Below, piece after piece: positions 1-39,233 of a DNA stretch of 39,233 bases. The DNA is from Halanaerobiaceae bacterium (GTDB taxonomy: Bacteria > Bacillota > Halanaerobiia > Halanaerobiales > Halarsenatibacteraceae). Every line of letters begins with the position of its first letter. The stretch's first letter is position 1. A program made the translations under genes and the position numbers. The stretch spans positions 1-39,233 of the forward strand of contig PWEJ01000049.1 of the NCBI GenBank assembly GCA_003553485.1, written 5' to 3'. Below the pieces are notes generated by a model. The model saw nothing but the letters and a program-made list of their open reading frames with translations. It was not told the origin of the DNA and searched no databases.

Positions 1-567
1 AAGTGTTGGAGCCTGAAAAGAAATTTTTTCTTTGCTATATAAAGCCACTGCCTCTTTTTCAATGAGAGCTCGTGTAACATATTTAATGGCAGCAAAATTA
101 TCAACTAGATAATTATTTTCCCTGGCATAGACCTCTAGGGCGGGGATTTGATGGAGGTCGCTGGAGGTAGTGATAACAGGATTAGCTGAGATATCCTTAG
201 CCAGTTCTCTAGTCAAACTATTAGCTCCCCCCAGATGTCCTGACAGCAGGCTGATAACGTTTTCCCCTTTATCATCTAAGGCCAGAATAGCAGGATCAGT
301 TTTTTTATCCTCAATAAAGTCAGCAATCACTCTAATTACAATGCCAGTGGCCATTATAAATATCAAACCCTGATAGTCTTGAAAGGCTTGACCTACGGTC
401 TCTTTAAAACCATAATTAAAATATTCTATATTGAGGTCAGTTGCCGAAACCTGCTGTCTTTCAGGCAAAAAATAAGTAAGATTATGGTTAGTGCTAAATT
501 TTGTTTTATTTAATTTGCGGGCTGTCTTAAAGCCCTCCTTAGTCAGGGAAAAAACTGCTAGTTTCAT
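1..567 (-). CDS. cbiG: Cobalt-precorrin-5A hydrolase CbiG (partial, runs off the left edge)
   Basis: The first 189 codons of CbiG are present; the reading frame is open to base 1, so the C-terminal part lies outside. CbiG opens the delta-lactone ring of cobalt-precorrin-5A and releases acetaldehyde in anaerobic cobalamin synthesis. The translation starts MKLAVFSLTKEGFKTA and carries the CbiG N-domain signature SGHLGGANSLTRELA, preceded by a hydrophobic strand ending in MATGIVIR. The start ATG at 567 lies 5 nt after the cbiF stop, so it is the last visible gene of the cobalamin operon. The remaining pathway genes (cbiH, cbiJ, a cobaltochelatase) may follow outside the window; that is inference. 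Confidence 0.9.
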   Translation of the reverse strand, partial: MKLAVFSLTKEGFKTARKLNKTKFSTNHNLTYFLPERQQVSATDLNIEYFNYGFKETVGQAFQDYQGLIFIMATGIVIRVIADFIEDKKTDPAILALDDKGENVISLLSGHLGGANSLTRELAKDISANPVITTSSDLHQIPALEVYARENNYLVDNFAAIKYVTRALIEKEAVALYSKEKISFQAPTL

Positions 568-572
568 AAATA

Positions 573-1346
573 TTAACCTCGTTTCTGCTTTTCTGTTGCG
601 GAGCTGCGGTATTCATGGCTAAAGTTTTTATCATATAATTTAGATTTCTTATCAAATTTACTATCTAAAAATTCTCCCACCATAATAAGGGCAGTCCTGG
701 AAATATCCCTGGCTGCCATTTTCTCCTCAATGGTTGCTAGAGTACCGATTATCTTCTCCTCTGCTGGCCAGCTAACCTTATAAACTACTGCTACTGGAGT
801 CTCCGGTGGGTAATGATGACTTAACTTTTCAATCACCTGAGAGAGCATGCCGATACTCAAAAATATCACCATAGAAGATTGGTGAGCTGCTAATTTATCC
901 AGGGACTCCTCTTCAGGTACCGGGGTCCGCCCCTCCTGCCGGGTTAAAATAACTGTCTGGGTTTTCTCTGGCACAGTAAGCTCCTTCTTTAAATAAGCCG
1001 CTGCTGCTGCATAGGAACTAACTCCAGCCACCACCTGATAGTTAAGACCTGCTTTGTCAAGGCCTGCCATCTGCTCACCTATCGCCCCATATAAAGCAGG
1101 GTCTCCTGTATGAAGTCTGACTACTTCAAGGCCTTGCTCCTGAGCTTCTTTCATGGTAGTTAATTGTTCCTCAAGATTCATTTCGGCACTATTATATATC
1201 TGGCAGTCCTCCCTGGCTAATTGCAATATCTTAGGATTTACCAGGGAACCGGCATAAATAATTACATCGGCTTTTTCCAATAACTTTTTTCCTTTAACAG
1301 TAATTAATTCAGGATCTCCTGGACCTGCTCCAACAAAATAAATCAT
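573..1346 (-). CDS. cbiF: Cobalt-precorrin-4 C11-methyltransferase CbiF
   Basis: A 257-residue SAM-dependent methyltransferase of the tetrapyrrole methylase family, acting at C-11 of cobalt-precorrin-4. The N-terminal loop reads VGAGPGDPELITVKG (residues 5-19) and the second signature RLHTGDPALYGAIGEQ follows near residue 77, both typical of CbiF/CobM rather than other corrin methylases. The ATG at 1346 overlaps the cbiL stop by 4 nt and is preceded by GAGG, so translation is probably coupled. The length is normal for the family. The C-terminal tail after about residue 230 is charged and looks non-conserved. Confidence 0.95.
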   Translation of the reverse strand: MIYFVGAGPGDPELITVKGKKLLEKADVIIYAGSLVNPKILQLAREDCQIYNSAEMNLEEQLTTMKEAQEQGLEVVRLHTGDPALYGAIGEQMAGLDKAGLNYQVVAGVSSYAAAAAYLKKELTVPEKTQTVILTRQEGRTPVPEEESLDKLAAHQSSMVIFLSIGMLSQVIEKLSHHYPPETPVAVVYKVSWPAEEKIIGTLATIEEKMAARDISRTALIMVGEFLDSKFDKKSKLYDKNFSHEYRSSATEKQKRG

Positions 1347-2068
1347 CTTTGGTATCCTCGCTTTCTTCTTTTATTAACGATTAATAATAAAGTTAAATAG
1401 GGTAACTCCAGAGCCTTTAAATTCAGCTGTTCCAGGTCACTATAAATTTTTTCCTCTGGGAAGCCAAGATTGCAGGCTAAATAGGAATTGGCTAATAATT
1501 TCTCCTGCCTCAGTTTCTGCTGCCAGAAATTAAAATCAGGACCTGCTTTAAAAACAACGATAGAGGTGAAGTTATTTAAGAGAAAATCAACTTTTTCCTC
1601 TGCCGGCCATTTGGGCAGGATAGCTAATGATTCCTCTCCAGCCGTTAAGGGTATCTTCAATTTAGAGCTAAGATACTGCCAGCAACTGATTCCAGGGATG
1701 ACCTCTATCTCATAGTCAGCTTTTAGGTATGGTTTTAAATAATAAAAAGTGCTATAGAGAGAGGGCTCACCCAGGGTTAAAAAAGCTACATCTTCATCCT
1801 TTTTAAGATAATTCTCAATTTCAGCGGCATTATTCTGCCAGGCTTCAGCCATAATTTTCTTACTTTTGGACATGGGAAAAACCATTTTAGAAAACTTATT
1901 ATTATTGCTTATCTCTGGCGGGCAGCATTTTTCTACTCTACTATCAGCTTCTTTTTTAGCCACTGGAGTAATAATTCTATCGGCACTGTTAAGAGTAGTT
2001 TTGCCAACCCCGGTTAACATATCACCATTGCCAGGACCCAGTCCAATCCCCACCAGTTTACCGGCCAT
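1343..2068 (-). CDS. cbiL: Cobalt-precorrin-2 C20-methyltransferase CbiL
   Basis: SAM-dependent methylase that adds the C-20 methyl group to cobalt-precorrin-2, an early step specific to the corrin branch. From the chosen ATG the protein is 241 residues and starts MAGKLVGIGLGPGNGDMLTG; the GLGPG loop binds SAM, and FLTLGEPSLYSTFYYL and EVIPGISCWQYL are CbiL/CobI signatures. I chose the ATG at 2068 because AGAGGTGAT lies just upstream; a longer frame to 2101 has no better ribosome site. This start overlaps the cbiT end by 11 nt. The sequence is slightly divergent in the C-terminal third but full length. Confidence 0.93.
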   Translation of the reverse strand: MAGKLVGIGLGPGNGDMLTGVGKTTLNSADRIITPVAKKEADSRVEKCCPPEISNNNKFSKMVFPMSKSKKIMAEAWQNNAAEIENYLKKDEDVAFLTLGEPSLYSTFYYLKPYLKADYEIEVIPGISCWQYLSSKLKIPLTAGEESLAILPKWPAEEKVDFLLNNFTSIVVFKAGPDFNFWQQKLRQEKLLANSYLACNLGFPEEKIYSDLEQLNLKALELPYLTLLLIVNKRRKRGYQR

Positions 2069-2684
2069 GGGTATCACCTCTTTCACTTCTTTCTGACCCA
2101 CTTAACCTCGACCCGGGCTTAATAGTTATAACATGGATTGGATTCTGGCCCTGATACATTAAGTAATCTCCCCTCTCAACAATTTTACTGACCTGGACCA
2201 GGGATGTCTTAAGCTGATAATTTTTAGTTTTAAAATAAGTATAAACCTCATTAACTGTGTTTAAAGTAACAGAATTGCAGACTATAATGCCCTGAGGTGA
2301 AAGGTGCTGCTCGGCATAATGCAAAATTTCCTCTAGATGACCAGCACTGCCTCCTATAAAGATTCTAGCATACTGCTCTGAGGGGAGATCACCAGGACCA
2401 ACCCCGGTAATTACTTTCAAATTGGTCAGATTAAATTTCTCCTGATTGCTTTTTATGAGTTTCACTGCCTCTTTATTTTTTTCAATTGTACATAAACTGC
2501 CTCTGGGGACCCGATGAGCAATCTCTACAGTCATGGCTCCAGTTCCGCCGCCAATTTCCAACACTTTATCTTCAGGGCGAAGGTCGAGTCTGGCCAGGGT
2601 AACTGCCCGCACTTCTTCTTTGGTCCAGGGAATTGAACCGGTAATCAATTCATCCTCTGGTACTAATCCTGTCCTCAAGTTCAT
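2058..2684 (-). CDS. cbiT: Cobalt-precorrin-6B C15-methyltransferase (decarboxylating) CbiT
   Basis: Class I (Rossmann) SAM methyltransferase that methylates C-15 and decarboxylates the C-12 acetate side chain of cobalt-precorrin-6B. The motif VLEIGGGTGAMTVEIA is the SAM site, and SIPWTKEEVRAVTLARL is the characteristic CbiT N-terminal segment. The ATG at 2684 (MNLRTGLVPEDE) is preferred to a TTG two codons upstream. The gene overlaps the end of cbiE by 35 nt and stays a separate protein, unlike fused CobL of aerobic pathways. About 208 residues, usual for the family; the last 15 residues (rich in S, R and E) look poorly conserved. Confidence 0.94.
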   Translation of the reverse strand: MNLRTGLVPEDELITGSIPWTKEEVRAVTLARLDLRPEDKVLEIGGGTGAMTVEIAHRVPRGSLCTIEKNKEAVKLIKSNQEKFNLTNLKVITGVGPGDLPSEQYARIFIGGSAGHLEEILHYAEQHLSPQGIIVCNSVTLNTVNEVYTYFKTKNYQLKTSLVQVSKIVERGDYLMYQGQNPIHVITIKPGSRLSGSERSERGDTHGR

Positions 2685-3354
2685 AACCAATTAACATCAC
2701 CGCCAATCCTTGATAATTTTCAAAAGCTATTTCTTCAGCCCTTCCTCGAATAATTCTTTCTTCAACATAGGAGAGATTTTCTCCGATAATTACGGGAATA
2801 TCAGCAAAGCCTTCCTCAACTAGAAGGGCAGCCAACCGGCCAGGATTGTTTTTAGCATCAGTCAAGAGAGCTAATACGTTATCCTTTATCAATTCAGTCA
2901 GCCGGGGCAGTTCTCTGCCATGACAGCTGCTGAAGGTAAAATTTTGCCAGGTTAGATTGCAGGCTGCTGTTAAATATTGCACTGAAGATAATCCAGGGAT
3001 AGTAGTTATATTTCTACGGGGAAATTTTTCTCTAATTGACTTAGCCAGACTAAAAAAACCAGGGTCCCCGGTTACCGCCACTGCAATTGGAGGCTGATTT
3101 TCCTTTAACTCCCTTGCTATCTCCTTTTCTAAACCCTGGCTGAAGTTAATTTTAGTACAGGTTCGGTTGAGCCGGGTTTTTTTAATAGTTGCAATAGAGC
3201 GCAGACTCCCCATTATTAAAGAGCAGCTCTCAAGCTCTTTAATGGCCCTAGGAGTCAAATAATCTGGATGGCCGGGTCCTATGCCCACAATTTTTATATC
3301 TGCTGCTCCAGCTTCTTTTTGCTTCCGGCTATTAATTTCTTTCATAGTAATCAC
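2650..3354 (-). CDS. cbiE: Cobalt-precorrin-7 C5-methyltransferase CbiE
   Basis: Tetrapyrrole methylase that adds the C-5 methyl group; partner of CbiT in the same step pair. The signature VGIGPGHPDYLTPRA appears at about residues 24-38, followed by AVTGDPGFFSLA and TIPGLSSVQYL, all typical of CbiE. The frame can start at GTG 3354, which overlaps the last base of the cbiD UAG, or at ATG 3345; both leave a roughly 20-residue leader before the core. No strong Shine-Dalgarno is seen, which suggests translation by reinitiation from cbiD. Confidence 0.93.
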   Translation of the reverse strand: MITMKEINSRKQKEAGAADIKIVGIGPGHPDYLTPRAIKELESCSLIMGSLRSIATIKKTRLNRTCTKINFSQGLEKEIARELKENQPPIAVAVTGDPGFFSLAKSIREKFPRRNITTIPGLSSVQYLTAACNLTWQNFTFSSCHGRELPRLTELIKDNVLALLTDAKNNPGRLAALLVEEGFADIPVIIGENLSYVEERIIRGRAEEIAFENYQGLAVMLIGYELEDRISTRG

Positions 3355-4502
3355 TATCCAGGTAATTTTGATTTATAATAAGCAAGATTTACCTCCCCTA
3401 AAAGCCCTCGTTGATTATTATAAATTACCACCCCTAAATTAATATCCTGCTCACAATAATTTTGACAGCGAGTGGCAATTCTTTGGGCCAGCCAGGGAAA
3501 TAGATCCTGATGCCCGTTATTCCATAAGAGTTCAGCCATATCGGTAGTAGTTTTAGCTTGAAAAATCTTTTCCAGCAGTTCTTTTCCTGCTCCCCGGAGA
3601 CCAGCATAGGCTGTCATTATTTCCGCTCTGGCATCGGCCACTTTGTTCCTGGTCTGAAATATTCCTGCCGCCACCTTGCATAATTTGCCCAGATGACCAA
3701 CTAAAAGCAGTTCAGTAAAATCATTATGGCAGCTAGCAGTTAAAGCATGTCCTATGTAATTGCTGCACTGGACTATATTTTCGCCGGGCAGCCCTAATTG
3801 CTGCTGAACAAAATTTTCTCCCATCTTTCCCGGGACTAAAATTAAGGTTTTAGGGCCGGCTTCGGCCAATTGTTTTATTTTAAGCTCAATCGTTTTTTCA
3901 TAGGCTTCAGTGGACATGGGTTCTACAATACCAGTAGTTCCTAAGATTGAAATGCCCTGCTCAATTCCTAAATCTGGATTGAAGGTTTTTTCAGCTATCT
4001 CTTCTCCTGCTGGCACTGTGATAGTCACTTCCAGGCCTCCTGCCTGAGGCAGGTATTTTTGCAGGTTTTCCCTGATCATTTTTCGCGGAACTGGATTGAT
4101 GGCAGCCTCACCCACCTCTACCGGTAAACCAGGACGAGTTACACGACCAACTCCTTCTCCTCCTTTGATAATAATCTTTTCTTTTTCCTGGGCTGTTTTT
4201 TCTGGCGGGATTAAGCTCACCTCTGCTCTAATTTCTATCCCGGTGGTAACATCGGGATCGTCTCCACCATCTTTTATTATACCAGCCTCTGCCCTATCAC
4301 TATTCTTCTTTGCCAAAAATGCCAGGGGCAATTTAATCTTCCCCTTCTCCGGCAATTTTACCTCAATAGATTCAGGTTCTTGTCCGGTAAATAAAAGGCA
4401 GGCCGCTGCCCTGGCTGCCCCTGCAGCACAGCTTCCCGTTGTAAAACCCCGGGCTAATTTTTTTCCATCTACTAATCTAAAGTCATGCTCTGACAAAATC
4501 AT
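3354..4502 (-). CDS. cbiD: Cobalt-precorrin-5B C1-methyltransferase CbiD
   Basis: CbiD transfers the C-1 methyl group in anaerobic corrin synthesis. The 382-residue protein starts MILSEHDFRL and has the hallmark ARGFTTGSCAAGAARAAA at about residues 17-34, then GDDPDVTTG and GIVEPMSTEA further on. The presence of CbiD and CbiG marks the oxygen-independent route. AGGAGGGCG precedes the ATG. The stop is UAG followed at once by UGA in the same frame, so in this pyrrolysine-using genome readthrough would add a single residue. The 70-nt gap to cbiC is the largest inside the operon and holds no clear terminator. Confidence 0.96.
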   Translation of the reverse strand: MILSEHDFRLVDGKKLARGFTTGSCAAGAARAAACLLFTGQEPESIEVKLPEKGKIKLPLAFLAKKNSDRAEAGIIKDGGDDPDVTTGIEIRAEVSLIPPEKTAQEKEKIIIKGGEGVGRVTRPGLPVEVGEAAINPVPRKMIRENLQKYLPQAGGLEVTITVPAGEEIAEKTFNPDLGIEQGISILGTTGIVEPMSTEAYEKTIELKIKQLAEAGPKTLILVPGKMGENFVQQQLGLPGENIVQCSNYIGHALTASCHNDFTELLLVGHLGKLCKVAAGIFQTRNKVADARAEIMTAYAGLRGAGKELLEKIFQAKTTTDMAELLWNNGHQDLFPWLAQRIATRCQNYCEQDINLGVVIYNNQRGLLGEVNLAYYKSKLPG

Positions 4503-4572
4503 CGCCCTCCTAGACTCTCAATAGCTAAATTGAGAACTTTTAAAGCGGTTAAAATTTTACCTGGCAGAATTA

Positions 4573-5202
4573 TTAACTGGCAAAGTGATATAAAAAAGCA
4601 TTAATGATAGCTGCAGCTATATTGCTGCCTCCCTTAAGTCCTTGCAATGTAATAGAAGGCAAACGGGCAGCTAAAAGTTCTTTTTTGCTGGCAGCAGCAC
4701 CGACAAAGCCCACTGGCACCCCTATTACTCCAGCTGGATTAAGCTGCTCTTTTTTAAAGAGCTCCAGCAGTTGGAATAATCCCGTTGGTGCATTACCAAA
4801 GACAAAAATAGCTTCAGGGTGATTTTGGGCTGCAAGTTCAACAGCGGCCATGGAGCGAGTAATCTCTTTTTCAGCCGCCAGAGCAGCCGTTTCTTTTTCG
4901 GCAATCAAAGTAAAGGCCTTTAAATTAAGCTCTGTTAATTTCTTTTTATTGATACCGGCTAAAACCATATTGGTATCGGTGATTATCGGTCTTTCTTTTT
5001 TGATAGCCTCCTCAAAGTTTGCTAAACTGTCAGAGGAGAAGTTTAACATCCCCAGGCAATCAGGGTCGGCAGTGGTGTGGATAACCCTTTTTATTATCTT
5101 GCGCTGTAATTCTGGAAGTCCCTCTGTGCTTTCTCCAATTAAACTTTCAATAATTTTCATGCTTTTTTCTTCAATCTGATTGGGATCCTGACAAAATTCC
5201 AT
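4573..5202 (-). CDS. cbiC: Cobalt-precorrin-8 methylmutase CbiC
   Basis: Moves the C-11 methyl group to C-12, giving cobyrinic acid; also called precorrin-8X methylmutase or CbiC/CobH. From ATG 5202 the product is 209 residues, the usual length, starting MEFCQDPNQIEEKSM; TTAGGAGAG lies 7 nt upstream, which is why I prefer it to the frame start at 5271 that would overlap pduX. Signatures are RVIHTTADPDCLGML (containing the catalytic His), the TDTNMVLAGI segment and GVPVGFVGAAASKKEL near the C-terminus. It sits between pduX and cbiD in the same operon. Confidence 0.95.
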   Translation of the reverse strand: MEFCQDPNQIEEKSMKIIESLIGESTEGLPELQRKIIKRVIHTTADPDCLGMLNFSSDSLANFEEAIKKERPIITDTNMVLAGINKKKLTELNLKAFTLIAEKETAALAAEKEITRSMAAVELAAQNHPEAIFVFGNAPTGLFQLLELFKKEQLNPAGVIGVPVGFVGAAASKKELLAARLPSITLQGLKGGSNIAAAIINAFLYHFAS

Positions 5203-5236
5203 TTTATCTCTCCTAAAGGTTAATATTGAGTATAAA

Positions 5237-6163
5237 TCAGCTGGTTTTATACCTGTATTTCTTAAAACCATTGCTGAGAGCAGACTTGACTTCTACTCCT
5301 CCTGACACAATTGATAAATTCCAGGTTAGTGGATAGTGGGCAAAGACAGCTGCAGCAGCAAGCTCTTGTCGCAGCTTTTTAAGATTGACTACTTCAGGTT
5401 CATATAATATGCCAATAACATTGCCACTGTGGGCTATATTGACTCCAAAACAGGAAAATTCTTCACTGATGTTAATTATAGATTGCAATTTAGGGTAATG
5501 CAATTTATCCTGCCAGGCTAGAGCACTTAGAGTGGCTGCTTTTCCGAGATCATACCAATTTTTTTCCCTAAAACCACGCTCACATAACTGCCAACTTGTC
5601 GAGACATCTGGTATCTCCCCCCGGAAATTGCGCTGTTCCATGGTATCATATCGACCGGCCTGCCCCAGGGCTAAAACCTTTACTTCAGGCTGTATTTCTC
5701 CCATGATTCTCCAGGAACTACCTTTGTTCTGCTCCAGCAAAGCAAATTCAGTAAAAATAGTACTATCGGTGGGTTCAATCGCAGTCAAATATTCTAAAGC
5801 TCTGGGAAGAGTTAATTTTTTACCTGTCAAAAGGGTAGTAGCAGTCAATATTAACATTAAATCAGCGGTACTGCTGGCTAAACCCTTTCCCACGGGGATA
5901 TTCTGCTGATGATGCCAGCAATACTTTTCAACTAGGCCATCCTGAATATTCCACTCTTGGGCCAGCAATTTAAATAGGCTCTGCATTTTTAAGGGCAAAT
6001 CACATATCTTGGACTTTTTATTATTATGCTCGCCTCTCTTCTCGATGGTAAGATAGTTATATAGATTCACTGGATAGGAGAGCAATTTTTCCTGGCCATT
6101 AATTTTGCCCTGGATTAACTCTCCGCAGGAAGCTGGCATCCTCAAGCTTAGTCTTTTATTCAC
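5237..6163 (-). CDS. pduX: L-threonine kinase PduX-like (GHMP kinase)
   Basis: GHMP-superfamily kinase. The glycine-rich ATP loop is PVGKGLASSTADLML near residue 90, and the N-terminal MPASCGELIQGKINGQE is typical of PduX. PduX phosphorylates L-threonine to O-phospho-L-threonine, the substrate of CobD, which makes the aminopropanol linker of the nucleotide loop. Its position directly after cobD (2-nt gap) supports this. The start is GTG at 6163 with GGAGG 10 nt upstream, inside the end of cobD. Length 308 residues. A different small-molecule kinase cannot be excluded from motifs alone, but the context makes threonine kinase most likely. Confidence 0.86.
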   Translation of the reverse strand: MNKRLSLRMPASCGELIQGKINGQEKLLSYPVNLYNYLTIEKRGEHNNKKSKICDLPLKMQSLFKLLAQEWNIQDGLVEKYCWHHQQNIPVGKGLASSTADLMLILTATTLLTGKKLTLPRALEYLTAIEPTDSTIFTEFALLEQNKGSSWRIMGEIQPEVKVLALGQAGRYDTMEQRNFRGEIPDVSTSWQLCERGFREKNWYDLGKAATLSALAWQDKLHYPKLQSIINISEEFSCFGVNIAHSGNVIGILYEPEVVNLKKLRQELAAAAVFAHYPLTWNLSIVSGGVEVKSALSNGFKKYRYKTS

Positions 6164-6165
6164 AA

Positions 6166-7224
6166 TTATTTATCCTCCAAAACAGCCTTTAAAGCTTTAG
6201 TTAGTTTAAGATTATCGGCCTCTTCCTTGACTGCCAGCCTGAAAAATTTCTCATTTAAACCAGCAAAGCTGGCACAGTTCCTCAGCAGAAAGCCTCTAGC
6301 CACCATACTCTGCTGTAAATCCCTGGCTGTAAAGTCATCAGTCTTAAGCTTGACCAGGATGAAATTTGCCTCTCCAGGAAATATTTTAATTTGAGGAAGC
6401 TCTGCTAACTGCTGCTGAAAAGAAACCTTTGCCTTCTGAAAGCCAGTTAAAGTTTTTTGGCGGTATTTTTTACACTCTGGTATTAAAGAGCCGGCCTCAG
6501 CAGCCAGGGTATTAATTGGCCAGGGTGGCTGATTGGCTGCCAATTTTTTAACTATCGGTTTGGGGGCGATTAAATAGCCCAATCTCAATCCTGGTAAAGC
6601 ATAGAATTTGGTCAAAGAACGGAGTATTATTAGCTTTTGCTGTTCTTCTATTAGAGGTATAAAGCTTTCACTTTCTTCCCGGGTAAGGTATTCTATAAAG
6701 GATTCATCAATAACTACATATTCACATTTTTCTAATAGGGGCAGCAATTTTTCTCGTGCCAGTAAACTGCCATCGGGATTGTTAGGACGGCAAATAAAAC
6801 TACCGGCAATTTCTTCTTTGTTTAAAATAGCCAGCATTTTATCCCGGGGCAGAGCAAAATTATCTTCTTCCTGACGATAAATCAGCTTACATTGACAGTT
6901 CTTGGCTGCCAGCGCTGCCTGATATTCTGAAAAAGTTGGCTGGGGAAGGATTGCTTTCTTGCCCCGAAATAATTCGGCTACCAGATAAATCAATTCAGCA
7001 GCTCCATTGCCCAGCAAAATCTGCTGAGGCTCCACTCCCTGCCAGTCAGCCAGCTTATTTTTTAATGCTCTGTATTTAATATCTGGATATTTTGCCAGCT
7101 CCCCGATATGGCTTTTGATTGCCCTGGCAATTTTGGGGGGCAAACCCCGGGGATTTATATTGCTTGAATAATCTACTATATCTTCCTGGTAATCATATAT
7201 ATTTCCACCATGAACTGGTTTCAT
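6166..7224 (-). CDS. cobD: L-threonine-O-3-phosphate decarboxylase CobD
   Basis: PLP-dependent fold-type I enzyme (aminotransferase class I/II family) that decarboxylates threonine phosphate to (R)-1-amino-2-propanol phosphate, substrate of CbiB. The N-terminus KPVHGGNIYDYQEDIVDYSS is characteristic of CobD/CobC. The PLP lysine is in RSLTKFYALPGLRLGYLI, near residue 205, and the Asn/Asp of the PLP site appear in CRPNNPDGSL and VVIDESFIEY. 352 residues. Histidinol-phosphate aminotransferase is the closest paralog, but the GGN N-terminus and operon context argue for CobD. Confidence 0.93.
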   Translation of the reverse strand: MKPVHGGNIYDYQEDIVDYSSNINPRGLPPKIARAIKSHIGELAKYPDIKYRALKNKLADWQGVEPQQILLGNGAAELIYLVAELFRGKKAILPQPTFSEYQAALAAKNCQCKLIYRQEEDNFALPRDKMLAILNKEEIAGSFICRPNNPDGSLLAREKLLPLLEKCEYVVIDESFIEYLTREESESFIPLIEEQQKLIILRSLTKFYALPGLRLGYLIAPKPIVKKLAANQPPWPINTLAAEAGSLIPECKKYRQKTLTGFQKAKVSFQQQLAELPQIKIFPGEANFILVKLKTDDFTARDLQQSMVARGFLLRNCASFAGLNEKFFRLAVKEEADNLKLTKALKAVLEDK

Positions 7225-7243
7225 AACGAAATCACTCCTAAGA

Positions 7244-8197
7244 TTAGACCCAGAACAGATAAAAGAAGCTCATGATCAGGAAAAATAAAGCCTCACTTAA
7301 ATATATCAATTTAACCGCCTCTCTAATTATTGGCGGGCTTATCTTCCTTTCTCCGCTACCAATAAAGGGTTTTTCAACTAGTTGACCAAAATAATAATCT
7401 GGCCCTCCTAATTTTACTTTTAAAGCCCCTGCAGCAGCAGCTTCAGAAAAACCTGAATTGGGCCCACTGGCCTTACGAGCATCCCTGGTCATAACCTGCC
7501 AGCTTTCCTTCCAATCTCCTCCTACCAGAGGGCTTAAAAAGACTATCAATAAACCGGTGATCCGGGCCGGAAGCCAGTTGAGCAGGTCATCAAGGCGGGC
7601 AGCAAACCGGCCAAATTTAAGATATTTTTCATTCTTGTACCCCACCATAGAGTCTAAAGTATTTACGGCTTTATAAAGCATTATAGTAAGACCTGCATAA
7701 CTACCACCGATAAATGCATAAAACAAAGGAGCAGTTATCCCATCGACTATATTCTCAGCAATCGTCTCCACTGTCGCTCTGGAAAGATCTTCTGCCTCCA
7801 TCTGGGAAGTATCCCGGGTTACCAAATAGCCAACTTCTTTTCTAGCTTCCTTTAGTCGGCCTGATTCCAGTAGTTTAGCAATCTTTCTCCCTTCCGCAGC
7901 CAGAGTCTTTGCTGCCATCCCCTGCCAGATGAGATAGATAGTAAATAAATCAGCCAGGGGCCTATAAAACCACAGGAATAAAAATCTCAAAGCTAGAATG
8001 ATAAAGGTTGCCACCAGCAGTACTAAAAAAACTAACAGAACTCCCTGGCTAAAAGTACCTCTTTTATTTTTAGTCAAAAATTGTTCCAGTTTTTCAATTA
8101 AGGTTCCCAGGCCAGCGATAGGATGGGGCAAGGGCGCCGGGTCTCCCAGTATAAGGTCCAGTACAAGGCCTGCAAGCAATAGATAAACAGCAGACAT
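7244..8197 (-). CDS. cbiB: Adenosylcobinamide-phosphate synthase CbiB (membrane)
   Basis: Integral membrane enzyme that joins aminopropanol phosphate to adenosylcobyric acid. The protein starts MSAVYLLLAGLVLDLILGDP, and LILGDPAPLPHPIAGLG is the family signature; others are ATVETIAENIVDGITAPLFY and KAVNTLDSMVGYKNEKY. At least four hydrophobic segments are visible, including residues 1-18, roughly 50-75 and the C-terminal 20 residues. 317 residues, normal length. It begins 2 nt after the cbiP stop, so the two are probably translationally coupled. Confidence 0.95.
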   Translation of the reverse strand: MSAVYLLLAGLVLDLILGDPAPLPHPIAGLGTLIEKLEQFLTKNKRGTFSQGVLLVFLVLLVATFIILALRFLFLWFYRPLADLFTIYLIWQGMAAKTLAAEGRKIAKLLESGRLKEARKEVGYLVTRDTSQMEAEDLSRATVETIAENIVDGITAPLFYAFIGGSYAGLTIMLYKAVNTLDSMVGYKNEKYLKFGRFAARLDDLLNWLPARITGLLIVFLSPLVGGDWKESWQVMTRDARKASGPNSGFSEAAAAGALKVKLGGPDYYFGQLVEKPFIGSGERKISPPIIREAVKLIYLSEALFFLIMSFFYLFWV

Positions 8198-8199
8198 TT

Positions 8200-9726
8200 T
8201 TAATCCATACCCTTTAAGCCAGCTATAGAATAAAGAAGTTTCTGATCTAAATGTTCCTCCAGCATATCAGCCAGCTTATCATATTCCTGTTCTTTAAATT
8301 CTTGATAACTCTGTTCGGGAGCAGTGATCTCTGATAATCCCAGAGAAGCTCTTAAATTATTAACAAGGCAGGTAGTCCAGTCTTTGTTTTCAAAAATTCC
8401 ATGCCAGTAGGTGCCCAGGACATTGTTTTGCTGGTTAAGGAGAGCAATAACTTCCTGTTCTCCCGGCTCTAAGCTTTTTAAAGGCTCTTTAACTTTAGTG
8501 GAAGTCAGGCTGGTCTTCCCCATATGTATTTCATAGCCAGATAACTCCAGGCCAGCCATATCTTTAAATAATTTGCTGTCTTCATGCTGCCAGGTACCAT
8601 TAACCTGGACAGTTTTCTTCTCAGCAGTCATAGTTGTTTTAATGGGCAGTAGACCTAAACCTGGAACGCTCTTTAAATTACTTTCAGCACCTTTAGGATC
8701 ATTAAGCTCTTCTCCTAACATCTGAAAGCCTCCGCAGATGCCAATGAGCACTCCTCCCTGGCTGACATATTCATTTAACCTGCTATCGAAGCCCTTCTGC
8801 TGCAGAAAAACTCTATCTCCCAGGGTATTTTTGCTTCCAGGTATTATAACCAGATCAGCCCCCTCTAATCCAGCCGGTTCTCTAATATATTCAATATCAA
8901 GATCATCATACATCTCCAGGGGATTAAAATCGGTAAAATTAGAGATATGTGGCAGTAGAATAATCTTCACTTTAATATCCCCACTTTTATTTGAACTACT
9001 CTGTAATCTCTCACTTAAACTATCTTCATCATCAAGGGCCATTTCCTGGTAGGGCAAGACCCCTAAAAAGGGTATCCCTAACATCTCCTCAAGCTCCTTT
9101 AAGCCTGGCTGCAGGAGTTTCTTATCCCCTCTGAATTTATTGATCAGTAGAGCCTTCACTCTTTTTTTATCTGCTGGAGGTAATAATTCAACTGTTCCAT
9201 AAAGAGAGGCAAAGACTCCTCCTCTATCGATATCTCCGGCTAACAAAACCGGAGCCTCGACCATCCGGGCAAAACCCATGTTGACAATATCATTCTCCTG
9301 TAGATTAATCTCCGCCGGACTGCCAGCTCCTTCAATAACAATAACATCAAATTTTTCTGCTAGCTTTTCATATTCTGCTTTAACAATATCTTTAAGTTCT
9401 GGTTTGAAGTTATAATATTCTTCAGCTGTCATATTATCCTTCGGTCTACCCTTCAATATAACCTGAGAGCCCATCTCTCCTGAGGGTTTTAGCAGCACAG
9501 GATTCATGGATACTTGAGGTTTAATCCCGGCCGCTTCCGCTTGAAAGACCTGAGCTCTGCCCATCTCTAAGCCATCAGCTGTAACATAAGAGTTTAAAGC
9601 CATATTTTGGGCTTTAAAGGGTGCAGCTTTTAAGCCCTGACGTTTAAATAATCTACAGAGTCCTGCTACTATGACACTTTTGCCCACCGAAGAACCAGTT
9701 CCCTGAACCATCAAATTTTTTGCCAT
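8200..9726 (-). CDS. cbiP: Adenosylcobyric acid synthase (glutamine-hydrolysing) CbiP
   Basis: Amidates side chains b, d, e and g of adenosylcobyrinic acid a,c-diamide using glutamine and ATP. An N-terminal dethiobiotin-synthetase-like ATPase domain carries the P-loop VQGTGSSVGKSVIVAG at about residues 6-21. The C-terminal class I glutaminase domain has the nucleophile Cys in LIGICGGFQMLGEEL, and its His in GTYWHGIFE. I chose ATG 9726 (MAKNLMVQG) with AGGGGGA upstream; the frame extends to a TTG at 9759 but that overlaps cbiA further. 508 residues, usual for CobQ/CbiP. Confidence 0.96.
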   Translation of the reverse strand: MAKNLMVQGTGSSVGKSVIVAGLCRLFKRQGLKAAPFKAQNMALNSYVTADGLEMGRAQVFQAEAAGIKPQVSMNPVLLKPSGEMGSQVILKGRPKDNMTAEEYYNFKPELKDIVKAEYEKLAEKFDVIVIEGAGSPAEINLQENDIVNMGFARMVEAPVLLAGDIDRGGVFASLYGTVELLPPADKKRVKALLINKFRGDKKLLQPGLKELEEMLGIPFLGVLPYQEMALDDEDSLSERLQSSSNKSGDIKVKIILLPHISNFTDFNPLEMYDDLDIEYIREPAGLEGADLVIIPGSKNTLGDRVFLQQKGFDSRLNEYVSQGGVLIGICGGFQMLGEELNDPKGAESNLKSVPGLGLLPIKTTMTAEKKTVQVNGTWQHEDSKLFKDMAGLELSGYEIHMGKTSLTSTKVKEPLKSLEPGEQEVIALLNQQNNVLGTYWHGIFENKDWTTCLVNNLRASLGLSEITAPEQSYQEFKEQEYDKLADMLEEHLDQKLLYSIAGLKGMD

Positions 9727-11102
9727 GAACTTATTTCCCCCTGACACAATTTCAACCAAGTATTAACAAATTCCGGATTGCTATAAAAATGAAGATGAGG
9801 ATAACCAGCAAGCAGATTGTTCTTTATTACGAAGCCCGAACGACAATTTTTTCGCCGGGCATATTCTAGCTCCGCCCCGTAGGTCAATTTATCATCATTT
9901 ATCAACTTAGAATAGTGAAATTCATGTCCCTTAATCTTTAGACCCCAGGAAAAATCTATGGTCAGATAACCAAAGTTTTGCAGGCGCTCGGTCATTATGG
10001 AACTTGCCGGTAAAAAGCCGGTCATTTGATAATATTCGGTCTCTGTAATATATACCTTCTCCAATAGATACATAAAACCACCACATTCAGCAAAGGCAGG
10101 TAATCCATTTTGTAGTTTTGACTTTAAGTCTTCTTTAAAACTTCTGTTTTCTTCCAGCTCCCTGGCAAATTCTTCGGGAAAACCACCGGCTAAATAAATT
10201 CCGGAGAGATTATCGGGCAAGCATTTATCCTTTAAAGGGCTAAATTCAACTAACTCACAACCGGCTTCTTTAAGAAGATCCAGATTGGCCTGATAGTAAA
10301 AACTAAAGGCTTTATCCCTGGCAATGCCTATTCTAAGATTATTTTTGCCAGTTCCTTTAGTTGAGATATTAATGTCATTTAAAGGTCTTGCAAAGTTTTC
10401 TGGCAGGGAAACCTCACCAGCTTCACTGCTTATATTTCTGATCTTAGAGAGCTGAAAATTATCTTTTATTTTTTGGCCCAGGCTGGCTATCTTTTCTTTA
10501 ATAGCCGGAATCTCTGCCGCCGGTACTAACCCTAAATGCCTCGAGGGCAGCTCAAAATCAAGGCCCTTTTTTAGATAGCCCACCGTAGGCAGGCCTGTCT
10601 CCTTTTCAATGGCCTGAGAAATAAGGTCAAAATGTCCTTCACTGCCGACTTTATTGACAATCACCCCGGCTAAATTAACATCACTGTTAAAATTCTTGTA
10701 TCCCAGGACCAAAGCTGCTGCACTCCGGGCCATACCACTGCCATCTATTACTAATAAGACTGGAATATTAAGTAAACTGGCTATTTCAGCCGAACTTCCC
10801 TGATCATTAATAGCTGAAACCCCATCATAAAAACCCATTACTCCCTCTACCACTGCTATTCCATCATTGCTATTTGCCTTCTGCCAGAGATATTTTAAAT
10901 TTTCTGGCGAAAGAAGCCAGCTATCCAGATTATGTGAAGGTCTCTCACAGGCTAAACGATGAAAACCAGGATCAATATAATCGGGCCCAACTTTAAAGGG
11001 ATTAACTAAAAATCTCTTTTGTTTTAAAGCAGCCATCAATCCCAGGCTAATTGTTGTCTTTCCCACTCCACTATCTGTGCCTGCCACCATCACCGCTTGC
11101 AT
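9711..11102 (-). CDS. cbiA: Cobyrinic acid a,c-diamide synthase CbiA
   Basis: Glutamine-dependent amidotransferase that amidates side chains a and c. The P-loop ATPase domain begins MVAGTDSGVGKTTISLGL; the following FKVGPDYIDPGFH and HNLDSWLL are CbiA/CobB signatures. The class I glutaminase part has the Cys nucleophile in AFAECGGFMYLLEKV, and GYPHLHFYSNPEF holds the C-terminal His region. 463 residues, full length. Its stop (UGA at 9711) lies within the start of cbiP, a 16-nt overlap. It starts 22 nt after cobO, with GGGGGAA before the ATG. Confidence 0.96.
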   Translation of the reverse strand: MQAVMVAGTDSGVGKTTISLGLMAALKQKRFLVNPFKVGPDYIDPGFHRLACERPSHNLDSWLLSPENLKYLWQKANSNDGIAVVEGVMGFYDGVSAINDQGSSAEIASLLNIPVLLVIDGSGMARSAAALVLGYKNFNSDVNLAGVIVNKVGSEGHFDLISQAIEKETGLPTVGYLKKGLDFELPSRHLGLVPAAEIPAIKEKIASLGQKIKDNFQLSKIRNISSEAGEVSLPENFARPLNDINISTKGTGKNNLRIGIARDKAFSFYYQANLDLLKEAGCELVEFSPLKDKCLPDNLSGIYLAGGFPEEFARELEENRSFKEDLKSKLQNGLPAFAECGGFMYLLEKVYITETEYYQMTGFLPASSIMTERLQNFGYLTIDFSWGLKIKGHEFHYSKLINDDKLTYGAELEYARRKNCRSGFVIKNNLLAGYPHLHFYSNPEFVNTWLKLCQGEISSWQKI

Positions 11103-11124
11103 GAAAATTCCCCCTGCTTAATAA

Positions 11125-11637
11125 TTATTTCTCTATTCCCACTCTAGCTTTAACTCCCTGCTGAAAATAATGCTTAATTTCTTTCATCTCAGTTACCAGA
11201 TCTGCTTTATCTATTAGCTCTTTAGGAGCCTCTCTACCCGTTATAATTACTTCCACTCCCTCTGCTCGCTGAGATATAGCCTGCCAGAGGTCAGCAAAGG
11301 AAAATAATTGATATTTTAAGGCTATCATGGCTTCATCAAGGATAACTATATCATAATTTCCTGATGATAATTTTTTTGCCGCTACCTCAAGACCTCTTCT
11401 GGCAGCCTGATAATCTTCTTCCTCTGGTTCCTTTCTAATAAAACAACTGCGGCCAAACTGCTCTAATTCCAGACCGGGAATTTTTTCAATGGCTTTAAGT
11501 TCGCTATATTCCTGTCCTTTAACAAATTGCCCAATAAAGACTTTCAACCCTGCCCCGGAAGCTCTTAAAGCCAGTCCTAAAGCTGCCGTGGTCTTCCCTT
11601 TACCATTACCTGTGTAAACCTGTACCATGCCCTTCAT
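11125..11637 (-). CDS. cobO: Corrinoid (cob(I)yrinic acid a,c-diamide) adenosyltransferase CobO/BtuR
   Basis: Transfers the 5'-deoxyadenosyl group of ATP to cobalt of reduced corrinoids. The P-loop QVYTGNGKGKTTAALGLALR starts at about residue 5, and IVILDEAMIALKY is the Walker B region; the family is CobA/CobO/BtuR, not the PduO type. ATG 11637 (MKGMVQVY) is preceded by GGAGGG and gives 170 residues, the usual size. The frame extends upstream to 11742, but that stretch is the riboswitch terminator hairpin, so it is untranslated leader. First gene of the cobalamin operon. Confidence 0.95.
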   Translation of the reverse strand: MKGMVQVYTGNGKGKTTAALGLALRASGAGLKVFIGQFVKGQEYSELKAIEKIPGLELEQFGRSCFIRKEPEEEDYQAARRGLEVAAKKLSSGNYDIVILDEAMIALKYQLFSFADLWQAISQRAEGVEVIITGREAPKELIDKADLVTEMKEIKHYFQQGVKARVGIEK

Positions 11638-11672
11638 TTTGTCTTCCCTCCAGCAGTCTAAAAATTTTGTCC

Positions 11673-11708
11673 TAAATAAAACAAGCGCATCTCCCCCAGG
11701 AGATGCGC
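11673..11708 (-). terminator. Riboswitch-controlled intrinsic terminator before cobO
   Basis: On the minus strand GCGCATCTCC and GGAGATGCGC form a perfect 10-bp stem with a 4-nt loop, followed by TTGTTTTATTTA. It lies between the cobalamin riboswitch and the cobO ribosome site, so it is the likely expression platform: bound adenosylcobalamin would favour this hairpin and stop transcription of the operon. The stem and tail are seen; the regulatory direction is inferred from known cobalamin riboswitches. Confidence 0.88.
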
Positions 11709-11828
11709 ACTTACTCAAGTCAGACCTAAAACCAATATTCATAAAAAGCTATAGAAGCTATAATATTAGCTAGAAATCCTGTCCTGATAAAATGCCAGCC
11801 CACTCCCGCCGAGCGACTGTTACAGCTC

Positions 11829-11975
11829 ATTCTGGCAGGTCTTCTGACTGAGGTCCATTCTCCAACACCTTCCCGGATTAACCCAGTGGATCAATTGTTG
11901 AAGAGAAAACCATCACAGCAGCGGGGGCTGTATCGGAGTTACACCGATTTCCCTTTTAAGTCTTTACACCAGTAT
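11829..11975 (-). ncRNA. Cobalamin riboswitch (B12 element)
   Basis: Reading the minus strand from 11975, the leader shows an AAGGGAA block, then GGTGTAACTCCGATACAGC, CCCCGCTGCTGTGATGG, a GGGAAGGTG block and finally the conserved 3' block GTCAGAAGACCTGCCAG. These are the ordered conserved segments of the B12 element. CTGG near the 5' end can pair with CCAG at the 3' end to close P1. It controls the cobO-cbiG operon, with a terminator downstream at 11673-11708. Exact ends are approximate. Confidence 0.94.
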
Positions 11976-12026
11976 GAGTATCTTTAAAGTATTTATTTTT
12001 TTCTTTACAGAAAATTTACTGCCTTA

Positions 12027-12055
12027 ATCTTAGCATATCAACTTCCTGATTGCAA
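12027..12055 (-). promoter_or_regulatory. Likely sigma-A promoter of the cobalamin operon
   Basis: On the minus strand TTGCAA (-35) and TAAGAT (-10) are separated by 17 nt, about 45-50 nt upstream of the riboswitch. Each hexamer matches the consensus at 4 of 6 positions. It is the best pair I see in the 125 nt between the riboswitch and the amidase gene end; the rest of that stretch is A/T-rich and shows no gene. Confidence 0.5.
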
Positions 12056-12100
12056 GATATTAATTTAAATATCTTATTCAGGGAAAATAATATGGCACCA

Positions 12101-13027
12101 CTATTTTATTGCCGCCGAGGTTAACTGCTGCCAGTCGCTTAAATTAAGCTCTGATTTTGTCAGGGAAAAACGGGCAGTCTTTAAAGGGTCAACGACCTGA
12201 CAAATTTCTGCATTACCCACAATGCTCAAGAGCATCCCAGCTTCATGGATATCAAAACCAAAGTTATCAACCAATAGATCGGCCATTTTTTCAGTAGCCT
12301 GATCAACAGCCTCATCCAAAGTTTTGGCCGAGGCAATTGTGGCTATGACTTCACTGTTTTCCACTAAAGGCAGGGGAAAAGCCCTGTTCTTTAACACCTC
12401 TATCTTTAACTTCACCTCGCCACTGACTTCAGCTCCACAGACCACAATCTCACCATCTCCCATCAGGGCATGCATGTCACCGGCAGCCAGTAGGGCTCCA
12501 GGAGTATTAACTGGCAGATAAAGAGCAGCCCTTTTTCGAATCAGCTTGCAATCCATATTCCCTCCATGGCGGCCAGGGGTTCCAGTAGAGATTTCTTCAT
12601 CATTAGCTGGAGCAACGCCTATAACACCTACCATTGGTTCAATATCATAGACTCTCCCAGGAGAGAATTCTACTTTATCATTTTTTATGGGCAAAATTTT
12701 AGTTTTGGATTCCTTATATCTGTGACCCAGGACACCCTCCCCGGGAGCGGTTATCATCACCGCCTGGTCAGCAAGCTTAATATCAATTATATTTATTTTT
12801 AGGATATCTCCAGGTTCTGCTTCCTCAATATAAACTGGACCAGTGGCAGGATTAATCCTATCCCAATCCATATCCTCAATTCTATCATCATTACCTGTCA
12901 GCTGATTGGAAAAGCAGTCTCTGGTGATAAGGGTAACTTCTGAGCCAGATTTAATTTTAAGAGCAGGTTCTAAGCCCTTTTTAAAGGCAAATACACAATT
13001 ATCGCTAGCAATTTTTTTCTCAGTCAA
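12101..13027 (-). CDS. Acetamidase/formamidase family protein
   Basis: Member of the FmdA/AmdA family, which hydrolyses short amides such as formamide or acetamide to the acid and ammonia. Family signatures are CFSNQLTGNDDRIEDMDWDR near residue 38, TPGRHGGNMDCKLI near residue 148 and AAGDMHALMGDGEI near residue 181. 308 residues, usual length, no signal peptide. The start is TTG 13027 with GAGGT upstream. The gene ends in UAG; readthrough would add Pyl and 8 residues before UAA. The substrate cannot be read from sequence. It lies tail-on to the cobalamin leader and head-to-head with degV, so it is probably monocistronic. Confidence 0.88.
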   Translation of the reverse strand: MTEKKIASDNCVFAFKKGLEPALKIKSGSEVTLITRDCFSNQLTGNDDRIEDMDWDRINPATGPVYIEEAEPGDILKINIIDIKLADQAVMITAPGEGVLGHRYKESKTKILPIKNDKVEFSPGRVYDIEPMVGVIGVAPANDEEISTGTPGRHGGNMDCKLIRKRAALYLPVNTPGALLAAGDMHALMGDGEIVVCGAEVSGEVKLKIEVLKNRAFPLPLVENSEVIATIASAKTLDEAVDQATEKMADLLVDNFGFDIHEAGMLLSIVGNAEICQVVDPLKTARFSLTKSELNLSDWQQLTSAAIK

Positions 13028-13130
13028 TTTGATTACCTCTTTCTTTATTAATATTTCTGAACAAATAATAGATTTGTAAACAGGATTTATTAATTTGACC
13101 GGGAATATTACTTGTAAAGATACAAGCTTT

Positions 13131-13158
13131 TTGGTAGAATTAATTCAATTATTATAGT
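13131..13158 (+). promoter_or_regulatory. Possible promoter of the degV gene
   Basis: TTGGTA and TATAGT are spaced by 16 nt and lie about 50 nt before the degV start. Just upstream, 13111-13126 is a short perfect inverted repeat, CTTGTA-AAGA-TACAAG, which could be an operator. The spacing is acceptable but the match is modest. Confidence 0.35.
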
Positions 13159-13207
13159 AATCAACCTTAAAGAATACCACTATATTTGGACAGGAGGAAA
13201 TGAAATA

Positions 13208-14080
13208 GTGACTATGAAAAAACCAGCAATAATAGTTGATAGTTCCTGCGACATGCCAGAAAAATTAATCAAAAAATATCAGATCGAAGTCCTTCCCTTT
13301 AGATTATTATTTGATGATCAAGAATATTTAGCTGGAGAGGAAATTTCCCTGGAGGAAGTTTATCAAAAAATGAAAGAGGGAAATTATCCTACCACTGCCC
13401 AGGTCAGTCCCAAGATTTTTCTAGAATCCTTCTCTAAACTTGCTAAAGAAAAAATCCCCTTCATCTACCTCGCCTTTTCAGCTGAAATGTCTGCAACCTA
13501 CAGAACAGCACTTCTATCCTATCAACAGTTAGCTAAAGAACATCCAGATTTCACCGGTAAAATTATTGATAGCAGAAGTGGGTCGACTGCTATCGGACTG
13601 ATGGCGCTTAAGGCCGCTCAGCTGAGAGAAAAGGGCGAAGATCTAACTAGTATAGCCAGTACAATTGAATTGATGACCAGTCATATAGAACATATTTTTT
13701 CCCTGGATAATCTCACCGCTCTACAAAAAGGAGGTAGATTAAGCCGGGGAAAGGCTTTTGTAGGTAATATTTTAAATATTAAACCTATTCTTCAGGTAAA
13801 AGAAGGTCAAATAACTCTTTTAGAAAAAGTTAGAGGTGCTAAAAATGTCCTGCCAAAAATCAAGGAGCTAATGGCCGAAAGAGGGGAAAATTTATCTGAC
13901 CAATTAATTGGCATCAGCCATGCTGATGACCCCCAGAGAGCTCAACAACTAAAGGAAATGATTGAAAAAAACTTTGGCTGTCAGGATTTTATGATAAAAA
14001 AAATCAACAGTGTTTTAGGAGCTCATCTTGGAATTGGAGGAATTGGAGTCTTTTTCCTCAATAAATTTCCCTTAGATTAA
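13208..14080 (+). CDS. DegV family fatty-acid-binding protein
   Basis: A 290-residue DegV-fold protein. DegV/FakB proteins bind a fatty acid and present it to the FakA kinase for phospholipid synthesis in Firmicutes. Seen signatures: IIVDSSCDMPEKLI at the N-terminus, YLAFSAEMSATYRTALLSYQ near residue 93, IIDSRSGSTAIGL and a block from LTALQKGGRLSRGKA to KPILQVKEG. The C-terminus GAHLGIGGIGVFF is the typical His/Gly end. AGGAGG lies upstream of GTG 13208; ATG 13214 is the alternative start. No fakA is visible nearby. The lipid ligand is inferred from the family only. Confidence 0.88.
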   Translation: MTMKKPAIIVDSSCDMPEKLIKKYQIEVLPFRLLFDDQEYLAGEEISLEEVYQKMKEGNYPTTAQVSPKIFLESFSKLAKEKIPFIYLAFSAEMSATYRTALLSYQQLAKEHPDFTGKIIDSRSGSTAIGLMALKAAQLREKGEDLTSIASTIELMTSHIEHIFSLDNLTALQKGGRLSRGKAFVGNILNIKPILQVKEGQITLLEKVRGAKNVLPKIKELMAERGENLSDQLIGISHADDPQRAQQLKEMIEKNFGCQDFMIKKINSVLGAHLGIGGIGVFFLNKFPLD

Positions 14081-14118
14081 AATTACAGCTCTTAATATTT
14101 TTTATAATCTATAATAAC

Positions 14119-14652
14119 CTAACGGCCTAACCCCGGGGTTATGACCTCAAATTCTTTTCCATAACGGAGGGCTGTAAGCTCACGGCCTAAATTGTAAATC
14201 TTCCTGTGACCCAGGAAGACAAAGCCAGCACTTTCATAAAATTTACGAGATCTGGTATTCTTTTGCAAAACATAGAGAATAGCCCTTTTAAAACCCTGGG
14301 CTTTAACTACATCAAGGCCATGGAAAAAAAGTTCTCTTCCCAGCCCCTGGCTCCAATATTCAGGCAACAAATATTGCCCTTTGATTTCAGCGGTTGTCTC
14401 CAGGCAATCGCTTTCCTGAGCAGGTCCGGTGGTTATAAAGCCAATTATTTCACCCCGGCAGATTAAAATATCGATACTTTCTTCTGCCAGGGTGATTATC
14501 TCCAAATAATCAGCAGTAAACTCCTGCTTATCCAGGTTCGCCAGATAAAATTCCGGCACTATTCCAGCATAAGCCTTTCGCCAACTGGCAATCTTTATTT
14601 CTGCCAGCCTGGCAGCATCCTCTCTGGTAGCTTTTCTAATCACCCTTTTCAT
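14119..14652 (-). CDS. GNAT family N-acetyltransferase
   Basis: A 177-residue GNAT-fold acetyltransferase using acetyl-CoA. The N-terminus VIRKATREDAARLAEIKIAS is the first strand and helix; the acetyl-CoA pyrophosphate loop is YWSQGLGREL at residues 99-108 (QGLG), and the C-terminal part has NTRSRKFYESAGFVFLGHRK. The acceptor (a small amine, antibiotic or protein) cannot be told. GGAGGAATAAA precedes the ATG. The stop is UAG, and readthrough would add 8 residues. It is convergent with degV, with only 38 nt between and no clear hairpin. Confidence 0.88.
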   Translation of the reverse strand: MKRVIRKATREDAARLAEIKIASWRKAYAGIVPEFYLANLDKQEFTADYLEIITLAEESIDILICRGEIIGFITTGPAQESDCLETTAEIKGQYLLPEYWSQGLGRELFFHGLDVVKAQGFKRAILYVLQKNTRSRKFYESAGFVFLGHRKIYNLGRELTALRYGKEFEVITPGLGR

Positions 14653-14753
14653 TTTATTCCTCCAGTTCTAAACCGCCATTCAGTTAACTATTAGCTTTGA
14701 TTATATCGTCATTTATACGAAGAATCAATAAGTTTTTTTGCTAATAACTTGCA

Positions 14754-15575
14754 TCATCTTTTTTCTGCAGAGATTGCTGCCCCTATAGCTGTAGAATACT
14801 GAGCGTTATCTGGAAAAATAAAATCAATGGGGAAGAGTTTAGCTTCTTTAAGTTTCTGCAATACCTGCTGGCCAATTTTCATTTCAGCTAATTTTCCGGT
14901 AACAACTATTGTCTGACAGCTTTTAGTCTGAGCGGCAAAAGCTGCCAGCATCCCTATAGTCTGGTAAACCATGTTGATAATGCCCAGGGCATAATCCTCT
15001 GGTTGAGGGTTCTGACTTAATTTGCCAAAATTTGAAGCTGTGATTTCTTGATGTAAATCCCCGATATCATCCAAAGAAATATCTCCCACTGCTAAATCAA
15101 CTTTATGTAGCTTTCCTTTGGCGGCCATTCTGACAATTTCTTCGTAATCATCAATATTCAAAATTGCTCTACCTAAACCGACCAGGGTCCCTCCTCCCAT
15201 TCCAGTTCCTCCCAGGTGAGTAATCTCCCCATCAGCAAAGTAAACTATTGCAGTTCCAGTTCCCATGCTGACAATGATAACTTTTTTCTGGTCAGTAAGA
15301 TAGGCTCCACCGGCTCCAATCGCCTCAAACTCTGGAATTTTAATTGTATTGAGGCCAAAGAGGTCATTTTTTACATAGGAAGAGCCCACTCCGGTGATAG
15401 CCACTCTTTTAATATCCTGTAAACCTATGGCTTCCTGATTTATAAAACTACCTAAAGCTCCAGTGGCTGAAGTTAAAGGATCACTGGCCTCCACCGTCAT
15501 AAAGCCTGCCAATTTTTTATCTTTAAATCCTACAATATCAGTAGTGCTCCCACCAATATCTATACCCAGAATCAT
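14754..15575 (-). CDS. coaW: Type II pantothenate kinase CoaW-like
   Basis: Phosphorylates pantothenate in the first step of coenzyme A synthesis. It belongs to the eukaryotic-like (type II, fumble) ASKHA-fold family rather than CoaA or CoaX. Seen: the ATP loop MILGIDIGGSTTDIVGF at the N-terminus, IPEFEAIGAGGAYL, the VSMGTGTAIVYF segment and THLGGTGMGGGTLVGLGRAI in the middle, then VVTGKLAE and STAIGAAISAEK at the end. From ATG 15575 it is 273 residues; an ATG 12 nt upstream overlaps the GGAGG ribosome site and is less likely. It follows the nitroreductase gene closely. Another ASKHA sugar or acyl kinase is possible but less so. Confidence 0.82.
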   Translation of the reverse strand: MILGIDIGGSTTDIVGFKDKKLAGFMTVEASDPLTSATGALGSFINQEAIGLQDIKRVAITGVGSSYVKNDLFGLNTIKIPEFEAIGAGGAYLTDQKKVIIVSMGTGTAIVYFADGEITHLGGTGMGGGTLVGLGRAILNIDDYEEIVRMAAKGKLHKVDLAVGDISLDDIGDLHQEITASNFGKLSQNPQPEDYALGIINMVYQTIGMLAAFAAQTKSCQTIVVTGKLAEMKIGQQVLQKLKEAKLFPIDFIFPDNAQYSTAIGAAISAEKR

Positions 15576-15589
15576 TTTTTCCTCCATGA

Positions 15590-16105
15590 TTAATTTTGCC
15601 AGCTTTCCTGATGGATTCTACCTTCTTTAAATCTATCTACCTTCCCACTCTCTTCAGCCGGATGACCTACAGCTACCACTGCCAGTGGAATAACCTCTTT
15701 TGGTAAAGAAAATAATTCTTGAAATTTTTCCGCTCTCTCTTCTCGCGGATAAACTCCTAACCAGACAGCTCCCAGGCCTAGATTTTCAGCCATCAACAGC
15801 ATATTCTGCACAGCGGCTGAACAATCCTGAACCCAAAAGCCTTTATGCCTTTCCTCTCTTTTATCTCCGCAAACAAGGATAGCTAGCGGAGCTTCAGCCA
15901 GCATATCAGAATAAGGGTGGATCTCCCTGATATCTTCCTTCCGGCTATCATCTTCGACTACTATAAAGTGCCAGGGCTGTTGATTACCTGCTGAAGGGGC
16001 GGCCATGGCGGCCTTTAGTAATTTCATTTTCTTTTCTTCTTCTACTTGCTGATCCTGATATTTTCTAATACTACGGCGTTTAAAAAGCACTTCGTTAAAG
16101 TCCAT
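15590..16105 (-). CDS. Nitroreductase family protein (FMN oxidoreductase)
   Basis: A 171-residue member of the flavin-dependent nitroreductase superfamily. The N-terminal FMN-binding arginines are in FKRRSIRKYQDQQV, followed by AAPSAGNQQPWHFIVV and the C-terminal ENLGLGAVWLGVYP and PLAVVAVGHPAEE signatures. Such short members act on nitro compounds, quinones or unknown electrophiles; the natural substrate is unknown. ATG 16105 is preceded by GGGAG; a GTG-type start at 16120 is also possible. It is followed 14 nt later by the pantothenate kinase, so the two form a small operon. Confidence 0.9.
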   Translation of the reverse strand: MDFNEVLFKRRSIRKYQDQQVEEEKKMKLLKAAMAAPSAGNQQPWHFIVVEDDSRKEDIREIHPYSDMLAEAPLAILVCGDKREERHKGFWVQDCSAAVQNMLLMAENLGLGAVWLGVYPREERAEKFQELFSLPKEVIPLAVVAVGHPAEESGKVDRFKEGRIHQESWQN

Positions 16106-16148
16106 TATATCAACTCCCATATCATTTTAGAAAGAAAGATTTGTCATT

Positions 16149-16177
16149 ATTATAATAAAAACACTCTCCATAGTCTA
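16149..16177 (-). promoter_or_regulatory. Likely promoter of the nitroreductase-coaW pair
   Basis: On the minus strand TAGACT (-35) and a perfect TATAAT (-10) are spaced by 17 nt, ending 43 nt before the nitroreductase start. It lies in the 85-nt gap after tldE. Confidence 0.55.
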
Positions 16178-16190
16178 ATTAGGATTTCTT

Positions 16191-17525
16191 TTAAGTTTCT
16201 TTTCGTCCCGTAAATTTTAGTCCTTCTAATAACAGAGAGGGCACCAGACTAAAACCGCTAAAATTTGCTACTTTTTCTCTCTCCGTTGATATTGCTGTTA
16301 CTCTGCTAAAGGCCTTTAATAGGCTATCAGTAAATCTTAGATCCTGGACAGGAGCTTTTACCTCTCCCTCTTCAATCAAGAAAGTGCCATCTCTAGTTAA
16401 TCCTGTGAAGATAGCCTGGCGGGGATTTACCACATTCAAATAATGAAAACGAGTTATCAATAACCCCCGGTCAAGAGATGCCAGCATTTCTTCTCTGTTG
16501 CTCTCACCTGATTCCATCACTAAATGCAAAGGCAGTCCACCCATGCTGGGTCTGCCAATGGAATGGCCTGTTGATTGGCAATTATCCTTCCTGGCGCTTT
16601 TCAAATCATAGGCTAATTCCCGGGCCACTCCCTTTTCAATAATTGTTAGTTTCTGTCGGGGAACTCCTTCCATATCAAAGGGCAACTTAAAGGTTTCATT
16701 ATGTTTGTGGTCGTCATAAATGCTTATTTTATCTGAAAAGACTTGTTCCCCTAATCTATCGGTGAGAAAACTCACTCCTTTTTGTAGACTTCTGGCACTG
16801 AAACCCAGATATGAAAGATAGGTTAATAGGCCACCAACAGCCAGCGGTTCTAAAATCACCGGATATTCCTTTGGTTCTATATTAACTGGCTGTTCACTTT
16901 GATTTGCTTTTGCTGCAGCTCGAGAAAATAATTTTTCAATAGAAAAATCAGCAAAGTTATCAGAGGTAAGAGCTGCATAGCCAGTTTGTCCTTCTTTTTC
17001 CACCACTGAATTAAAATCTGCTTTGACCAGACGAGCATATCTGGTGATACCCTCTGTGTTTCCCAGGGCCAGAAAATTATTATGCAAAGACAATGAGCCG
17101 GCTGCTTCCATATCAGCAGTTAGCTGAGATAAACCTTTTTTAAGTTCTTTAACCCGTCCCGCTATATCAAATTTTTGCAGTAATTTATCGTCATATTGGG
17201 AGGATTCAATATCATCAGGTTCCTTAACAAAGGGAATCTCCAGCTCTTCTTCGCCGGCAAATTCTAATTTTTGCCGAACTTCTTTAACTGCTTCCTGTAA
17301 TTCTCTCTCACTTAATCTATTGGTGGTAACTGTTGCCCTTTTTTTGCCTTCTTTAGCAGTAAGTTCAACTACTAAATTTTCCTGGCTTACATTTTGATGG
17401 ATCTCAGAACCGGCAAATCTGGTCAATCCCTGTTCCCGTCCAGATATTTTTACCTGTAAATCAAGGGAACCTGCCCAATTTATAAGACGATCGATTACCA
17501 TATAGGCTTCTGATTTAGTTAGCAT
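16191..17525 (-). CDS. tldE: TldE/PmbA subunit of the TldD/TldE protease
   Basis: Non-catalytic partner of TldD; the heterodimer degrades unfolded peptides and in some bacteria matures ribosomal or modified peptides. The domain layout is the PmbA_TldD N-terminal and C-terminal domains. Seen: the segment RFAGSEIHQNVSQENLVVEL near the N-terminus, GVPRQKLTIIEKGVA and a C-terminal GLTRDGTFLIEEGEV typical of TldE. It lacks the HExxxH metal site. 444 residues from ATG 17525; GTG 17534 is an alternative. It overlaps the tldD end by 11 nt, which fits co-translation of the two subunits. Confidence 0.9.
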   Translation of the reverse strand: MLTKSEAYMVIDRLINWAGSLDLQVKISGREQGLTRFAGSEIHQNVSQENLVVELTAKEGKKRATVTTNRLSERELQEAVKEVRQKLEFAGEEELEIPFVKEPDDIESSQYDDKLLQKFDIAGRVKELKKGLSQLTADMEAAGSLSLHNNFLALGNTEGITRYARLVKADFNSVVEKEGQTGYAALTSDNFADFSIEKLFSRAAAKANQSEQPVNIEPKEYPVILEPLAVGGLLTYLSYLGFSARSLQKGVSFLTDRLGEQVFSDKISIYDDHKHNETFKLPFDMEGVPRQKLTIIEKGVARELAYDLKSARKDNCQSTGHSIGRPSMGGLPLHLVMESGESNREEMLASLDRGLLITRFHYLNVVNPRQAIFTGLTRDGTFLIEEGEVKAPVQDLRFTDSLLKAFSRVTAISTEREKVANFSGFSLVPSLLLEGLKFTGRKET

Positions 17526-18960
17526 TTCCAACACCTACCTCAACCTGTCTGAATCTCGTGGGGGCTGAACCATGTCCTACATGAGCTGACTGACCTGGTT
17601 GACCTTTACCACAATTGGGCACGCCGTATAATTCCCAGAGCTCTTCTTCACCTATGGCATCACATTTTTGCCAGAATTCAGGGGTGATACCGGCATAGAC
17701 TGGATTTTTGTAAATCTTACCTGTTAGTTGTCCCTTTTTAATTTCATAGGCTATCTCACAGCCAAATTGAAAATTTAGCCTTTTATCATCAATACTCCAA
17801 CTGCGGTTAGTCTTGAGATATAGACCATCATCGATGCCTGCCAGAAGTTCTTCCCAGCTCTTATCTCCTGGTAGAAGATTAATATTGGTCATTCTAATTA
17901 AAGGCAGGTTCTGCCAGCCATCTGCTCGTGCTGCTCCGCCCGAGGATTGTCCTAACGAGCTAGCTGTATCCCTTGAGGTTAAAAAGCCCCTAAGTATTCC
18001 GTTAGATATAATATCCTTTTTCTGGGCTTCAACCCCTTCATCATCATATCCAAAGGTGCCCAAACCGCGAGGTGTAGTGGCATCGGCCACGATATTAATA
18101 ATATCTGAACCATATTGATATTTACCTAGCATAGCTGGCTCTAAAAAACTGGTGCCAGCATAGGCAGCTTCTGCTCCAAATATCCTATCAAGTTCAATGG
18201 GATGACCAACACTTTCATGTATCTGCAAAGTCATCTGACTGCTGTCTATCAGCAGGTCAAGCTCACCGCTGGGACATTCCTCAGCCTCAGCTAAAGTTGC
18301 AGCTTCTCGAGCAATCTTTCTGCTATTTTCAACTAGTTCAAGTTCTTCTATAAATTCATAACCAGCTCTGGCATAATTGCCACCAAAACCACAGGGGTAG
18401 CTGCGAATCTGCATGTCGTCATCTTGATAGGCATAGGCCTGAATGCCTCCTCCTGATTCCAACAAATCCTGGTGAATGATACTGCCTTCGGTATCAGCAT
18501 AAACCTTTTGGATATTGTTAAATTTTAAATGTCCGGTAGTCTTAAATAGCTCGGCTTCTGCTTTCATCTCTTCCTCTGCCGCCTGCAACAATTCAATTTT
18601 ATTCTGCAACTCTACTTCAAAGGGGTCTCTATCAAAGGGAGTAGCATAACTATCCTGGACTGTTTTTTTAGAGCTTAAAGAGATTCTATTTTTTTGAATT
18701 TTAGCGCTGGATTCGGCAATTTTAATGGCTTTTAAAGCTGTCTGCTTTAATTTATCAAGATCTGCCACGGCAGCAAAACCCTGGGCACCATCAATTATGA
18801 CCCGGATTCCCACCCCGGCATCTACTTCACTGGCCAACTCTTGAACTTTTAAATCCTCAGTAGCAATAGTTTCAGACTCAGTCTTTACATATCTGACATC
18901 GGCATAATCAACATTCTGATCCTTTAGGTACTGAATTAAGTCTGTAACCTGTTTTTCCAA
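17515..18960 (-). CDS. tldD: TldD metalloprotease subunit
   Basis: Catalytic zinc subunit of the TldD/TldE protease. The metal motif is HESVGH at residues 248-253, in QIHESVGHPIELDRIFG; the third ligand is expected in the C-terminal domain, where GYDDEGVEAQKK and SSGGAARADGW are conserved segments. 481 residues, normal length. The start is TTG 18960, with AGGAGGAG 7 nt upstream. The C-terminus PNCGKGQPGQSAHVGHGSAP matches the family end. No substrate peptide gene is seen nearby; a general proteolytic role is the default. Confidence 0.93.
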   Translation of the reverse strand: MEKQVTDLIQYLKDQNVDYADVRYVKTESETIATEDLKVQELASEVDAGVGIRVIIDGAQGFAAVADLDKLKQTALKAIKIAESSAKIQKNRISLSSKKTVQDSYATPFDRDPFEVELQNKIELLQAAEEEMKAEAELFKTTGHLKFNNIQKVYADTEGSIIHQDLLESGGGIQAYAYQDDDMQIRSYPCGFGGNYARAGYEFIEELELVENSRKIAREAATLAEAEECPSGELDLLIDSSQMTLQIHESVGHPIELDRIFGAEAAYAGTSFLEPAMLGKYQYGSDIINIVADATTPRGLGTFGYDDEGVEAQKKDIISNGILRGFLTSRDTASSLGQSSGGAARADGWQNLPLIRMTNINLLPGDKSWEELLAGIDDGLYLKTNRSWSIDDKRLNFQFGCEIAYEIKKGQLTGKIYKNPVYAGITPEFWQKCDAIGEEELWELYGVPNCGKGQPGQSAHVGHGSAPTRFRQVEVGVGNAN

Positions 18961-19120
18961 AAAATATCTCCTCCTTATTCTCCCAAATATCCAGTTCTAT
19001 TTTAATAAGCCTCTAGGTATATAATACTCTATAAATAAGCTTTTTCCTGCAATTTAAAAATAGAGATATAAATTTATTAGCTGTATTTTAGGTAAAAAAA
19101 TTTAAAGCTACTTAACTGTC

Positions 19121-19138
19121 TTGAAAATGAATGTTTTC
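19121..19138. repeat. Inverted repeat upstream of the mrp promoter (possible operator)
   Basis: TGAAAA and TTTTCA flank a 6-nt spacer, giving an 18-nt symmetric site about 30 nt upstream of the mrp -35 box. Its place suggests an activator or repressor site. The rest of the 304-nt gap between tldD and mnhE is A/T-rich and shows no gene. Confidence 0.35.
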
Positions 19139-19168
19139 ATAAAAACCTCATATTTTTTTGAAATACTG

Positions 19169-19197
19169 TTGTCATAAGCTATTAATTTTGATATCAT
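19169..19197 (+). promoter_or_regulatory. Likely sigma-A promoter of the mrp operon
   Basis: TTGTCA (5 of 6) and TATCAT (5 of 6) are separated by exactly 17 nt and lie 68 nt before the mnhE ATG. It is the strongest promoter-like pair in the 304-nt gap between the divergent tldD and mrp genes. Confidence 0.62.
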
Positions 19198-19264
19198 TAA
19201 GGATGAGTGTTAAAATATTAACAATAAGGTTAACAGGACTACTGACTCGGAGAGGAGTTTGATA

Positions 19265-19735
19265 ATGAAGGCAAAAAAACTACTACAAATGACCCTGATT
19301 TTGTTTGTTTTTTGGATTGGTTTAACAGCTTCCCTTGAACCTCAGGAATTAATCGTCGGTTTAATAATCTCCCTGATTGTAGCTATATTTTCATCAGAAG
19401 TATTATTGAGCAGGGGAATTGTTTGGGAAACAGGTTTTCCACCTACTACAAAACAAATTATTTACATGCTCTATTATATTCCCTTTTATATCTGGTATGA
19501 GATCAAAGCTCATATGCAGGTGATTTACATAATTCTTCATCCTTCTCTTCCAATAAAGCCAGGTATTGTTAAAGTATCCACTGAGTTAAATACTGCCCTG
19601 GGTAAGACTGGATTGGCAAACTCAATTACCATGACTCCAGGAACATTAACAGTAGATATTGCTGATGAAGAGTCTTTGCTTTACGTTCATTGGATAGATG
19701 TAGAGACAGAAAAATCTCATAAAATTAGAGAATAA
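19265..19735 (+). CDS. mnhE: Mrp/Mnh Na+/H+ antiporter subunit E
   Basis: Small membrane subunit E of the Mrp antiporter. From ATG 19265 (AGAGGAG 7 nt upstream; a TTG at 19259 is an alternative) the protein has 156 residues. Two hydrophobic segments lie in the first 55 residues, then a soluble domain. The family block NSITMTPGTLTVDI followed by YVHWID is clear near residues 117-139. It is the first gene of an eight-gene operon. Confidence 0.9.
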   Translation: MKAKKLLQMTLILFVFWIGLTASLEPQELIVGLIISLIVAIFSSEVLLSRGIVWETGFPPTTKQIIYMLYYIPFYIWYEIKAHMQVIYIILHPSLPIKPGIVKVSTELNTALGKTGLANSITMTPGTLTVDIADEESLLYVHWIDVETEKSHKIRE

Positions 19736-19779
19736 ATCGCTGTTCCTTTTGAAAACCATCTGAGGAGGATGCATGAATA

Positions 19780-20037
19780 ATGCTATTGTTAGTCATTCTA
19801 GTAATTTTTATAGCTGCCGCTGGCTGTATAATTAGAGCTATATTAGGACCTACCAGTTCAGATAGAGTTGTCGCTGTTGACAGTTTATCCTCTTTAATGA
19901 TAGCAGCTCTAGTGATTTTAGGTGTGCATTATGAGGCTGTTATTTTTTTGGATGTAGCTCTAATTTATGCCCTGTTAGCCTTTATAGGCACCCTGGCAAT
20001 CTCTAAGTATTTAGAAGGAAAGGATGTTGGAATGTGA
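19780..20037 (+). CDS. mnhF: Mrp/Mnh antiporter subunit F
   Basis: An 85-residue protein with three membrane segments. The motif RAILGPTSSDRVVAVDSLSS (about residues 19-38) is the MnhF/MrpF signature. GAGGAGG lies 10 nt before the ATG; an out-of-frame ATG sits in between. The stop overlaps the GTG start of mnhG. Confidence 0.92.
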   Translation: MLLLVILVIFIAAAGCIIRAILGPTSSDRVVAVDSLSSLMIAALVILGVHYEAVIFLDVALIYALLAFIGTLAISKYLEGKDVGM

Positions 20038-20375
20038 TAAATATTATTTCTTATCTATTACTTATAATTGGTTCTTTTTGCGCTTTAACTGGCTCACTTG
20101 GACTACTCAGGCTTCCTGATGTCTATAATCGTTTACATGCCAGCACTGTTATAGTTGTGGGAGGAACTGTTTCTTTAATTTTAGGGGCAGGATTATTAAA
20201 CGGAGCTGATAGTTATCTTGTTAAGTCATTAATTATTGTCTTTTTTATTTTCATTACAGTACCTGCTGCTTCTCATGCTATTTCTCGGGCAGCCCATCTC
20301 CGGGGGGTTAAACTTAGCAACGAAAGTGTTGTTGATAAACTGGAAGAGAGGGAAAGAACACTCAGCGAATTATAA
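20034..20375 (+). CDS. mnhG: Mrp/Mnh antiporter subunit G
   Basis: A 113-residue, three-helix membrane protein. The hallmark GLLRLPDVYNRLHAST is at about residues 23-38 and the C-terminal helix is followed by PAASHAISRAAHL, both typical of MnhG/MrpG. GTG start at 20034 overlapping the mnhF stop by 4 nt, with AAAGGATG upstream, so translation is likely coupled. The last 25 residues are hydrophilic and rich in E and R. Confidence 0.93.
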   Translation: MINIISYLLLIIGSFCALTGSLGLLRLPDVYNRLHASTVIVVGGTVSLILGAGLLNGADSYLVKSLIIVFFIFITVPAASHAISRAAHLRGVKLSNESVVDKLEERERTLSEL

Positions 20376-20394
20376 TTAGAACTTTGGGGGTTTT

Positions 20395-20640
20395 ATGTTT
20401 ATGGAAAATATCTTTTTGAACATATTGCTTTTATTAGTATTTCTTTTCTATTTTATCGCTGTTCTGGTAGAAGATTTATTATATTCTATAATTGTTTTAA
20501 CTGCTGGAAGTACTGCTTTAGCAGTAATTTTTTATATCCTTCAGGCTCCTGATATAGCTTTAACTCAAGCTGCTGTAGGTACTGCTGTCAGTACAGTATT
20601 ACTGGTCAATGCTGTAAATAAAACTAGGAGGAAAGAGTGA
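20395..20640 (+). CDS. MbhD-like subunit (MrpA C-terminal region, DUF4040)
   Basis: An 81-residue membrane protein equal to the MbhD-like part that in Bacillus-type MrpA is fused at the C-terminus. Seen: helix 1, then DLLYSIIVLTAGSTALAVIF and the conserved APDIALTQAAVGTAVSTVLL, the DUF4040 signature. The stop overlaps the next ATG. Two ATG codons (20395, 20401) are possible starts. It is encoded on its own here, as in archaeal Mbh-type and some clostridial antiporters. Confidence 0.87.
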   Translation: MFMENIFLNILLLLVFLFYFIAVLVEDLLYSIIVLTAGSTALAVIFYILQAPDIALTQAAVGTAVSTVLLVNAVNKTRRKE

Positions 20641-21398
20641 TGCAGAAGAAGCTGGCTTTGCTGATGGCTGTAATGGTTGGTCTGTTATTGATCGTTGGAA
20701 TATATTCAGATGCTCCTTCCTATGGTGCTTTTCCTGATCGGCCACTGCTTGAAACTGAAGATAATACCCTTCATAGTATTGGACTTCCCATCCTGGAGGG
20801 AACACCACAAAGCCCGCCAGATGGATTGGGTGTTCCCAATGTTGTTACCGGGGTTCTCTGGGGATACAGGGCCTATGATACAATGGGCGAAGCAACAGTT
20901 TTATTCACAGCAGTTGTTAGTGTCTCAATGCTGGGGTCTCATGCTGGTTTGCTGTCAATCTGTAAAATTGTAGGTATGACCGCCATAGTTAAAACTGTTG
21001 CCAGTTTGCTCACTCCTTTTCTGTTTCTTTTCGGGGGATATATTATTTTTTATGGACACTTAACTCCCGGAGGTGGTTTTCCTGGAGGAGTAATTATTGC
21101 TGCGGCAATGGTGCTTTTATTATTAGCCTACGGGGTTCGTTTTGCCTGCAGTAAAATTGGTTTTATCCCCTGTGAATTAGGGGAAGAAATTGGCGCCATT
21201 ATGATAGTTGTTATCGGTATAGGTGGCTTCTTTACCGGTACCTATTTTCTCCAGCCCATGTTATATTTTGGAGGACTGGGAGATCTATTGAGTAATGTAC
21301 AAATGATTCTATTAAATATTGCCGTGGGACTAAAGGTAGCCGGAGGTATGTTGATAATTGTTTACACCTTAATTTCATCCTTTGGAGGTGAAGTATGA
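20640..21398 (+). CDS. mnhB: Mrp/Mnh antiporter subunit B with N-terminal MbhE-like part
   Basis: A 252-residue fusion. Residues 1-95 are MbhE-like (a helix, an extracellular loop, then GVLWGYRAYDTMGEATVLF at 71-89, the equivalent of the final part of MrpA). Residues from about 115 on are the MnhB domain, with FGGYIIFYGHLTPGGGFPGG and further helices. ATG 20640 overlaps the preceding UGA and has AGGAGG 8 nt upstream. GTG 20637 is the alternative. Confidence 0.9.
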   Translation: MQKKLALLMAVMVGLLLIVGIYSDAPSYGAFPDRPLLETEDNTLHSIGLPILEGTPQSPPDGLGVPNVVTGVLWGYRAYDTMGEATVLFTAVVSVSMLGSHAGLLSICKIVGMTAIVKTVASLLTPFLFLFGGYIIFYGHLTPGGGFPGGVIIAAAMVLLLLAYGVRFACSKIGFIPCELGEEIGAIMIVVIGIGGFFTGTYFLQPMLYFGGLGDLLSNVQMILLNIAVGLKVAGGMLIIVYTLISSFGGEV

Positions 21399-21757
21399 TG
21401 AGTCTCAACTTTCCAGTGGTTGTTTTATTATTCACCCTGGGACTTTATTGTATTCTTGGCAAAAAAAATATAATTAAAATAATTATTGGGCTTTCAATTA
21501 TGACAGATGGGGTTCATCTTTTATTGATTTCGCTGGGATATCGTTCGGAGGGTATTGCTCCCATAGTTCCCAGTAGTATGCTGGAAAATTTTTCGGAAAT
21601 TGCTGGTTTAGCTGTCGATCCCGTGCCTCAAGCACTGGTATTGACCTCTATAGTAATAAATGTTTGTATTCTTGCTCTGGCTCTTTCCCTGGCCATTCAT
21701 AAATTCAGGCAGCAGGGCAGCACCAATGTGCAAGATTTCAATAATCTAAAAAACTAA
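21395..21757 (+). CDS. mnhC: Mrp/Mnh antiporter subunit C (NuoK-like)
   Basis: A 120-residue homolog of NuoK with three membrane helices. GLYCILGKKNIIKIIIGLSI, a Gly-X-Tyr start of the conserved helix, and DPVPQALVLTSIVINVCILA are the MnhC signatures. GGAGGTG precedes the tandem ATG codons, and the start overlaps the mnhB stop by 4 nt. Confidence 0.93.
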   Translation: MMSLNFPVVVLLFTLGLYCILGKKNIIKIIIGLSIMTDGVHLLLISLGYRSEGIAPIVPSSMLENFSEIAGLAVDPVPQALVLTSIVINVCILALALSLAIHKFRQQGSTNVQDFNNLKN

Positions 21758-21823
21758 AAATTACTTAAATCTTTAACTATATTAAGTTTATTTTTAAGCT
21801 GGTTGAGAAAGGATGGGTTAAAA

Positions 21824-23335
21824 TTGGTTTTAGATTTTTTTCATTCGCCGATTTTAGTTATAATTATTCCCTTGATAGGAGGTTTTATCACCCCTGGACT
21901 TAGTTTAGTTGCTAGTAAATATTCCCTTACTAAATATAGAGATTACATTGTTTTTGGTTTCATGGCAACAACTTTTCTGTTAATATTAAACACCGCCATA
22001 CAAGGCTGGGGAGAGATATATGTTTATCCCCTTGGTGGCTGGGAACCCCCTTTAGGAATAAGTGTTGTTCTGGATGGACTAGGAGTTTTTATCAGTTTAA
22101 TTGTGGGCAGCATAAGTCTTTTGATTTTGTACTACTCCTTAGATTTTATGAAGGACAAAAAAAGATTGTCTCAATTTTACACTTTAATGCTCTTTCTAAT
22201 TGCCGGAATGCTTGGAGTATCCTATACCGGTGATATCTTTAATCTATATGTCTTTTTTGAGATTATGTCAATAGCTTCCTATGCCTTGATTGCCTTTTAT
22301 AGAACTTCGGATTCTATTGAAGCCTCTTTAAAATACATAATCATTGGCTCTTTAGGCACGGGCTTTATCCTTACAGGAATAGTTATTTTGTATGCTTTAA
22401 CTGGCACCTTAAATATTGCTGACCTGGCCGTAAGAATGTCCTTAATTAGCAGCGAAGGATTCCCTCTTCTCTCTCTGCTGGCCCTGGGTTTTCTCATAGT
22501 AGGATTCGGTATGAAGGTAGGAATGATTCCCTTCCATGCCTGGTTACCAGATGCCTATCAGGGTGCTCCTATCCCGGTTACTACAATAATGGCCGGTGGT
22601 ACTGGAATTATTGGCATTAGTTCACTTTTAAGGATAGTTTATTTAATTTATGGTAATGGACTGGCCAATAACCTCCTGTTAGGCTTGGGATTATTAACCA
22701 TGATCATTGGAGCCCTGCTGGCCTTAAGACAGTACAGATTAAAAAGATTATTAGCTTACTCCAGTATTTCACAGATGGGTTATGTGTTATTTGGTTTAGG
22801 AATTGGTAATTCTCTGGGTATCTCCAGCGGACTTTACCATATGCTGAATAAAGCAATTTTCAAGTCCCTGTTATTTCTACTGGCTGGAATTATTATCACC
22901 AGGTTAAAGACTGATAATATGAAAGAACTGGGAGGATTAGCTAAAAAAATGCCGATTACGGCTGTGTTTTTTGCCGTTGGCTCCCTTGCTTTAGTGGGAA
23001 TCCCGCCCTTTAATGGCTTTGTCACTAAAGCCGGTATATTTTATGGGGGCATGCAGGCCGGTTATCCAGTTTTAAGTACAATAGCTGCATTTTCTGCCAC
23101 TTTGACAGTTATTTATATTATTAGAGCTTATATTTTAATCTTTCTTGGTGAACCCGGTGATAGAGTGAAAAACTATACCGGACAAAATAATTATAAACTG
23201 CTTCTACCGGCCTTTGCTTTGGTCATAGCCTGTATTGTTTTCGGTATTTTCCCTGGTCTAGGCTTTAATGCCACTGAGGCCGCTCAGGAGGTCTTATTGA
23301 ATCCTGAATTATATATTGAAGCAGTATTTCCTTAA
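21824..23335 (+). CDS. mnhD: Mrp/Mnh antiporter subunit D (NuoM/N-like)
   Basis: Proton-conducting antiporter subunit of the NuoL/M/N family, about 14 helices. The conserved region from FFEIMSIASYALIAFYR (with the essential Glu) to KVGMIPFHAWLPDAYQGAP (Lys and the HAWLPDA motif) is intact, as is YSSISQMGYVLFGLG. There is no ATG near the start: TTG 21824 with AAAGGATG 10 nt upstream is my choice, TTG 21803 the alternative. 503-510 residues, typical for MnhD. Confidence 0.92.
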   Translation: MVLDFFHSPILVIIIPLIGGFITPGLSLVASKYSLTKYRDYIVFGFMATTFLLILNTAIQGWGEIYVYPLGGWEPPLGISVVLDGLGVFISLIVGSISLLILYYSLDFMKDKKRLSQFYTLMLFLIAGMLGVSYTGDIFNLYVFFEIMSIASYALIAFYRTSDSIEASLKYIIIGSLGTGFILTGIVILYALTGTLNIADLAVRMSLISSEGFPLLSLLALGFLIVGFGMKVGMIPFHAWLPDAYQGAPIPVTTIMAGGTGIIGISSLLRIVYLIYGNGLANNLLLGLGLLTMIIGALLALRQYRLKRLLAYSSISQMGYVLFGLGIGNSLGISSGLYHMLNKAIFKSLLFLLAGIIITRLKTDNMKELGGLAKKMPITAVFFAVGSLALVGIPPFNGFVTKAGIFYGGMQAGYPVLSTIAAFSATLTVIYIIRAYILIFLGEPGDRVKNYTGQNNYKLLLPAFALVIACIVFGIFPGLGFNATEAAQEVLLNPELYIEAVFP

Positions 23336-23414
23336 AAAAAAATTAAAACGGGTTAATTAAATATATACTCTATATATTTTATGTAAACTGATTTTTAAAG
23401 TGGGGAGATAAATA

Positions 23415-25208
23415 ATGATAAAATTAGATTTTCCAATTATGATGTTAGCCGTTTTGATACCTATCATAGCTTCTTTATTTTTACCTTTTTTAGCTAAAAA
23501 AATAAAAAACAAGTTTCTAGTCCTGATCAGTTTTATTTTACTTCTTTTTCCTCCAGTTACTGCAGGAATACTTGCTTTAAATTTTGAGTTAGATCCAGGA
23601 ATTCTTGATGCTGTATTTTTTCAATTTCCAGCTGTTGGGTCCTTTTCCATGTACTTAGACTGGTTAAGTGGTCTTTATATACTGGGGATTGGAGTAGTTA
23701 CTCCTTTAGTAGGTATTTATTCAAAAAGGTATATGGAGCATCGTATTGAAGTGCTTGAAGCTCAGGGTGATGACGCCCCTTCTCTGGGCATCTATTACAT
23801 GTTTTATATAATCTTTTCCATTTCAATGAGTGGAGTAGTTCTCTCAACCAATCTAATTCAATTTTATATCTTTCTCAAATTATCAGTTATCGGTAGTTTC
23901 TTTCTGATATTACTCTATGGCTATGGAGAACGGAAAAAAACAGCCTTAATTTATTTAGTCTGGTCCTCAATAGCTGGATTTGTTTTTTTAGTCGGCAGCC
24001 TCGGCTTTGCCTCCAGTTTAGGGACCTTTGATACTATCGATTTGCAATCTCTAGAAGTCAAAATGGGGATTGGAGAAGGTTTACATATACTTATTCCCCT
24101 GGCTCTCTTTATGGGTATGTATATTAAAAAGGCGATTTTTGGCGCTCATATCTGGCTTCCCTATGCCCATGCTGATGCCCCTACACCAATTTCTGCCCTT
24201 CTTTCACCTAACTTAATTGGAATATCGGGCTGGGCTATGGTAAGAATTGTTTATGAATTATTTCCAATCCAGTTTGAGACAATGTCTTTATTTTTTCTGG
24301 TTATTTCTTTTTTCACCATGATGTATGGTGGTGTTATGGCCCTGGCCCAAACAAATTTAAAGCGCCTGATGGCCTATATAAGTGTATCCCAGATGGGATG
24401 GGTGGTCTTTGGCTTTGCCACTTTAACGATAGAAGGAATTGTAGGAGGAGTTTTACTTTTTGTCAAACACTCCTTAAGTCTTTCTATATTATTCATGAGT
24501 GCTGGTCTGTTAATTTCAGACTGCGGGGGATTGAAAGAAATACCTGACATGAAAGCTTTAAAAAAGAAGGTTCCGGTAAATTCTTTCCTGATGATCTCCG
24601 GTTTTCTGATTTTAATGGGCTTTCCCCTCACTATGGGTTTCTGGTCTAAAGCCATGATATTTAGTGGGGCTACAAAAATGGACTTCGTTACCGGAATGCC
24701 CTCCTTCCTTTTTATGGCTGCTCTTTTGCTATTAGCTGGAAGTATAACCGCTGCTTATGCCCTGATAACTTTAAAAAGAATTCTTTTCTCCTCAGATACA
24801 CCTGAGACTAAAAAACGCGATACTTTTAAACCTATTGGCTGGAATAGTTCAACAATTCCAATGGCAATTTTAGCCGGTTTAGGCTTTCTGCTATTTTTCC
24901 TGCCAGGACCATTGTTGGGAGCAGCAGAAATGCCTTCAACCTCTCATCTAGTAATGGAGGGCGGCGCTTTTCTAATAGTCTATTTCATCTCTTTCTATCT
25001 TTATCAGGGCAAGCCAGAGGAACTTTCCCGCCTGCTTTTTGAGAAGTTTGAAGTTAATATAATTGATAGGTTTTACCACCATCAACTTGGAGCAGGCATC
25101 AAAAAAATGGGCAGTGCTTTACAGACTGCTCATAACGGAGTCATGAGCAATTACATGCTCTGGATGGTTGCTGGTTTTCTGATAATAATTCTATATTTCT
25201 TGCTTTAA
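23415..25208 (+). CDS. Second NuoL/M-type antiporter subunit (MrpA N-domain/MnhD-like)
   Basis: A 597-residue multi-helix protein of the Proton_antipo_M family. The motif KKAIFGAHIWLPYAHADAPT carries the conserved Lys and HxWLP, and YISVSQMGWVVFGFA is the second signature. It has a long N-terminal part and a C-terminal tail with FEVNIIDRFYHHQLGAG and a last helix, resembling NuoL/NdhF ends. Together with the separate MbhD and MbhE parts it likely replaces the large MrpA subunit. ATG with GGGGAG upstream. Last gene of the operon, 52 nt before the terminator. Confidence 0.86.
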   Translation: MIKLDFPIMMLAVLIPIIASLFLPFLAKKIKNKFLVLISFILLLFPPVTAGILALNFELDPGILDAVFFQFPAVGSFSMYLDWLSGLYILGIGVVTPLVGIYSKRYMEHRIEVLEAQGDDAPSLGIYYMFYIIFSISMSGVVLSTNLIQFYIFLKLSVIGSFFLILLYGYGERKKTALIYLVWSSIAGFVFLVGSLGFASSLGTFDTIDLQSLEVKMGIGEGLHILIPLALFMGMYIKKAIFGAHIWLPYAHADAPTPISALLSPNLIGISGWAMVRIVYELFPIQFETMSLFFLVISFFTMMYGGVMALAQTNLKRLMAYISVSQMGWVVFGFATLTIEGIVGGVLLFVKHSLSLSILFMSAGLLISDCGGLKEIPDMKALKKKVPVNSFLMISGFLILMGFPLTMGFWSKAMIFSGATKMDFVTGMPSFLFMAALLLLAGSITAAYALITLKRILFSSDTPETKKRDTFKPIGWNSSTIPMAILAGLGFLLFFLPGPLLGAAEMPSTSHLVMEGGAFLIVYFISFYLYQGKPEELSRLLFEKFEVNIIDRFYHHQLGAGIKKMGSALQTAHNGVMSNYMLWMVAGFLIIILYFLL

Positions 25209-25260
25209 AACTACTGAGTAAAGAACAATAAGTAAAGTCTAATAGAATATAAGCTAACCT

Positions 25261-25294
25261 AAAAAAGGCTGCCATTATTATCTGGCAGCCTTTT
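25261..25294 (+). terminator. Intrinsic terminator after the mrp operon (possibly bidirectional)
   Basis: AAAAGGCTGCCA and TGGCAGCCTTTT form a stem of about 12 bp around an 8-nt loop, with T-rich ends on both strands. It ends the plus-strand mrp operon and may also stop transcripts from the convergent LRR gene. Confidence 0.88.
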
Positions 25295-25369
25295 AAATTC
25301 AATATGTTACTTAAAATATTGATAAGGGATTTTATTTAGTTTATGCAGATTATAGTTTTAAAAAACTTC

Positions 25370-26707
25370 TTAGTCGGTCTGAGGCATATAATGTACTTCT
25401 ACTTCATCTTCCTCCAGCTCTTGAATAACACTATAGGCATCTGTTCTTTCATAAATACTTAATAGATTCTCTTTTAAATAAATCTCATCCCCCTGAGAAA
25501 AATCTCCCTCAAGAAGGGGGTCAATATTTCTAACTCTGTTACTACTAAAATCTAAATGGTTAAGAGAAGTTAATTCAGCAATTACTGAAATGTCAGCAAC
25601 TTTATTTGCTGAAAATCTTAATTCTTCCAATTCAGTTAGATTAGCCAGATATGATATATCTTCAACTTTGTTATTACTAAAATATAGTACCTCTAAACTA
25701 TCTTTATTTTCCAGGGGTGATATATCAGCAACATGATTTTTGCTGAACTTTAAGTCCTGTAAATTATTGAGGTCTTCTAAAAAACTGATGTCTTCAATAT
25801 TATTGGCACTAAATGTCAAGACCGATAGTTCCTGTAGATCAGCCAGATCAGCTAAATCAGTTAAGTTATTATCTCCCAAAAATAATGTTTGTAAATACTG
25901 TTTATCAGATAACGCAGCAATATCTTCAATTTCATTGCCGTGTAAGTTTAAATAAGATAAATTATCCATATCGGCAAGGCTTGATATGTCGGTGATATCA
26001 TTATCTCTTAAATCTAACCACTCAATATTATTTAGCTCTGCTAGAACTGCAATATCAGAAATTGAGTTATTCCTTAAATCTAGCCTTTCAAGTGAGGTTA
26101 AATTCTCTAATGAATCAATATTGCTAATATCATTACCTCGCAGATCCAGCCATTCCAGGTTCTCTAATTGATGAAGAGCTTCAACCTCAGCAATATTATT
26201 GTTTCTGAGATCCAAAACCTGTAATCTGGTTAAATTTTCTAAAGCCTCAACATCAACAATTTCATTATTGATTAGACCCAGCCAGGCCAGATTAGTAAGA
26301 TTATTTAGAGGTGAAATATCACTGACGTTATTATCATATAAATTCAAATATTCAAGGCCCTGTAATTCTTCTAAATAGGTAATATCTTCAACTTCATTAC
26401 CCCAGAGACTAATCCACCTCAATTCAGTCATATATTGTACACCATCTAAATTTTCAATTTCCTGAAAAGAGGCTCTTAGCTCTGTTATCTCCTCTAAATC
26501 AGAGCGGTAGATATCTTCCTCTGGTTTATCAATCTTTTCTCTAATTACCTCTTCTAAGTTAGGATCAGGAAAAGTAATAACCTCATCATTATCTTGGGCA
26601 ATAATCTCGGAAGTACCAATTAAGCCAATCGACATAATAATAACTAACGAGAGCATGATTATAACTAACTGCTGTTTCTTTAGCGGAAAAAAGTTGGATT
26701 TCTTCAT
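25370..26707 (-). CDS. Secreted leucine-rich-repeat (internalin-type) protein
   Basis: A 445-residue exported protein. Residues 1-40 form a signal peptide (Lys-rich start, long hydrophobic core, likely cleavage after SEIIAQ or IIA). After an internalin-like cap (FPDPNLEEVIREKI) come 14 tandem 22-residue repeats of the type LxxLxxLxLxxNxIxDI, residues about 82-390. Units 1-8 mostly read LxLRxN, while units 10-14 read LxFSxN, so the array has two classes. No LPxTG anchor or S-layer domain is present, so it is probably secreted or loosely attached. Binding partner unknown. GGGGGG precedes the ATG. The gene is convergent with the mrp operon. Confidence 0.9.
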   Translation of the reverse strand: MKKSNFFPLKKQQLVIIMLSLVIIMSIGLIGTSEIIAQDNDEVITFPDPNLEEVIREKIDKPEEDIYRSDLEEITELRASFQEIENLDGVQYMTELRWISLWGNEVEDITYLEELQGLEYLNLYDNNVSDISPLNNLTNLAWLGLINNEIVDVEALENLTRLQVLDLRNNNIAEVEALHQLENLEWLDLRGNDISNIDSLENLTSLERLDLRNNSISDIAVLAELNNIEWLDLRDNDITDISSLADMDNLSYLNLHGNEIEDIAALSDKQYLQTLFLGDNNLTDLADLADLQELSVLTFSANNIEDISFLEDLNNLQDLKFSKNHVADISPLENKDSLEVLYFSNNKVEDISYLANLTELEELRFSANKVADISVIAELTSLNHLDFSSNRVRNIDPLLEGDFSQGDEIYLKENLLSIYERTDAYSVIQELEEDEVEVHYMPQTD

Positions 26708-26849
26708 TGTTTCCCCCCTTAGATAGATTACAGGTCAAGTATTACCAGTAACTGCTACCAACAAATGTGATATTTTTGACAAGAAAAAAGAAAGAATTTC
26801 TTAAACCAAAATCTCAAGCTAGCTTTTCTCTGAAATTATAATACTGCAC

Positions 26850-26869
26850 TTGTGAAAATTATATCACAA
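26850..26869. repeat. Inverted repeat upstream of the LRR gene (possible operator)
   Basis: TTGTGA and TCACAA are perfect half-sites 8 nt apart, about 145 nt upstream of the LRR start and beside a TATAAT-like box (minus strand, near 26837-26842). The half-sites resemble those of Crp/Fnr-type regulators, but those sites normally have 6 nt between TGTGA and TCACA. No gene lies in the 288 nt between the LRR gene and larC. Confidence 0.3.
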
Positions 26870-26995
26870 CCAGGGCTTCATTACAATCTTTATAATCTAC
26901 CAGCAAATTATTTTGCCAGGTTTAATCATCAATTATCTTTAATTAAATGAACTATACTGCTTATAACTCCACTATGGTCATAATTTTGGGGTAGT

Positions 26996-28201
26996 TTAAT
27001 TTTTGGGATCGTACTGATCATAAAAACAACTGATAGCTATTTGATAGACCTTCTTCACTGCAATTTTATTTTCCTGGGCGATTTTTAGACAGTCTTCATA
27101 TTCAGGAGAAACATTTACCATCTCTCCCTTCCTATAAGCTATTTTAACGGCTACCTTACCCCAGGGAGTAACCACTAAATCCATCTCCCTTGCCAAACAG
27201 GCTCGAGTTATATTCTGCTGTATTCTTACCCCCAGTGAAGTCGTCTCTGTTAATATAATTGTAACTAATTTCTCTTTATATTTAGCCTCAGCTAATACCG
27301 ATAGTTTTACCCCGGGTCTATTCTTCTTCATCTGAATTGGCGTTAAATAAACATCTAAAGCTCCCTCCTGCCAGAGGTTAGCAATTATATGCTGATAAAA
27401 TTCAGGGTTCATATCATCGATATTAGTCTCTAAAAGCACTACTTCATCCTTTTCTTGAACAAAGTCCTGGTTAGCTACTCCAGTAAATTCACCAAGATTA
27501 ACCCTGAGAAAGTTTGCTATGGGAAGCTCTTTAGACCCGGCCCCATAACCGGTCCTGGCTATTTTCATTGGTGGCCGGGAAGAAAATTCTGTGGCTAAAG
27601 TGGTAATTATGGCAGCACCTGTAGGTGTAACCAATTCTTCCTTAATTCCTCGCGAATAAAGGGGAATATTTTCCAGTAAATTCATCGTTGCCGGAGCAGG
27701 TACTGGAATAGTTCCATGCTGGCAGGTGACAAAACCCTCACCTGTATGGATTTCTGAGGCAATAATATTTTGGATCTCCAGCATTTCTAAACCCAGCACT
27801 GAGCCTACAATGTCCACTATAGCATCAACAGCTCCAACTTCATGGAAGTGAATCTCCTGAGGAGCTTTGCCATGGACTTTACCTTCAGCCCTGGCCAGTG
27901 ATTCAAAGATGGCTATGCTTTTATTCTTAACCGAAGTTGAAAGAGTACTTTTATTGATTAGTCTTTTTATATCAGCGAGATGGCGAGCTTTGTCCCCAGC
28001 TGTTTCTTTAAGATGGACTTCTGCCAGGGTGCCAGTAATTCCCTGGCGTTTAATCTTGGTTATTTTCAATTCATATCTATCTTCAAGCTGCAAAGCTTTT
28101 AGTTTTTCAGTAAATTCTTCCCGGTCTAAACCCAGGTCAAAGAGAGCTCCTAAGACCATGTTACCACTAATTCCGGAATATATATCAAAATAGGCATCCA
28201 T
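26996..28201 (-). CDS. larC: Nickel-pincer cofactor metallochelatase LarC
   Basis: LarC inserts nickel into the pyridinium-3,5-bisthiocarboxylate mononucleotide to form the nickel-pincer cofactor of lactate racemase-type enzymes, in a CTP-dependent step. The protein begins MDAYFDIYSGISGNMVLGAL, a family hallmark, and contains PQEIHFHEVGAVDAIVDIVG and TPTGAAIITTLA; the second half has LETNIDDMNPEFY. It is a single uninterrupted 401-residue frame, unlike Lactobacillus larC, where the gene is split by a frameshift. It starts 7 nt after larB. The histidine-rich loop of some LarC proteins is not obvious. Confidence 0.92.
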   Translation of the reverse strand: MDAYFDIYSGISGNMVLGALFDLGLDREEFTEKLKALQLEDRYELKITKIKRQGITGTLAEVHLKETAGDKARHLADIKRLINKSTLSTSVKNKSIAIFESLARAEGKVHGKAPQEIHFHEVGAVDAIVDIVGSVLGLEMLEIQNIIASEIHTGEGFVTCQHGTIPVPAPATMNLLENIPLYSRGIKEELVTPTGAAIITTLATEFSSRPPMKIARTGYGAGSKELPIANFLRVNLGEFTGVANQDFVQEKDEVVLLETNIDDMNPEFYQHIIANLWQEGALDVYLTPIQMKKNRPGVKLSVLAEAKYKEKLVTIILTETTSLGVRIQQNITRACLAREMDLVVTPWGKVAVKIAYRKGEMVNVSPEYEDCLKIAQENKIAVKKVYQIAISCFYDQYDPKN

Positions 28202-28208
28202 AAAAAAA

Positions 28209-28985
28209 TTACTCCCCCTGACTTCCAGGCAACTCTTCTAGCCCTAATTGATTAATAGAACTGGCCAGATAGGCTGCTCCAAAACCATTATCTATATTCA
28301 CAACTCCAACACCAGAAGCGCAACTATTTAACATCGTTAAAAGCGGGGCCAGCCCACCAAAGTTGGCTCCATAACCAACACTGGTTGGCACGGCAATAAC
28401 GGGTTTTTTCACCAGACCAGCCACCACACTGGGTAAAGCTCCATCCATTCCTGCAACTACCACTACCACACGAGCCTGATTGATTTCCTCTAAATCATTT
28501 AAAAGTCTGTGAACACCAGCAACTCCGGCATCGGTGATTCTGGTAACCTTATTTCCCAGTACTGTAGCAACCTGATAAGTTTCCTCCAGGACAGGCAAAT
28601 CTGAAGTGCCAGCACAGATTAACTTGATATGACCTCTTCGAGGGGCTGGTTTCTTCTCTCGCACTATAACTCGGCCAGCTTTATTATATTTGCAGCCTGG
28701 CAGCACCTCTTTAACTGCTTTATAAACTTCCGGTTCAGCTCTTGTGGCCAAAATATTATCATTTTTACCAGCCAGGTTCTCCATTATTTTAACAATCTGC
28801 TCCCTGGTTTTTCCTTCACATAAGACTACTTCCGGGAATCCTCTTCTCTCAGCTCTATCGTGGTCTATGCGGGCAAAACCTAAATCTTCAAAACCAGGAT
28901 CATTGATTTCTGTTATTGCCTCTTCTGGTGTTAACATACCCTTCTCTACTTGTTTTAATATTTTTAATACATTTTCTCTATTCAT
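28209..28985 (-). CDS. larB: Pyridinium-3,5-biscarboxylic acid mononucleotide synthase LarB
   Basis: LarB carboxylates and hydrolyses nicotinic acid adenine dinucleotide in the first step of nickel-pincer cofactor synthesis. It shares the PurE/AIR carboxylase fold: ICAGTSDLPVLEETYQVATV, then GVAGVHRLLND, VVVVVAGMDGALPSVVAGL and TSVGYGANFGGLAPLLTML are the family blocks. The N-terminal domain has FARIDHDRAERRGFPEVVLC. 258 residues. AAGGAGTGG precedes the ATG. Neither larE (sulfur transfer) nor larA is in this window, so the client enzyme is unknown. Confidence 0.92.
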   Translation of the reverse strand: MNRENVLKILKQVEKGMLTPEEAITEINDPGFEDLGFARIDHDRAERRGFPEVVLCEGKTREQIVKIMENLAGKNDNILATRAEPEVYKAVKEVLPGCKYNKAGRVIVREKKPAPRRGHIKLICAGTSDLPVLEETYQVATVLGNKVTRITDAGVAGVHRLLNDLEEINQARVVVVVAGMDGALPSVVAGLVKKPVIAVPTSVGYGANFGGLAPLLTMLNSCASGVGVVNIDNGFGAAYLASSINQLGLEELPGSQGE

Positions 28986-29143
28986 TAGTCCACTCCTTCT
29001 CTATTAACTCTTGATAGCTTTTAAAATTTTATACTAAAAAGTAGTCATTGTAAATCAGGCAGATTGTTCTTATAATGATATTGTAAAATAAATCTTATAG
29101 CTTAACAATAATAAGCAAAAATAAATGCTGGGAGGGGAAAACC

Positions 29144-30064
29144 ATGTCGAAAACTAATAAATTTTCTGGCCCTGGCTATCTAAAATTACTATCAGATAAT
29201 AAGTTTAAGGATAGAATCAAAAAAGCTTATCAGCTTATGGAGAGCTGTAATTTGTGTCCCCGTAACTGTCAGGTTAATCGGTTAAAGGGGGAAATGGGCC
29301 AATGCCAGACTGGCAAAGATTTGATCATCTCAAGCTATGGTCCCCACCATGGTGAAGAAGCGCCTTTAACCGGACTGCGAGGCTCAGGGACTATATTCTT
29401 TTCCGGCTGCAATCTCAACTGTGTGTTCTGCCAGAATTATCAGATTAGTCAACAGGTAGCAGGAAGGAAAATTTCTATCCCGGAGTTAGCTAAAATAATG
29501 CTTAAATTAGAGGGACAGGGCTGTCATAATATTAACCTTGTCACACCCAGTCACTTTGCCTATCATATCATCGCTGCAGTTTATTTAGCAGCTAAAAGGG
29601 GGCTTAAGATACCTATTGTCTATAATTCTTCAGGTTATGACAGCTTAACTACTCTTAAACTATTCGATAATATAATAGATATATATTTGCCTGATTTTAA
29701 GTATGGCAGTGATGGTTGCGGCAAAAAATATGCCAGGGTCAAAGACTACTTCAGTAAAGCCAGCCTGGCAATTAAAACCATGCACAAGCAGGTAGGTCTG
29801 TTGCAAACTGATAAGAAAGGGATAGCCCGGAGGGGACTAATGATTCGCCATCTATTATTGCCAGCTAATTTAGCTGAGAGTGAAAAGATTTTTTCTTATA
29901 TTGCCCGGGAGATCCATCCAGAAACCTACCTGAATATTATGAGACAATACTACCCCAGCTATCAGGCTCATAAATATGCTGAGTTGGATACCAGGCTCTC
30001 CTCCTTGGAATATCAGGAGGCTCTAAAAAAAGCCCGGGATTTAGGATTAAAGAAAATAAACTAG
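29144..30064 (+). CDS. Radical SAM protein, pyruvate formate-lyase activase-like
   Basis: A 306-residue radical SAM protein related to PflA-type activases (COG1313). The [4Fe-4S] motif CNLNCVFC gives C89, C93 and C96, inside FFSGCNLNCVFCQNYQ. An N-terminal cluster of four cysteines (C35, C38, C42, C54, in CNLCPRNC and GQC) precedes it, as in this subfamily. The substrate is unknown; no glycyl radical enzyme is adjacent. GGGAGGGG precedes the ATG. It ends in UAG, and the next in-frame stop is also UAG. Divergent from larB and convergent with the aldo/keto reductase gene. Confidence 0.85.
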   Translation: MSKTNKFSGPGYLKLLSDNKFKDRIKKAYQLMESCNLCPRNCQVNRLKGEMGQCQTGKDLIISSYGPHHGEEAPLTGLRGSGTIFFSGCNLNCVFCQNYQISQQVAGRKISIPELAKIMLKLEGQGCHNINLVTPSHFAYHIIAAVYLAAKRGLKIPIVYNSSGYDSLTTLKLFDNIIDIYLPDFKYGSDGCGKKYARVKDYFSKASLAIKTMHKQVGLLQTDKKGIARRGLMIRHLLLPANLAESEKIFSYIAREIHPETYLNIMRQYYPSYQAHKYAELDTRLSSLEYQEALKKARDLGLKKIN

Positions 30065-30093
30065 ACTATTCTCCCTAGTCCATTCTTTTTTTA
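30065..30093 (+). terminator. Weak terminator between two convergent genes
   Basis: GACTA and TAGTC form a short stem around TTCTCCC, followed on the plus strand by CATTCTTTTTTT. It would end the radical SAM transcript and overlaps the last codons of the aldo/keto reductase gene. Confidence 0.4.
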
Positions 30094-31097
30094 GCAGAGG
30101 CAACATTCTCTTTGATAAGTCCTGGAATAGGCAGGTCAAAGGGGCACCGCTCTACACAGATTTCACATTCCTGACAATTTTCTGCTGGTTCTATCTTATC
30201 CCCTAACCATTCAGCCACTTTCTCTGGTGTCATTCGATTGATAAAGGAGTCCACCCTTAATACCATTGGAATGGCAATATCTTCGGGACAGGGAAGACAG
30301 TAACCACAGCGCCGGCAGAAGTTGTCTCCTATCTCTTCTCGAAGTTCAGTAATTTTTTCTTTCTCAGAGCCAGTGAGCTTCTCTTGGGCTGCTGCAATAG
30401 CTAAATTTTCTTCTACTTCCTGGCTGGTCTCCATTCCTGGTATTGCTATTATATCACCTTGATGCAAAATATATTTTAAGGCCAGATCCACCTGTTCTAA
30501 CCTTCCACCGGCTAAGGGTTTCATGGCTATTAAACCTAGATCCATCTCTCTGGCTAAAGGAAGCAGCTTTTCTTCAGCCTCATATTCAATGAAATTATAA
30601 CAGAATTGGACTGAAGCAAAATTTTCTTCTTTTATTGCTCTAATCAATAAATCATCGGCATGGCCTGTTACCCCAATATGTTCAATCAATCCTTCACTTT
30701 TAGCCTGCTGCAGACCCTTTAAGGCACTATTATCTTTAGCTATCTGATTTTCATAATCCTCTTCACTGCTGACATTATGTAATTGATATAAATTAATTTT
30801 CTCTAATCCTAAATTCCGCAGACTTTCTTCTAAATCTTCCCTTGCTTCCTTGCTATTTTTTGCCGGAGTCTTGCTGGCCAGAAAGACCTCTGTTTCTATT
30901 TCTTTTAAAGCTGCTCCTATCTTCTCCTCACTATCACCATAAGCTATAGCAGTATCGATAAAGTTCACTCCACCAGCTACTGCTCCTTTGACTGCCTTAA
31001 CCGCCTCTTTTTTAGATACTCGGGAAATTGGAATGCCGCCAAAACCTAAGGGATATATCTGATGATCAGTAGAGCCAAAAGTAATTTTTTTTGCCAT
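30075..31097 (-). CDS. Aldo/keto reductase with C-terminal [4Fe-4S] ferredoxin domain
   Basis: An oxidoreductase with two parts. The aldo/keto reductase barrel (residues 1-260) carries the usual tetrad D48, Y53, K76 and H107, in FIDTAIAYGD, ASKTPAK and YQLHN. The C-terminal 80 residues have two Cys clusters, CRRCGYCLPC and CQECEICVERC, of the kind that bind [4Fe-4S] clusters, so electrons may come from or go to ferredoxin. 340 residues. It begins 31 nt after pylD on the same strand with AAAGGAGG, so it may be the last gene of the pyl operon. It ends in UAG, followed two codons later by a second in-frame UAG. The substrate is not known. Confidence 0.88.
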   Translation of the reverse strand: MAKKITFGSTDHQIYPLGFGGIPISRVSKKEAVKAVKGAVAGGVNFIDTAIAYGDSEEKIGAALKEIETEVFLASKTPAKNSKEAREDLEESLRNLGLEKINLYQLHNVSSEEDYENQIAKDNSALKGLQQAKSEGLIEHIGVTGHADDLLIRAIKEENFASVQFCYNFIEYEAEEKLLPLAREMDLGLIAMKPLAGGRLEQVDLALKYILHQGDIIAIPGMETSQEVEENLAIAAAQEKLTGSEKEKITELREEIGDNFCRRCGYCLPCPEDIAIPMVLRVDSFINRMTPEKVAEWLGDKIEPAENCQECEICVERCPFDLPIPGLIKENVASAKKRMD

Positions 31098-31128
31098 CTT
31101 AAATCCTCCTTTGTTATTTTAAGACTTA

Positions 31129-31992
31129 TCAACGGATTAGGGAAAAAGCCATCGCCGTTACCCCCAATTGTAAGGGGTCGTGGATTAAATTAGCACCGAG
31201 TTTTTCTGCTGCTGCTGTAGTAAAACCAGCGGGAATACCCGGGGCAGCGACAAAGGTTTGATCTGTTATATCGCTAGCCTTGAGCAGGTCTCGGGCCGGG
31301 GTGGCTTCAAAAATTAAAGAATACTGGCTGACATCGATTTTTTCTTTGATTGATATTCTTTCCCGGGCAAACTGACTTAATTCCCCGGTCCTTAAGTCTT
31401 TTTTATTGAGAGCTTTATCATAAATCACCGGTTTAGCTTCTTTTTTCAGCAAAATTTTCACTGCTTCTCTGCCAACTCTTCCAGCTCCTAACACCAAAAC
31501 TTCTCTATCTTCTAATTCCCCGGCCATTAATTCAAGGGCGATTAAATATGCTAAAGCAGTGGCCCGGTCATTGTCAATCCAGCAGTAAGAGTCTGTGTTT
31601 TTAGCAATAAATCTCTTATCATCAGCCAAAAACATAATATCATGTTTTTTCTTTAAAGCCTCTCTTATGCCAGCCACATCAGTATTAGTGGTGATTTCAG
31701 TAGGGAAATTCAAATATTGCAGGATAGCTGCAACGGCCTGAGAAAAACCTTTGATTTTTCCCTGACCAGCAGTTACTGGAATAACAGCTATAGAATAATC
31801 AGCAGGTTTAAGCTCAGCCATTATTTTATTAATTTTAGCCTCATCCTTTGGTCCGTCATTAAGAGCAAGAAAATTAGCTGAAAGAACGCCTATCTCTTCT
31901 AAACTATGACCTGTTGATTTTATTAAACCCTGTTCATAAGTTGGTAATTCATCTTTGATAGAAGCAATATCTGTTGTTTTTAATCTAGTCAC
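31129..31992 (-). CDS. pylD: 3-methylornithyl-N6-L-lysine dehydrogenase PylD
   Basis: PylD oxidises and cyclises 3R-methyl-D-ornithyl-N6-L-lysine to give pyrrolysine. It has the NAD-binding Rossmann motif LVLGAGRVGREAVKIL, with GAGRVG at residues 169-174, and the family blocks IPVTAGQGKIKGFSQAVAAI and a final LIHDPLQLGVTAMAF. 287 residues from GTG 31992, with GGAGGTAAGG upstream; slightly longer than archaeal PylD. Gap of 32 nt after pylC. This step completes pyrrolysine synthesis. Confidence 0.93.
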   Translation of the reverse strand: MTRLKTTDIASIKDELPTYEQGLIKSTGHSLEEIGVLSANFLALNDGPKDEAKINKIMAELKPADYSIAVIPVTAGQGKIKGFSQAVAAILQYLNFPTEITTNTDVAGIREALKKKHDIMFLADDKRFIAKNTDSYCWIDNDRATALAYLIALELMAGELEDREVLVLGAGRVGREAVKILLKKEAKPVIYDKALNKKDLRTGELSQFARERISIKEKIDVSQYSLIFEATPARDLLKASDITDQTFVAAPGIPAGFTTAAAEKLGANLIHDPLQLGVTAMAFSLIR

Positions 31993-32024
31993 CTGACCTT
32001 ACCTCCAGAGTCGAAAAATCCATC

Positions 32025-33146
32025 TTAACATTTAAGATGCTTAGTTAACTTTTCCTGAAATTTTTCTCTTTTTATTTTAAGCTCATCCCTATTTTCTCCA
32101 GTGAAATGTAAGATAGCTCGCCAATTATTCTTTTGCTTATCGTAATCTGTAATAGCCGCATCTGCCTCCCAAAAACCATCCTTTAAATCTAACTGCTGAG
32201 CTTCAGTCATAATATGCTCACCAGAGAAGGCGTAACCACCATCAGTTACCAGAACTTGCTCATAAAGAGCCGCTTTAGAACAAGTTTTTTGCTCCTCCAG
32301 ACTCTTTTCCTGTAAAAAAAGTTCTACCAGCATTTTTACCATATTTATACCCTGGGCAAGATAGACCGCTGTAGGGGTCTGACTGGGAAACCTGACATCA
32401 ATCTCTAAAATTTTTAGCCCCTCACCAGTGGCAATAACCTCTAAATCCATAATCCCCTGTAAATCTAATAGTTCTGCTACCTCTAAACCAAGCCGGTTAA
32501 ATTCAGCAATGAGTTCCTGGCCAATAAAATCACCAGCTAAGACCTGATGACAATCATAATCCGGGCCAAATTTAAGCTCTGTCACCGCCAGGGGATAGTA
32601 ATTACCCTGGTAGCCAATTACCTCTAAAGAATAGGCTGGCCCCGTTAAATATTCTTCTAGCACCGAATTTTTTCTTACCGCTGCCGCTATATTATCCAGT
32701 TCTTCAACATCCCTTATAATTTTAACTCCCTGACTGCCACTGCCTTTATTGGGCTTTAATATCAAAGGGAACTCCGCCTCAGGCCAGCTCCGAGCACAGG
32801 GAAGACCATATCGATTGAAAAATTTGCGCGACAAGTCCTTTGAACTGCTGATTTGATAAGATTGATAATCTAAAACCAGTGGTGGAAGACTGGACCTGTG
32901 AGAATTAAGCTCAGCTAAAGCAAGATCATTTTCTAAAGCCGGGAATATTATATCTGTCTTCTGTAATTTATCTAATAAAAAATTAGTAATATTGCTAAGA
33001 TCAGCCTTAATAAAATCATCGGCTAAACCACGGGCTGGAGGGGCATTCTTTCTATCAATGAGCAGAGTATGAAAGCCTGCTCTCCGGGCTAAATAACTAA
33101 TCTCAATTCCCTGCAGCCCTCCTCCGATAATTGCAACTGTCAACAA
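32025..33146 (-). CDS. pylC: 3-methylornithine-L-lysine ligase PylC
   Basis: ATP-grasp ligase joining 3R-methyl-D-ornithine to the epsilon-amine of L-lysine. The N-terminal AIIGGGLQGIEISYLARRAG and the ATP-grasp segment PLILKPNKGSGSQGVKII are clear, as is ILEIDVRFPSQTPTAVYLA. I chose the TTG at 33146 because aligning to known PylC puts the first residue there; GAGAGGGA lies just upstream, in the end of pylB. A TTG at 33188 would overlap pylB by 49 nt and add a charged stretch with no counterpart. 373 residues. Confidence 0.92.
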   Translation of the reverse strand: MLTVAIIGGGLQGIEISYLARRAGFHTLLIDRKNAPPARGLADDFIKADLSNITNFLLDKLQKTDIIFPALENDLALAELNSHRSSLPPLVLDYQSYQISSSKDLSRKFFNRYGLPCARSWPEAEFPLILKPNKGSGSQGVKIIRDVEELDNIAAAVRKNSVLEEYLTGPAYSLEVIGYQGNYYPLAVTELKFGPDYDCHQVLAGDFIGQELIAEFNRLGLEVAELLDLQGIMDLEVIATGEGLKILEIDVRFPSQTPTAVYLAQGINMVKMLVELFLQEKSLEEQKTCSKAALYEQVLVTDGGYAFSGEHIMTEAQQLDLKDGFWEADAAITDYDKQKNNWRAILHFTGENRDELKIKREKFQEKLTKHLKC

Positions 33147-34216
33147 ATTAATTCCCTCTCTTTCTTCCTTCTTCTCCTGTCTATCCAATCCTGGTACTCT
33201 GTGACGGGGGCTAATTTTAATTCTGTATCCTGCAGGACTTCTTTTACCCCTGCTATTGTTCTTTTACCTTCATCTATATCAAGCTTACTATTAGAGACAC
33301 CTTTAAGACCAGCAGCCGGGGGAATTAGAGAGGTAACTACATTGGCCCCTGCAGTCAGTCTGGATTTAAGGCCCTCTATGCCGTCTACATCCAGAGATGC
33401 TGGAATTAAGCTATCCTTTAACACCAGCCTGAGTAAAGCTATCACCAACAGCTCCTGAGACCTCTCAGGCGTCTTCAGAGCTGCCATGGGGGTTCCCTCT
33501 TGAGGCACAAAACTCATAACTCTTCCCTGATCAACATCTAATTGAGCCATAGTTTTGATTGACTTCGCTCTAGAGAAGTTATCTTCTCCAATTCCCAAGA
33601 GAATACCATCTTCAATTAATAAGCCAATCTTTTTTGCTTCTTTTTTTAAAGCCATTCGAGCTGAAAAATCCTGCTCCAGTCGCAGCTCATTAAAAAGATC
33701 TTTATCATGGGTCTCCTGATAGCAGGCATACCAGTCAATGCCAGCCTCTTTAAGGTCTGTTAATTTATCTAAAGGCCACTGGCCAAAGGAAGCCATTAAG
33801 GGCAGTTGAGTCCTATTTTTAATCTTTTGCACTAAATCTAAAAGTTCTCCCCATTTTTTCCCCTGATAAAAATAGGGATCTTCTCCCATGGTTAAATCAA
33901 GGAGATGAACCCCGGACTTAGTCAGGGCTTGAGAGATCTGCATAATCTCTTCCGGTTCCTTGCGATATCTAGGGCTTACTTCATTATTATTGCGATAATA
34001 ACAAAACTTACAATTGTTACGGCAGTGGGTGGAGAAATAGACAAAACCATAGGCAAAAATTTTTGGGCCAAAATACCTTTCTCGCATTTTTCTAGCAGCA
34101 GCAAAAACCTCTTCTCTTGCCCTGGCGTCTTTTAAATCAAGTAAATGTTGAATTTCTGCTACAGTTATTTCTTTTTCCTGTAGAACTTTATTTATAATAG
34201 CTTCCCATCTTTTCAT
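33140..34216 (-). CDS. pylB: (2R,3R)-3-methylornithine synthase PylB (radical SAM)
   Basis: Radical SAM mutase that rearranges L-lysine to 3-methylornithine, the first step of pyrrolysine synthesis. The cluster-binding motif CRNNCKFC gives C65, C69 and C72, within YFSTHCRNNCKFCYYRNNN. The segment LPLMASFGQWPLDKL and the C-terminal LIPPAAGLKGVSNSKLDIDE fit PylB. ATG 34216 has AAGGTGG 6 nt before it; GTG 34225 is an alternative. 358 residues. The pylSc UAG stop is only 18 nt upstream and in the same frame, so UAG suppression would produce a PylSc-PylB fusion. Confidence 0.94.
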   Translation of the reverse strand: MKRWEAIINKVLQEKEITVAEIQHLLDLKDARAREEVFAAARKMRERYFGPKIFAYGFVYFSTHCRNNCKFCYYRNNNEVSPRYRKEPEEIMQISQALTKSGVHLLDLTMGEDPYFYQGKKWGELLDLVQKIKNRTQLPLMASFGQWPLDKLTDLKEAGIDWYACYQETHDKDLFNELRLEQDFSARMALKKEAKKIGLLIEDGILLGIGEDNFSRAKSIKTMAQLDVDQGRVMSFVPQEGTPMAALKTPERSQELLVIALLRLVLKDSLIPASLDVDGIEGLKSRLTAGANVVTSLIPPAAGLKGVSNSKLDIDEGKRTIAGVKEVLQDTELKLAPVTEYQDWIDRRRRKKERELIC

Positions 34217-34234
34217 CTTGACCACCTTAGCTTT

Positions 34235-35071
34235 CTAAATATTAAGTCTAGCCCCATCCTGGTAGATAAGGCTCCTGCCAATACGAGATATGCTGCCAAA
34301 CCCTTCCTTTGCCATAATTAATCTTTCCAGGCCAATTCCTATACCGGCCCAGCTATGGGAGATATCCCAGGCTTGATCCAATTCATGGGGGCCAACAGCT
34401 CCTGAACCTACCTCTATACCCTCTACTAAAACATCTATAGTTTCACCATAGACTTCTGATTCTTCAACAGTAATCTCATAATCAATGGCCAGTTCTTCCA
34501 TTATTACAGCCACTATATTCTTTAATCGCTGCAGAGGCTCTTCTTCCGGCGCCAGCTCTACTAAGTTTAGCATGGTGAACTCAGATAAATGCTCACGACC
34601 GCTTGATTCCTTGCGAAAACAGGTCCCCACTTCAAAGATCTTGACCGGCAGTGATATAGCTTTCTCCAGCCGGCTCAATATATCATAGAGATTAGGAGCA
34701 TGCATCGGCCGCAGGCAATATTCTCTTCCCTCTAACCAATAAATCTGTTTCCATAAAGGATGCTCTTCCGTTAGGCCCATTCTTTCTATCTTACCTCTGG
34801 CCAATTTAAGAGGTGTAATAACTTCAGTAAATTCAATCTCTGCTAAAATAGCACTTAAATCTCTTGTCAATCTTCTAAGCTGAGGTTGAAAATCTTTCGA
34901 GGTCAATTCTTCAAGCCGCTGTTTATTTTTTTGCGCCAATCTATTTTCTATTTCTTTATATTTACTATCTCTAGCCTCGTGATCGGCAAAATCTTCTTCT
35001 AATTGACCAATATATTCATTATGTATATCTAGCTCCCTGATTCTTTGTTGTTGTCCAACGGTAAATTTCAT
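34235..35071 (-). CDS. pylSc: Pyrrolysyl-tRNA synthetase catalytic subunit PylSc
   Basis: Class II aminoacyl-tRNA synthetase core that charges tRNA-Pyl with pyrrolysine. Motif 2 is FRKESSGREHLSEFTMLN (residues 152-169) and motif 3 GIGLER (245-250). The Asn of LN169 corresponds to N346 and V171 to C348 of Methanosarcina mazei PylS; Tyr208 in VYGETID corresponds to Y384. From ATG 35071 (GGAGGTGG upstream) it has 278 residues, the size of bacterial PylSc; an upstream extension to 35167 is not needed. Its stop is UAG, in frame with pylB. Confidence 0.95.
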   Translation of the reverse strand: MKFTVGQQQRIRELDIHNEYIGQLEEDFADHEARDSKYKEIENRLAQKNKQRLEELTSKDFQPQLRRLTRDLSAILAEIEFTEVITPLKLARGKIERMGLTEEHPLWKQIYWLEGREYCLRPMHAPNLYDILSRLEKAISLPVKIFEVGTCFRKESSGREHLSEFTMLNLVELAPEEEPLQRLKNIVAVIMEELAIDYEITVEESEVYGETIDVLVEGIEVGSGAVGPHELDQAWDISHSWAGIGIGLERLIMAKEGFGSISRIGRSLIYQDGARLNI

Positions 35072-35114
35072 GCTCCACCTCCAGGATAATAACTGATACC
35101 TAAGACCCAACTTG

Positions 35115-35423
35115 CTATTTAAAGGCTGTCTTAGAATACTTCTCAAGTTTCCACTCAGGAACGGCACATTTTGGACAGGCTTTGACCATAATCTTATTTC
35201 TTAACCAGCGGGCTGCCCGGCTGTTTTTTGAGTTTTTCACCTGTAATCGCTCGCCACAATAAAGCTCCAGCTCTAAATAATTCCCCTTTGATTCCAGGTT
35301 TTTTATGCCATGAAGCATTCCACTGCGCGAGGGCCAGAGTTTAATTCTCTGCAGCAAGTTTGCTAAAGATTCTTTTTTGCGGAAGACATATTTGGCCTTC
35401 TTATTGCCTCTATTTTTACCCAT
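35115..35423 (-). CDS. pylSn: Pyrrolysyl-tRNA synthetase N-terminal (tRNA-binding) subunit PylSn
   Basis: Separate tRNA-Pyl-binding subunit, as in other bacteria with a split PylS. It has 102 residues; SRSGMLHGIKNL, YCGERLQVKNSKNSRAARWL and ACPKCAVPEW are typical. H38, C56, C83 and C86 have spacing 18, 27 and 3, close to the zinc ligands of the archaeal PylS N-domain. GGGGAG precedes the ATG. It ends in UAG: reading it as Pyl would add about 30 residues with a second UAG, out of frame with pylSc. It starts 113 nt after the end of tRNA-Pyl, with a hairpin between. Confidence 0.93.
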   Translation of the reverse strand: MGKNRGNKKAKYVFRKKESLANLLQRIKLWPSRSGMLHGIKNLESKGNYLELELYCGERLQVKNSKNSRAARWLRNKIMVKACPKCAVPEWKLEKYSKTAFK

Positions 35424-35449
35424 AGGTTTCTCCCCTAAAATTAGAGTTT

Positions 35450-35481
35450 TAAAAATCTAAAAGAGGGGCTCATCCCCTCTT
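35450..35481 (-). terminator. Hairpin terminator or attenuator between tRNA-Pyl and pylSn
   Basis: AAGAGGGG and CCCCTCTT pair perfectly (8 bp, 5-nt loop) and are followed on the minus strand by TTAGATTTTTA. It would end the tRNA-Pyl transcript, or reduce readthrough into pylSn-pylD if there is no separate promoter. Confidence 0.8.
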
Positions 35482-35536
35482 AATAGTATTAAGCTTATCC
35501 TTTTAAAACCTCTATAAAATTTTAGCAATAAATATT

Positions 35537-35608
35537 TGGAGGAGAGTCCGGGAGTTACACCCGGCTGCATGGGGTTAGAGCCCATGTGATCCTTCCGATC
35601 AACCCTCC
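35537..35608 (-). tRNA. pylT: tRNA-Pyl (anticodon CUA)
   Basis: A 72-nt tRNA with CCA encoded. On the minus strand: 7-bp acceptor stem GGAGGGT/ACTCTCC (one G-U), one nucleotide, 4-bp D stem GATC/GATC with a 5-nt loop, one nucleotide, a 6-bp anticodon stem CATGGG/CCCATG with loop CTCTAAC (anticodon CUA), a 3-nt variable loop and a 5-bp T stem CCGGG/CCCGG. The long anticodon stem, small D loop and short variable loop are the features of tRNA-Pyl. The discriminator base is U, where Methanosarcina and Desulfitobacterium tRNA-Pyl have G. It lies between mttB and pylSn. A TATAAT-like box sits just upstream. Confidence 0.96.
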
Positions 35609-35640
35609 TTATTAATTATATTAAAATAAAACCCGCAATT

Positions 35641-35686
35641 AAATAAACCGGCTCAGGGAGTGACTCTGCACTCCCCTTAACCGGTG
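35641..35686 (-). terminator. Intrinsic terminator after mttB
   Basis: A two-part hairpin on the minus strand: outer arms ACCGG/CCGGT and inner arms GGGAGTG/CACTCCC with a 6-nt loop, then TTTATTTAATT. It follows the mttB stop by about 50 nt and separates it from tRNA-Pyl. Confidence 0.75.
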
Positions 35687-35738
35687 CCATTTTCTTTGCT
35701 ATTATTCTAACATGTTATATCATTTTTGACAAGGTCAA

Positions 35739-37202
35739 TTACTTTTTAACGCTTTCCACAATTTCTTTGAGCTTATTTTGAACTGCCTCGTCTAAGGGTT
35801 CGGGCTCATGGGTTTCTAGAATTTCTCTGGCTCTTTCATCAGCATTCTCTTTGGCTGTTTTGGAACCAGAGGCTTTCCAGTTATCCATCATTTTTCGATC
35901 AAAAATGTCAGCCCGAGCCTGCTCGGTATGCATGTTATCAATGGTGTGTTGCTGGGTTAAGAAGTTACCTCCTGGTTCTACCTCTTTAATCTCTTCTACT
36001 GCCATAGTATAATCGTTAACATCAACTCCCTGGATGACTCTTCTGACCATCTTGGCCATTTCGGCATCCAGAACCAGTTGAGTATGGCTAAAGGTTACAC
36101 CAAGTTCCAGCATTCCCATTCCATATAACATGTTAGATCCTGCCATGGCGGGCAGTAAAAAGGTCATTGTTTTTTCGTGTCCTGCTTGAACGTCAGATCT
36201 TTTGGAGTCTGCCTATCCACCAGCTGTGTAGCTAGGCAGGTTATAGTATCTTGCCAGCCTGGCTACGCCAGCGTTACACATTCCCATCTCCGGTGAGCCT
36301 ACTGGAGCTGTCGACTCTGCCACATCAAAGATAGTGGTGGAACTTCCATACATTACTGGAGCGCCTTTATTTACCAGCTGAGCCAGAGCAATACCGGAAA
36401 GCACCTCGGCATTATGGTCAACTAAAGTACCGGCAATAGTAATCGCTGAAGTAGCTCCAGCCATGGCCATTGATAGTACATTAACAGGAATTCCAGCTCT
36501 AGCACACTCGATTATAATTTGAGCAGCATCACCATGGAGCTCATAGGGGCTTTGCGGGCAAACTAAAGCCGAAATTAAAGGTCTATCTCGCAGCTCATCC
36601 ATACCGCCAGCTACTGCTGCTCCCATTTCAAAATATTTCTTCGCATTTTCTCCACAGGTTAAATCAATATGCATGCAATGCTTGGTGGTATTATTCAAAA
36701 ATGCTTCAGCTTCATGAAGGTCAATATTTTCTCTAGGGGCATCTATAGCACTTACAGCATGAGAATATATATCAACCTGGTCTAAATAATCTGCTATTTT
36801 AGCAGTATCAGCTACATCCTGTTTCTGGGTATCGCGATATTCACCTGTTTCGTAGTCATATATCTTGACCCCAGCTCCAAAGGTGGTAAAGTTAACTCGA
36901 CTATCTCCTACCACCACATCATCCTCTGGTGTTCTACCGGCCAGTAATAGTTCTGGAGGTGCAGACTGAATGGCCTCTTCAATTATATAAGAAGGAATTT
37001 TAACCCTCCCGTTGCTGCGGTTAACCTTAGCACCGGCATTTTCAAATATATCTAGGGCTTCCTCATTAGTTACATGTATACCCATAGTGGCCAATGTTTC
37101 CAGGGTAGCATTGTGGATCTGTCTTAATTCAGCTTCAGTAAACATGTCCAGACTGAAACCATTTTTAACTGGATAATATACTTGTGGATTTCTTTTTGTC
37201 AT
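35739..37202 (-). CDS. mttB: Trimethylamine methyltransferase MttB with in-frame UAG (pyrrolysine)
   Basis: Transfers a methyl group from trimethylamine to a cognate corrinoid protein (MttC). The frame has 487 residues if the UAG at 36213-36215 is read as Pyl at position 330; without it the gene breaks into 329- and about 157-residue pieces. Around the UAG, SYTAGG-Pyl-ADSKRSDVQAGHEKT matches the MttB active-site block, and homology continues unbroken on both sides: N-terminal MFTEAELRQIH, middle VCPQSPYELHGDAAQIIIEC, then PAMAGSNMLYGMGMLE and GGNFLTQQHTIDNMHTEQA. No competing initiation is likely after the UAG. GGAGGG precedes the ATG. A BCCT transporter lies upstream and tRNA-Pyl downstream. 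MttC is not in the window. Confidence 0.95.
36213..36215 (-). other. In-frame UAG codon decoded as pyrrolysine in mttB
   Basis: Codon 330 of mttB. Both flanks are conserved MttB sequence in the same frame, and a full Pyl synthesis and decoding set lies downstream, so UAG here is a sense codon. I see no strong hairpin directly after it. Confidence 0.93.
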
Positions 37203-37233
37203 AGATTCGTGATCACCCTCCCAAAATTATTTT

Positions 37234-37281
37234 TTAATCTGTTGAGTTAATTTGAGACTTTGTTAACAATTTTTTCTGCAT
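37234..37281 (-). CDS. Putative 15-residue leader peptide upstream of mttB
   Basis: A very strong ribosome site, AAGGAGGTGGTT, is followed directly by ATG and a 15-codon frame (MQKKLLTKSQINSTD) ending in UAA 31 nt before mttB. It has no homolog that I recognise and no UAG. It may be a translated leader that affects mttB expression, or a chance frame behind a displaced ribosome site. Confidence 0.35.
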   Translation of the reverse strand: MQKKLLTKSQINSTD

Positions 37282-37332
37282 AACCACCTCCTTATATTGA
37301 TAATATTTTCAACGCAAGTAATATTAATTTAA

Positions 37333-37346
37333 CGGATATATATCCG
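37333..37346. promoter_or_regulatory. Perfect palindrome upstream of mttB (possible operator)
   Basis: CGGATATATATCCG is a perfect 14-bp palindrome between the BCCT terminator and the putative leader frame, about 130 nt from the mttB start. Its place, just upstream of where the mttB promoter must lie, suggests a regulator site. The promoter itself is not clear; TTGCGT and TATAAG are only 15 nt apart. Confidence 0.4.
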
Positions 37347-37393
37347 AGAAAAAGCTGCCAGTTTATCAGTTAATAAATAATAAACTGACAGCA
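37347..37393 (-). terminator. Intrinsic terminator after the BCCT transporter gene
   Basis: On the minus strand GCTGTCAGTTTAT and ATAAACTGGCAGC pair over 13 positions (one G-U), followed by TTTTTCTC. It separates the transporter transcript from mttB, so mttB should have its own promoter. Confidence 0.85.
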
Positions 37394-37434
37394 CTTTTAG
37401 GTTTATCTAAGAGGAAATATTTAAATCTTTGATT

Positions 37435-39015
37435 TTAATAGTCAAAGTCAATATCTCCAATAAATTCTCCTCTTTCCAGGTGTTCATAGTCATTTGCCAG
37501 TGCCTTAAATATTCCAACTATACTGGCAATTACAAATAACATGAAGGGAAAAGCTCCAGCAATAGAAGCTGTTTGTAGAGCTCCCAGACCACCGGCCAAC
37601 AATAATACTGCAGCTATAAGACCTTCTAAAACACCCCAGGTAACTTTAACTTGGGTAGAGGGTTCCAATTTTCCTTTAGAAGTTAACATCCCCATAACAA
37701 AGGTGCCGGAGTCAGCTGAAGTAATAAAGAAGGTGGTAATCAAAATCGTGGCCAGAACACTTAATATAGCACCTAGTGGCAATTGCTGTAACGTTACAAA
37801 AAATGCTACTGCCATATCATCGTGAACTGGACCAGATATATCAATTCCTTCAAACATTTCTAAATGCATGGCTGTACCACCCATGGTAGCAAACCATACC
37901 AGCCCAACTACCGCTGGTACAAAAACAACACCTATTACAAACTCTTTAATAGTTCTACCACGAGAAATTCTAGCAATAAAACCACCAACAAAGGGGGTCC
38001 AGGCTATCCACCAGGCCCAGTAAAATATCGTCCACCAGCCCGGCCAGGGATCTCCGGAAACAGAACCGATGTAAAAACTCCTCTGGAAGAACATGTTAAT
38101 ATACTCACCTGTTGCTTCAACAAGATAACTTAAAATAAATACTGTGGGGCCGAAAATTATAACAAAAGCCAGGAGAATCCCACCTATTGTGATGTTAATA
38201 TTACTTAAAACCTTAATTCCTTTATCTATTCCTGTAACTGCGGAAATAATAAATGCTATGGTAATTACTACTACAATTATAGAAGCAGCATTATTGCTAA
38301 CTGGAATACCAATCAATTCTCCTAAACCACTGTTAACCTGTTGAGCACCTAGACCTAAAGAAGTAGCAATGCCAAAAAGGGTTGCAAACACGGCTAAAAT
38401 ATTGAAAAATTTACCCCAAAAACCTTTAACCCCTTCTTTACCAAGTAAAGGGTATAAGGTTGAGCTAGGAAGTTGAGGTAAACCACGGCGGAAAGAAAAG
38501 TAAGCCAACATCAAACCAAAGAAGGCATATAAAGCCCAGGGATGTAAGCCCCAGTGAAAGAAAGAAGAAGCCATAGCCTCTAAAGCTGCTGCTTCAGTTT
38601 CTGCTTCGATACCAAAGGGAGGTGCAGCATAATGCATTATTGGCTCTGCTACTCCCCAGAAAACAAGCCCTATCCCCATACCTGCACTAAATAACATGGC
38701 AATCCAGGAACGAGTTGAATACTCTGGCTCTTCATCAGGCTTACCTAATTTGATTTTACCAAATCGACTGAAACCTAAAATTAATACAAGACCAAAAATA
38801 ACCATGGTAAATAGTAAGTAAAGCCAGCCAAAATTGTTAACCAGGAAATCAAATACTGAATCAATCATTGATCCAAATTGTTCTGTGGCTATTGCTCCCC
38901 AAACAATCAATATAGCTGAGATGATAGCTGAAACCCAGAATATTGTTGGATCAATGTCTTTTAAACCTTTTCCTCTTTTTTCAATTTCCCTTTTCTTTTC
39001 TTCATTATCAGCCAT
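37435..39015 (-). CDS. BCCT family betaine/carnitine/choline-type transporter
   Basis: A 526-residue secondary transporter with about 12 membrane helices. Family signatures: GMGIGLVFWGVAEPIMHY near residue 110, FFHWGLHPWALYAFFGL, and the substrate-site helix FYWAWWIAWTPFVGGFIARI with its tryptophans. These fit BCCT carriers for glycine betaine and related quaternary amines, driven by Na+ or H+. The N- and C-termini are charged and short. GGGGAG precedes the ATG. Directly upstream of mttB, it may feed the methylamine pathway, or act in osmoprotection; both fit a halophile. The 218 nt upstream to the window edge show no gene I can support. Confidence 0.93.
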   Translation of the reverse strand: MADNEEKKREIEKRGKGLKDIDPTIFWVSAIISAILIVWGAIATEQFGSMIDSVFDFLVNNFGWLYLLFTMVIFGLVLILGFSRFGKIKLGKPDEEPEYSTRSWIAMLFSAGMGIGLVFWGVAEPIMHYAAPPFGIEAETEAAALEAMASSFFHWGLHPWALYAFFGLMLAYFSFRRGLPQLPSSTLYPLLGKEGVKGFWGKFFNILAVFATLFGIATSLGLGAQQVNSGLGELIGIPVSNNAASIIVVVITIAFIISAVTGIDKGIKVLSNINITIGGILLAFVIIFGPTVFILSYLVEATGEYINMFFQRSFYIGSVSGDPWPGWWTIFYWAWWIAWTPFVGGFIARISRGRTIKEFVIGVVFVPAVVGLVWFATMGGTAMHLEMFEGIDISGPVHDDMAVAFFVTLQQLPLGAILSVLATILITTFFITSADSGTFVMGMLTSKGKLEPSTQVKVTWGVLEGLIAAVLLLAGGLGALQTASIAGAFPFMLFVIASIVGIFKALANDYEHLERGEFIGDIDFDY

Positions 39016-39233
39016 TTAGTTTCACTCCCCTTTTGCTGTTTTAAAATTAATTGTGTAATTTCCTGTAATCACCGGATAAATTAGTTCTTAAAATAGAATA
39101 AGCATAATAAAGCAATTAATCATTAAAGAAAGGCCTGAATTCTTAAAATAACAAAGCTATAGCAACAATCTTTTTCTTTGTTCATTAATAGTAATATTTT
39201 CTTCTTCAATACTCACCTCCCTGCTCCAGGTAA

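Follow-up and report, generated by a model that had tools for sequence, protein, structure and literature searches.

The window analysed here is a contig of 39,233 nucleotides (C157) from a Halanaerobiaceae bacterium whose genome comprises 2.84 Mb in 172 contigs and is 97.7% complete. On its reverse strand lies mttB (35739-37202), predicted to encode a trimethylamine:corrinoid methyltransferase of 487 residues with a UAG-encoded pyrrolysine (Pyl) at residue 330. The frame runs for 487 codons from an ATG at 37202 to a stop at 35739, and its single interruption is a TAG at 36213-36215. The read-through protein matches TIGR02369, the NCBIfam model for the Pyl form of trimethylamine:corrinoid methyltransferase, in one stretch (residues 16-484) with 722.2 bits against a cut-off of 525, and the Pfam family MTTB with 351 bits. 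Its top matches among solved structures are to Methanosarcina barkeri MttB (PDB 7XCM, 442 bits; 7XCL, 440 bits), and in an end-to-end alignment with 7XCL the UAG at codon 330 stands opposite Pyl334. Gly110 and Tyr364 of the M. barkeri enzyme, partners of Pyl334 whose conservation is described as complete (PMC9842639), correspond in the alignment to Gly109 and Tyr360 of the window MttB, both conserved. The initial annotation had read mttB as cut by one UAG at codon 330 with MttB sequence on either side, and had expected alignment to a characterised MttB to place the UAG on the Pyl codon; the open frame, the TIGR02369 match and the 7XCL alignment bear out both points. On sequence grounds, the family cut-off, the UAG column and the conserved Gly and Tyr place the window mttB among the Pyl-dependent trimethylamine methyltransferases. 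An Rfam match to PYLIS_3 (RF02510; 36116-36215, reverse strand) has its first base on the UAG; it overlaps the mttB coding sequence, and its 86.1 bits may largely reflect that sequence. Published work leaves the part played by PYLIS_3 in decoding uncertain (PMC3639795).

The pyl cassette

On the same strand, mttB is followed by pylT (35537-35608), a 72-nt tRNA-Pyl(CUA) gene detected by ARAGORN, and by the genes for the small tRNA-binding subunit (pylSn, 35115-35423) and the catalytic subunit (pylSc, 34235-35071) of pyrrolysyl-tRNA synthetase, both of which end in UAG. The pylSc open reading frame opens at 35167, and the ATG at 35071 is its likely start. The cassette continues with pylB, encoding the radical SAM enzyme methylornithine synthase (33140-34225), pylC, encoding 3-methylornithine--lysine ligase (32025-33188), and pylD, encoding methylornithyl-lysine dehydrogenase (31129-31992). 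All five proteins score above the curated NCBIfam cut-offs (PylSn, 121 bits against 51; PylSc, 276 against 178; PylB, 456 against 348; PylC, 345 against 248; PylD, 212 against 150). The tRNA has a 6-bp anticodon stem, a 3-nt variable loop, one base between the acceptor and D stems, and an encoded CCA. An identical gene order, mttB-pylT-pylSn-pylSc-pylB-pylC-pylD, is found in another genome of the same family (G004).

These assignments agree with the initial annotation, in which tRNA-Pyl(CUA), pylSn, pylSc, pylB, pylC and pylD followed mttB. Its wider statement, that the window holds all that is required to make and use Pyl, stands for the cassette, which is complete, but not for the corrinoid partner protein of MttB, which is needed for function: none was found in the window, and candidates are located on contig C90. 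The intergenic regions contain, as consensus matches only, a promoter-like site between mttB and pylT (35704-35732; 10/12, extended -10) and a terminator-like hairpin between pylT and pylSn (35457-35483).

Conservation and proposed decoding of the UAG codon

UAG also occupies codon 330 in a second mttB copy of the same genome (C71). It does so in three other genomes as well: G004, G048, which is presumably that of Acetohalobium arabaticum, and G055, which together with G052 is taken as Natroniella. Over the 157 codons after the UAG, pN is 0.058 and pS 0.635 in comparison with the C71 copy, and pN is 0.15-0.23 and pS 0.80 in comparison with the other genomes. These values are close to those upstream of the UAG (C71, G004, G048 and G055). 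Judged by these substitution patterns, the post-UAG codons are under strong protein-level selection, like the pre-UAG codons, and the low pN relative to pS argues that the part beyond the UAG is translated in frame. This selection, the recurrence of UAG330 in four other copies or genomes, the lack of any further interruption in 487 codons and the full pyl gene set alongside mttB all speak against taking the UAG for a genuine stop or an error of sequencing, which would leave a 329-residue protein or a pseudogene. Such a reading is very improbable, although UAG does end about 17% of the other long open reading frames sampled.

That proportion was obtained from about 90 kb of the bacterium's own genome, where TAG ends 15 of 68 long open reading frames; 4 of these 15 are UAG methyltransferases, and with such genes left out the share is 11 of about 64. 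UAG is thus a working stop, and termination at codon 330 would therefore compete with insertion. The UAG closing pylSc is in frame with pylB (33140-35071), so that Pyl insertion could yield a 675-residue PylSc-PylB fusion. The idea that the UAG ends of pylSn and pylSc form a conserved Pyl-sensing feedback switch was rejected, as relatives use TAA, TGA, or TAG followed immediately by TGA.

The preferred explanation, at a probability of roughly 97%, is a standard bacterial Pyl system that would insert Pyl at UAG330 of the trimethylamine:corrinoid methyltransferase; the Pyl column, the MttB flanks and the complete cassette support the earlier proposal that UAG330 is a Pyl codon. Pyrrolysine would be built from two lysines by PylB, PylC and PylD, tRNA-Pyl(CUA) would be charged by PylSc with PylSn, and the charged tRNA would read UAG330 of mttB. 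Pyl330 would then activate trimethylamine, the methyl group passing to a corrinoid protein, possibly one of the candidates on C90. UAG is very probably decoded as Pyl in the cell, trimethylamine is the probable substrate of MttB, and expression may be trimethylamine-dependent by analogy with A. arabaticum.

The discriminator base of tRNA-Pyl and the motif-2 loop of PylSc

The window tRNA-Pyl carries U73 as its discriminator base, and not the canonical G73. G73 has been reported as a major identity element of tRNA-Pyl, and a 2022 paper described it in all other known tRNA-Pyl save for A73 in two archaea (PMC9071458). A 2023 review mentions U73 in tRNA-Pyl of some bacteria (PMC9976931); membership in a pyl cassette is therefore not dependent on G73, and the U73 tRNA-Pyl was rejected as a new discovery. 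The departure from the canonical identity base would be in keeping with a near-cognate or other suppressor tRNA that reads UAG330 and inserts an ordinary amino acid. This is nonetheless extremely improbable, given a dedicated CUA tRNA with Pyl-type features, the adjoining cognate PylSn and PylSc, and the 12 cassettes, of 54, in which a U73 tRNA-Pyl adjoins pylSc, as well as its occurrence in the bacteria covered by the review.

The discriminator base was compared across cassettes with residue X of the PylSc motif-2 loop (C-F-R-K-E-S-X-G). Residue X is Lys or Ser, a grouping chosen after the first cassette set was seen, in 12/12 U73 and 5/42 G73 cassettes (n = 54). The first 41 cassettes contributed 8/8 with U73 and 5/33 with G73, and 13 further cassettes contributed 4/4, all from one family, and 0/9, respectively. 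On the tree, the pairing amounts to 4-5 independent comparisons, nearly all in one direction (sign test, p 0.125). The counts are suggestive, though not proof, of a tie between U73 and Lys/Ser at residue X, and provide a lead. Tentatively, and at somewhat less than even odds, the window tRNA-Pyl and PylSc may represent a naturally switched identity class, in which U73 is read by a PylSc that has Lys or Ser at residue X in place of the usual Gln, Arg, Glu or Asp. In that case, U73 pairs and G73 pairs may show partial orthogonality to each other. Should experiments bear out the link, tRNA-Pyl recognition would gain a simple rule, and there would be new candidates for mutually orthogonal PylRS pairs.

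Other methyltransferases, a probable second, decayed pyl operon and known systems

The genome contains 12 MTTB-family genes, three of which (on C157, C71 and C90) have UAG at the Pyl site and pass TIGR02369. Contig C90 also carries mtbB with a UAG (TIGR02368, 493 bits; PYLIS_2), along with a BCCT transporter gene and genes for two corrinoid proteins. MtmB was sought in the genome and not found, and RamA-like activases score below the family cut-off only. Upstream of the window mttB lies a BCCT-family transporter gene (37435-39015, reverse strand) whose best family is glycine betaine uptake, and which may be linked to the methylamine pathway. A distinct BCCT transporter gene is located directly upstream of each UAG mttB, the other two being at L040:2028-3566 and L041:9657-11246. 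Elsewhere in the window, a large run of cobalamin-biosynthesis-like genes (573-11988; gene names by reading), with a cobalamin riboswitch (RF00174, 11817-11988) at its head, fits a corrinoid-dependent lifestyle. By reading, the window also encodes a 445-residue protein (25370-26707) that is leucine-rich-repeat-like and has a signal-like start.

A second tRNA-Pyl gene, pylT2, identical to the window pylT at 70/72 bases, and pylSn2 are found near the end of C90 (L041:379-858), and an intact pylB2, 60% identical to the window pylB, near the start of C17 (L039:146-1563). Between pylSn2 and pylB2 are two inverted insertion-sequence ends, both flanked by the 5-base AATTT; the same insertion-sequence end is present on C54. 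Beyond the insertion-sequence end, a stretch of about 120 bases is similar to the pylSc 3' end and contains stops and frameshifts, and the genome search returned one full pylSc and one pylD. Most likely, these are the remains of a second Pyl operon that has lost pylSc, with an insertion sequence at the break, and C90 would adjoin C17. Contamination as the source of the second set is not favored: pylT2 is nearly identical to pylT, the insertion-sequence ends match, and the GC content is 37-42% against 40%. Furthermore, the window PylB, PylB2 and that of a Halanaerobiaceae MAG (G007) form one clade in the PylB tree (support 100/96), in which the closest pair is unsettled. The idea that a bacterium with two pyl sets has no precedent was rejected, since extra pylSn copies also occur in G153 and G321 and an archaeon with two natural PylRS pairs is known (PMC9071458).

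Like the window, the A. arabaticum genome (probably G048) has UAG at MttB codon 330 (MttB 73% identical over 486 residues), split pylSn and pylSc, pylB, pylC, pylD and the same tRNA-Pyl type. In contrast to the window, its pylT is upstream of mttB, extra DNA separates pylB from pylC, the tRNA-Pyl has G73 and not U73, and one pylSn was found, against two in the window's genome. The pylTSBCD genes of Desulfitobacterium hafniense likewise form a bacterial cassette with split PylSn and PylSc, but their order differs from that of the window and the tRNA has G73. M. barkeri MttB (PDB 7XCL, 7XCM, 7XCN) belongs to the same enzyme family as the window MttB, whereas PylS in this archaeon is fused rather than split. 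In the phylum, PylD is found in 24/398 sampled genomes (about 6%); across the species collection, 226 places hold PylB relatives, and radical SAM relatives of a more distant kind may be counted among them.

Prat et al. (2012; cited in PMC8318568 and described in PMC11467909) demonstrated Pyl in A. arabaticum. Bacterial Pyl-MttB encoded beside pyl genes is established, and the window system is of the Acetohalobium type of Halanaerobiales and not a discovery. Ordinary gene callers would truncate four enzymes of this genome, three MttB and one MtbB, at UAG. As far as sequence can tell, the window system would confirm that another Halanaerobiales lineage uses a genetic code expanded for growth on methylamines.
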